Shown here piece after piece: positions 1 through 64,000 of a DNA stretch of 64,000 bases. Under the pieces are notes generated by a model, which made no database searches, was not told where the DNA came from, and was given only the letters and a program-made list of their open reading frames with translations. Location of the stretch: positions 45,089,885 through 45,153,884 of the forward strand of contig CAIIXF020000001.1 in NCBI GenBank assembly GCA_903813345.2. Direction: 5' to 3'. The stretch's first letter is position 1, and the number at the start of each line of letters is the position of its first letter. The position numbers and the translations under genes were made by a program. The DNA comes from Owenia fusiformis (Eukaryota; Annelida; Polychaeta; Sabellida; Oweniidae).

Positions 1-535
1 AAAATTCGAAAATTACATTCCCGTCTGAGAACGTTCATAAAGTTCGTAAATAGACCTTGGAAAGTTGCAGCTACGTTCATTCCGTTCGCAAACAGTTTAA
101 AACCAGTTTTGAAGAACGCAGTGGCAACTTGTTTGGTGTGATAGCTATATTTTTGCTAACTCGTTCATAAGCAGTGTTAAATACGTTCTTAATCAGTTTA
201 AACCCGTTTGCAATTAGTTTTACCTCGTTCTCAACACGTCCGCAGACAGTTAAACTCGTTGTTAAAACGTCCCTAGTAGGATTGAAGTACGACGGTTCCG
301 TTCGTAGTACGTCCAGCTCGTCGTTAGTACGTTGTCACTCGTTCTAATTGTAGAACGTGACGACCACGAGAATATTTTGAGCATTGTCTAAGTTCTGGAG
401 GACCTTCCCGTTCGAGTACGTTCGATGAAGTTTGTAAATAGATCCCAAACGGTTCTTAGTAGGTCCAGTCCGTTCGTATGCAGTTGAAGCCCGTTTTCGA
501 GAACGCAGTGAGAACTAGTTTGGTGTGATAGTAAG
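1..535 (-). repeat. GAACG-rich dispersed repeat, inverted copy
   Basis: Bases 1-300 are nearly the reverse complement of 17280-17560 and of the matching stretch after TLR2. The copy is crowded with CGTTC/GAACG and ACGT motifs at irregular 10-25 bp spacing. It ends near 535 with the same GAACTAGTTTGGTGTGA end seen at 17800-17817. No coding capacity is seen. It is probably a non-autonomous mobile element, but I cannot name the family. The window cuts its left end. Confidence 0.6.
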
Positions 536-1815
536 GTAAAGCTTTAATGTACTGTAACGTGTTTAAGAACCCCATCTCGTTGAATTTGGATTCTAGCAAT
601 ACTATCCCACATGAATGTACTAATTGTGTTTGTTGAGACTCGATCAACTTGGCTTCTTCCGAGGAAATGAGGATTTTGTATCTATCCCCATAGTTACATA
701 CATAAGGGTTATGTTAAGTAGGTTTTGGATATGGGGCATATCCTGAGGGAAATTTATATATCTTACCGGTGTCCCATGGGCTCATATCCCATATTCAAAA
801 CCGAGCATCACATAACTAATTTATCCTATGACAAGTGTGGTTCACGAGTGAAGTTTTCATCAGGACACACATATCCAGGTTTGTTTTCTTTAAAGTGTTC
901 TCATTCTCATTATCTTCAAGAAATCTACCAACATGCTGGTAAAGAAAAATTCTACCGTCTGCTTTAGTTTCCAGTTTGACTGTCTTCGCCTAATGCTATA
1001 ATATATTCGAACTTTACCGTTTCTAGATACATACATGCAGCATTCACCGAACAAAAGAATTTCCCTGGAATATTGGAACGGGAGATATACAACGGAAGAT
1101 ATATAATAATCTGTTCCGCACCTTAAATATATCAATTCTATATCCTCATTTTCTCAGAAGAACTCAAGTTGACCGAGTCTCAACATGTAGATTCATTTTG
1201 GATAGAATTGCAAGAATCCAATTCCAGTAGTAAAAAGAGGAGTTCTTAAAACAGTACATGAAAAAATTTCAAAACTAATACAAGAATAAATTCAGAAGAA
1301 TCGGTAGGTATAGGATATGTTATGAACGGTTGGTTTAGGATAAACAGTAAGCGGGTATAGCCTGTATCCAAGACTCCCAATTACATTATCTTCATACACT
1401 ATTCAAATGGACAAATTACATTTAACATATAAACTAAAAACAATCAAATCTGTCTAAAATATGTTGTCTATGTAGCCTATAGGGAGTTTTTAACACCAAA
1501 TACAAAGGTTAAAGGTTTAAAAAGTAAAACGCATGCAAACGTCTCATGAAAAATAGCATGACAACTACTTGTAATTGTTTCCTTTCGTCCACACCAACAT
1601 TTACTCAGGTATTATGAACTTATTGTTGACATGGGTGGGATATTAATTTGATACGTGATCTTGAGGTTATCCCAACTCGGTTAAACATCTAATTGTGTTT
1701 AAGTTATATTGATGTTTTACAGTCCAATTTTGTAATTGGTCTGAGATCATTTTTTTGTCCGTTGTTAAGGATAATTTATCCTTAGTTTTTTGTCTGGCAT
1801 TTGAACATTATCAAA
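536..1815. other. Non-genic stretch upstream of astacin
   Basis: No convincing exon is seen; the small ORFs here lack domains and splice context. A short palindrome lies at 721-802 (GGTTTTGGATATGGG against CCCATATTCAAAACC). The stretch should contain the astacin promoter, but no TATA box or other element can be assigned with confidence. Confidence 0.4.
721..802. repeat. Short hairpin (about 82 bp)
   Basis: The outer 15 bases form an inverted repeat (GGTTTTGGATATGGG / CCCATATTCAAAACC, one mismatch), and the inner part has GGCATATCC against CTCATATCC. This looks like a tiny foldback element; no second copy was noticed in the window. Confidence 0.4.
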
Positions 1816-4800
1816 ATGTTTTGGAAAACGAAGCTGATCACCAACATGCTTGCCGTGATGGCATTTCTTAAAGTAAGTAATAATTTCAAAATTCTGTGTA
1901 CATTTTAGATCATTTTCATAAAATTACATTTCCTTAGCTAAATGTTGACACGGTCAAAGAGACAAACATATAACTCATAAAAATATACGATCATTATTTC
2001 TGGATTTTCACTGTATATAACATTAATATATTGTCAGTAAAATGCAGAAATACAAAAGAAACAATCAATTTAAAGTACATTCATGCTCGTGTTTAGTAAA
2101 TGCTTAGTTTTAGAGAAAATGTACTCTTTTGATCTATTTTCGTTTGGATTTACTTCATACACATTATTAGATGTCGCTGAGGGAATATTTTACACATCAT
2201 ATTTTGTCTGATTTGTTTCCCTGTTTTGAAATTACATTGTAATTCTTACAGGATATCCTATGATTTTGAGGAATATCATTTTTATCTACGAGGTGATATT
2301 GATATCTGTACGAGAGAGAAAAACGAACAAGGAGTGTATATGATATAATTGTAAAATGCCAAATAGGGTCAATTTAGCGGGAAATCAACAAGCGGAGTAT
2401 ATCTCATCACAATATCCTCCGCATATTGGGTTTCCGGAGTATATCGTGGCAATATCCTCCGCATATATATTGGTTTTCCGGAGTATATCGTGGCGATATC
2501 CTCCGGTTATTCATTTTGCCAATAGATATCAAATTTACTTTTTAATGTTATTATACATTTAGCATGTACTAAGTGTAGGATAATTAATATTATATTATCC
2601 TATTTTTAGATAGTTGACAGTAAGCCACTCGGTGAACACCTTCATGGAAGTGATAAGTGGACACCACCAGATGGGAGGAGTAGGGATGAGTATATGGCGA
2701 CAATGGGATTATCGCAACAGGAATGGAATACGATTCAAACAATCAATAAGGAAATTAATGAAATCATCAAGACCCAACATATCAGTCCAAGCCAGAATGT
2801 AAGAGAGTAATTTTTGTAAGTTTGTATATCTGTAAGCATGCATACACGTGATACAAAATTTTAAAGCCAACATACGAGCATATCATAACTAATTACAATT
2901 ATAGCTGAATATTTTACTAAATTTTGCAGAATGAGTTAGACCTGTCAGAATTCATCAGTGCTGATGATTACCAGGGCAACGAGCCTTTTCAAACACTCTA
3001 TCAAGCAGATGAGGGTGAAAATGGAGATGTCTATTTTGGAGATGTTATACTGAATGCAGAGCAAGCTTCGGTGATACTCACTTCACTAAAAAATAGGTCG
3101 AAAAGAGATACAATGAATTTTCTTACTTATCCTTCATATAAATGGACGGGAGTGATACCATACAAGATCATAGGGGAGAACTACAGTAAGTAAATGCATT
3201 ATCCAAAATGACACTGGCCAATAGCTAGGTGTATCGTTAATATGTTAAAATCTGGTTTGATGTTCTTTAATGTCTACCTGTCTTTTGAATACCTTGAAAT
3301 TTTTCCCTGCTACGTCTACATTTTTGTAACGGAGGAGTGAGTTCCCTGATCATGTTCATGTTTTTGGCGATTGTTTAAACTGTTCTCTTAACTTTTAGCT
3401 GACCTAGAGAGAACCATGATATATAGAGCATTCCAACACTGGGAAAGTCACACGTGTCTACGATTCCAAGAAAGACCAATAAATGATATCGTTGGTGCCC
3501 CACACCTCCTGATAGAAAATCCAGCCAATTCGTATGTGCATATTTCAAAATGATATCTACTTTTAGAATCAACTCTGTATCCTTGTCGCATACCATAGAA
3601 TGTAGTTTCCCATTAAGGTTATATGATTTTACCTTTATTAAAAAGGTACAGTCATCCACATTTACCATGGATGCAAGATGAAAATAACATCACTTGTATT
3701 TTCCTCGTATGAATGTGTATCACTTTGCTGAATTCTTCCCAGACCTTACTTAATCATTTAGACGTTTTGAAAAGAGCCCTTCTTTTCTTATCAATAAAAA
3801 ACAAAAGTCTTGTTCTCCAATTCTATTGTTCAATTTGGATTTCAAAAATCATTACTCTGGCTTTGAGATAGACGATTGTCGCCAAATGTAAGTAACGTAA
3901 GCCAAAACTGTCATATCACGTTAAATGTCTTAATTTAGGGCAACTTGCAATTCGTTTTTTGGACGTCAGGATACAGTCGATGGCCAGGTGATCAATTTGG
4001 GTTCGACATGCTTTGGATCGGTATGTAACACCCTATCTATATATATAAGTCTGAACACGTCATCATGTATAATTAATTTTTTCACGAAATATGTTTCGAG
4101 GATACACCATGAACATTTTATTTTAGGATGGTACTCCTGTCCATGAGATAGGACATGCACTGGGGATGTACCATGAACATCAAAGACCTGACAGGGATGA
4201 TTATATCAATGTGTATGAGGACCAAATCAGACCTAGTGGTTTAAGAAACTTTATCAAATATGAGTACACGGATGCCGTTACACATGTGCCGTATGACTAT
4301 GGTTCTGTTATGCATTATCATGCGAAGGTAATTTGTAAATAACATCAGTAATTATATCCAAGATGTCCAGTCAAATTGACTTGACGTTATAAATCAAATC
4401 GATATTCGCGGAAACGTAACAGTTGTGTCTTGCAATATGCTTCGACGTTATGAATAACGCTTTATATCAATCAATTTTCAATAAATTTTAGGCGTTTTGG
4501 ATCGAAATAATGCCCTCTATAATACCAAAAGATGGATCATACTTAAGTACGATAGGACAGAGAACTGGCTTGTCATTCTTTGATGCAATGGCTGTCAACA
4601 TTGAATACTGTAAGTCATATTATGATTTACAAACTTTCACTCGACACTAAAATTAGGAATATAATCAGATATAATAATCCAAAACCATATGACATATAAC
4701 ATGTCTAATGATATAATATGTATGTCTGCATATAACAATATAGCTACAAGGGTAATATTTCTATTGATGACTTAACATACTTCTTGGCATTGTTAAGGTA

Positions 4801-7800
4801 TTTATACATCCACAACTCCTTTGTTTGAAGTCATCATATTCGTTTGGTCATATTGTAGGCAGTGAAACCTGCCCTGGTCCTCTACCACAACCTTGTAGCA
4901 ATGGGGGATACCAAGACCCTAACAACTGCGACCTATGTAAATGCCCAGATGGCCTAAGTGGTGATACATGTGGAGATATACAACCTTCTAATGTTGGTAT
5001 GGAACCATAATGGTATTCTAGACGTAATATATAATAATATATAATCTGGAAAAGGATACATTACATTTTGATCAATTTCTAAAAGACCACTTCTTTGTTT
5101 GAACTAAATTGTGCGTTTAAATTGTAATTTATTGTATGTTTTAATCGTGACAAATTGTATATTTTAATTGTAATGAATTGTTTTATACTTCGATCAGTGG
5201 ATGCAGGAGGAGTTGTATCATTGGATGAAACTACACCGTCATATATAACATCACACCCAACATACAGCGACGCATCATCTTATTATGAAAATTACCAAGA
5301 GATCAACTGGGAAGTAATGGTAGGATAAATTAGATTTTTGTTGTTTTTACTTCTTAATTCGATCCATGACAACAATGTTGATATTTCAGATCCCGTTACC
5401 CTGCTCGATTAAGATCGTAATTTGTACCATGTACAGTTGAAATCATAATGTGTCTCGTGTTCAATTGAAATTATAATTTGTTCCATATTCAATTGAAATC
5501 ATAATTTGTACCATGTTCAATTGAAATCATAATTTGTATCATGTTCAATTGAAATCATAATTTGTTCCATATTCAATTGAAATCATAATGTCTCCCATGT
5601 TCAATTGAAATCATAGTTTGTACCATGTTCAATTGAAATCATAATGTGTCCCATGTACAATTGAAATCATAAATTGAACCATGTTCAATTGAAATCATAG
5701 TTTGTACCATGTTCAATTGAAATCATAATGTGTCCCATGTTCAATTGAAATCATAATGTGTTCCATATTCAATTGAAATCATAATTTCTCCCATATTCAA
5801 TTGAGATCATAATTTGTCCCATATTCAATTGAGATCATAATTTGTACCATGTTCAATTGAAATCATAATTTGTACCATGTTCAATTGAAATCATAATTTG
5901 TATCATGTTCAATTGAAATTCTAATGTGTCCCATGTTATGCCACGTCCTCTTGAAATCATAATGGGTTCCATGAAATCATAATCTGTTTCATGTTCAGTT
6001 GAAATAATAATATTTTCCATGTTCAATTGAAATCATAATGGGTTCCATTTTCAATTGAAATCATAATGTGTTTTCATGCGCAACTGAGATCATAATTTGT
6101 TCCTATTCTATTATGATGTATTGTAATTTGTAAATGTAAGATAAAAATGATAATAGATATAGTATAATAAAAAATAATAATTTGTTCGTATTCGTTGTCG
6201 ATGCAGGTACCAACTGGATGTCAGATAGAGTTTGAGTTTGTAGAGGACTTCAGGATGACTTGTTTAAACTTTCAAACATGTGCTCATTGGGTGGAACTAA
6301 AGCTTGATCAATCCCAATATGACAAGACTGGACAGAGGTATATGCATTAAGCCCACGGATCTGGCGTTATTATCTGTATTCAAATAATTACCATTATCAC
6401 GCAAAATGTATCAATCTGCTAATGCACTTGGAATATATATTTTATGGTATGCATTTAACATCACGGTGTGTTTTTTTCAAAATTTTGAATCGGAATAATT
6501 TTTTATAGATTCTGCTGTGATTCGCTTCCTTCCAAAAAGCCAGTTTCGATGAGTTCCACAGCACTTGTATTATTCCGTTCAAACTACCTAATTGACACAA
6601 CCTATTGGAGGAGGGGATTCAAATTAAAAATGCAAGCAGGTACAATAATAATATATACATACGTTATATATCCGTAACATGCAATGTTTTCTAGTATAAG
6701 TAATTTAGCACATATTGTTAATTTCCAATTCTACGGGGTGGGCCAATAAAAATTGGAACATTTTCTATTTAATCAATTTTCTTTATTAATTAAGTTCAAT
6801 CCACAAAAATTCAGAAAATGTTAAATGATTATTTGTGGAAATGTTAAAGATAAAATTATGTACGTTTAACTATTTTTGGTTTGTAATGGTCAGGATATGT
6901 ATAGTGCGTGTATCATGAGAAATTTCCCAAATTTCTCTGTTTGAGACATCCCTCCGTGAATAAAGTATTTCTCATACCACACAATATGTGCCTTCAAATG
7001 GACTCTACATGATTTCCATCAATCAACATACGACAATTTTTCTAGGTAAAGCTAGACATGCCTCCCTTGGATAATATAGCTTATATAACTAACCTCAACT
7101 TTTTTCAAAACTGGCACAATATGTCTCGAAACCTATTATTTAAGCTTCAGGTTGGTGGACCAAGAACATTTTTCCGTAAATTGTAACTTTTTGTTTGTCA
7201 TGGATTATCTTCAGTAGTTTGGGGAAATTGAAAAACAATTAATTGTCAACAGATTGTAAATATGAAAATACAAGCTCAATATTCAATTACTGAATGCAAG
7301 GGTTTCGTGAACATATCCTCCACATGGCTGAACAATCTTTTTTTCAGTCTTAGCTGCATTTAACGTTCGGTGACATATTGTGCCAGTTTTGAAAAAAAAC
7401 TGAGGTCAGTTAAGCTATATTATCAAACATGTCTACCTTCTCCTAGAAATATTAACGAATGTTTTGATTGATGGAAATCGTGTTGAGACCATTTGAAGGG
7501 TTCATATTGTGTGGTTTGAAAGATACTGTATTTTCAGCAGTGATGTCTCAAGCAGAGAAAATGAAAAAAATCATGACATACGCAGTTTACAGATCATGAC
7601 CATGACAAGCCAAAAATAATTATACATACATAATTTTCTTTAACATTTTCATAAATGATCATTTAACCATTATCTGAATTTTTGTGGATTGAACTGCAAT
7701 AATTCAGAAAATTGATTAAATGTGAGAAAAATGTTCCAATTCATATTGGCCCACCCTGTTCTTCAAAATCAATCATGCATGTTGCTTTTTAGTAAACTGT

Positions 7801-7986
7801 CCTACAACAACCTCAACTACTACAACGACTGCAACTGCTGCTCCAACAACTGTGGCTGCAACAACGACTACAACGACAACTACCAAAGCAACAACGGTAG
7901 CCCTAACAACAGTCGAGACGACCACTGAAAATGTAACAAAAGCTCCCTTAGCCGTGCCAGGTATCTCATTAAACTTATTTTCTTGA
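1816..7986 (+). CDS. Secreted astacin (M12A) zinc metalloprotease with EGF-like, CUB and Thr-rich domains
   Basis: Twelve exons are read by eye with GT/AG borders and matching phases: 1816-1872, 2610-2798, 2930-3185, 3399-3531, 3939-4020, 4127-4327, 4492-4609, 4859-4996, 5198-5319, 6207-6337, 6509-6639 and 7793-7986, giving about 583 aa. Exon 1 gives a short hydrophobic leader. The propeptide has an aspartate-switch-like YFGD at about 117-120 and a furin-like RSKR at about 138-141. The catalytic zinc motif HEIGHALGMYHE is at about 245-256 and the Met-turn SVMHY at about 299-303. A Cys-rich EGF-like exon, a CUB-like region (two Cys pairs) and a Thr-rich mucin-like exon follow. Family knowledge: astacins are secreted proteases acting in digestion, development or matrix processing. 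The 3' end is uncertain: either TGA at 7984-7986 by read-through of the last exon, or splicing at the GTATCT donor at 7961 to an exon not found. The duplicated block begins only about 180 bp downstream. Confidence 0.85.
2395..2515. repeat. Tandem dyad repeats in astacin intron 1
   Basis: Three successive copies of an imperfect dyad of the form GGAGTATATC..GATATCCTCC, separated by short spacers with TTTCC. Each unit can fold into a hairpin. It is intronic, and the function is unknown. Confidence 0.5.
5405..6110. repeat. 28-bp minisatellite in astacin intron 9
   Basis: About 25 head-to-tail copies of a 28-bp unit built around TTCAATTGAAATCATAATTTG with ACCATG variants fill most of the intron between the two CUB exons (5320-6206). 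Copies differ at a few positions (TTTGTACC, TGTGTCCC, TTTGTTCC). CAATTG is itself palindromic. There are no unique spacers, so this is not a CRISPR array. Confidence 0.9.
6734..7758. mobile_element. Foldback/MITE, about 1.0 kb, in astacin intron 11
   Basis: The two halves are inverted repeats over roughly 400 bp. The left end (CGGGGTGGGCCAATA) mirrors the right end (TATTGGCCCACCCTG). The inner arms also match, for example TTCAATCCACAAAAATTCAG on the left and its complement at about 7675-7695. The flanks are TA on the left and TT on the right, compatible with a decayed TA target duplication of the Tc1/mariner type. No transposase is encoded. The right end lies only 34 bp before the 3' splice site of the mucin-like exon. 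Confidence 0.8.
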
Positions 7987-8179
7987 AGTTGCGTGCACGC
8001 CATATTTTCTAAATAATCATATATTAAATTGTTTTAATGTCCATTATGTGGAGAGTTTCATTTCAGTTCACCCCGTGCGAGTATACTTTATTTTATCTTC
8101 TTGGTGACGGGTTTATTTACATTTTCTTCCTCCTACATGCATATATTACTACTGCACGGTGATTGTTATTAGCGTAGAA

Positions 8180-8480
8180 TTCACACATACACTCCCCTCC
8201 ATAAGTTTGGCAACCTTAGCTCCCCCATTGAACTTCGTGTTAAAGCCTCTTTACTTTTGAATTTTTATTTACTTAATCTGCGATGTAAATACTATTGATT
8301 GAAACGTAATTTGACTTCATTTTCAATACCTCAAAATTTTCTAATTTTTTCCCTCAATTACGTTAGGTCGAAAATTGATGATAGATTTGATGAATTTTTG
8401 AAAATCTACATTCCCATGTTAACCAATAGGAAATGGTAGGTTTGCCGCAAGTCATATGACAGAATATCCACCACTACGAG
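8180..8480. other. Unit A-specific sequence, no gene
   Basis: This stretch does not match the equivalent part of units B and C, where a sequence containing a duplicated GCTATGCAAG sits instead. No ORF of note and no recognised repeat. It could be a replacement or an insertion after the duplication. Confidence 0.4.
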
Positions 8481-8481
8481 T

Positions 8482-8690
8482 CCTACGTACATTTTTCAGT
8501 ACATTTTGTACTTAAAAATGTCCTTAAAAGTCAGTGTATTTTCAGTACATTTTTGTACTTAAAAAGTCATATTTATCAGTACATTATTTGTATTGAATTT
8601 TATACTGAAAATATACTGAAACATGTACTTAAAAAAGTCAGTACATTTTTCAGTACAAAAATACACTGAAAACGCTCCTTTCAATACAAA
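8482..8690. repeat. CAGTACATTTTT/GTACTTAAAA satellite, unit A
   Basis: Degenerate tandem and inverted copies of CAGTACATTTTTGTACTTAAAA-like words joined by AAAAGTCAGTAT. It is shorter than the matching arrays in units B and C. It is low-complexity with no genuine coding capacity. Confidence 0.7.
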
Positions 8691-8699
8691 TGCCCTCCC

Positions 8700-11600
8700 C
8701 TAGTGATAACACCTTAAATAATGTTGTCTCTACCCGGGTACTTCTCATCTAAAAGTGTTAATAAGCTTTGATACGCATGTTAGATGGAATGGTGTATCTT
8801 TCTAGTTGTTCCTGGTGATGGAATTATGTTCTGTGTAATGTGTGCAGAGTTGCCTGTTCCGGTGGAAGTCATAAAAACTTCAAGATCTGAAAAATGTCTA
8901 TAGATTTCATTTTCACAGAAATAATTAGATATAAAATATTATGTATTCTCAATGAAAAACATTGAATCAAGCAGATTGTCTCCCTTTGTTTCTCACATCA
9001 CTAGCATCTCATTTTAATATACCAAAATAATTCGAATATATTTGAAGAACAAAATGATACGCGATAGGTCAGAGTGACAACAGTATTTTTACCTTCTGCG
9101 TTGTTCAGAGCTCTCATTTCGGGTACAGAATTTTCACATACATCCGAGTTCTTTCCCATTGAAATAGCCTGTACCAGGGTCCGATTTTGAGCCAAACATT
9201 TCAGCTTTAGTTGGCATTCTTCTTCACGTTCAAAAAAACGCAACCCAAAGAAATCGCTATATCTTGGAAAATACTTATCCAATTGTGTTCATTTTTTCAG
9301 GAAAGAAAGAAGAGACTGTGTGTGTATAGCTCCTGCTGCTAGTTAGTTGTAAAACATGATGCCTTGGACACCTGCTCAAAAGACATTAGTATTAGTAAGA
9401 TACGAAAAACGCAGTCAGAGGTGACTGCCAGAGCAATAAACCCTAATAACTTTCTAACCATGGTGTTTTGGCACCTCAGATTCGGCACAAATTATCTTCA
9501 TATAATGTGTAAAGAATTAAGGGAGTTTCAATAAAATCACTCCAGGGACTTTACAGTCATGGTCAAAATGCCTTCTTAAGTCTGGCTGAACCAGGGTGTT
9601 TGACTGAGTTTTGAGCATTTCGATCAAAACTGTAAATTCCCTGGAGTGATTTTGATTTCACTCTGCAGATTTATCATACATTGAATGAAGATGATTGGTG
9701 CCAAATTTGAATAGCCAAAACACTGTGGTTAGAAAGTTATTCAGTTTTATTGCTGTGAAAGTCGTCTCTGACTGCGTTTTTCGTATCTTTCTCTTTCTCA
9801 TACTAATGTCTTTTGAGCAGTTGTCCAAGGCATCATTTTTTACAACTAACTAACAACATGAGCTATACATACACAGTCTCTTCTTTCTTTCCTGAAAAAA
9901 ATGAACACAATTGGACAAGTATTTTCCAAGATATAGCAATTTCTTTGGGTTGCGTTTTTTTTTGAACACCCTGTATATAATGCACAATCGATAAAAAATA
10001 TATGCCCTTATGACATTTGCACACTGAAATCAAGGAGGTGGCTCCCAGGATCGAAACTTGATATTTTCCAACAATGAAAACGTCAAAATGTCGTTATTTT
10101 CTGAAATTATAACTTACTATAAATTCAAAATAAACAGTTCAGAAGATTCGAACCAATATCTCGATCATTTCTTGTGAGTTTTGGAATATTTCGTAAGGAA
10201 ACAAGACCAAAATTCATGATTCAAATGTTGAAGTGAACAAAATGGCGGTTGTTTGAATTTGAATTTTGTATCACGACATGCCCATATATGGGACAGAATA
10301 TCGATGTTGCACTCTTGAAGCCAATCCTCCTTGTCTGAAATCATGAAATGTATTACCGTGACGTTATCCCCCTCTCTTGATTTTTAGCAAAATTATTTTG
10401 CGTCTCCATTAATTTTTTAGCTTGAGCCACAGTTTGTTTCAAACTTTGTTTCAAATGCTCTAGAAAATAGAAAAAAGATAATTATTGCTCTGTTTAATAG
10501 ATAACAATTAAGCATATTGAGTTCTCTTTCCAATATGCTTTATTTCATGAAAATCGAGCAACTATCGACTGTGTCATGAAATTGTTAAGGTAAGAAACAG
10601 TCAATCGAGAGAAAAACTGATTTTTTCAAAAATTAGATCATCTTTTGAATTATTCCTTTGAATTCTTTTGCATATTCCTAAATCTTTATGCACACGGTGG
10701 TACCAGAATAATGATGATACCTTCTTCCAATTTTTAGATATAATTTTTTTATTCTACCCGGCCCCCAATTTTTCATTTCACTATTTCGATGTTTGTGCCG
10801 TTGCTAGGTTGTTGAATGCAACATCGTGAACCGAAATTATATTGGAACAATACCAAGTCATATATTCGTACACCTGCATACTAAATCATTGATTGGCATT
10901 TGAAAGTGTGTAACTTCAGTTCTAGAAAAGTTTTACCATGATTTAGTTTTATTTGAAAGATAATAGATTGTTATTAAAGGCAGCGAAGCATTTTTGGCAC
11001 AAACAATTTATTGCGAAAGAAAATTGATAATTTATCACATAATGTCAAAAATTTGCATCCCCTAGGTCACGTTGACCTCGATTTGACCTATGTTGACCTA
11101 TTTTTTAAAAAACAAAACTTTTCTGAAGAGGTTATTGAACAAGGATTACAACAATACCAACTATAATGACATCAGATAAGTAATAAAAATCACAGAGGGG
11201 GTCCAAATGACCCCGCCTCAATTGCGACTTACATGTAGTGTTATAAAAAATTGCAGATATTAAGGTTTAAGCTGCAATGGCAATGTCAATGTTAGATGTA
11301 ACGTATGCCTCCTCCAGTGAAATCATAAGAACTGCAAGATCTCAAAAACATGTATATATTATTACATCTGACCAATTGCAAAATAAACAGATGAGCATAA
11401 AAATGACTGATCCTCGTTGACAAGTATACCAAAAAATGTAGCGATGCCATATACGTCAATATCAAGACACCTGCCTCCTGAAATATATATATATTAAAGC
11501 ACTGCAATCAAAGAACACTTGTCATCATTATAACATCATGGATGTTTTATCCATTCGATTTAAAACAGATTTTCTTACACTTTTCACTTACTTCCAGATA

Positions 11601-11700
11601 GATTTCAGCAAACCGTTTATATGCTCCTTTGACTAATCTGAGTTGATCTAGGTCAAGGTCAGAGGCCTTTATCTAGGCCAGTGTTTTTCCCTAACGATTG
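8700..11700 (-). pseudogene. Decayed SEA/receptor-tail gene remnants, unit A
   Basis: The minus strand carries fragments resembling the 3' exons of the EB/SEA receptor at 52.8-57.1 kb. They include a tail-like exon start (splice AG then DLEVFMTSTG) near 8880, an exon-like piece ending in MRALNNAEG near 9110, and a SEA-like piece (DIDVYGIATFFGILVNED) near 11420-11470 with an indel-broken start. A piece at 11590-11650 (LVKGAYKRFAEIYLE, then GTAAGT) could be the first half of a SEA domain. The better-preserved equivalents are in unit B. No complete ORF survives. This is probably an older paralogous gene end; homology is judged by eye only. Confidence 0.5.
9231..9973. mobile_element. Foldback/MITE, about 0.74 kb, unique to unit A
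   Basis: Left arm (CAAAAAAACGCAACCCAAAG) and right arm (CTTTGGGTTGCG... then ACACCCTG) are inverted repeats over roughly 350 bp. Units B and C show the empty site (CTTCACGTTTATAATGCAC at about 22465 and 40000), so the insertion is specific to unit A. A TA target duplication is suggested by TATATAATGC on the right. The CAGGGTG terminus is missing on the left. No transposase. Confidence 0.8.
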
Positions 11701-11989
11701 GTAAGAAATATGTATTTGTGTTAGATAAACGCTCAAAAGGATTGGTATCGATATAGCGAACTGAATTAAACATTGTTTTTCTCTTAAACCAATTATTGAA
11801 AACATTCATAAAAAAATTCCTTTATTATATTTAGATGATCCTAGGATGATGACATTAATGTGTCATTACCTATTGTCATCCTTGTATTATAATAGAAGGC
11901 TGGACATCCCTATCCTGCAGCAGATCTTCTCAATTACGTGTGAGTTAAAGTAAATAAGGGGTCCAAGATGTTTCAAACTCCAACAGCAT

Positions 11990-12400
11990 TTTTCTAAGCA
12001 ATCGACCGGGCGCCGGCCGATGAATCGGAGCAAATGTGAACTAGTGATGTTGTGACAATACTCACGGCAAAATCAAGACATCGGGAAAAAGTCAACGGTG
12101 CCTGGTCGTTTTAGAAATCGGCCGGTGCCCGGCGCAAATGTGACCAAGGCATTACTTACAGTACTTTTGTCTAGGTCCAATTTGCTCCAATTCATCGGCC
12201 GCCGCCCGGCTGATTGTAGTATATTGTTCAAAACTGATTTCAACTTGCTTCAAATTGACCAAACTTTTTTTGAAATCATGTACAAGTTCCCAGGAGTTTA
12301 CAACTGACCATAACATTTGAGAGTTGACCTTCAATTTTGAACAAAATACTCAATCGACCGGGCACCAGCCGATAGATCGGGGCAAATGTTACCTAGGCTT
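11990..12400. repeat. GC-rich inverted-repeat cluster, unit A (LINE-free)
   Basis: Four GC-rich blocks stand out in AT-rich DNA: CGACCGGGCGCCGGCCGAT at about 12003, a variant near 12118, the reverse complement near 12195, and CGACCGGGCACCAGCCGAT near 12354. 12000-12036 and 12181-12218 form an inverted repeat. The same cluster in units B and C is split by two LINEs. Here it shows the empty target sites: GTTGTGACAATACTCACGG at about 12050 (LINE-a) and TTTGCTCCAA at 12181-12190 (LINE-b). Confidence 0.7.
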
Positions 12401-12583
12401 AACCATATAATTCATCAAAGTTCAGAAGAATCAGTGTTTAAAACATTCTAAGCATTCTAATTCTAGAATGTATTTATATGTAGCCTCGGCCCCTCGCAAT
12501 CTATGTAAATAATTATGTTGAATTATATAGAAATAAATAACAAAAACCTTTAAAAAAATGTATTTCACACCACAGATTTGAAT

Positions 12584-13123
12584 CACTGCTACCCACCTAG
12601 TTACACAGACGTATCGTCAGTGTATCATGGCGGACCTACTTCCGGGACTAGGTTTCGGTAAGATTTTTTTATTTCCCGATTTACACCTACTTATAAGTCA
12701 CGTTGTGGATAATAATTTGGCTCGAAGTTAAGGAAGATAGTCTTGTTTGAGAATGTGTCGATGGTTTTAGGTTTTATATGTTAACGAAGACACAATTCAC
12801 GTATTTAGTCCCTCGCTTTTGTTACACTGACGAACGACCAATATCAGTGTAATATTGGCAATATTAATGCCGATCGTCAGTGTAACAAAAGCGAGGTACT
12901 AAATATGTGAAATGCGTCTTCTTTAACATACCCAACCTAAAACCATCGACACATTCTCAAACTAGACTATCTCCCATAACTTCGAGCCAAATTATAATCC
13001 ACATCGTGATTTATAAGTAGATGTAAATCGAGAAATAAAAATATCTTACCAAATTTAAATCCCGGAAGTAGTTCAGCAATGATACACTGACGATACGTCT
13101 GTGTAACTAGGTGGGTAGCAGTG
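12584..13123. mobile_element. 540-bp foldback element upstream of TLR1
   Basis: Inverted arms of about 260 bp. The left end CACTGCTACCCACCTAGTTA mirrors the right end TAACTAGGTGGGTAGCAGTG, flanked by TGAAT on both sides (12579-12583 and 13124-13128), a probable 5-bp target duplication. No ORF. It sits about 50 bp before the TATA-like box and 210 bp before the TLR1 ATG. The same element is at the same place before TLR2 and TLR3, so it predates the duplication. Confidence 0.85.
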
Positions 13124-13175
13124 TGAATGAAAAGGTCACAAAACTAGTTTGAATCGATAAAATTGATCGGCCTGG

Positions 13176-13183
13176 TATATAAA
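13176..13183 (+). promoter_or_regulatory. TATA-like box of TLR1 (TATATAAA)
   Basis: TATATAAA lies about 150 bp before the TLR1 start codon in otherwise conserved promoter DNA. The same position in TLR2 (29596) and TLR3 (47050) reads TATGTAAA. Assignment is by position and motif only; the transcription start is not known. Confidence 0.45.
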
Positions 13184-13334
13184 ACTCCACAAAGCAAATC
13201 ATAGCAGCAGAAAATATAAGGTTTGTTTACTTTATTTTGTTGAGCTTGTCGCTATATTCCCGGTAAAAAGGCAACTGTGCTGTTAAGAAACTATAAAAAC
13301 ATAATACAAATATAATCGACATCTAGAGAGCAAT

Positions 13335-16300
13335 ATGTTGGACATTCAAAACTTAATTTGCTTTGCGTTTGTGTTTTTAATCATCTGCCATATTTCGAAG
13401 ACGAGACAAATTGTAATAGATGGACCACCGACTGAGAATTGGATTATGTACAGAGCACATCTCAAGACATTCCAGAATATAAGTACAAATGGCCTTTGGA
13501 AAACAATCAGGGTCAGGTTGTCATTGATATAGACAGTTCGAAATGGTTAACAGTTGGTCATTATTCAACTGTATTGGATGTGAAGAGCAACACCATCGTG
13601 GGCACGATCTATAAGCTTGACATTGAATCTGATTGGGACGATCCGTTGGTTCAAAGAAACACGACTGTTTTACATGTTAAATGTAGAGAATACAATGGAT
13701 TGAAACCTTGGATTCCTAATGCTGTTACTTTGGGACGGTATAGGGATATCCGTTACTCAAGAATTGAATGCTTCTTGAAGAACATCACTACACCATTCTT
13801 AAAGGGTCTCATACACTTAAAGTGGTTGGATCTAGCGAACAACAATATTACTGAAGTTGAGCAGCATGCGTTTGATGATTTGATTGCATTGGAAGAGTTA
13901 GTCTTAACCAGAAACCCGATAAAGTTCCTTCCTAATGGACTATTCTGCAATATGCCCAAATTGAAGTCATTGAAGCTGGATTACTTAAACCTGACAGGAT
14001 TCCCAACTGCTGCGTTCCATCCTTACATTGACACAGCACACAACCAATCCAAAACGACATGTCTAGGCAATCTTCAAGATCTGGATCTCTCAAATAACAA
14101 ACTGGTCAGTATACCAAATGCTTCATTCTCTCAAATGAACATACTGACCAAGCTGAGTCTTTATAATTGCTCCATACATATTTTGGACGCGAATGCCTTC
14201 GAAGGGTTAACAAATATCGAACATTTAGACATTGGACAGAATTGGATAAAAGAATTACCAGTTGACATATTTTCAAGTTCGTCCAAATTATACAATCTTA
14301 CACATGTAAAGTTGGGTTCGAACAACATTACCCATTTCTCATTCGATTTGTTCGTGAAATGCGTAGCATTGACATTTGTAGACCTCCAGATGAATCAAAT
14401 CGAACACGTACACGGAAGTATTAAGGACACTCGGCTCGAATTCATATATTTCAATGGCAATGTTATTCAATCATTTCCAGGTAATATGTTTTATTCTAAT
14501 GACACAGATATTCTTGTGCTCAGCGATAATCATATTTCAATCATTCATCCCGATGATTTGTTAATGCCAACCCTAAAGCTTTTGGGATTAGATCGGAACA
14601 ACTTAACAATTCTGGGGAACTTCACATTTCATCATCTTGGAAAGCTGAAACGTTTATTCGTAAGGAACAATAAAATCGCAGAACTTGGTGCACTGGCATT
14701 TGAAGGTCTTGAACAATTGGAAGATCTTTTTCTGGACAACAACAAAGTCAAGAAGGTTCCGTCTGGAATATTCAAAAAAGTAAAACATTTAAAAACGTTG
14801 TCACTAAGACAAAATTATATCCTTAACTTAGATGGAACAATGCTTGAGGGTCTTAACTCGTTGGATACTATTGATCTAGACAATAACATGATTCAAACTA
14901 TTGAAACATATACATTCCAGCACTTTAAATCTCTTCGTATTGTTTCACTTCAGTCAAACCACATAACTACTATACCATATGGTATATTTGGACATTTGCG
15001 TCATTCATTAGGATGGATAGATCTTAAAGGGAACAACCTAAGTGCACTACCAGCAGATTTGTTCACAGGATTCTTTAAGTTACGTTATCTCGTCATTTCC
15101 CATAACAATCTTGTCAATCTATCTATGAAACTAGTCGACGGTTGTACAAATCTACAACTCCTAGATTTAAGTTACAATCAGATCAAAGACTTCAATGTTT
15201 CGTTGAAATCAAACAAGAAGTTAAGTCATTTATACGTCGCAAATAATCAACTTAAGAACGCATGGAATATCTTTGAACATATGCATCTTGTACCATCACT
15301 TATACATTTAGACCTATCAGTAAACAATATGACTTCATTTGGATCAATTCCACGAGTATTGACAGGTATTCCGTCTTTTCTTCGTAGTGTAAATATAAGT
15401 CATAATCGTATCACCGATGTTCCAGAAAATCAATTTTATCTATCAAGATGGTTGCAAGAACTGGATATGTCGGCTAACAGAATACAAACAATAAAAGAGC
15501 CAACGTTCATATCCAAGAATCATCCAGGAGATATTATCTATCATGTTGGTACAGAAAATCCGTTTGTATGTGATTGTTTCATGAGATGGGCAAGAAACGC
15601 ACTTAATGAGTCTCTGTGCACAGTTCCAATTCTGAGTGATGGGACGGCAAAGAGGATGAAAGATGTGCCAGCTCGTCTATATCTTTGTCAAATAAAAATG
15701 AAATGCCCGGAAAAATGTGAGTGCTTTGCTGATACAGTAAAAGAGCCGTACATTTGGATACATATAAATGTTCCAACAAAGAACTCGAGTACATACCCTT
15801 TGAAATTCCAAATACAACTAACGTACTAGATGTATCTCATAATAACATTAATCAATTGGATTCGGCAACATTTCATAATGCTAGTTGTCCTATATTGCAA
15901 ATTTTGGACTTGTCTAGCTGTCAAATCACAGCACTCCTTGGGAATGACATTTTCAATGGATTTGTTCAATTAACAATATTGAACCTAAGTAATAATCTCA
16001 TAGTGCAACTAAACGGTGAACCGTTTAAAAACCTATTTTTGTTGAATGAACTTTACATTTCCAAAAACTCTATCAAAACGATCGAAGACAATGCATTTTC
16101 TGGCCTCAAAACACTGTCTTCCCTTGATCTTGAAGGCAATCGTCTTCAGAATGTAAATCTTACGATTTTTGAATCACTGGATCTGATGTTAATTAATGGA
16201 AACCCGTTACTTAAGGTACTTGGAGGTGGCCCCCTAAATGTTCAAGACCAATGGGAATCAAAATGGTCTATTTTGCTGTCTAATAATCCATGGGACTGCT

Positions 16301-17101
16301 GTACGGCTTTATCATTAAAGAGATGGTTAAACTCTCACCAATCAATCATACCCAATTTGGTAGACATTCACTGCATGCGAGGCAATTTGACCGAGTTGGT
16401 TCCTTTATTCGAAATCAGTGATTCGAACTTAACATGCATTCCAGAGCCGCCAATACCATTCCAGCAGACTTCGTACTTCCATGCAATTATAGGAGTACTT
16501 GTTGTTGTATCTCTCATCCTCACAACTGCATTACTTTTTAAACGATTTGAATCACTTATAAAACTAAAGTTCTTTATCTGGTTTGGTTGGCGATTCGACA
16601 GGATAGACAACAGTAATAAACAATATGACGCATTATTGTCATACAGTGGGCTCAATGGTGATTGGGTGCGTGATGAGTTGCTGATAAAACTTGAGGAAGC
16701 TGGGTATAAGCTCTGTTTACACGAACGTGACTTCAGAGCTGGGGAACCTATCATGGACAACATAAATAATGCCATAGACAACAGCAAAAGGACAATTATT
16801 GTTCTGTCGAATGAGTTTCTACAAAGTGGATACGCGTTATATGAGTTTTTAAGGTCATACGATGATTGGGTCAGAGGTGAACGAGATCCTGTCATCTTAG
16901 TGCTGTATGATTCGCTGGATACTTTAGACGAAGATGACTTAGCAAAACATCCTTCTTTAAAGTTGTATTTATCTACAAGAACATATCTTGCGAGAAATAA
17001 TAAATATTTCTGGGAAAATATTATTCTCGCAATGCCCCGCCCGGCGACGAAGGCAACGAGATCCAGACAATAATGGTAACGATGGTTTGATGCTGGCTTG
17101 A
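13335..17101 (+). pseudogene. Toll-like receptor copy 1 (TLR1), frameshifted
   Basis: Homologous throughout to TLR2: leader MLDIQNLICFAF, LRR array, first LRRCT/LRRNT pair, second LRR block and LRRCT, TM helix and TIR domain with YDALLSYS. Three lesions relative to TLR2: one A missing at about 13457 (GAGCACATC for GAGCAACATC), one A missing at 15766-15768 (ATAAATG for ATAAAATG), and four extra bases at about 17037-17042 (CCCCGCCCGG) that replace the last codons and stop the frame at 17073. Between lesions the frame is open, so decay is recent or the 1-nt changes are assembly errors. In the first ~500 codons it differs clearly from TLR2/TLR3 (for example a longer HPYIDTAHNQ segment). In the rest it is almost identical to TLR2. 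Confidence 0.85.
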
Positions 17102-17167
17102 AAACTGAGTCTTTATCTAGTTTGGTTGGCGATTTGTATTGGGTTCGAATTGACAATCCGATACTAA

Positions 17168-17173
17168 AATAAA
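17168..17173 (+). terminator. Polyadenylation signal after TLR1
   Basis: AATAAA about 67 bp after the homologous stop position, in sequence conserved after TLR2 (33559-33564) and TLR3 (51249-51254). Plausible but unproven; the transcript end is not visible. Confidence 0.5.
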
Positions 17174-17277
17174 TGGCGGCTCATCTTACCTAGACTGGCT
17201 AGTATGTTGTTCCATAATCAGATCTATAATTATATTGTAGTTTTTTCTTTAATTAATGCTTATATCTTGTTTTACTG

Positions 17278-17839
17278 ACGGAACCGTCGTACTTCAATCC
17301 TACTAGACGTTTTAACAACGAGTTGAACTGTCTGAGGACGTGTTGAGAACGAGGTAGAACTAATTGCAAACGGGTTTAAACTGATTAAGAACGAGTTAGC
17401 AAAAATATAGCTATCACACCAAACAAGTTGCCACTGCGTTCTTCAAAACTGGTTTGAAACTGTGTGCGAACGGGATGAACGTAGCTGCAACTTTCTAAGG
17501 TCTATTTACGAACTTTATGAACGTACTCAGACGGGAATGTGATTTTAGAATTTTGAATCGATTCAAAATTCGATGGCGACCATACCGTTCTGTAATCAGG
17601 TCATGTTGACCTTCTAGAATAAGGGACGCGTTCTACAACGTTGCATATCGACGTGGTGCGACCTGAACGAACTGCGAACGAGATGGACGTATTGAAGGCT
17701 GTTTAAGAACGAAGAAGCTAATCATTTTAGACATATTTCCCGACCACAGCCAGATTGAGCCCGTTTTACGACGTTTTCGTAGGACTGGCAAGAACGGGTA
17801 AGAACTAGTTTGGTGTGAAAGGGGGGGGGGGGGGGGGGG
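17278..17839 (+). repeat. GAACG-rich repeat after TLR1, ending in a G19 run
   Basis: Same family as 1-535 in the opposite orientation, dense in GAACG, AACGAG and GACGT words. It ends in GAACTAGTTTGGTGTGAAA plus 19 G (17821-17839). The same element follows TLR2 with a G10 run. The TLR3 3' flank is colinear up to TTTACTGAC and then has unrelated sequence of similar length. No coding capacity. Confidence 0.65.
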
Positions 17840-18295
17840 TAAACATGTTGACATCAACAGTGTTCTATAATTGAAGCGGTGAACATCCGTGATTATACAT
17901 ATATGTGATTTGGTATCACTTCAAACCATATTGAATACAAGGTAATTCGCTTGTTGTATTGGGAATATGGAGTTTACAAATAATTTCAGGGGTCCCTAAC
18001 TTCGAATCACGCGATTGCCAGCTCCGGTGTCGCTGACCAGTTTCCTTTTACCCGTACTACGTCCTCAGCACGCGATTACTGGTTGGTTAGTCGTGAACCA
18101 CCAGTTCCTCTCTCCCTATCTCCACCCACTGTGTTTCACTGTGTTGCCCTTGATGTCAATAAACTTCGTGGTAAATTGTATTCTAGACGACCGTAAGGTA
18201 TCTCACGAAACATTGAATATAATAAGTGAAGATATTCCATTTTACTTTTATGAGCATGTGAGCGTTTATTTTATTTTACCATTAAGGAATGAATC
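17840..18295. other. Conserved non-coding stretch, unit A
   Basis: Sequence shared with 34244-34699 and 51839-52300 (starting near ACATGTTGACATCAACAGTG). A 102-codon ORF here has no recognisable domain and is not kept in unit C. TGATGTCAATAAAC with an AATAAA lies near 18150-18165. It could be part of an old LTR or repeat, but I cannot support a family. Confidence 0.35.
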
Positions 18296-18670
18296 ATATC
18301 ATAAATGTTTGGGAGTACTTTGAATTTAAAAAATAAGCAATCAAATGACCAAATTGGAACAGTTTATGTAAAAATAGAAACATTTATATTTATCCTAACT
18401 TTTGTATATTTTAGTTTGTTTTGTAGTTTAGCTATCATATCTATGTCCTCTTATATTTTGATACTTCTCTGCCATGTTATTTTCGGAAAAATTAACATGG
18501 CTGAAACTTCCTAAATTACAAAAGGCCACAGCTTTGCTGCACATTATACATTACTATCTGAAATATACAAAAGTTAGGATAATTATAAATGTTCCTATTT
18601 TTACATAAATTGTTTCAATTTGGTCATTTGATTGCTTATTTTTTAAATTCAAAGTACTCCCAAACATTTA
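18296..18670. mobile_element. Palindromic MITE (about 0.38 kb), unit A
   Basis: Arms of about 110 bp are near-perfect inverted repeats: CATAAATGTTTGGGAGTACT on the left against AGTACTCCCAAACATTTA on the right. In units A and B another element (995 bp) has inserted into the right terminal repeat; the last bases of this element resume after it (TGATTTGAC at about 19668). The uninterrupted version is in unit C. Confidence 0.75.
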
Positions 18671-19665
18671 CAGGGTTGTCCAAAAAAGTGAACCCCTGCA
18701 ACTGGGCATATTTCCCTTATAACTTGCAGGAATTCTTTTTTATTTTCATATGTTGTAGAGTAAGGTCTAAAATTTATGTTGGTACCATACATTTTTCTTA
18801 GTCTTGAAATTTGCAGAAATTATAAGCCCTAACCAAACATTACTGAAAATGGATAAATTGTGATTTTCAATATCCGCAATTCTTCAACCCTTTAACACCT
18901 TTCCCCTGAGAATTTTTTAAGCTGCAGTCTTAAAGAACTAAAATTTTCTGACTTTGTTCAATTTTAAATCCTGCACATTATGGCTTAAAATTAGCATCCT
19001 ACATTTGTTAGTTGCAAAGTTATTGTGATCCAAGAGATGTGCTAAGCTTCCACAGACGAAAACATTTTCCAGTGAAATCATGAGCATACCCCTATATGAT
19101 CTTGAATTGTCAATATCTTCATAAATCATGGACCAATTCTAATGATATATGGCTCAAAACATTGAATATTGGATTTTCTTTTGATTTTTTAAAGATATTT
19201 GATGAAGGGGTTATCAGATTCCTGATCACAGGGGGCAACTTCCTTCCATAAGAGGCCCCCCTCTAACTGTTGATGTAGGTAACATACCCCTGAACTGTTG
19301 AACAGTTAAAAATGCTTCAAAATGATCAATGAAAGTGTGAAATGTGTTTTCTGCTTGAATAGTGTCCCTTTTGTCATATGGTAGGGTTTTAAACTTTTAT
19401 CTCTAACTGAAAGCTATTTAAGATCATCCAATGTGTTTCAACAATTTCCGTGAATCACCTTTGTAAAATTGCGTACAATGTCTAATTTCCAGGCATGTTT
19501 GTTAAACGCTTGTAATTTCTTCAAAATTTAAGACTGAGAATAAATTATGGCATCAACCAAAATTTTAGACCTTTCTCTACAACATGTGATAATATGAGCC
19601 AATTCATGCATATATTAAGAAAAATGTAGCCTGTTGCAGGGGTTCACTTTTTTTGGATCACCCTG
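18671..19665. mobile_element. Mariner-like foldback MITE, 995 bp, unit A
   Basis: Ends CAGGGTTGTCCAAAAAAGTG / CACTTTTTTTGGATCACCCTG, flanked by TA on both sides (18669-18670 and 19666-19667). Unit C has the empty site ATTTATGATTTG. The arms show further inverted similarity (AACATGTGATAATATG against CATATGTTGTAG). No transposase, so it is non-autonomous. Terminal CAGGGT and a TA target duplication point to the Tc1/mariner superfamily. The copy after TLR2 is the same length. Confidence 0.85.
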
Positions 19666-19790
19666 TATGATTTGACTATAGATGCATGCATTTGATTAGT
19701 AGAGTAACCCTGTCTAACCAAGGAATCATTTTGGAGTATTTTGTCTATGTTCGTTTGGACTTTCATTCAAGAATGTACTTTTGGTGTATA

Positions 19791-20849
19791 TCAGCTTTCG
19801 TCAGATATGTGTTGAAAGAATCTCATGAGTGATGATGTATCAGACATGGAATCTTTGTCTATATATGGTATGTGTTTATATTTGTCTTCCAGTGATAGGT
19901 GTGTCGTATTTGGGTTTTTCTTAGTAGTTCCTGGCGTTGAAACGGAATGTTTAATCTCCAACATTGGTATTTCCTCCTCAACAGGAGTATTGTCTTCTAA
20001 AGTTTGACTTAAAACTTCAATATCTGCAGCATTTGCTTCCTCCAATGGAATCACAAGCCCTTCGAGATCTGAAAAAAAATTATGGATAAAATTAACAATT
20101 TGCAATTTACAGTTTGCAATATTGTTCACTTGTAAAAAATGACCCAGCCAGCAAGGTGTGGAACAATCGAGTATTCACCTGGTTCATCCGAAGGGTCGAA
20201 TGCTATGTTAGTATATCCTCCATTTTCCTTTAACTTCTTTAGTGCATCTTTTCGTTCCTTTTCATTGAGGTCACCCAACAGATATTCTCGATACCTTAGT
20301 CTTTTCGCCTTTTTACTGAAAAAAAGCAAAATATCCTTAATACTTTGTGTACAATGCATAGGATGGTAGTATTTCTTGATAGTGATTAATCTTTAAGATT
20401 TGATTTCTTATTTGTCTGTTGATTGTTGAATGTATTATGTAAAACGATGTTAAGATTTTTACAGAGTATATTTGCCAGAATAACTATTGCAGCCAGGCAA
20501 AGTAGTGTTATTTGAGTAAGATTAATAACATTGATCAGATTGAACACTTACGCTCTTTCAATCCTTATGAATATCTCCATAATGAGAAGTATTGCAAGAA
20601 GCCCAAATATGAAGACCAAGACGCCTATCACCACTGAAAATGTGATAAACTTGGGTTTAAAAATGCGAAATGATTTGGGGAATTATCCTCGCCACCTATT
20701 TACAATGTTTCAATGTTACAATTTTTACATATTATTGTTTTGAGCTTGTGATTTTAGGTACTGTACACAGTTATGACTTGACTTACTCGCCCAAGGTGTC
20801 TCGCAAATCCCATCTGTACAACCCGCATTCTTTATAAAGAAGTGCATTA
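19791..20849 (-). pseudogene. Headless 3' copy of the EB/SEA receptor (TM + cytoplasmic tail), unit A
   Basis: Minus-strand exons match the last four of the full gene at 52828-53907: part of the juxtamembrane ectodomain exon (20787-20849, ending GICETPWA), the TM exon (20552-20633, VIGVLVFIFGLLAILLIMEI), cytoplasmic exon 1 (20179-20315) and the tail exon (19791-20068). All splice sites and the frame are intact. The homology stops abruptly inside the first exon at the duplication junction, so no ectodomain, signal peptide or promoter is attached. The AATAAA of the full gene reads AATGAA here. A transcript from a cryptic upstream promoter would give a TM-anchored tail; nothing shows that this happens. 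Confidence 0.8.
20846..20849. other. A/B duplication junction (ATTA microhomology)
   Basis: To the left the sequence equals 53827-53889 (GAAGTGC, then ATTA). To the right it equals the start of unit A (AGCGTAGAATTCACACATA at 8171). ATTA is common to both parents (53886-53889 and 8168-8171). Confidence 0.85.
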
Positions 20850-20994
20850 GCGTAGAATTCACACATAGCTATGCAAGGCTATGCAAGGTGTCCTAATCCA
20901 ATCCGAACACGCTATTTCTTATAACCGCATTGCATTATATATAGATGAGACGTACCCGAGTAGACACAAAATTATTTAAGGTTTAATCACTAGG

Positions 20995-21885
20995 GGAGGG
21001 CATTTGTACTGAAAGGAGCGTTTTCAGTGTATCTTTTTTTAAGTAAATGTTTCAGAATATTTGTATACTGAAAAACGTCAGTACATTTTTCAGTATACAA
21101 AAAAACTGAAACATTTACTGACTTTTTAAGGACATTTTAAGTACAAAAATATACTGACTTTTTAAGGACATTTTTAAGTATAAATAATATTGCAATTAAT
21201 TTGTGATTGTGTTCATATCATGTTTTCATTTTGTTTGTGCAAGGAATGAAGTAATCATGGATTTATCAATGCAAAGTAGAGGCATGATCATATAGTAAAC
21301 CAATTAAGCTTGATGAGTTCAGACATTTCTTTTGTTCTCCATACAGACACATCCAGTTTTTAATCCTTTTGTTAGTGTTAAAGTGTTTCATTAACCTATT
21401 AAAATGACCAGGTGTACCCAGGTGTCACAATCTCCTCATAATGTCAAATTGCCCTGAGTATGGAAATATCCTATACAAGATGGATTTTCAGTATATTATT
21501 TATGCTCAGTTTTCAAAATAAAAAGTCAGTATATTTTTAAAATTCAGTATATTTTCAGTATATTTTTGTACTTAAAATGTTCTTAAAAAGTCAGTATATT
21601 TTTCAGTACATTTTTATACTAAAAAATGATTTTAAAAGTCAGTATATTTTTCAGTACATTTCTGTACTTAAAACTATCTTTAAAAAGTCAGTATATTTTT
21701 CAGTACATTTTGTACTTGAAAATGCCCTTAAAAAGTCAGTATATTTTTCAGTACATTATATATATACTGACTTTTTTATCAGTACATTTTTCAGTATACT
21801 AATATACTGAGACATGTACTTAAAAAAAGTCAGTATATTTTTCAGTACAAAAATACACTGATAACGCTACTTTCAGTACAAATGT
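20995..21885. repeat. CAGTAC/GTACTTAAAA satellite, unit B
   Basis: About 0.9 kb with two clusters of AAAAGTCAGTATATTTTTCAG and CAGTACATTTTTGTAC words separated by about 300 bp of non-repetitive DNA. A 77-codon ORF (repeated KSQYIFQYI words) is a product of the repeat. Unit B has more tandem copies at 21590-21770 than unit C. Confidence 0.8.
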
Positions 21886-21945
21886 CCTCCAACAGTGATT
21901 ACATATTGTAAACCTTAAATAATTTTGTGTCTACTCGGATACTTC

Positions 21946-24370
21946 TCATCTAAAAGTGTTAATAAGCTTTGATACGCCTGTTTGTGATGGAATGGGAATT
22001 TTTCTAGTAGTTCTTGGTGATGGAATTATTTGTTCTTCAGCATAGACATTTACTTTTCTCGCAGTGTCCTGTGTAATGTACGCAGAGTTGTCTGGTCCGG
22101 TGGAAGTCATAATAAAAACTTCAAGATCTGAAAAATGTTTATAGATTTCATTTTCACAGAAATAATTAGATATAAAATATTATATATTCACAATGAAAAA
22201 CATTGAATCAAGCGGATTGTCTCCCTTTGTTTTTCACATCACTAGCATCTCACTTTAATATACCAAAATAATTCGGATATATTTGAAGAACAAAATGATG
22301 CGCGATAGGTCAGAGTGACAACAGTATTTTTACTTTCAGCGTTGTTCAGAGCTCTCATTTCGGGTACAGAATTTTCACATACATCCGAGTTCTTTCCCAT
22401 TGAAATAGCCTATACAGGGTCCGATTTTTAGCCATTATTTCAGCTTTAATTGGCATTCTTCTTCACGTTTATAATGCACAATCGTTAAAATGTATATGCC
22501 CTTATGACAAACTGCAAGGCATTTTCACAAACATTTTTCTGAAATCAAGGAGGTGGCTCCCAGGATCGGAACTTGATATTTTCCAACAATGAAAACGTCA
22601 AAATGTCGTTATTTTCTGAAATTATAACCGTCTTTTAATTCAAAATAAACAGTTCAGGAGATTCGAACCAATATCTCGATCATTTCTTGAGAGTTTTTAG
22701 TAAAGAAGACCAAAATTCATGATTCAAATGTTGAAGTGAACAAAATGGCGGCTATTTGAATTAGAATTTTGTATCACGACATGCCCATATATGGGACAAA
22801 ATATCGATGTTGCACTCTTGAAGCCAATCCTCCTTGTCTGAAATCATAAAATGTATTGCCGTGACGTTATTTCCCCCCTTCTTGATTTTTTTTGCAAAAT
22901 ATTTGGCATCTCCACTAATTTTTTAGCTTGAGCCACAGATATTTATTTGGCGTAAAAACCAAGGTGATTGGGGGTAGAGGGGCAAAGTTATGATAGTTGG
23001 AACTTGATGCCAATAAAATTGAAATTAATAAAATATCGATTGTTACTTTGTTTTAAATGCTCTAGATAATACAAAAATATAATTGTTGCTTTTTTTAATA
23101 GATAACAATTAAGTATAATTATTGAATTTTCTTCCCAATATGCTTTATTTCATGAAAATCGAGCCACCATCGACTGTGTCATGAATTTTTTAAGGTAAGA
23201 AACAGTTAATCGAGAAAAACTGATTTTTTCAAAAACTAGCTTTATCTTTTGAATTATACCTTTGAATTCTTTTGCATGTTCCTATATCTTTATGCACACG
23301 GTGGTACCAGAATTATGATGATACCTTCTTCCGAATTTTAGATATACTTTTTTTTCTCCCCGGCCCCCATTTTTCAATTTCACTATTTCGATGTTTGTGC
23401 CGTTGCTAGGTTGTTGCAAGGCAACACCATGAACCGAAATTATATTGGAACAATACCAAGTCATACATTCATACACCTGCATACTAAATCATTAATTGGC
23501 ATTTGTTGTACATCTTGAAATTGAAATGAATACTAAAGACAAAATCAAGTTGAAGTTGAAATTGCTGACTAGTATTCAATCCACATTACATTAATTTCAA
23601 TGGAATTTCGCGATACCTGCTATCTTTGAAAGTGTGTAACTTCAGTTCTAGAAAAGCTTTTACCATGATTTTAGTTTTTATTTGAAAGATAATAGATTGT
23701 TATTTAAGGCAGCGAAGCATTTTTGGCACAAACAATTTATTGTTAAAGAAAATTGACAATTTATCACAAAATGTCAAATATTTGGATCCCCCTAGGTCAC
23801 GTTGACCTCGATTTGACCTATGTTGACGTATTTTTGAAAAAACAAAAATTTTCTGAAGAGGTTATTAAACAAGGCTTACAACAATACCAAATATAATGAC
23901 ACTCAGTTAGTGTTTAAAAAATTGCAGACATTAAGATTTAAGCTGCAATGGTAATGTCAATGTTTAATGAAACGTATGCCTCCTCCAGTGAAATCATAAG
24001 AATATTACATCTGACCATTATTCATCCGCTTACTTGTTTTCGCATTTCCTTTTACTTATAGTTAATCACCAGCCAGTGATAAAGTGTTAAAACGTAAATT
24101 GCAAAATAAACAGATGAGCATAAGAATGACTAATCCTCGTTGACAAGTATACCAAAAAAAGTAGCGATGCCATATACGTCAATATCAAGATACCCGCCTG
24201 AAATATATGTATTAAAGCACTGCAATCACAGAACACATCATTGATGTTTTATCGATTTAAAACAGATTTTCTCACACTTTTCACTTACTTCCAGATATAT
24301 TTCAGCAAACCATTTATATGCTTCTTTGACTGGTCTGAGCTGATCTAGGTCAAGGTCAGAGGCCTTTATC
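21946..24370 (-). pseudogene. Decayed SEA/receptor-tail gene remnants, unit B
   Basis: Best-preserved copy of the remnant. A terminal exon at 21946-22127 (AG acceptor, 59 codons, DLEVFIMTSTGPDNSAYITQ..., stop) is laid out like the real tail exon, which starts DLEGLMIPLEE. An exon-like piece at 22334-22409 gives NSVPEMRALNNAE. At about 24145-24215 a SEA-like piece reads NTYISGGYLDIDVYGIATFF, close to the real HTYLSDGYLGSDVSGIADAF, but runs into TAG soon after. Near 24290-24350 AYKWFAEIYLE is followed by GTAAGT. The stop and missing TM exon argue for a pseudogene of an older paralog. Confidence 0.5.
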
Positions 24371-24895
24371 TAGGTCAGTGCTTCTTCCCTGCTAACGATT
24401 GGTAAGAAGTATGTATTTGTGTTAGATAAACGCTCAAAAGGATTGGTATCGATATGGCGAACTGAATTCAACATTGTTTTTCTCTTAAAACAATTATTGA
24501 AAACATTCCATTTATTATATTGAGATGATCCTAGGGTGATGACATTAATGTGTCATTACATATTGTCATCCTTGAATTATAATAGAAGGCTGGACATCCC
24601 TATCCTGCAGCAGATCTTCTCAATTACGTGTGAGTTACAGTACATAAGGGGTCCAAGATGTTTTAAACTCAAACAGCAACGTTCCAAGTGGGGTTGTGGG
24701 TCTGATTTGTTTGTGTTTGTTTAGGTTGTGTTTCATCGGCTTCATTGTCATTAAATTAATTGAAAATAATCAAAATCATGTACAAGTTCTCAGGAGTTCA
24801 TATCTTACCTGAAAATTTGAGATTTGAACAAAATACGCAATCGACCGGGCGCCGGCCGATGAATCGGAGCAAATGTGACCTAGGGATGTTGTGAC

Positions 24896-26690
24896 ATACC
24901 TCCTTGTTGGTACAAGAAACGATTGCTCATAATGTTGAACAAGGCCAAATGTTAATTATTACAATATGTGATATTAAAAAGGCATTTGATACAGTGTGGA
25001 TAGATGGTCTCCTGGTTAAACTGTACGACTGCGGTATTAGAGGCCATTTATGGAAAATATTGTACCTTAGCTATAAAATGTATGAATGTGCTGTAATGGT
25101 AGGCCAAATATGCTCTGAAACCTTCCCTGTATTACAAGGAGTACACCAGGGAGGGGTTCTTTCTATGCTTTTTTACCAATTGTATATGTCAGATTTAATT
25201 GATACTATGATGCAAGTTCATACCGGTGCATCTGTAGCAGATATCAAATGTGTTTGTCCATGTTACGCCGATGATATGTGTATTCTGTCAAACTCATATA
25301 TGTCAATGCAAACCCTTCTAAATCATCTTACACATCATAGCAACAAATGGAGGTACCAAGTTCATCCACAAAAATGTGCATATATGACCTTTAATGACAA
25401 TAAAAACATACATGTTAATCACAGTTTGAGTATTGGAGGTGAGGCAATTGAAAAATCAGATTATCAAGTACATGTAGGTGTACCTCTCTCCTCCAAAAAT
25501 GATGTCTCAAGATATGTAGAAGAAAAATGTACTAAGGGAAGAAAGCAATTTTACTCATTACTTGGTATTGGAAATAAATGTGGAGGTGTAACTCCAATTT
25601 CTGCATCTAAACTGTATAAAACTTATTCAATTCCATGTATGACCTATGCTGCCCCAGTTGTGAATTATCAGCAGAAGGACATTGAAACTATTAATAAAAC
25701 ACAACGTGATATTGGGCGAAGGATCCAGTCCTTGCCTAGATCTGCTAGCAATTCCATTTCTACAGTGACCCTAGGGTGGTTAGATATCGACTTGTATATA
25801 GATTTTTTAAGAATGATGTTCTTGTGGAGTCTTATTTTGTTATCATATAAGAATGTTTACAAAAGATTACTTGTAATACGTTTGACAAAATTTTTACATG
25901 AAGGTTTTAAAAATACCAAAATATTTTCACCCATGGCATCAATGTTGCAATGTGCTATGAGGTATGGATTTAGAGAGATTATTCAGAATATGTTAGATTG
26001 TAATATTGTGATAAGTAAAGGCCAATGGAAAAGATTAGTTTTCGCCAATGTTTCACACAGCCAAATTTATAGAACGTCTATTCAGTCAATTATGTACAGC
26101 AGTCTTGCAGATTTTAGAAAAAACGTTTGTATTACATTGGATCCTAATATATGGTGGATCGTTGCTCAAAATTTTCCGCGGGCAACAGACTCTTGTAAAC
26201 TAATGTTCAGACTTTTGGTAGGTGAGCACAACTTGAATTATAAGTATAGAGGAGGTGAAGATCAGTGTAAACGATGTAAACTGTGTAACTCATTCCAGTT
26301 AGAGACGGTTGAACATTTCTTAATGCATTGCTCTGCCGCACAATACTCCATATACAGGCAAGAACTTAAGGAATGTTTTACTAAGCACAAGTTCGAGTTT
26401 TCGTTCAATACAATTCTTGGGATAAATGTTGTGCCAAATCCAAATGCAATTGTTCTCTTAAAAGAGATAGCACAAATTATTTTCAAGCAATATAATAACA
26501 CGGTCTAACAGTGGCTGTGTTTGAGACACTTACAGTGCCTGACTCAACCGTACGAGCATTTTGCGCATTGAATAGTTTTCATACGTCTAATATGTATATA
26601 ATTTTGTCATAATTTTGTACTTTTATTTTACATCACTGTACATATAAATTGTATCTCCATTTTATTATGGGCAATAAAGATATACAATAC
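24896..26690 (+). mobile_element. LINE-a: 5'-truncated non-LTR retrotransposon, unit B
   Basis: Inserted in the GC-rich repeat cluster; unit A keeps the empty site (GTTGTGACAATACTCACGG). One ORF (24904-26508, 534 codons) carries reverse-transcriptase motifs: DIKKAFDTVW (A), GVHQGGVLS (B) and YADDM (C). Its C-terminal CKRCKLCN...HFLMHC knuckle is typical of LINE RT proteins. No endonuclease or 5' UTR, so it is dead on arrival. The 3' tail is AATAAAGATATACAATAC rather than a long poly-A. Any target duplication is only a few bases and its limits are ambiguous. The clade is uncertain. Confidence 0.85.
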
Positions 26691-26824
26691 AATACTCACG
26701 GCAAAATCAAGATATCGGAAAAAAGTCAACGGTGCCTGGTCGATTTAGAAATCGGCCGGCGCCCGGCGCAAATGTGACCAAGGCATTACTTACAGTACTT
26801 TTGTCTAGGTCCAATTTGCTCCAA

Positions 26825-28596
26825 CTGGTAAGCATTGTTCATTTTATTAATTCAAATATTGATGATTTGGCGGACACCAGAGGCATCTTCCTCGACATAG
26901 AAGGTGCTTTTGACGCCGTTCCTCACTTCCTGTTGATCAAAAAATTAAAATCATACGGTTTACCTCAGAGTATTATTGATCTCTTTCAAAGTTATCTTAC
27001 CAATAGAAAATTAAACTGCCGTGTCAATAATATATATTCCAAATTCTCAGAGGAAGGCATAATCAATAGTGGGGTACCCCAGGGATCTATCTGGGGGCCA
27101 TTATTCTTCCTTTTGTACATAAATGATCTACCTGAAGTCATTAGAAATGGTAAAATGTTCTTATATGCTGACGACAGTTCTATATTTTTTAAAGTTGATA
27201 AGGACAGAGATCTAGCTGAAGCTCAGCGGGAAATACAATTTGATCTTGATAAGTTGTCTGAATGGTCCGATTTGCGGAAGTTGAAATTCAAAGCATCTAA
27301 AAGTAAAGAATTGATATTTAGGAGTAGACGTCGTTTCAAGAGGCAGTTTGAGCCAGTTACCATGAATGGTGTAACTATAGCAAGACAAGATTCACATTGC
27401 CACCTGGGTGTAATTTTAGATGATGCTCTGACTTTCACCGAACACATAACCCAACTCCGTATCAAAATAGACAAGATGATAAATCCACTTAATTGTTTAA
27501 AATATAAGATTGCTAGTAAACACCTTGAAACTATGTATATGTCCTTTATTTTACCCCATTTAGAATACGGCTCAGTTTTAATTGATGCGGCTCCAAAACA
27601 CGAACTCTTGAAATTGGACAGGCTTCACTATAAGGCAGCCTTAATTGTTAGCGGCTGTATCAAGGGAACAAATACAAACAAAGTTCTGAAAATTCTAAAC
27701 TGGGCTCCACTATCGGAAAAAAGAAAACAAAAGAAACTGTTATTAATGCATGATGTTTATTATGAAAATGCCCCTCCATACATTTCAAATATTTTCAATT
27801 TGTACCGAAACAAGAGGCCAACTCGAGCCCTAAGAAAAACGCCCCATTTTATTGTACCCGCGAAACAATCTGAAAAAACTAGACGCGGTACTGTAGTTTC
27901 TTCTATATCTGAATGGGAGAGGGACACATTACCTGATCAACTCAAAACCATTCCAATAAAGCGCACTTTTAAATACCATCTTAAAAAACATTTATTTCCG
28001 AAGAAGACCCTAATTGACACAGTCCACTTGAATTTAGACAGGCAAGCTGAAATAGTACTTAATAAAACCAGATGTGATTTCATTTTTCGTTACCATAAGT
28101 TCCAGCATCAATTCAATAATGTCAATCCTCAATGCCTGTGCGGTTTTCGATCTCAGACAACCCAACACCTATTCTTTTCTTGCCCCCTTTTACTTGATCT
28201 CAGGGAACAACTAGCACTTGACCTTGCAGGGATACCCAATTTCAACATTAACCATTATAACAAACTATATGCAAAAGAGAAACTAGATACATTGTTATAT
28301 GGTGGCTCAACATATAAAATTGATACTAACAAGCTTATAGTCACAACAACTGCCAACTTTATTTCTTTAATTGTAGACTATGTTTAACTTTATATATTTG
28401 GTGTAAAATGTCACATGTAACTTACATGTATTGTCATGCTGAGTGTTCAGCAGCCTAAAATTACTTGATTTTTATGTGCCTACGTATTTGTGAAAATCGA
28501 CATGGGCCACTAATGCCAATGGCCTTGGCCCATTGTCGGACATTGTGAAATGATAGTATTGATAAATAAAACATAACCTATAAAAAAAAAAAAAAA
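26825..28596 (+). mobile_element. LINE-b: 5'-truncated CR1/L2/Jockey-like retrotransposon, unit B
   Basis: Poly-A tail at 28582-28596 and a 9-bp target duplication TTGCTCCAA (26816-26824 and 28597-28605). The empty site is present in unit A at 12181-12190. The ORF is open to 28387 with RT motifs FLDIEGAFDAVP (A), GVPQGSIWGPL (B) and YADDSS (C), and a C-terminal CLCG...HLFFSC knuckle. The first about 31 codons of the open frame (from 26732, MPGRFRNRPAPG) are host repeat sequence, not LINE. Endonuclease absent. The clade is inferred from the RT motif style. Confidence 0.85.
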
Positions 28597-29004
28597 TTGC
28601 TCCAATTCATCGGCCGCCGCCCGGCTGATTGTAGTATATTGTTCAAAACTGATTTCAACTTGCTTCAAATTGACCAAACTTTTTTTGAAATCATGTACAA
28701 GTTCCCAGGAGTTTACAACTGACCATAACATTTGAGAGTTGACCTTCAATTTTGAACAAAATACTCAATCGACCGGGCACCAGCCGATAGATTGGGGCAA
28801 ATGTTACCTAGGCTTCACAAGTAACCATATAATTCATCAAAGTTCAGAAGAATCAGTGTTTAAAACATTCTAAGCATTCTAATTCTAGAATGTATTTATA
28901 TGTAGCCTCGGCCCCTCGCAATCTATGTAAATAATTATGTTGAATTCTATAGAAATAAATAACAAAAACCTTTAAAAAATGTATTTCACACCACAGATTT
29001 GAAT

Positions 29005-29543
29005 CACTGCTACCCACCTAGTTACACAGACGTATCGTCAGTGTATCATGGCGGAACTACTTCCGGGACTAGGTTTCGGTAAGATTTTTTTATTTCCCGA
29101 TTTACACCTACTTATAAGTCACGTTGTGGATAATAATTTGGCTCGAAGTTAAGGAAGATAGTCTTGTTTGAGAATGTGTCGATGGTTTTAGGTTTTATAT
29201 GTTAACGAAGACACAATTCACGTATTTAGTCCCTCGCTTTTGTTACACTGACGAACGACCAATATCAGTGTAATATTGGCAATATTAATGCCGATCGTCA
29301 GTGTAACAAAAGCGAGGTACTAAATATGTGAAATGCGAATTCTTTAACATACCCAACCTAAAACCATCGACACATTCTCAAACAAGACTATCTCCCATAA
29401 CTTGAGCCAAATTATAATCCATATCGTGACTTATAAGTAGATGTAAATCGAGAAATAAAAATATCTTACCAAATTCAAATCCCGGAAGTAGTTCAGCCAT
29501 GATACACTGACGATACGTCTGTGTAACTAGGTGGGTAGCAGTG
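29005..29543. mobile_element. 540-bp foldback element upstream of TLR2
   Basis: Same element and target duplication (TGAAT) as 12584-13123. It ends 212 bp before the TLR2 ATG and differs from unit A by scattered substitutions and one or two indels. Confidence 0.85.
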
Positions 29544-29595
29544 TGAATGAAAAGGTCACAAAACTAGTTTGAATCGATAAAATTGATCGGCCTGG

Positions 29596-29603
29596 TATGT
29601 AAA
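29596..29603 (+). promoter_or_regulatory. Altered TATA-like site of TLR2 (TATGTAAA)
   Basis: Position-equivalent to the TATATAAA of TLR1, with one A to G change that weakens the TATA consensus. TLR3 carries the same variant. Functional effect not shown. Confidence 0.35.
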
Positions 29604-29754
29604 ACTCCACAAAGCAAATCATAGCAGCAGAAAATATAAGGTTTGTTTACTTTATTTTGTTGAGCTTGTCGCTATATTCCAGGTAAAAAGGCAACTGTGC
29701 TGTTAAGAAACTATAAAAACATAATACAAATATAATCGACATCTAGAGAGCAAT

Positions 29755-32700
29755 ATGTTGGACATTCAAAACTTAATTTGCTTTGCGTTTGTGTTTTTAA
29801 TCATCTGCCATATTTCGAAGACGAGACAAATTGTAATAGATGGACCACCGACTGAAAATTGGATTATGTACAGAGCAACATCTCAAGACATTCCAGAATA
29901 TAAGTACAAATGGCCTTTGGAAAACAATCAGGGTCAGGTTGTCATTGATATAGACAGTTCGAAATGGTTAACAGTTGGTCAATATTCAACTGTATTGGAT
30001 GTGAAGAGCAACACCATCGTGGGCACGATCTATAAGCTTGACATTGAATCTGATTGGGACGATCCGTTGGTTCAAAGAAACACGACCGTTTTACATGTTA
30101 AATGTAGAGAATACAATGGATTGAAACCTTCGATTCCTAATGCTGTTACTTTGGGACAGTATAAGGATATTCGTTACTCAAGAATTGAATGCTTCTTGAA
30201 GAACATGTCTGTGACATTCTTAAAGGGCCTTGTTCACTTAAGATGGTTGGATCTAGCGAACAACAATATTTCTGTAGTTGAGCAACATGCGTTTGATGAT
30301 TTGGTTGCATTGGAAGATTTAGTCTTAACAAGAAACCCAATAGGGTTCCTCCCTAATGGACTATTTTGCACTATGCCCAAACTGAAAACATTAAAATTGG
30401 ATTACTTAAAGCTGACAGGATTCCCAACTGCTGCGTTCCAATCCAAATCGACATGTCTAGGCAATCTTCAAGATCTGGATCTCTCAAATAACAAATTGGT
30501 CAGTATACCAAATGCTTCATTCTCTCAAATGAACATGCTGACCAACCTTAGTCTCTATAATTGCTCCATACATATTTTGGACGCGAATGCCTTCGAAGGG
30601 TTAACAAATATAGAACATTTAGACATTGGACAGAATTGGATAAAAGAATTACCAGTCGACATATTTTCAAGTACGTCCAAATTATACAATCTTACACATG
30701 TAAAGTTGGGTTCGAACAACATTACTCATTTCTCATTCGATTTGTTCGTGAAATGCGTAGCCTTGACATTTGTAGACCTCCAGATGAATCAAATCGAACA
30801 CGTACACGGAAGTATTAAGGACACTCGGCTCGAATTCATATATTTCAATGGCAATGTTATTCGATCATTTCCAGCTAATATGTTTTATTCTAATGACACA
30901 GATATTCTTGTGCTCAGCGATAATCATATCTCAATCATTCATCCTGATTATTTGTTAATGCCAAACCTAAAGCTTCTGGGATTAGATCGGAACAACTTAA
31001 CAATTCTGGGGAACTTCACATTTCATCATCTTGGAAAGCTGAAACGTTTATTCGTAAGGAACAATAAAATCGCAGAACTTGGTGCACTGGCATTTGAAGG
31101 TCTTGAACAATTGGAATATCTTTTCCTGGACAACAACAAAGTCAACAAGGTTCCGTCTGGAATATTCAAAAAGGTAAAACATTTAAAAACGTTGTCACTA
31201 AGACAAAATTATATCCTTAACTTAGATGGAACAATGCTTGAGGGTCTTAACTCGTTGGATACTATTGAATTAGACAATAACATGATTCAAACTATTGAAA
31301 CATATACATTCCAGCACTTTAAATCTCTTCGTATTGTTTCACTTCAGTCAAACCACATAACTACTATACCATATGGTATATTTGGACATTTGCGTCATTC
31401 ATTAGGATGGATAGATCTTAAAGGGAACAACCTAAGTGCACTACCAGCAGATTTGTTCACAGGATTCTTTAAGTTACGTTATCTCGTCATTTCCCATAAC
31501 AATCTTGTCAATCTATCTATGAAACTAGTCGACGGTTGTACAAATCTACAACTCCTAGATTTAAGTTACAATCAGATCAAAGACTTCAATGTTTCGTTGA
31601 AATCAAACAAGAAGTTAAGTCATTTATACGTCGCAAATAATCAACTTAAGAACGCATGGAATATCTTTGAACATATGCATCTTGTACCATCACTTATACA
31701 TTTAGACCTATCAGTAAACAATATGACTTCATTTGGATCAATTCCACGAGTATTGACAGGTATTCCGTCTTTTCTTCGTAGTGTAAATATAAGTCATAAT
31801 CGTATCACCGATGTTCCAGAAAATCAATTTTATCTATCAAGATGGTTGCAAGAACTGGATATGTCGGCTAACAGAATACAAACAATAAAAGAGCCAACGT
31901 TCATATCCAAGGATCATCCAGGAGATATTATCTATCATGTTGGTACAGAAAATCCGTTTGTATGTGATTGTTTCATGAGATGGGCAAGAAACGCACTTAA
32001 TGAGTCTCTGTGCACAGTTCCAATTCTGAGTGATGGGACGGCAAAGAGGATGAAAGATGTGCCAGCTCGTCTATATCTTTGTCAAATAAAAATGAAATGC
32101 CCGGAAAAATGTGAGTGCTTTGCTGATACAGTAAAAGAGCCGTACATTTGGATACATATAAAATGTTCCAACAAAGAACTCGAGTACATACCCTTTGAAA
32201 TTCCAAATACAACTAACGTACTAGATGTATCTCATAATAACATTAATCAATTGGATTCGGCAACATTTCATAATGCTAGTTGTCCTATATTGCAGATTTT
32301 GGACTTGTCTAGCTGTCAAATCACAGCACTCCTTGGGAATGACATTTTCAATGGATTTGTTCAATTAACAATATTGAACCTAAGTAATAATCTCATAGTG
32401 CAACTAAACGGTGAACCGTTTAAAAACCTATTTTTGTTGAATGAACTTTACATTTCCAAAAACTCTATCAAAACGATCGAAGACAATGTATTTACTGGCC
32501 TCAAAACACTGTCTTCCCTTGATCTTGAAGGCAATCGTCTTCAGAATGTAAATCTTACGATTTTTGAATCACTGGATCTGATGTTAATTAATGGAAACCC
32601 GTTACTTAAGGTACTTGGAGGTGGCCCCCTAAATGTTCAAGACCAATGGGAATCAAAATGGTATATTTTGCTGTCTAATAATCCATGGGACTGCTGTACG

Positions 32701-33492
32701 GCTTTATCATTAAAGAGATGGTTAAACTCTCACCAATCAATCATACCCAATTTGGTAGACATTCACTGCATGCGAGACAATTTGACCGAGTTGGTTCCTT
32801 TATTCGAAATCAGTGATTCGAACTTAACATGCATTCCAGAGCCGCCAATACCATTCCAGCAGACTTCGTACTTCCATGCAATTATAGGAGTACTTGTTGT
32901 TGTATCTCTCATCCTTACAACTGCATTACTTTTTAAACGATTTGAATCACTTATAAAACTAAAGTTCTTTATCTGGTTTGGTTGGCGATTCGACAGGATA
33001 GACAACAGTAATAAACAATATGACGCATTATTGTCATACAGTGGGCTCAATGGTGATTGGGTGCGTGATGAATTGCTGATAAAACTTGAGGAAGCTGGGT
33101 ATAAGCTCTGTTTACACGAACGTGACTTCAGAGCTGGGGAACCTATCATGGACAACATAAATAATGCCATAGACAACAGCAAAAGGACAATTATTGTTCT
33201 GTCGAATGAGTTTCTACAAAGTGGATACGCGTTATATGAGTTTTTAAGGTCATACGATGATTGGGTCAGAGGTGAACGAGATCCTGTCATCTTAGTGCTG
33301 TATGATTCGCTGGATACTTTAGACGAAGATGACTTAGCAAAACATCCTTCTTTAAAGTTGTATTTATCTACAAGAACATATCTTGCGAGAAATAATAAAT
33401 ATTTCTGGGAAAATATTATTCTCGCAATGCCCCGGCGACGAAGGCAACGAGATCCAGACAATAATGGTAACGATGGTTTGATGCTGGCTTGA
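29755..33492 (+). CDS. Toll-like receptor copy 2 (TLR2 of this array), intact, chimeric
   Basis: Single-exon 1245-aa type I receptor. Signal peptide-like MLDIQNLICFAFVFLIICHI; a long LRR array; first cysteine cluster with NPFVCDC at 733-739 (LRRCT) followed by CPEKCEC (LRRNT); a second LRR block; second LRRCT at NPWDCC (976-981); TM helix at about 1040-1060; TIR domain from about 1087 with YDALLSYS (1089, box 1), LCLHERDFRAGEP (box 2/BB loop) and FW (box 3). Two cysteine clusters make it a Drosophila-Toll-like multiple-cysteine-cluster TLR. Family role: ligand-driven dimerisation and MyD88-type TIR signalling at the plasma membrane or endosome. The start matches the conserved ATG of all three copies. 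It is a hybrid: TLR3-like before about 31270 and TLR1-like after about 31301. The only copy with an open frame throughout. Confidence 0.95.
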   Translation: MLDIQNLICFAFVFLIICHISKTRQIVIDGPPTENWIMYRATSQDIPEYKYKWPLENNQGQVVIDIDSSKWLTVGQYSTVLDVKSNTIVGTIYKLDIESDWDDPLVQRNTTVLHVKCREYNGLKPSIPNAVTLGQYKDIRYSRIECFLKNMSVTFLKGLVHLRWLDLANNNISVVEQHAFDDLVALEDLVLTRNPIGFLPNGLFCTMPKLKTLKLDYLKLTGFPTAAFQSKSTCLGNLQDLDLSNNKLVSIPNASFSQMNMLTNLSLYNCSIHILDANAFEGLTNIEHLDIGQNWIKELPVDIFSSTSKLYNLTHVKLGSNNITHFSFDLFVKCVALTFVDLQMNQIEHVHGSIKDTRLEFIYFNGNVIRSFPANMFYSNDTDILVLSDNHISIIHPDYLLMPNLKLLGLDRNNLTILGNFTFHHLGKLKRLFVRNNKIAELGALAFEGLEQLEYLFLDNNKVNKVPSGIFKKVKHLKTLSLRQNYILNLDGTMLEGLNSLDTIELDNNMIQTIETYTFQHFKSLRIVSLQSNHITTIPYGIFGHLRHSLGWIDLKGNNLSALPADLFTGFFKLRYLVISHNNLVNLSMKLVDGCTNLQLLDLSYNQIKDFNVSLKSNKKLSHLYVANNQLKNAWNIFEHMHLVPSLIHLDLSVNNMTSFGSIPRVLTGIPSFLRSVNISHNRITDVPENQFYLSRWLQELDMSANRIQTIKEPTFISKDHPGDIIYHVGTENPFVCDCFMRWARNALNESLCTVPILSDGTAKRMKDVPARLYLCQIKMKCPEKCECFADTVKEPYIWIHIKCSNKELEYIPFEIPNTTNVLDVSHNNINQLDSATFHNASCPILQILDLSSCQITALLGNDIFNGFVQLTILNLSNNLIVQLNGEPFKNLFLLNELYISKNSIKTIEDNVFTGLKTLSSLDLEGNRLQNVNLTIFESLDLMLINGNPLLKVLGGGPLNVQDQWESKWYILLSNNPWDCCTALSLKRWLNSHQSIIPNLVDIHCMRDNLTELVPLFEISDSNLTCIPEPPIPFQQTSYFHAIIGVLVVVSLILTTALLFKRFESLIKLKFFIWFGWRFDRIDNSNKQYDALLSYSGLNGDWVRDELLIKLEEAGYKLCLHERDFRAGEPIMDNINNAIDNSKRTIIVLSNEFLQSGYALYEFLRSYDDWVRGERDPVILVLYDSLDTLDEDDLAKHPSLKLYLSTRTYLARNNKYFWENIILAMPRRRRQRDPDNNGNDGLMLA

Positions 33493-33558
33493 AAACTGAG
33501 TCTTTATCTAGTTTGGTTGGCGATTTGTATTGGGTTCGAATTGACAATCCGATACTAA

Positions 33559-33564
33559 AATAAA
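33559..33564 (+). terminator. Polyadenylation signal after TLR2
   Basis: AATAAA 67 bp after the stop codon, conserved in position with TLR1. Motif evidence only. Confidence 0.5.
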
Positions 33565-33664
33565 TGGCGCCTCATCTTACCTAGACTGGCTAGTATGTTG
33601 TTCCATAATCAGATCTATAATTATATTGTAGTTTTTTCTTTAATTAACGCTTATATCTTGTTTT

Positions 33665-34243
33665 ACTGACGGAACCGTCGTACTTCAATCCTACTAGACG
33701 TTTTAACAACGAGTTGAACTGTCTGAGGACGTGTTGAGAACGAGGTAGAACTAATTGCAAACGGGTTTAAACTGATTAAGAACGTATTTAACACTGCTTA
33801 ACAAAAAGTTAGCAAAAATATAGCTATCACACCAAACAAGTTGCCACTGCGTTCTTCAAAACTGGTTTGAAACTGTGTGCGAACGGAATGAATGTAGCTG
33901 CAACTTTCTAAGGTCTATTTACGAACTTTATGAACGTACTCAGACGGGAATGTGATTTTAGAATTTTGAATCGATTCAAAATTCGATGGCGACCATACCG
34001 TTCTGTAATCAGGTCATGTTGACCTTCTAGAATAAGGGACGCGTTCTACAACGTTGCATATCGACGTGGTGCGACCTGAACGAACTGCGAACGAGATGGA
34101 CGTATTGAAGACTGTTTAAGAACGAAGAAGCTAATCATTTTAGACATATTTCCCGACCACAGCCAGATTGAGCCCGTTTTACGACGTTTTCGTAGGACTG
34201 GCAAGAACGGGTAAGAACTAGTTTGGTGTGAAAGGGGGGGGGG
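33665..34243 (+). repeat. GAACG-rich repeat after TLR2, ending in a G10 run
   Basis: Homologous to 17278-17839. It keeps a short segment (GTATTTAACACTGCTTAAC, near 33785) that the TLR1 copy has lost but the inverted copy at 1-535 retains. Poly-G is 10 bases here (34234-34243) against 19 after TLR1. Confidence 0.65.
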
Positions 34244-34699
34244 TAAACATGTTGACATCAACAGTGTTCTATAATTGAAGCGGTGAACATCCGTGATTAT
34301 ACATATATGTGATTTGGTATCACTTCAAACCATATTGAATACAAGGTAATTCGCTTGTTGTATTGGGAATATGGAGTTTACAAATAATTTCAGGGGTCCC
34401 TAACTTCGAATCACGCGATTGCCAGCTCCGATGTCGCTGACCAGTTTCCTTTTACCCGTACTACGTCCTCAGCACGCGATTACTGGTTGGTTAGTCGTGA
34501 ACCACCAGTTCCTCTCTCCCTTTCTCCACCCACTGTGTTTCACTGTGTTGCCCTTGATGTCAATAAACTTTGTGGTAAATTGTATTCTAGACGACCGTAA
34601 GGTATCTCACGAAACATTGAATATAATAAGTGAAGATATTCCATTTTACTTTTATGAGCATGTGAGCGTTTATTTTATTTTACCATTAAGGAATGAATC
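34244..34699. other. Conserved non-coding stretch, unit B
   Basis: Near-identical to 17840-18295; no gene recognised. See the unit A entry for motifs. Confidence 0.35.
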
Positions 34700-35074
34700 A
34701 TATCATAAATGTTTGGGAGTACTTTGAATTTAAAAAATAAGCAATCAAATGACCAAATTGGAACAGTTTATGTAAAAATAGAAACATTTATATTTATCCT
34801 AACTTTTGTATATTTTAGTTTGTTTTGTAGTTTAGCTATCATATCTATGTCCTCTTATATTTTGATACTTCTCTGCCATGTTATTTTCGGAAAAATTAAC
34901 ATGGCTGAAACTTCCTAAATTACAAAAGGCCACAGCTTTGCTGCACATTATACATTACTATCTGAAATATACAAAAGTTAGGATAATTATAAATGTTCCT
35001 ATTTTTACATAAATTGTTTCAATTTGGTCATTTGATTGCTTATTTTTTAAATTCAAAGTACTCCCAAACATTTA
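34700..35074. mobile_element. Palindromic MITE (about 0.38 kb), unit B
   Basis: Same as 18296-18670, again interrupted in its right terminal repeat by the 995-bp element. Confidence 0.75.
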
Positions 35075-36069
35075 CAGGGTTGTCCAAAAAAGTGAACCCC
35101 TGCAACTGGCCATATTTCCCTTATAACTTGCAGGAATTCTTTTTTATTTTCATATGTTGTAGAGGAAGGTCTAAAATTTATGTTGGTACCATACATTTTT
35201 CTTAGTCTTGAAATTTGCAGAAATTATAAGCCCTAACCAAACATTACTGAAAATGGATAAATTGTGATTTTCAATATCCGCAATTCTTCAACCCTTTAAC
35301 ACCTTTCCCCTGAGAATTTTTTAAGCTGCAGTCTTAAAGAACTAAAATTTTCTGACTTTGTTCAATTTTAAATCCTGCACATTATGGCTTAAAATTAGCA
35401 TCCTACATTTGTTAGTTGCAAAGTTATTGTGATCCAAGAGATGTGCTAAGCTTCCACAGACGAAAACATTTTCCAGTGAAATCATGAGCATACCCCTATA
35501 TGATCTTGAATTGTCAATATCTTCATAAATCATGGACCAATTCTAATGATATATGGCTCAAAACATTGAATATTGGATTTTCTTTTGATTTTTTAAAGAT
35601 ATTTGATGAAGGGGTTATCAGATTCCTGATCACAGGGGGCAACTTCCTTCCATAAGAGGCCCCCCTCTAACTGTTGATGTAGGTAACATACCCCTGAACT
35701 GTTGAACAGTTAAAAATGCTTCAAAATGATCAATGAAAGTGTGAAATGTGTTTTCTGCTTGAATAGTGTCCCTTTTGTCATATGGTAGGGTTTTAAACTT
35801 GTATCTCTAACTGAAAGCTATTTAAGATCATCCAATGTGTTTCAACAATTTCCGTGAATCACCTTTGTAAAATTGCGTACAATGTCTAATTTCCAGGCAT
35901 GTTTGTTAAACGCTTGTAATTTCTTCAAAATTTAAGACTGAGAATAAATTATGGCATCAACCAAAATTTTAGACCTTTCTCTACAACATGTGATAATATG
36001 AGCCAATTCATGCATATATTAAGAAAAATGTAGCCTGTTGCAGGGGTTCGCTTTTTTTGGATCACCCTG
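35075..36069. mobile_element. Mariner-like foldback MITE, 995 bp, unit B
   Basis: Same element, length and TA target duplication (35073-35074 and 36070-36071) as 18671-19665. Its presence here and its absence after TLR3 supports the view that the flank of TLR2 came from the TLR1 unit. Confidence 0.85.
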
Positions 36070-36100
36070 TATGATTTGACTATAGATGCATGCATTTGAT

Positions 36101-37303
36101 CAAGGGAAAGATCAATACCCGGTGATTTCAGCGGGAAGTGGCGTTTCGTTCATTGGATGAGCTGCGCGCGCACGCATAAATGTGATTATCCAATATAATT
36201 AGGGGAGGGCTATTTGAAGTAGTTTTTGGTCTCAGGCGCGACCCAGGGCTGTTGTCTTAAGGACATTTCGTTGAAAATGAGCCATTCGGCTGATAATTGG
36301 TAAGAGTTTGCGATCTTATAATGTATAACTGTTACTCAGACACATATTTTGACACGATTCTGTTGGAAATAAGCTTTGAACCGAGAGATATTCACGATTG
36401 ATATGCACATTTTTGATTGTGCCATTGCTTTTCTATTGTACAACCCATGTATTGATAGAAGAAACATTAATAATACAGATTGGTTTACCTTCAATACATG
36501 GCAGACACTACATATCGGTCTATTAATACCAGTTTGTGCCTTAAATAGTTTTATATTTCCATCCACGGCCTGGAGCCTGGGTGTGTTTGTCTCTTATGTG
36601 TATGCTTGTGCATGGACTTCTAATCACTAGCAGAATTTAACATGATGCAAACTCGACATTATAACTCATGCTGTAACATTTTGACTTCGCTGGAAAACAA
36701 TAGGAATTATTTTTCTTGCCAATCAATCATGAATCACAATCAAAATTTCAGAATGATCAATCAGGCAATGATCCAAATCAAGTTATAACATTATATGATA
36801 TTCAGCAAGAAGTCCGGTAGAAATACAGAATATTTAAACATCAAAGCTGAAAGTTAAAAGCTAATCTGTCAATTTTCTGTCTGCAAAAGAGCGTCCCAAG
36901 AGCGTTTACATTTGACACAATAACAGACTGAGGCCTTGAAATCTAGGATTCCCCAGGAAAATATGACGTCATACTAATTAGCATAAGGATTTCCCTATTG
37001 GGGTGGGTCGAGCCTTGTTCGAAAACACAATCCATAAATACATGCTAATTTCTAAGGAGATAGGAAGTGTATAACGTGTTTATCGATTTTGTTTAAAGAT
37101 TTAATCAATTATCAAATTGTTTAAGTGGATAAAGTGGTCACACTTGCTTCAATTCATAGCGAAATCGACGGATAGAAACTGACCGAATTCCCGATATCCT
37201 ACCCCGTATTACTGTAGGCTATAAGCACAGTGACCTACAGAGGGCGCTATCACAAACAAGTACTGGACGAACCGATAAATTCCCGGGTATTGTAACGCCC
37301 TTG
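36101..37303. mobile_element. DNA transposon-like element, 1203 bp, unique to unit B
   Basis: Ends CAAGGG...CCCTTG with imperfect ~22-bp terminal repeats (both ends share CAAGGG and AATACCCGG). Flanked by ATTTGAT on both sides (36094-36100, 37304-37310); the limits are ambiguous, so the duplication could be 5-7 bp. The empty site GCATTTGATTAGTAG is at about 19683 in unit A and about 52727 in unit C. Two overlapping ORFs of 76-84 codons on opposite strands have no recognised domain. Superfamily not assigned; hAT-like is possible but the duplication is shorter than 8 bp. Confidence 0.8.
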
Positions 37304-37404
37304 ATTTGATTAGTAGAGTAACCCTGTCTAACCAAGGAATCATTTTGGAGTATTTTGTCTATGTTCGTTTGGACTTTCATTCAAGAATGTACTTTTGGTG
37401 TATA

Positions 37405-38462
37405 TCAGCTTTCGTCAGATATGTGTTGAAAGAATCTCATGAGTGATGATGTATCAGACATGGAATCTTTGTCTATATATGGTATGTGTTTATATTTGTC
37501 TTCCAGTGATAGGTGTGTCGTATTTGGGTTTTTCTTAGTAGTTCCTGGCGTTGAAACGGAATGTTTAATCTCCAACATTGGTATTTCCTCCTCAACAGGA
37601 GTATTGTCTTCTAAAGTTTGACTTAAAACTTCAATATCTGCAGCATTTGCTTCCTCCAATGGAATCATAAGCCCTTCGAGATCTGAAAAAAAATTATGGA
37701 TAAAATTAACAATTTGCAATTTACAGTTTGCAATATTGTTCTGTTCACTTGTAAAAAATGACCCAGCCAGCAAGGTGTGGAACAATCGAGTATTCACCTG
37801 GTTCATCCGAAGGGTCGAATGCTATGTTAGTATATCCTCCATTTTCCTTTAACTTCTTTAGTGCATCTTTTCGTTCCTTTTCATTGAGGTCACCCAACAG
37901 ATATTCTCGATACCTTAGTCTTTTCGCCTTTTTACTGAAAAAAGCAAAATATCCTTAATACTTTGTGTACAATGCATAGGATGGTAGTATTTCTTGATAG
38001 TGATTAATCTTTAAGATTTGATTTCTTATTTGTCTGTTGATTGTTGAATGTATTATGTAAAACGATGTTAAGATTTTTACAGAGTATATTTGCCAGAATA
38101 ACTATTGCAGCCAGGCAAAGTAGTGTTATTTGAGTAAGATTAATAACATTGATCAGATTGAACACTTACGCTCTTTCAATCCTTATGAATATCTCCATAA
38201 TGAGAAGTATTGCAAGAAGCCCAAATATGAAGACCAACACGCCTATCACCACTGAAAATGTGATAAACTTGGGTTTAAAAATGCGAAATGATTTGGGGAA
38301 TTATCCTCGCCACCTATTTACAATGTTTCAATGTTACAATTTTTACATATTATTGTTTTGAGCTTGTGATTTTAGGTACACAGTTATGACTTGACTTACT
38401 CGCCCAAGGTGTCTCGCAAATCCCATCTGTACAACCCGCATTCTTTATAAAGAAGTGCATTA
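37405..38462 (-). pseudogene. Headless 3' copy of the EB/SEA receptor (TM + cytoplasmic tail), unit B
   Basis: Same content as 19791-20849: partial ectodomain exon 38400-38462, TM exon 38170-38251, cytoplasmic exon 1 37798-37934 and tail exon 37405-37682, all with intact splice sites and frame. It is cut at the B/C junction. As in unit A, the AATAAA downstream of the stop is AATGAA. It differs from unit A by only a few substitutions. Confidence 0.8.
38459..38462. other. B/C duplication junction (ATTA)
   Basis: Identical join to 20846-20849: receptor exon sequence on the left, AGCGTAGAATTCACACATA on the right. Expected if the second junction is a copy of the first made by unequal crossing-over. 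Confidence 0.8.
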
Positions 38463-38609
38463 GCGTAGAATTCACACATAGCTATGCAAGGCTATGCAAG
38501 GTGTCCTAATCCAATCCGAACACGCTATTTCTTATAACCGCATTGCATTATATATAGATGAGACGTACCCGAGCAGACACAAAATTATTTAAGGTTTAAT
38601 CACTAGGGG

Positions 38610-39425
38610 AGGGCATTTGTACTGAAAGGAGCGTTTTCAGTGTATCTTTTTACTGAAAGGTACTGACTTTTTTAAGTAAATGTTTCAGAATATTTGTATA
38701 CTGAAAAACGTCAGTACATTTTTCAGTATACAAAAACTGAAACATTTACTGACTTTTTAAGGACATTTTAAGTACAAAAATATACTGACTTTTTAAGGAC
38801 ATTTTTAAGTATAAATAATATTGCAATTAATTTGTGATTGTGTTCATATCATATTTTCATTTTGTTTGTGCAAGGAATGAAGTAATCATGGATTTATCAA
38901 TGCAAAGTAGAGGCATGATCATATAGTAAACCAATTAAGCTTGATGAGTTCAGACATTTCTTTTGTTCTCCATACAGACACATCCAGTTTTTAATCCTTT
39001 TGTTAGTGTTAAAGTGTTTCATTAACCTATTAAAATGACCAGGTGTACCCAGGTGTCACAATCTCCTCATAATGTCAAATTGCCCTGAGTATGGAAATAT
39101 CCTATACAAGATGGATTTTCAGTATATTATTTATGCTCAGTTTTCAAAATAAAAAGTCAGTATATTTTTAAAATTCAGTATATTTTCAGTATATTTTTGT
39201 ACTTAAAATGTTCTTAAAAAGTCAGTATATTTTTCAGTACATTTTTATACTAAAAAATGATTTTAAAAGTCAGTATATTTTTCAGTACATTATATATATA
39301 CTGACTTTTTTATCAGTACATTTTTCAGTATACTAATATACTGAGACATGTACTTAAAAAAAGTCAGTATATTTTTCAGTACAAAAATACACTGATAACG
39401 CTCCTTTCAGTACAAATGTCCTCCC
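38610..39425. repeat. CAGTAC/GTACTTAAAA satellite, unit C
   Basis: Equivalent to 20995-21885 with fewer tandem units in the second cluster. No gene. Confidence 0.8.
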
Positions 39426-39479
39426 CCAGTGATTACATATTGTAAACCTTAAATAATTTTGTGTCTACTCGGATACTTC

Positions 39480-41910
39480 TCATCTAAAAGTGTTAATAAG
39501 CTTTGATACGCCTGTTTGTGATGGAATGGGAATTTTTCTAGTAGTTCTTGGTGATGGAATTATTTGTTCTTCAGCATAGACATTTACTTTTCTCGCAGTG
39601 TCCTGTGTAATGTACGCAGAGTTGTCTGTTCCGGTGGAAGTCATAATAAAAACTTCAAGATCTGAAAAATGTTTATAGATTTCATTTTCACAGAAATAAT
39701 TAGATATAAAATATTATATATTCACAATGAAAAACATTGAATCAAGCGGATTGTCTCCCTTTGTTTTTCACATCACTAGCATCTCACTTTAATATACCAA
39801 AATAATTCGGATATATTTGAAGAACAAAATGATGCGCGATAGGTCAGAGTGACAACAGTATTTTTACCTTCAGCGTTGTTCAGAGCTCTCATTTCGGGTA
39901 CAGAATTTTCACATACATCCGAGTTCTTTCCCATTGAAATAGCCTATACAGGGTCCGATTTTTAGCCATTATTTCAGCTTTAATTGGCATTCTTCTTCAC
40001 GTTTATAATGCACAATCGTTAAAATGTATATGCCCTTATGACAAACTGCAAGGCATTTTCACAAACATTTTTCTGAAATCAAGGAGGTGGCTCCCAGGAT
40101 CGAAACTTGATATTTTCCAACAATGAAAACGTCAAAATGTCGTTATTTTCTGAAATTATAACCGTCTTTTAATTCAAAATAAACAGTTCAGGAGATTCGA
40201 ACCAATATCTCGATCATTTCTTGAGAGTTTTTAGTAAAGAAGACCAAAATTCATGATTCAAATGTTGAAGTGAACAAAATGGCGGCTATTTGAATTAGAA
40301 TTTTGTATCACGACATGCCCATATATGGGACAAAATATCGATGTTGCACTCTTGAAGCCAATCCTCCTTGTCTGAAATCATAAAATGTATTGCCGTGACG
40401 TTATTTCCCCCCTTCTTGATTTTTTTTGCAAAATATTTGGCATCTCCATTAATTTTTTAGCTTGAGCCACAGACATTTATTTGGCGTAAAAACCAAGGTG
40501 ATTGGGGGTAGAGGGGCAAAGTTATGATAGTTGGAACTTGATGCCAATAAAATTGAAATTAATAAAATATCGATTGTTACTTTGTTTTAAATGCTCTAGA
40601 TAATACAAAAATATAATTGTTGCTTTTTTTTAATAGATAACAATTAAGTATAATTATTGAATTTTCTTCCCAATATGCTTTATTTCATGAAAATCGAGCC
40701 ACCATCGACTGTGTCATGAATTTTTTAAGGTAAGAAACAGTTAATCGAGAAAAACTGATTTTTTCAAAAACTAGCTTTATCTTTTGAATTATACCTTTGA
40801 ATTCTTTTGCATGTTCCTATATCTTTATGCACACGGTGGTACCAGAATTATGATGATACCTTCTTCCGAATTTTAGATATACTTTTTTTTCTCCCCGGCC
40901 CCCATTTTTCAATTTCACTATTTCGATGTTTGTGCCGTTGCTAGGTTGTTGCAAGGCAACACCATGAACCGAACTTATATTGGAACAATACCAAGTCATA
41001 CATTCATACACCTGCATACTAAATCATTAATTGGCATTTGTTGTACATCTTGAAATTGAAATGAATACTAAAGACAAAATCAAGTTGAAGTTGAAATTGC
41101 TGACTAGTATTCAATCCACATTACATTAATTTCAATGGAATTTCGCGATACCTGCTATCTTTGAAAGTGTGTAACTTCAGTTCTAGAAAAGCTTTTACCA
41201 TGATTTTAGTTTTTATTTGAAAGATAATAGATTGTTATTTAAGGCAGCGAAGCATTTTTGGCACAAACAATTTATTGTTAAAGAAAATTGACAATTTATC
41301 ACAAAATGTCAAATATTTGGATCCCCCTAGGTCACGTTGACCTCGATTTGACTTATGTTGACGTATTTTTGAAAAAACAAAAATTTTCTGAAGAGGTTAT
41401 TAAACAAGGCTTACAACAATACCAAATATAATGACACTCAGTTAGTGTTTAAAAAATTGCAGACATTAAGATTTAAGCTGCAATGGTAATGTCAATGTTT
41501 AATGAAACGTATGCCTCCTCCAGTGAAATCATAAGAATATTACATCTGACCATTATTCATCCGCTTACTTGTTTTCGCATTTCCTTTTACTTATAGTTAA
41601 TCACCAGCCAGTGATAAAGTGTTAAAACGTAAATTGCAAAATAAACAGATGAGCATAAGAATGACTAATCCTCGTTGACAAGTATACCAAAAAAAGTAGC
41701 GATGCCATATACGTGAATATCAAGATACCCGCCTGAAATATATGTATTAAAGCACTGCAATCACAGAACACATCATTGATGTTTTATCGATTTAAAACAG
41801 ATTTTCTTACACTTTTCACTTACTTCCAGATAGATTTCAGCAAACCATTTATATGCTTCTTTGACTGGTCTGAGCTGATCTAGGTCAAGGTCAGAGGCCT
41901 TTATCTAGGT
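39480..41910 (-). pseudogene. Decayed SEA/receptor-tail gene remnants, unit C
   Basis: Nearly identical to 21946-24370. The terminal tail-like exon at 39480-39661 is open (59 codons plus stop) with an AG acceptor. The exon-like NAEG piece near 39870 has a better donor (GGTAAAA) than in unit B. The SEA-like piece near 41690-41750 is present. No TM exon was found. Confidence 0.5.
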
Positions 41911-42432
41911 CAGTGCTTCTTCCCTGCTAACGATTGGTAAGAAGTATGTATTTGTGTTAGATAAACGCTCAAAAGGATTGGTATCGATATGGCGAACTGA
42001 ATTCAACATTGTTTTTCTCTTAAACCAATTATTGAAAACATTCCATTTATTATATTGAGATGATCCTAGGGTGATGACATTAATGTGTCATTACATATTG
42101 TCATCCTTGAATTATAATAGAAGGCTGGACATCCCTATCCTGCAGCAGATCTTCTCAATTACCTGTGAGTTACAGTACATAAGGGGTCCAAGATGTTTTA
42201 AACTCAAACAGCAACGTTCCAAGTGGGGTTGTGGGTCTGATTTGTTTGTGTTTGTTTAGGTTGTGTTTCATCGGCTTCATTGTCATTAAATTAATTGAAA
42301 ATAATCAAAATCATGTACAAGTTCTCAGGAGTTCATATCTTACCTGAAAATTTGAGATTTGAACAAAATACGCAATCGACCGGGCGCCGGCCGATGAATC
42401 GGAGCAAATGTGACCTAGGGATGTTGTGACAT

Positions 42433-44117
42433 ACCTCCTTGTTGGTACAAGAAACGATTGCTCATAATGTTGAACAAGGCCAAATGTTAATTATTACAAT
42501 ATGTGATATTAAAAAGGCATTTGATACAGTGTGGATAGATGGTCTCCTGGTTAAACTGTACGACTGCGGTATTAGAGGCCATTTATGAAAAATATTGTAC
42601 CTTAGCTATAAAATGTATGAATGTGCTGTAATGGTAGGCCAAATATGCTCTGAAACCTTCCCTGTATTACAAGGAGTACACCAGGGAGGGGTTCTTTCTA
42701 TGCTTTTTTACCAATTGTATATGTCAGATTTAATTGATACTATGATGCAAGTTCATACCGGTGCATCTGTAGCAGATATCAAATGTGTTTGTCCATGTTA
42801 CGCCGATGATATGTGTATTCTGTCAAACTCATATATGTCAATGCAAACCCTTCTAAATCATCTTACACATCATAGCAACAAATGGAGGTACCAAGTTCAT
42901 CCACAAAAATGTGCATATATGACCTTTAATGACAATAAAAACATACATGTTAATCACAGTTTGAGTATTGGAGGTGAGGCAATTGAAAAATCAGATTATC
43001 AAGTACATGTAGGTGTACCTCTCTCCTCCAAAAATGATGTCTCAACATATGTAGAAGAAAAATGTACTAAGGGAAGAAAGCAATTTTACTCATTACTTGG
43101 TATTGGAAATAAATGTGGAGGTGTAACTACAATTTCTGCATCTAAACTGTATAAAACTTATTCAATTCCATGTATGACCTATGCTGCCCCAGTTGTGAAT
43201 TATCAGCAGAAGGACATTGAAACTATTAATAAAACACAACGTGATATTGGGCGAAGGATCCAGTCCTTGCCTAGATCTGCTAGCAATTCCATTTCTACAG
43301 TGACCATAGGGTGGTTAGATATCGACTTGTATATAGATTTTTTAAGAATGATGTTCTTGTGGAGTCTTATTCAGTTATCATATAAGAATGTTTACAAAAG
43401 ATTACTTGTAATACGTTTGACAAAATTTTTACATGAAGGTTTTAAAAATACCAAAATATTTTCACCCATGGCATCAATGTTGCAATGTGCTATGAGGTAT
43501 GGATTTAGAGAGATTATTCAGAATATGTTAGATTGTAATATTGTGATAAGTAAAGGCCAATGGAAAAGATTCGTTTTCGCCAATGTTTCACACAGCCAAA
43601 TTTATAGAACGTCTATTCAGTCAATTATGTACAGCAGTCTTGCAGATTTTAGAAAAAACGTTTGTATTACATTGGATCCTAATATATGGTGGATCGTTGC
43701 TCAAAATTTTCCGCGGGCAACAGACTCTTGTAAACTAATGTTCAGACTTTTGGTAGGTGAGCACAACTTGAATTATAAGCATAGAGGAGGTGAAGATCAG
43801 TGTAAACGATGTAAACTGTGTAACTCATTCCAGTTAGAGACGGTTGAACATTTCTTAATGCATTGCTCTGCCGCACAATACTCCATATACAGGCAAGAAC
43901 TTAAGGAATGTTTTACTAAGCACAAGTTCGAGTTTTCGGCTGTGTTTGAGACACTTACAGTGCCTGACTCAACCGTACGAGCATTTTGCGCATTGAATAG
44001 TTTTCATACGTCTAATATGTATATAATTTTGTCATAATTTTGTACTTTTATTTTACATCACTGTACATATAAATTGTATCTCCATTTTATTATGGGCAAT
44101 AAAGATATACAATACAA
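42433..44117 (+). mobile_element. LINE-a copy, unit C, with nonsense change and deletion
   Basis: Same insertion as 24896-26690. TGG to TGA at 42586-42588 interrupts the RT frame upstream of motif B; the frame reopens at 42595 and runs to 44037. About 110 bp present in unit B (about 26403-26512, the end of the ORF) is deleted here, fusing the ORF to 3' UTR sequence. YADDM and the Cys/His knuckle remain. Non-functional. Confidence 0.85.
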
Positions 44118-44249
44118 TACTCACGGCAAAATCAAGATATCGGAAAAAAGTCATCGGTGCCTGGTCGATTTAGAAATCGGCCGGCGCCCGGCGCAAATGT
44201 GACCAAGGCATTACTTACAGTACTTTTGTCTAGGTCCAATTTGCTCCAA

Positions 44250-46050
44250 CTGGTAAGCATTGTTCATTTTATTAATTCAAATATTGATGATTTGGCGGAC
44301 ACCAGAGGCATCTTCCTCGACATAGAAGGTGCTTTTGACGCCGTTCCTCACTTCCTGTTGATCAAAAAATTAAAATCATACGGTTTACCTCAGAGTATTA
44401 TTGATCTCTTTCAAAGTTATCTTACCAATAGAAAATTAAACTGCCGTGTCAATAATATATATTCCAAATTCTCAGAGGAAGGCATAATCAATAGTGGGGT
44501 ACCCCAGGGATCTATCTGGGGGCCGTTATTCTTCCTTTTGTACATAAATGATCTACCTGAAGTCATTAGAAATGGTAAAATGTTCTTATATGCTGACGAC
44601 AGTTCTATATTTTTTAAAGTTGATAAGGACAGAGATTTAACTGAAGCTCAGCGGGAAATACAATTTGATCTTGATAAGTTGTCTGAATGGTCCGATTTGC
44701 GGAAGTTGAAATTCAAAGCATCTAAAAGTAAAGAATTGATATTTAGGAGTAGACGTCGTTTCAAGAGGCAGTTTGAGCCAGTTACCATGAATGGTGTAAC
44801 TATAGCAAGACAAGATTCACATTGCCACCTGGGTGTAATTTTAGATGATGCTCTGACTTTCACCGAACACATAACCCAACTCCGTATCAAAATAGACAAG
44901 ATGATAAATCCACTTAATTGTTTAAAATATAAGATTGCTAGTAAACACCTTGAAACTATGTATATGTCCTTTATTTTACCCCATTTAGAATACGGCTCAG
45001 TTTTAATTGATGCGGCTCCAAAACACGAACTCATGAAATTGGACAGGCTTCACTATAAGGCAGCCTTAATTGTTAGCGGCTGTATCAAGGGAACAAATAC
45101 AAACAAAGTTCTGAAAATTCTAAACTGGGCTCCACTATCGGAAAAAAAGAAAACAAAAGAAACTGTTATTAATGCATGATGTTTATTATGAAAATGCCCC
45201 TCCATACATTTCAAATATTTTCAATTTGTACCGAAACAAGAGGCCAACTCGAGCCCTAAGAAAAACGCCCCATTTTATTGTACCCGCGAAACAATCTGAA
45301 AAAACTAGACGCGGTACTGTAGTTTCTTCTATATCTGAATGGGAGAGGGACACATTACCTGATCAACTCAAAACCATTCCAATAAAGCGCACTTTTAAAT
45401 ACCATCTTAAAAAACATTTATTTCCGAAGAAGACCCTAATTGACACAGTCCACTTGAATTTAGACAGGCAAGCTGAAATAGTACTTAATAAAACCAGATG
45501 TGATTTCATTTTTCGTTACCATAAGTTCCAGCATCAATTCAATAATGTCAATCCTCAATGCCTGTGCGGTTTTCGATCTCAGACAACCCAACACCTATTC
45601 TTTTCTTGCCCCCTTTTACTTGATCTCAGGGAACAACTAGCACTTGACCTTGCAGGGATACCCAATTTCAACATTAACCATTATAACAAACTAAATGCAA
45701 AAGAGAAACTAGATACATTGTTATATGGTGGCTCAACATATAAAATTGAAACTAACAAGCTTATAGTCACAACAACTGCCAACTTTATTTCTTTAATTGT
45801 AGACTATGTTTAACTTTATATATTTGGTGTAAAATGTCACATGTAACTTACATGTATTGTCATGCTGAGTGTTCAGCAGCCTAAAATTACTTGATTTTTA
45901 TGTGCCTACTTAACTCTATTTTAGAAATTGTATAAATGTGTATTTGTGAAAATCGACATGGGCCACTAATGCCAATGGCCTTGGCCCATTGTCGGACATT
46001 GTGAAATGAAAGTATTGATAAATAAAACATAACCTATAAAAAAAAAAAAA
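44250..46050 (+). mobile_element. LINE-b copy, unit C, frameshifted
   Basis: Same insertion as 26825-28596 with target duplication TTTGCTCCAA (44240-44249 and 46051-46060). A 7-A run at 45142-45148 (6 A in unit B) shifts the frame, splitting the ORF into one ending at 45179 and one running 45172-45813. About 30 bp near 45908-45940 are present here but missing in unit B. RT motifs as in unit B. Confidence 0.85.
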
Positions 46051-46458
46051 TTTGCTCCAATTCATCGGCCGCCGCCCGGCTGATTGTAGTATATTGTTCA
46101 AAACTGATTTCAACTTGCTTCAAATTGACCAAACTTTTTTTGAAATCATGTACAAGTTCCCAGGAGTTTACAACTGACCATAACATTTGAGAGTTGACCT
46201 TCAATTTTGAACAAAATACTCAATCGACCGGGCACCAGCCGATAGATTGGGGCAAATGTTACCTAGGCTTCACAAGTAACCATATAATTCATCAAAGTTC
46301 AGAAGAATCAGTGTTTAAAACATTCTAAGCATTCTAATTCTAGAATGTATTTATATGTAGCCTCGGCCCCTCGCAATCTATGTAAATAATTATGTTGAAT
46401 TATATAGAAATAAATAACAAAAACCTTTAAAAAATTATTTCACACCACAGATTTGAAT

Positions 46459-46997
46459 CACTGCTACCCACCTAGTTACACAGACGTATCGTCAATGTAT
46501 CATGGCGGAACTACTTCCGGGACTAGGTTTCGGTAAGATTTTTTTATTTCCCGATTTACACCTACTTATAAGTCACGTTGTGAATAATAATTTGGCTCGA
46601 AGTTAAGGAACATAGTCTTTTTTGAGAATGTGTCGATGGTTTTAGGTTTTATATGTTAACGAAGACACAATTCACGTATTTAGTCCCTCGCTTTTGTTAC
46701 ACTGACGAACGACCAATATCAGTGTAATATTGGCAATATTAATGCCGATCGTCAGTGTAACAAAAGCGAGGTACTAAATATGTGAAATGCGAATTCTTTA
46801 ACATACCCAACCTAAAACCATCGACACATTCTCAAATAAGACTATCTCCCATAACTTGAGCCAAATTATAATCCATATCGTGACTTATAAGTAGATGTAA
46901 ATCGAGAAATAAAAATATCTTACCAAATTCAAATCCCGGAAGTAGTTCAGCCATGATACACTGACGATACGTCTGTGTAACTAGGTGGGTAGCAGTG
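46459..46997. mobile_element. 540-bp foldback element upstream of TLR3
   Basis: Same element and TGAAT flanks as in units A and B. It ends 212 bp before the TLR3 ATG. Confidence 0.85.
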
Positions 46998-47049
46998 TGA
47001 ATGAAAAGGTCACAAAACTAGTTTGAATCGATAAAATTGATCGGCCTGG

Positions 47050-47057
47050 TATGTAAA
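47050..47057 (+). promoter_or_regulatory. Altered TATA-like site of TLR3 (TATGTAAA)
   Basis: Position-equivalent to the TLR1 TATATAAA; same variant as TLR2, consistent with their shared upstream origin. Confidence 0.35.
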
Positions 47058-47208
47058 ACTCCACAAAGCAAATCATAGCAGCAGAAAATATAAGGTTTGT
47101 TTACTTTATTTTGTTGAGCTTGTCGCTATATTCCAGGTAAAAAGGCAACTGTGCTGTTAAGAAACTATAAAAACATAATACAAATATAATCGACATCTAG
47201 AGAGCAAT

Positions 47209-50200
47209 ATGTTGGACATTCAAAACTTAATTTGCTTTGCGTTTGTGTTTTTAATCATCTGCCATATTTCGAAGACGAGACAAATTGTAATAGATGGACC
47301 ACCGACTGAAAATTGGATTATGTACAGAGCAACATCTCAAGACATTCCAGAATATAAGTACAAATGGCCTTTGGAAAACAATCAGGGTCAGGTTGTCATT
47401 GATATAGACAGTTCGAAATGGTTAACAGTTGGTCAATATTCAACTGTATTGGATGTGAAGAGCAACACCATCGTGAGCACGATCTATAAGCTTGACATAG
47501 AAAATGATTGGGGACGATCCGTTGGTTCAAAGAAACACGACCGTTTTACATGTTAAATGTAGAGAATACAATGGATTGAAACCTTGGATTCCTAATGCTG
47601 TTACTTTGGGACAGTATAAGGATATTCGTTACTCAAGAATTGAATGCTTCTTGAAGAACATGTCTGTGACATTCTTAAAGGGCCTTGTTCACTTAAGATG
47701 GTTGGATCTAGCGAACAACAATATTTCTGTAGTTGAGCAACATGCGTTTGATGATTTGGTTGCATTGGAAGATTTAGTCCTAACAAGAAACCCAATAGGG
47801 TTCCTCCCTAATGGACTATTTTGCACTATGCCCAAACTGAAAACATTAAAATTGGATTACTTAAAGCTGACAGGATTCCCAACTGCTGCGTTCCAATCCA
47901 AATCGACATGTCTAGGCAATCTTCAAGATCTGGATCTCTCAAATAACAAATTGGTCAGTATACCAAATGCTTCATTCTCTCAAATGAACATGCTGACCAA
48001 CCTTAGTCTCTATAATTGCTCCATACATATTTTGGACGCTAATGCCTTCGAAGGGTTAACAAATATAGAACATTTAGACATTGGACAGAATTGGATAAAA
48101 GAATTACCAGTCGACATATTTTCAAGTACGTCCAAATTATACAATCTTACACATGTAAAGTTGGGTTCGAACAACATTACTCATTTCTCATTCGATTTGT
48201 TCGTGAAATGCGTAGCCTTGACATTTGTAGACCTCCAGATGAATCAAATCGAACACGTACACGGAAGTATTAAGGACACTCGGCTCGAATTCATATATTT
48301 CAATGGCAATGTTATTCGATCATTTCCAGCTAATATGTTTTATTCTAATGACACAGATATTCTTGTGCTCAGCGATAATCATATCTCAATCATTCATCCT
48401 GATTATTTGTTAATGCCAAACCTAAAGCTTCTGGGATTAGATCGGAACAACTTAACAATTCTGGGGAACTTCACATTTCATCATCTTGGAAAGCTGAAAC
48501 GTTTATTCGTAAGGAACAATAAAATCGCAGAACTTGGTGCACTGGCATTTGAAGGTCTTGAACAATTGGAATATCTTTTCCTGGACAACAACAAAGTCAA
48601 CAAGGTTCCGTCTGGAATATTCAAAAAAGTAAAACATTTAAAAACGTTGTCACTAAGACAAAATTATATCCTTAACTTAGATGGAACAATGCTTGAGGGT
48701 CTTAACTCGTTGGATACTATTGAATTAGACAATAACATGATTCAAACTATTGAAAAATATACATTCCAGCACTTTAAATCTCTTCGTATTGTTTCACTTC
48801 AGTCAAACCACATAACTACTATACCATATGGTATATTTGGACATTTGCGTCATTCATTAGGATGGATAGATCTTAAAGGGAACAACCTAAGTGCACTACC
48901 AGCAGATTTGTTCACAGGATTCTTTAAGTTACGTAAACTCGACATTTCCCATAACAATCTTGTCAATATATCTATGGAACTAGTTGACGGTTGTACAAAT
49001 CTACAACTCCTAGATTTAAGTTACAATCAGATCAAAGACTTCAATGTTTCGTTGAAATCAAATAAAATGTTAAGCCATTTATACGTCGCAAATAATCAAC
49101 TTAAGGACGCATGGAATATCTTTGAACATATGCATCTTATACCATCACTTATACATTTAGACCTATCAGTAAACAATATGACTTCATTTGGGTCAATTCC
49201 ACGAGTATTGACGGATATTTCGTCTATTCTTCATAGTGTAAATATAAGTCATAATCGTATCACCTATATTCCAGAAAATCAATTTTATCTATCAAGATGG
49301 TTGCAAGAACTGGATATGTCGGCTAACAGAATACAAACAATAAAAGATCCAACGTTCATATCCACGGATCATACAGGAAATCTTAACTTTATTGTTGATA
49401 AAGAAAATCCGTTTGTATGTGATTGTTTCATGAGATGGGCAAGAAACAAACTTAATGAGTCTCTATGCACAGTTCCAGTTCTTAGTGATGGGGCGGCAAA
49501 GAGGATGAAAGATGTGCCAGCTCGTCTATATCTTTGTCAAATAAAAATGAAGTGCCCGGAAAAATGCGAGTGCTTTGCTGATACAGTGAAAGAGCCGTAC
49601 GTTTGGATACATATAAAATGTTCCGACAAAGGACTAGAGTACATACCCTTTGAAATTCCAAATACAACTAACGTACTAGATGTATCTCATAATAACATCA
49701 ATCAATTGGATTCGGCAACATTTCATAATGCTAGTTGTCCTATATTGCAGATTTTAGACTTGTCTAGCTGTCAAATCACAGCACTCATTGGGAATGACAT
49801 TTTCAATGGATTTGTTCAATTAACAATATTGAACCTAAATAATAATCTCATAGTACAACTAAACGGTGAACCGTTTAAAAACATATTTTTGTTGCATGAA
49901 CTTTACATTTCCAACAACTCTATCAAAACAATCCAAGACAATGTATTTTCTGGCCTAAAACTACTGTCTTCCCTTGATCTTGAAGGCAATCGTCTTCAGA
50001 ATGTAAATCTTACGATTTTTGAATCACTGGATCTGATGTTAATTAATGGAAACCCGATACTTAAAGTACTTGGAAGTGGTCATATAAATGCTCGGGGGCG
50101 ATGGGAATCAAAATGGTCTGTTTTGCCGTCTAATAATCCATGGGACTGCTGTAGGGCTTTACCATTAAAGAGATGGTTAAACTCTCACCAATCAATCATA

Positions 50201-50953
50201 CCCAATTTGGTAGACATTCACTGCATGCGAGACAATTTGACCGAGTTGGTTCCTTTATTCGAAATCAGTGATTCGAACCTTACATGCATTCCAGAGCCGC
50301 CAATACCATTCCAGCAGACTTCGTACTTCCATGCAATTATAGGAGTACTTGTTGTTGTATCTCTCATCCTTACAACTGTATTACTTTTTAAACGATTTGA
50401 ATCACATATAAAACTTAAGTTCTTTATCTGGTTTGGTTGGCGATTCGACAGGATAGACAACAGTAATAAACAATATGACGCATTATTGTCATACAGTGGG
50501 CTCAATGGTGATTGGGTGCGTGATGAATTGCTGAAAAAACTTGAAGAAGCTGGGTATAAGCTCTGTTTACACGAACGTGACTTCAGAGCTGGGGAACCTA
50601 TCATGGACAACATAAATAATGCCATAGACAACAGCAAAAGGACAATTATCGTTCTGTCGAATGAGTTTCTACAAAGTGGTTACGCCTTATATGAGTTTAT
50701 AAAGTCACACGATGATTGGGTTAGAGGTGAACGAGATCCTGTCATCTTAGTGCTGTATGACCCGCTGGATACTTTAGACGAAGATGATTTAGCAAAACAT
50801 CCTTCTTTAGAGACGTATTTATCTACAAGAACATATCTTGCGAGAAATAATAAATATTTCTGGGAAAATATTATTCTTGCAATGCCCCGGCGACGAAGGC
50901 AACGAGATCCAGACAATAATGGTAACGATGGTTTGATGCTGGCGGCAATTTGA
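47209..50953 (+). CDS. Toll-like receptor copy 3 (TLR3 of this array), one frameshift
   Basis: Same architecture as TLR2: leader, LRRs, two Cys clusters, TM, and TIR with YDALLSYS and RDFRAGEP. One extra G in GGGG at 47510-47513 (GGG in TLR1 and TLR2) shifts the frame after about 101 codons. From 47504 the rest is open for 1149 codons. A single homopolymer change in an otherwise clean gene could be an assembly error or a very recent null allele. The first ~500 codons are almost identical to TLR2. The second half is the most divergent of the three (RKLDISHNN for RYLVISHNN, NLNFIVDKENP for DIIYHVGTENP). The C-terminus ends MLAAI rather than MLA. Confidence 0.85.
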
Positions 50954-50967
50954 CAAAGTCTACACCA

Positions 50968-51012
50968 AGTAATAGACAATAAGACGCATTATTGTCATAC
51001 AGTGGGCTCAAT
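50968..51012 (+). repeat. Duplicated TIR box-1 fragment in the TLR3 3' flank
   Basis: Just after the stop, about 45 bp repeat the coding sequence around box 1 (GACGCATTATTGTCATACAG then TGGGCTCAAT, as at 50478-50510), joined directly to AATAGACAATAA. Absent after TLR1 and TLR2. Confidence 0.75.
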
Positions 51013-51248
51013 AACAAACATTATACTGATGAGATGGTTTTTCAAAAACTCCTCGTTCCTTCAAAATAAAGATGCTCATTGGAAACTGAAATATCAAGAA
51101 TCGCACTGTTAAAAAATGTTAAGTAATACCAATTTAAAACCATTTCCTCTGTGTACAAGAGGTTTTGTATGTCAGAAATCACCATTAGATTAATTATAGA
51201 TCACGAAAATTCGAAAAGGATTGGGTTCGAATTGACAATTTGATACTA

Positions 51249-51254
51249 AATAAA
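51249..51254 (+). terminator. Polyadenylation signal after TLR3
   Basis: AATAAA in the conserved 3' flank (ACTAAATAAATGGCGGG), about 300 bp after the stop because of extra sequence between. Motif evidence only. Confidence 0.4.
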
Positions 51255-51354
51255 TGGCGGGTCATCTTCAACCTGGACTGGCTAGTGTTGTTCTATAATC
51301 ACATCTATAATTATATTGTAGTCTTTTCTTTAATAAACGATATGTTGCTTTTAC

Positions 51355-52300
51355 TGACTCAATAACAACGAATACGATAGGTCAAGATCTGTGCCGAGAA
51401 ATATATAAAACTATTTGCACATGTAAATAATTTGTAGACTTGTAATCTTAAAAGCACTGCAGATGTACATGTATGTTAATCATTAAATATTGATTATTGG
51501 TGACAATAAAATATCATTTAATCATGGCTATATATATATAGTGTGTATACAAGTGTTCAACATTATTAACAATGACTGATTTTGGAGAATAACCGCTCTG
51601 TAGCTTTATGCCTGGATCCAGGTATCAAAACATGAAAGGGGATAGGGTTATTTTTTATGTTCACATTTACTTGAATGAATCGTTGAATGAATGGGTGACC
51701 TGCTTTATCAGATGTAAACTAATAAGGAAGTGAAATATCTGATTGGTCGGTTAGCTAGTCGGGAATAAGGCATCAGGAAGTGAAATAACTGATTGGTCGG
51801 TAAGTTAGTTGGGGATTTTACATTTTGACAACTGTTAACATGTTGACATCAACAGTGTTCTATAATTAAAGCGGTGAACATCCTGGTATCACTTCAAACA
51901 AGATTGAATACAAGGTAATTCGCTTGTTGTATTGGGAATATGCAGTTTACAAATAATTTCAGGGGCCCCTGACTTCGACTCACGCGATTGCCAGCTCCGA
52001 TGTCGCTGACCAGTTTCCTCTTACCCGAACTAAGTCCTCAGCACGCGATTATTGGTTGGTTAGTCGTGAACCACCAGTTCCTCTCTCCCTTTCTCCACTC
52101 GCGCTGTGTTTCACTGTGTTGCCCTTGATGTCAATAAACGTTGAGGTAAATTGTATATTAGACGACTGTTTCACAATGTAAGAATTGCAATACACTCTTT
52201 GTCTCTTCGCAGTAAGGTATCTCACGAAACATTGAATATAATTAGTGAAGATATTCCATTTTACTTTTATTAGCATGTGAGCGTTTATTTTATTTTACCA
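51355..52300. other. Non-coding 3' flank of TLR3
   Basis: 51355-51838 is unrelated to the GAACG repeat found after TLR1 and TLR2. It includes a short direct repeat (GGAAGTGAAATA.CTGATTGG at about 51729 and 51777). From 51839 the sequence matches 17845 onward, with about 43 extra bases near 52170-52212. No gene recognised. Confidence 0.4.
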
Positions 52301-52326
52301 TTAAGGAATGAATTCTAATTCTAAAA

Positions 52327-52713
52327 GTCAAATCATAAATGTTTGGGAGTACTTTGAATTTAAAAAATAAGCAATCAAATGACCAAATTGAAACAGTTTA
52401 TGTAAAAATAGAAACATTTATATTTATCCTAACTTTTGTATATTTTAGTTTGTTTTGTAATTTAGCTATCATATCTATGTCCTCTTATATTTTGATACTT
52501 CTCTGCCATGTTATTTTCGGAAAAATTAACATGGCTGAAACTTCCTAAATTACAAAAGGCCACAGCTTTGCTGCACATTATACATTACTATCTGAAATAT
52601 ACAAAAGTTAGGATAAATATAAATGTTCCTATTTTTACATAAATTGTTTCAATTTGGTCATTTGATTGCTTATTTTTTAAATTCAAAGTACTCCCAAACA
52701 TTTATGATTTGAC
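52327..52713. mobile_element. Palindromic MITE, 387 bp, uninterrupted copy, unit C
   Basis: Full-length version of the element at 18296 and 34700. The terminal repeats GTCAAATCATAAATGTTTGG and CCAAACATTTATGATTTGAC are perfect inverses. It provides the empty site for the 995-bp element. No ORF. Confidence 0.8.
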
Positions 52714-52798
52714 TATAGATGCATGCATTTGATTAGTAGAGTAACCCTGTCTAACCAAGGAATCATTTTGGAGTATTTTGTCTATGTTCGTTTGGACT

Positions 52799-52804
52799 TT
52801 TATT
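52799..52804 (-). terminator. Polyadenylation signal of the EB/SEA receptor
   Basis: TTTATT on plus (AATAAA on minus) about 24 bp after the stop codon. The two headless copies have TTCATT (AATGAA) at this position, so only the full gene keeps the canonical signal. Motif evidence only; it implies a very short 3' UTR. Confidence 0.5.
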
Positions 52805-52827
52805 CAAGAATGTACTTTTGGTGTATA

Positions 52828-55800
52828 TCAGCTTTCGTCGGATATGTGTTGAAAGAATCTCATGAGTGATGATGTATCAGACATGGAATCTTTGTCTATA
52901 TATGGTATGTGTTTATATTTGTCTTCCAGTGATAGGTGTGTCGTATTTGGGTTTTTCTTAGTAGTTCCTGGCGTTGAAACGGAATGTTTAATCTCCAACA
53001 TTGGTATTTCCTCCTCAACAGGAGTATTGTCTTCTAAAGTTTGACTTAAAACGTCAATATCTGCAGCATTTGCTTCCTCCAATGGAATCATAAGCCCTTC
53101 GAGATCTGAAAAAAAATTATGGATAAAATTTACAATTCGCAATTTACAGTATGAAATATTGTTCACTTGTAAAAAATGACCCAGCCAGCAAGGTGTGGAA
53201 CTACCGAGTATTCACCTGGTTCATCCGAATGGTCGAATGCTATGTTAGTATATCCTCCATTTTCCTTTAACTTCTTTAGTGCATCTTTTCGCTCCTTTTC
53301 ATTAAGGTCACCCAACAGATATTCTCGATACCTTAGTCTTTTCGCCTTTTTACTGAAAAAAGCAAAAGATCCTTAATACTTTGTGTACGATGCATAGGAT
53401 GGTAGTCTTTCTTGACAAGTATAATATAGTGATTAATCTTTGAGATTTGACTTCTTATTTGTCTGTTGATTGTTGAATGTATTATGTAAAACGATGTTAA
53501 GATTTTTGCAGAGTATATTTGCCTGAATAACTATTGCAGCCAGGCAAAGTAGTGCTATTTGAGTAGATTAATAACAATGATCAGATTGAACACTTACGCT
53601 CTTTCAATCCTTATGAATATCTCCATAATGAGGAGTATTGCAAGAAGCCCAAATATGAAGACCAACACGCCTATCACCACTGAAAATGTGATAAACTTGG
53701 TTTAAAAATACGAAGCGATTTGGGGCATTATCCTTGCCACCTATTTACAATGTTTCAATGTTACAATTTTTATATATTATTGTTTTGAGCTTGTGATTTT
53801 AGGTACACAGTTATGACTTGACTTACTCGCCCAAGGTGTCTCGCAAATCCCATCTGTACAACCCGCATTCTTTATAAAGAAGTGCATTAACGCTCTTGGA
53901 TGCACATCTGCAAAAGAGCATAGGCATAGATCAAATGTGAACTAATACTGTACCAACACGCGGAATAAATATATTACAACACGTGTTACTATGTGGAGTT
54001 AGTAGTTGATACTCACCCGAGCAGTTTCGTCCAGGCCTCGATGATTTATTGGGGGATTCATCTTTATAACTTGCCTTGCAGGAACAAGTATAGGATCCGA
54101 TGAAGTTGATACATACAGCGCGAAAGTGGCAGTCGTTTGTGTTTAGGGCACACTCATTCACATCTAAGGGTAATGAAATAAATGAAATTCTCTATAGGTC
54201 ATGAATTTGCAAACGCTTATTCAGTTCAACACTGACTGGGAATAGTGGGTCATTTTTACACTACTATGTACGTTTTATCATTGATTGGGCTATTGGGGTT
54301 TGTTGCCTTGTATTCGTTGATTTTTCCTTATGATAATACGCTTTGGTCGTTCAGGTAGAAAATACTCATCAGATGATTCGAAGATCTGGCCATTGCTCAT
54401 TCAAAATGCTCCTCTCATTTTCATTAGGTTGCAATCTATTAAGATTTCACACTGGAAGTGATATCATCGACTATGAACTTTTATAACCTTGTCCTTGAAT
54501 GTATTCATGACTTGTCAAATTAGAATAACATAAAATAACTAAATCATACCTATAATTGAAAACGATTATTCAACTGATTTTGTTCTTACATACCTTTTTA
54601 CCTCATGCAATTTGCAAACTTAATAGCCATTGTCATGACTTCCTGTGTTGATATCTTTAAAGATGGCAGCTGAATTACACACTTAACTTCAATAAACATA
54701 ACATTTTAAAAAAAGACTAAGCAAAACCTTTTCTTATAAAACGGATATGGAAAGTAGATATTCAGTCACGGTAACCATATCAAAACGGCAAAAGGAATTA
54801 TTCGTTTAACATACCTTCAACCCAAATAGTCTCTGAGAGTGGTTCCGCCACAAGGAGTCTACTAAACCCCAGTTCTCGATTTGATCTAAAATTAATAATA
54901 ATCCAAGTTAAATGACTCCACATATATAGCCATATAAAGCATTGTCAACATAGATGTTGGCCAGATCGTTTTGTAGTAGGGTCTCATAGGCTATAAGAAT
55001 AATTATAGAATTATTCTTTGAGCTTCTGATCCTACTGCAAAAGAATCTGGCCAGGATCCATGATTGTCAACATTACGTTTTTCTGGTCAAAATAAGTATT
55101 TACAAGCTAGTTTTATGGAACATTTTACATTTGTTAAAAATCAAGAAATTGTGATCATTTAAATTTTAAAGATCTAATAGCAAAGGTTTTGCAAAAATGA
55201 ATCAATGTAGTATAAAACAAATGTATGTATAATGAAGAAATAAATATATAATGAAAAAAATAGATACGTGCTTGTCATATTGGTATTAACTTATGATTAA
55301 AAAATGTCACTATCTCTTTCATTTTTCAACAAATATAGGCTCACGTGACATGTGACGCGGGGCAGTCAATTTTGATCTATCGTAGACCATATCAGTATCA
55401 AATTGCCGATATTTCAACCTCGTCTTGCGAGGCCATTTTGATTTGAAACATCTTGAATGTGGTGTCAAAATAAAGCTGGTCACGCCCACTTTCATAGTTA
55501 TCAATGAATCATTTACTACGACTACTATATTCATTTAGGAGGCGTGTAAAGTTAACCAATCAGAAAGACAATTGTTCCATATATGGCAGTTCATTAACAT
55601 ATTCAGTGCTTACTACTGCTTTTCGCGTCATGACAACATGAGGGAACGTGAGTAGTAACCAATCAAGATGCCGTATTTTATCACGTGAGTTCAGAGTGAC
55701 AAGTACACGCGTACGACATGTAGTCTGAGCTGATCGTGATGTTGAACAATTTCTTCTCGGAATTTGTCCAGAGAAATCAGCGATTCTAAATTAAGGTAGG

Positions 55801-58800
55801 ATCTGCCATTTCTTCCTGTACAAGTTATAACTTATCTCTAATGAATACTAAAGTTTTGGATGAAGATATGAAGCATACGTTTAAATACGAAGCGATTAAT
55901 TTGACGATCTGATTTTGCAATTTGCAATGGCCAATTTACAGCAAGTCTGCGTGTATTTGACAAGAGATAGCCAAGTCTTGTATCTAAATGCTTGTTAAGC
56001 CTTACTCAAAAACAAGATCCATATTTTCTAAAGTTGATAACTTAAGAAAACCTGTTTTCATAACCTGATTTCCGCGTCAAAAATTCAAACTGAGTAATAG
56101 GAATGGATCGGATCCTCAGTCTCCTCGAGTCTTCATTCCAGAACTCACATTTTTAGTTGATTCTCCGACCGTCATAGTACTTGTCTAAAGTATCCATAAT
56201 TGCTCTCTTACTGGTATACTTGGACACATTTTCCCCTGTATTTTCCCCAGTCAAATTACACCCTCTCGCCGATTTATAATAGCCATTTCTCAGAACCCGG
56301 GAATCAGAATCGCTGATGTTTGCCATATTGAACATGTTGAAATATGTACTGTAATATCTGTATTGCCTGCTACGCGTAATGGTCGCGTGACTAGCGCGAT
56401 ACAGGAAAAATGGGGAATTTCTAAACAACAATTTTTGGGCACTTTTATTGCAAATTTCAGGTATCTATAAGTGTTTGTGGTATAAAATATCATCCCCAGA
56501 CATAAATGAACATCCAAACTACATATTTTATTAAGTTTTGGAGCCTTTTTTACTCTTAAATTGACATCTTTAAAAGGATATAAACCTAAAAGAGGCAAAA
56601 TAATTTTGTAATTTGATTTCTTTACTTGTTACTTGGACTTACTCATTAACTCTGTTGATCAAATTATCTCTCAGTTTACCGAGTCCCACACTGTAGTTAT
56701 ATTGGAATATGAGGGACACGTTGACAAGAATACCAGAAAATGCATCAGCGATACCAGATACATCACTGCCAAGATAGCCGTCTGACAAATAAGTGTGAGG
56801 AATTATTTTATCGAACTGTAATCAAAGAAAAAATCATGAGCAACACTGTGTGTGGGGTAATTTACTTGATCTGTTATTTGAAACTGAAACAGTATTTTTT
56901 TAATGAGTACTAATTTGTTGCAACAATTATATTTTATTCTACCCCCTTAGAGGTCCGTGCTGTGACATACCCCTGATCGCGTCACCCTGGCAACAATATC
57001 ATTGTATTCTGAAGAGTTCTGTTGTGCCATATCATCAATGTACTCAATATCTTCAAAATCATAAAGACCAGCCACTTGTGTAATGTTAACAACTACACTG
57101 TATATCCTTGATTCTGTAAAATAAACCAAATGACATTACAAAGCCTGAAAAAACTAGAAATCTGTTGTTTGTCTGATTTTATTCATAGTCTTACTGTATT
57201 ACTTCTTTAACAATCTGGTTCAATTTTATAGACTACTTACTGTAACAATGTCCTATACGATGTCTACGGGCGTACCCATCAATGCACATACATCTGTATT
57301 CAGCGTTTGTATACAAGCATATTGTGTTCTCTTGATCCTGACAGTAGTTGTCACACCCCGGTGGGGGCCCAGGTTGAACTGGCAGGGGTACAAATGGCCC
57401 TAAAATAGATCATAGGTCACGTTAGATTATGATTTGGGATATTTAGGTTTCTTTTCCTTGATGTCTACCCTTCCCTTTGGCCTAATTATACAAAGAAAAA
57501 ATAGTTAATGCCGTGAGCAACAGCGACTCGAACCCACGACCTTTAGGCTATGACTTCTCCGTCCATCTTGACGTACCAGTAACCCAGACCCATGTTATCA
57601 AAACGCACCACTAGTAAACATACATGTACTATATACATGTACTCACTTAACATGCATCCCTCTGTCATATTCATAGGTACATATTCGTCCACACACTGGC
57701 AATATCCGGAGTTCCCACACTCTGTGAAGTTCATCGCCTCAGAACACTCAACGTTCACGAGGCAAACGTCGCCTAGCCTCCCTAAATTAGACCACAAATT
57801 AGATATTCGCTTAAAGTCCCACTGTGCTTAATATAGAAGAAAAAATCATGTTATTCTCACACCCAATTAAATATGATGCAATGTTTGATTTGCAGTAATA
57901 TTAACCAAGGCAAAATAACTCACGTAGAAAACAGCATTTGAAGTTCAGAGATCATTAGAAGTACATGCACATTTTTAACAAAGGGCATGTTTTAAATTAC
58001 TCTTGATTTAAAAGATGGTGACACTTAAATAAAAATGAATGTATCATGTAATGCAATAAATTTTGCCATCTTTCATTGACATTGATGAAAACTTGATATA
58101 TAAAGCTTGACATATCAAAAATATTTTTGATAGCATAGCAAGCTTCGATGTGGCCTGTTTGAGCTGTTATTGGTGTCAAATGAAAGATAGAAGTACTTAT
58201 CAACCCATTGGAAATACTATGAAATTCACACTAAGACTTCTTTTCCCACAAAATGTTTAAAATACGCAAAGTGGGCCTTTAAATAAAGATGACCATGTGA
58301 TGCAAATATTTCATATTTCATTTGCAATTTCAAATCCATTGCACATACAAGTACAAGTACTCACTTCTTTGGCAGGATAAACTTTTCCAATCTGTTTTAT
58401 ATCCAGTCTGACATAGGCAAGTAGAATTGCTACATGTGCTGCCATCTGTTGTTGTTGAACAGTCATAATGGTTGGTACAATTATCCCCTAAATGTCCTAC
58501 ATACATAAATATACTCTCTTAAAGCTGATTGCAATCATTTTAACTTTGATTGAAATTTCAACATATAGTGACTTCCATGTCACGTGTTATAATCTAAGGA
58601 GAAGATTGTGTTAATAATATAATTGCTTACTTTGGACGCAGTTAGTTCTGTTAGCTAATGGCTTATACCCGATCTCACAAGAGCATGTGCTATTCAGGCA
58701 TACACTTTTATTCAATACAGCATCACAATCCACAGAAATATCACAAGCATCACCGATCTGTCCTGAAAGGGTAGTTTCTATTGATACAACATTATATTCC

Positions 58801-61800
58801 CCATCACATGCACCCTAGATAAAGTAGATAAGTACAACATAAAAAGAATCTAGCTCCTCTATCAATTGCAAAAATAAAGGAGCACGTGGGTTATCGCAAA
58901 CAATTTCAGAAGGTTATATCTTGGATTATGAGTATTTTCTGACAATGAAGACAAGTTTATCTTTTAGATCAATTCATTATCTCAAAGAAAATTATGCACA
59001 GTAATAATAAATTCAAACAAACTCGGAGATATTTAACTAGCAATTAACCCATCAACACACTTTTTGACCCCATTTTGAAGATGTTGACCCCATTTTCACC
59101 AAAAATGCAATCATTTTTTACAATGTTTAATGCATTACTATTCTTTATTTTGATGTATCAAATAGTTCTTGAAAGAAAAACTTAATTGCATTAAGATAAG
59201 TGTTCCCCATGTTATTTCTCCATTGAAAAATCTCATGCTATCCATTGGTTTCAGTTCATTTTGGTCATCCAAACTGAATATCTTTAAAGTCCCTGGAGCA
59301 ATCAAATTTTCCTTTTAGGAAATCGAACATGTCCCAAAGCACATTCTTATTATGCATTCAACAATATAATAATAGGTTGCATTTTTGGTGAAAATTAGGT
59401 CAACATTTTTGAAAAAGTATGTTGATTGGTCCATTGCCCCTTCAATATCACTTAGGTCTGATTAACTAAATTATCATTATATATACTTTTCTTGAAGATA
59501 ACGAATGGATCTAAAAGATACACCCATGTTCATGATCAAAAAATATTCATAATTCAAGTTAGAATACTTTGAAATTGTTTGCGATAACCTACGTGCTCCT
59601 TTATGAAAATTCCTTTTCATATCCGCAACATCGCAATACATAAAACTACAAAAACATCTACATATATATGTATATGGGCATTGGGTATGTTATAGCTAAT
59701 AAAGTCTGGGTTCGGGTAAGAGTCCAAATGCAAAACAGGCACAAAAATACTTACGAACAATGCACTCGTGTTCATGGTTGTACCTATACCCAATTTTACA
59801 AACACATGATGCATTGAAACATCTACTGCCTTCTATCTCAGTAATACAATCCTTGTCACATTTACAAGTTGAACCAAGAGAATTTCTAATACACGTCTCA
59901 AGATCGACACCTGGTTGATGTCCATGTTGACACCTACATCGACCATCCTGGCATCGACTGTTGGGTATGACTATGGCACAGTCGATATCCTTTTCACATG
60001 TGTCATATAACTTTCTCTTTGTACATGATTGAATGGAAGGACCTTGTTGGTAATATCCATCGGAACAGCTGCATTTGAAATATATACAAGAGGTATCCGG
60101 AATTGAGCAATCATTGTTGTCTTGGCATACATCACCAAGTTCTCTGAGGATGCACCGTCGGTTGTTGTCGACCACCTTAAACCCGAGTCCACAGAAGCAT
60201 CTATTATTGTGGCACATACTGTATCGCACAGCAGTACTGCAATCGGAGTCTCTGGAGCAATAGTTCTTTATTCTGTTCAGTACACACTCGGAGCTTTTTT
60301 CTTTTAACACGCTATGATATCCCACTTTGCATTCACATTTTCCTTTAGAGCACTGGCTGTTCGGAGTAGCTTTCCTACAGTCCCTACTCTTGACGCAGGT
60401 ATCGCCGATTAATATTGGCCGACAACTACTTCGTCCAATTTCTGTTTCCATGAATCCAGCGAGGCATTGACACGTGTTGTTGAAACATGCACTATTTGAT
60501 AGGGAATGTCTACAGTTTGAGTGGTTTGTACATGGGTCACCAAGGGATAATTTCACACACTGGGAATGGTTGAGGGGTTTGTATTCAGGAAGACATTTAC
60601 AGGTTGCTTCCATGCAGGCGCTGAAGGGTATAAATGCACTACATTCAACAGAAACGGAACATTCTGTATCAAGAGTCCCTATAAGCAGAAAGGGAAGATG
60701 CATTCAGGTAACGTATAATAAGGAAAGACGTGTTAGTACATCGAAACTGAAATACACCAGATACTAAAGTACATCAGCCTGATAAGATTCAATGCAAGTG
60801 AGAACTATTTATTTTTCAAAATAATATTGACTTTACAAAAAAATGTATTCTATCAACTAGGCTACAACGTTTTGATAGTTTACTCTCCAATCACATGATA
60901 AGTGTACTTTCTTTGGTGGGTTCATTTGATGGTTTGAAATTGATATATTCAAGTTTTGAACTTAGGTTATAGAAAAATAAACATTATCTCAAGTAAATGA
61001 ATGTTAGTTAACTCAGAATATTATGAAGCAAAGTGTTTACCTTGATAGCATCTAAGACATGTAACATTTCCCTCTAATAACATCACTTTAGCTGAGCATG
61101 ACTTTAAACAAATCTTATATTTCTTTTCAAGTGTTAATAATCTTCTCTTCATGGGATTTGTTCATCGTAAAATAGAATTGCATGTTATACTTACGTTTAA
61201 TGCATGTATTGTTCATCTGAAAATATCCCAGATCACAACGGCATTGGTTTTGGTAACATGAGCTATATGCCACTGAATCGGAACAATCACTGTCAAAGGT
61301 GCATATTTCGCCAAGGTTTCGCTTTGTACACATTGTATTGCTGTTTCTTGCGGCATAGCCCGACTGGCATTGGCAATGTTTGGCTTTACATATGCTGTTG
61401 TCCATGCTGTCTGAACAATCAAAAGAGCGCTGACAAGAATCCCCAACGATTCGTTTAACGCATGTGTCCTTTTCAGCAGTTGGTCTAAAGCCAGACTGAC
61501 ACAGACATGTGTCAATGCTACATGTACTATTTCCCACTGCTTCTTGACAATCTTCATCTTTTTGGCAGGTGTTATCTCCTATTTTCCGAAGTGCACAATA
61601 TGATGAATTAATACTTGCGAAACCTATTTTGCAACTACACGTATTACTACCATCGCAGACACTATTTGATATAGCTGCGACACAATCTAAAGTATTCAAA
61701 CAATAGTTTCCCAATACTATCTTTGTACAAGCAGTGTCTCCATCTATAGGTACGTATCCTACCCTGCATATACACCTATTTCTAGCACAGACACTATAGT

Positions 61801-63858
61801 CTATCACCTCATCACAATCTGGTGATAAATCACAAGTGTCTAATAGGACTCTTCTTTGACACGTCGTGCCGTTCTCTTTTGTAAGGTACCCTAAGTTGCA
61901 TACACATTTATTGCTCTCACAAAAGCTATTATTTACAGCGTAATAGCAATCGGAATCATATTCACAGGTGTCATCCCCTATCTTCCTTTGTGTACAAGTA
62001 TCATTGTCCTGGCTAACCTGGAAACCAGGAACACAGGCACAAACGCTGTTTCTGCATAGACTGTTGCCAACGGCACTTGAACAATCTGCATCACCAGAGC
62101 AGTCCAAATCTCCAATGCGTCTTTTTCTGCACCTTGTGCCATTGTCTGTCTTAGAGTATCCTATATCACAGACACATATCCCAAACCTACAAAGACTATT
62201 GTTAACAGCATCAGAGCAGTCTGAATCTATTACACAATTGTTATCGCCTATTACACGTAATGCACAAATGGTGTTGTCGGGCGTGGCATAGCGTCCAGAG
62301 TTACAAACACATGTTATATTATCACAGTGACTATACATCACAGCATCCTCACAGTCGGCATCAATGAAGCATGTCTCATCACCAATTTTACCTGCAATTG
62401 TGAAACATATACCAGGAATTATTAAAGCGTTTGTAATGAAGAAGAGAATCGGGTTTTAGTAGAGATATGACAGTACATGGACCGAAAGGAAATACTACTG
62501 AGACTTTTTTTGAAATAAAAAACGGTGAGAAAATGGAACGAGTGCAATCTGTCATGTGAAAACATAATGTTCAGCAAAATTCCGAACAATCGATGAACAA
62601 TCTAAATTACAATTAATATTTAACTCCACTTTACCATTCTAGAACCATAAGACGTCATTACAATACATGTTGAAGAATAAAAAATTAGAATAAAATCATA
62701 TGTATACTTGCAAATGGCAAAACCAATTTGAAACTCTATCTTGCAAACAACCTAAACTATACTCACGCCTATTGCAAGATTTGCGGTCATCCCCAACTAG
62801 ATACCCCGATTCACAGTTGCATGCATTTTCTATGCATGCGGTATTGGCGACAGATTTGCTGCAATCTTCGTGCGTCACACAATCCTCAAACACCTTTCCT
62901 ATAAGACAAGTTAGGCATTTGTCAATGATGTCACAATTTGTTATAATATTCAGAGTTAACTAGAATATCTGGAACAACAGTGAGACTATAGATTTGTAAG
63001 CTCAACACAGTCACTTTCATGTTCATGAAGTGTTGTCTGAAAATCAACAAAACAATATATTAGTGCTGAACACAAACATTTAGAACACGTCACACTTGCA
63101 TCCGAGGGTTTTGACAATGTGAATACATGTCATACAAAACATGATGACAGGGTAGGTTGACACCAAATTCCAAACATAGTCTCTACAACACTGTAAATCC
63201 CAAAAAAGCATCAATTAGGGAAGGTGGCGATCACATTAGGTATCAACAAACATGTAATGTGCCATCTTCGAGCAATGTGGTGACATCAAGAGGACTACGT
63301 ACTGTGGTCATGCGTCATCGCACTTACTACGTCTCTCGCATGTGTATTCCTCCTCTTCCCAGCCATATCCTTCATCGCAGAGACATATCCCTACGTCACA
63401 GTTACTCCTGGCGAACGCATCTAAACATTCCCTGTCATTCTTGCATTCATCATAGATTCTCCCTGGGTAAAAAAGTTCTTAATCATGCACATTATCAAAT
63501 CAACGGATAATGCAATAAATAAATGTCAGCTAAGGGTGAAAGGAATAGTTTATTTTATAATTGAAAGATACTAATTATATGTTCAACATTCACTTGCAGA
63601 TGGTTAAAAGGATTATCGTGGGTTGTGATAAAAACCTCTTCGCTCCGTAAAGATGAAAGATCCAATCCCTTACATCATTACACTCCTATACATCATAGCA
63701 CTTACTTCTCATACATATGGTTCCCAGATCGTTGCTGTAATAACCTTTCTTGCACCTACATACACCTTCAATACACTCGGAGCCGGGTACATACCGGTCG
63801 CACGGACAGCAGTTTTTGTCTGCCGACACCTTACTACAGTCGGTCCCAATCACCTTCG
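52828..63858 (-). CDS. EB-module/SEA/EGF single-pass receptor (5' end outside the window)
   Basis: Seventeen exons with consistent phases: 63706-63858, 63328-63462, 62767-62898, 61195-62391, 59755-60678, 58631-58762, 58365-58496, 57647-57781, 57241-57399, 56971-57113, 56643-56815, 54815-54885, 54017-54163, 53827-53907, 53598-53679, 53216-53352, 52828-53105; about 1402 codons seen. The ectodomain has 22 EB-like modules of about 44 aa with six Cys each (pattern IGDxC..DC..A..NSxC....CxC..GY....C). Nine are in one exon and seven in another. A Pro-rich EGF-like exon, a SEA domain over two exons, a calcium-binding EGF (DVNECALNTNDC), a TM helix (VIGVLVFIFGLLAILLIMEI) and a tail of about 135 aa follow. 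EB-rich mollusc proteins are often auto-named prion-like domain-bearing protein 25; function unknown. No start codon is in view. It converges on TLR3. Confidence 0.88.
54958..55053. repeat. 96-bp hairpin MITE in an EB/SEA receptor intron
   Basis: TGGCCAGAT at the left and ATCTGGCCA at the right, with further inner pairing (GTAGTAGGGTC / GATCCTACTGC, and AAGAATAATT / AATTATTCTT). No second copy was noticed. Confidence 0.6.
55300..56640. other. Receptor intron with possible internal promoter
   Basis: A less AT-rich stretch with two CCAATCA boxes (about 55556 and 55658), CACGTGAG and CACGCG motifs, followed by a candidate splice donor (TTAAGGTAGG near 55795). It could be a promoter and non-coding first exon on plus. 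A 92-codon minus ORF at 56153-56431 has no recognisable domain. Nothing here is firm. Confidence 0.25.
57505..57560 (-). repeat. Possible tRNA-derived SINE fragment
   Basis: The minus strand reads GGTCGTGGGTTCGAGTCGCT, close to a pol III B box. A clear A box and an acceptor-stem fold are not visible, so it is not called a tRNA gene. It lies in the intron between the EGF exon and an EB exon. Confidence 0.3.
58877..59601. mobile_element. Foldback MITE, about 0.73 kb, in an EB/SEA receptor intron
   Basis: Ends AAGGAGCACGTGGGTTATCG / CGATAACCTACGTGCTCCTT, flanked by TA on both sides. Inner arms also mirror each other (GCAAACAATTTCA / TGAAATTGTTTGC; TGACCCCATTTTCACC against GGTGAAAATTAGGTCA). TA duplication and palindromy suggest a non-autonomous Tc1/mariner-type element. 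No transposase. Confidence 0.75.
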
Positions 63859-64000
63859 CTATAACAAGAATGAACGGGCAATCCATCAAAGAGATAAGCT
63901 ATGGATAAACGGATTTAGAAAAAGTCGTCGAAAGTATACCTATGGCATTTTGTAATAGCTTTATCAAAAACGGAAATACGGTTTCATCAACTATAATGTA

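Follow-up and report, generated by a model that had tools for sequence, protein, structure and literature searches.

A single unequal crossover between TLR genes A and C in a two-gene ancestor best explains, with a probability that we put at about 0.82, the array of three TLR genes described here, in which the middle gene, B, would be a C/A hybrid. The array lies in a window of 64,000 nucleotides (the whole stretch of DNA that was analyzed), which corresponds to C1:45089885-45153884 of a 498-Mb assembly of 525 contigs. It consists of three tandem, near-identical TLR genes, all on the + strand. The TLRs and the LINE-like elements around them suggest an animal source, and a COX1 search of the assembly gave no match.

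13335-17073, + strand: TLR gene A (TLR1), 5′ parent position; ORF broken
29755-33492, + strand: TLR gene B (TLR2), hybrid; intact 1245-aa ORF
47209-50953, + strand: TLR gene C (TLR3), 3′ parent position; N-terminus severed from a 1149-aa ORF

That one unequal crossover between TLR1 and TLR3 produced the order A, C/A hybrid, C had been proposed in an earlier note, and this proposal is strongly supported by a single switch of nearest relative within gene B and by the even 0.43% divergence of two tiles, each running from the middle of one gene to the middle of the next. What was found in B is what is expected of a hybrid: its switch is single and at a homologous position, its flanks follow different parents, and the tiles are equally close throughout.

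Gene B Switches Its Nearest Relative at a Single Position

In a three-way alignment of A, B, and C, which extends from 1.16 kb 5′ of the ATG to beyond the stop, the nearest relative of B across the gene and its near 5′ flank is C up to position 31270 and A from 31301 onward. In B, C-type sites are last seen at 31269/31270, and A-type sites begin at 31301. Among the 184 gap-free informative sites (28594-33490), 71 are C-like and 11 A-like to the left of the switch, as against 6 C-like and 96 A-like to its right. For these sites, chi-square is highest, at 121.7, when they are split at 31270|31301. In 40,000 permutations the descent rose no higher than 55, as against 90 in the data, and the exact 3SEQ-type P value, for which sites are assumed to be independent, is 1.8e-28. 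This confirms that the switch of relative within gene B is real, and that it is at the place claimed by the earlier note, which had described TLR2 as TLR3-like before 31270 and TLR1-like from 31301; the alignment and recombination test that it proposed find the switch where it was predicted. The resulting division of the gene, and the intervals in which the breakpoint lies, are as follows.

Gene B residues 1 to ~506: C-type
Gene B residues ~516-1245: A-type
31271-31300: minimal breakpoint interval in B; same 30 bases in A (14877-14906) and in C (48726-48755)
31271-31486: conservative breakpoint interval in B, 216 bp, from sites polarized by three outgroups

No base is gained or lost at the junction, which occupies the homologous position of A and C. 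This bears on another route to the array, in which template switching during replication, or end joining, would have duplicated the tile in tandem without homologous exchange. Although such a duplication would yield an identical final order, its ends fall at the same homologous A/C position with 0 bases added or lost, which is what homology-guided exchange predicts, and we consider it very improbable.

The idea that B is an independent third lineage was rejected, AC-type columns numbering only 8 in the three-way alignment, 4 of them within the B gene.

Outgroup Copies Polarize the Sites Around the Breakpoint

Three further genomic copies of the subfamily served as outgroups: O1 (C1:44.95M), O2 (C2:8.91-8.92M), and O5 (C5:5.71M). 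At 31270, all three carry the base of A, so that the state found in B and C is derived. At 31301, the A/B state is the derived one, as decided by O1 alone. At 31487, all three carry the base of C; the A/B state is therefore derived, and this is the first A/B-derived site backed by all three. Since 31270 and 31487 are each decided by all three outgroups and 31301 by O1 alone, the safe breakpoint interval is 31271-31486. Consequently, the ~30-bp breakpoint window of the earlier note stands as a minimum (31271-31300) but not as a firm limit, since the three-outgroup sites permit 216 bp. The outgroups also polarize a shared deletion.

30437-30438: site of a 27-bp in-frame deletion common to B and C; bases kept in A, O5, and O2

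While O1 is disrupted by an insert at this site, the retention of the bases in A, O5, and O2 shows that B carries the derived deletion of C.

Some sites run against the switch. The 11 A-like sites to its left comprise 5 in the upstream flank, which are unpolarized, and 6 in the gene, of which O1 polarizes 5 as C-derived. To its right, C-like differences number 7 (6 substitutions and 1 indel), and O1 polarizes 6 of them as A-derived. The exception there is 32777, at which O1 and O2 have the base of A, and a different base is common to B, C, and O5. Position 30131 sets A and C, which have the same base, apart from B and all three outgroups. A clean two-parent history accounts for neither site, with the weaker conflict at 30131.

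The Flanks of Gene B Follow Different Parents

The flanks are marked by mobile elements and repeats.

24904-28387 (24904-26508 and 26732-28387), + strand: two LINE-like reverse-transcriptase ORFs 5′ of B (Pfam RVT_1)
42595-45813, + strand: same two LINE-like elements 5′ of C; a 1-nt insertion interrupts the second ORF
18671-19665: 995-bp repeat element in the downstream flank of A; empty site in the flank of C
35075-36069: counterpart of the 995-bp element in the downstream flank of B

Upstream, gene B goes with C. When the window is compared with itself by BLAST, 21630-28483 upstream of B has matches of 99.2% and 99.6% in the region 5′ of C. Both LINE-like elements are missing 5′ of A, where the alignment skips from 11988/24678 to 12179/28594 (A/B). 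Before the LINE-like elements, the upstream flanks of A and B can be aligned piecewise, at 82-94%; the piece that enters the gene (12179-14022) is at 96.7%. Downstream, gene B goes with A, with 98.8% identity between the two (14907-19696), GAACG counts in the 3′ flanks of 9 in A, 8 in B, and 0 in C, and the 995-bp element, which is a genome-wide repeat with at least 38 more copies, full-length or nearly so, at 95-98% among the best 40 of 673 candidates. The flanks are thus as the earlier note had read them, the upstream one of B having the same two LINEs as TLR3, and the downstream one the GAACG repeat and 995-bp element of TLR1.

Two Tiles Are Equally Close Throughout

With ends set by the breakpoint interval, the array can be divided into two tiles of the same composition; an element confined to tile 2 is also listed.

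14907-31270 (compared as 14891-31285): tile 1, with the A 3′ part, A-type downstream flank, C-type upstream flank, and B 5′ part
31301-48725 (compared as 31285-48740): tile 2, with the B 3′ part, A-type downstream flank, C-type upstream flank, and C 5′ part
36101-37303: 1.2-kb element, in tile 2 only; empty site in tile 1

Tile 1 (mid-A to mid-B) and tile 2 (mid-B to mid-C), of 16-17 kb each, differ at 70 of 16,165 aligned bases (0.43%), and these differences are evenly spread (chi-square P of 0.62, 0.54, and 0.76 at 500, 1000, and 2000 bp, respectively). Outside the tile, divergence is higher, with 61 changes in 1,512 coding bases (504 codons; 4.0%) between the 5′ parts of A and B, and 98 changes in 2,187 coding bases (729 codons; 4.5%) between the 3′ parts of B and C. 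This shows that the whole tile was doubled, and that B did not acquire pieces. Between A and C, dS is 0.09 and dN/dS is 0.39, the latter suggesting that both genes were constrained while diverging. The 1.2-kb element is bounded by copies of a 7-bp direct repeat (36094-36100 and 37304-37310) and has at least 39 other copies, full-length or nearly so, at 99-100% among the best 40 of 602 candidates, which makes it a member of a young family.

The evenness of the tiles also bears on a history of three older copies, in which B was converted by its neighbors, in its 5′ part by C and in its 3′ part by A. Gene conversion is documented for mammalian TLR1/TLR6 in PMC2077338, and in the present subfamily an older tract of raised divergence (~30087-30411) suggests non-uniform exchange. 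However, conversion must then have extended over entire 16-17 kb tiles, with the LINE-like elements and intergenic DNA in them, and have left an even 0.43%, and there is a single switch within gene B. We hold such a history to be highly improbable, and conversion of B alone was rejected on tile uniformity.

An exchange between homologs would have left the tiles with allelic differences from the beginning, so that the 0.43% would only bound the age of the event from above. Private substitutions (indels left out) number 4 in B vs. 12 in its sisters in coding sequence (binomial P 0.08), 2 vs. 10 in nearby noncoding DNA (P 0.04), and 6 vs. 22 for the two together (P 0.004, for a split chosen after the data had been seen); farther upstream in the tile, the direction is reversed (7 vs. 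4). The 4 coding substitutions of B include 30131, where B has the outgroup base and perhaps did not change at all. A simple clock does not predict such unevenness near B, and since the noncoding DNA shows the same deficit, these counts are no evidence for coding constraint on B.

A divergence of 0.43% can also be seen between alleles, and two haplotypes wrongly placed in line would resemble this array. The array could then be an assembly artefact: the haplotypes would hold A and C only, the assembler would have run the C of haplotype 1 into the A of haplotype 2, the tile would have been placed twice, and B would not exist. The same gene order and the same type of junction are expected from such a join, and both the tile divergence and the young insertion restricted to tile 2 resemble ordinary allelic differences. 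Moreover, of the 4 lesions that break the frames of A and C, 3 change a single nucleotide, some of them in short runs, and sequencing error is a possible source of some. However, there is not one N in the window, and the join would require an overlap between genes that are 4-5% apart. The right flank (59600-63900) is without a second long copy in the assembly, having only 6 matches of ~40-48 bases, two of them on the high-numbered contigs C505 and C213, and the TLR 3′ part has 12 matches, confined to C1, C2, C5, and C8. With so few extra copies in the two regions searched, uncollapsed haplotigs are not evident here, and these searches favor a collapsed, tidy assembly at the locus. For 54200-58200, the strong extra matches fall within an internal repeat (best 40 of 1,804 candidates). 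We judge the artefact unlikely, though worth keeping in mind.

Gene B Is the Only Unbroken Copy of Six

Gene A has three lesions, namely single-nucleotide deletions near 13456 and 15765 and an insertion of 4 nt near 17036; gene C has one, a 1-nt insertion near 47510, close to which four substitutions cluster within 35 bp. Two of the A lesions (15765 and 17036) are in sequence that was copied into B, and so is the C lesion (47510), yet B has none of the three. Since they are missing from B, these lesions appear to have arisen after the exchange or on other alleles. The lesion at 13456 is outside the copied part of A and is not datable by comparison with B.

The three outgroup copies are broken as well: O5 has a frame change at residue 294 and a stop in the projected frame, O2 is split across ~13 kb and has a stop, and O1 has inserts and stops. 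Of these six copies (A, B, C, O1, O2, and O5), B alone is unbroken. The subfamily has at least six copies; short DNA matches are also found at C2:7.37M and C8:19.49M, and the protein search covered the best 37 of 427 candidates. A more distant homolog on C8, with 42% identity, is open across the match.

The view that the recombinant is the sole open copy is therefore true in that B is open over 1,245 aa and A and C are broken, but it does not extend to a rescue from broken parents because the lesions of the copied parts are absent from B. B was probably not rescued by recombination. The picture drawn in the earlier note, of a new immune-receptor gene caught while forming, also goes too far, since it presupposes both function and recency. 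The related idea that recombination purged lesions from B was rejected, 3 of the 4 lesions being in inherited parts and yet absent from B.

Proposed History of the Array

The mosaic, the tile identity, and the junction are observed, and from them we infer one reciprocal exchange, which would have followed an older tandem duplication, flank included, that gave rise to A and C. Before the crossover, two LINE-like elements would have entered the upstream flank of C, C would have lost 27 bp, and the 995-bp element would have entered the downstream flank of A. C on one chromatid or homolog would then have mispaired with A on the other, with a crossover in ectodomain coding sequence, at 31271-31300 by simple parsimony and up to 31486 conservatively. 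The predicted long product is A5′|tile|tile|C3′, i.e., A, hybrid (C 5′/A 3′), and C. From C, the hybrid would have received the upstream flank, the hydrophobic segment at the N-terminus, and the first ~506 residues; from A, the rest of the ectodomain, the transmembrane segment, and the TIR domain. The 1.2-kb element of tile 2 may have been inserted after the crossover, or it may be a pre-existing allelic difference. Given the reading frames as they stand, the lesions in the A 3′ part and the C 5′ part would be later or on other alleles.

A more far-reaching version is possible, although we are doubtful about it. The recombinant, which combines C upstream DNA and N-terminal ectodomain with A membrane-proximal part and TIR, would be the sole intact member of at least six, both parents would have broken afterward, and one crossover would in effect have replaced two receptors by one newly wired hybrid, which may still be polymorphic.

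The array is a clear example of a known, textbook process, and it is new as an instance. Chimeric genes between the duplicated paralogs CYP21A1P and CYP21A2 are reportedly found in the RCCX module; they are comparable in that paralogs are joined but, going by a title, are deletion alleles, whereas the A/B/C array is a long three-gene product that concerns an immune receptor. The Sp185/333 (SpTransformer) genes of sea urchins are likewise said to be clustered and to have segmental duplications, which makes them a parallel among invertebrate immune genes; they are, however, a different gene family, whereas here there is one junction inside a TLR.

Homologous recombination between genes of a same-orientation pair permits expansion and contraction by unequal crossing-over, as stated in the part of PMC10247546 that deals with birth-and-death evolution of immune multigene families. 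Unequal crossing-over is also the process that we propose for A/B/C. That account is general and concerns vertebrates, whereas here a single event and its junction are readable in one locus. Mammalian TLR1/TLR6, as described in PMC2077338, underwent conversion of the C-terminal part (LRR16-19, C-terminal cap, TM, and most of the TIR), and their N-terminal parts diverge. In both systems tandem TLR paralogs trade sequence, but TLR1/TLR6 exchange is non-reciprocal conversion, whereas A/B/C is a duplication with a hybrid, in which an extra gene and both intergenic flanks were moved. According to the same text, domain-swapped TLR1/TLR6 receptors revealed the LRRs that discriminate lipopeptides, so that a new ectodomain pairing can matter. 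Among the publications judged by titles and abstract openings, no TLR hybrid born by unequal crossover stood out, which does not imply that none has been published.

Should the array exist in living animals, it would be a clean, young case of the birth of an innate receptor, in which one exchange made a third gene, with a new pairing of ectodomain and TIR and a new pairing with upstream DNA, after which both parents decayed. With a narrow junction, and with parents and outgroups in the same genome, the hybrid could be genotyped by one PCR, and the receptor specificities of A, B, and C could be compared directly.

Predicted Domain Architecture of Gene B

TLRs are defined in PMC8609888 by LRRs outside the cell, a single transmembrane segment, and a TIR domain inside it. 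The predicted product of gene B fits this definition, since LRRs, TM, and TIR are all found. It matches Pfam LRR_8 (E 1e-90) and TIR_2 (E 4.7e-15), with the TIR at residues 1093-1197; its strongest hydrophobic segment, near residues 1042-1060, corresponds to the TM, and a second hydrophobic segment is located at the N-terminus (residues 1-20). Gene B may encode a functional receptor, of which an open frame by itself is no proof. TLRs of the P-type (multiple-cysteine-cluster) class are described in the same source as having at least two LRRCT domains and commonly one LRRNT. In gene B, the cysteines at 737/739/753/776, 782/786/788/804, and 980/981/1005/1026 resemble by eye an LRRCT, an LRRNT, and an LRRCT, and the nine Pfam families matched include no LRRCT profile. 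Among the best 60 of 309 matches to solved structures, gene B comes closest in sequence to LRR proteins, the IGF-binding acid labile subunit and LGR4 among them; TLR5, TLR7, and TLR3 are also present among these matches.

Private substitutions around the middle TLR gene

TLR2 (B), the middle of the three tandem genes, and its near flanks carry 6 private substitutions as against 22 in the sister copies (the counterparts of this DNA), when counted over 28594-33492, 34315-35074 and 37304-38462, a split that was chosen after the data had been seen. The noncoding DNA of these three intervals likewise shows 2 private substitutions for B and 10 for the sisters.

A divergent tract in the 5′ part of the TLR genes

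The divergence of TLR1 (A) from both B and TLR3 (C) is raised over one tract:

30087-30411 in B, corresponding to 13666-13990 in A

Over 30080-30420, dS between A and B/C is 0.27, compared to 0.016 before and 0.07 after. Within the tract, A is ~96% identical to a subfamily paralog located elsewhere in the genome (C1:44.95M), while B and C are ~90-94% identical to it. This pattern probably reflects an older exchange or conversion, and it is perhaps C that holds a foreign tract at the corresponding position.

Other features of the window

36101-37303, 1.2-kb element, ends short and inverted, lying between copies of a 7-bp direct repeat
5414-6100, minisatellite, ~24 copies of a 28-bp unit
55165-56573, 1.4-kb repeat in the right flank
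59696-60703, minus strand, cysteine-rich ORF, Pfam EB module match
61127-62341, minus strand, cysteine-rich ORF, Pfam EB module match

Since at least 39 further copies of the 1.2-kb element, 99-100% identical, are found among the genome matches listed, its family has been recently active. The long matches to the 1.4-kb repeat that are listed from other parts of the genome show 86-100% identity.
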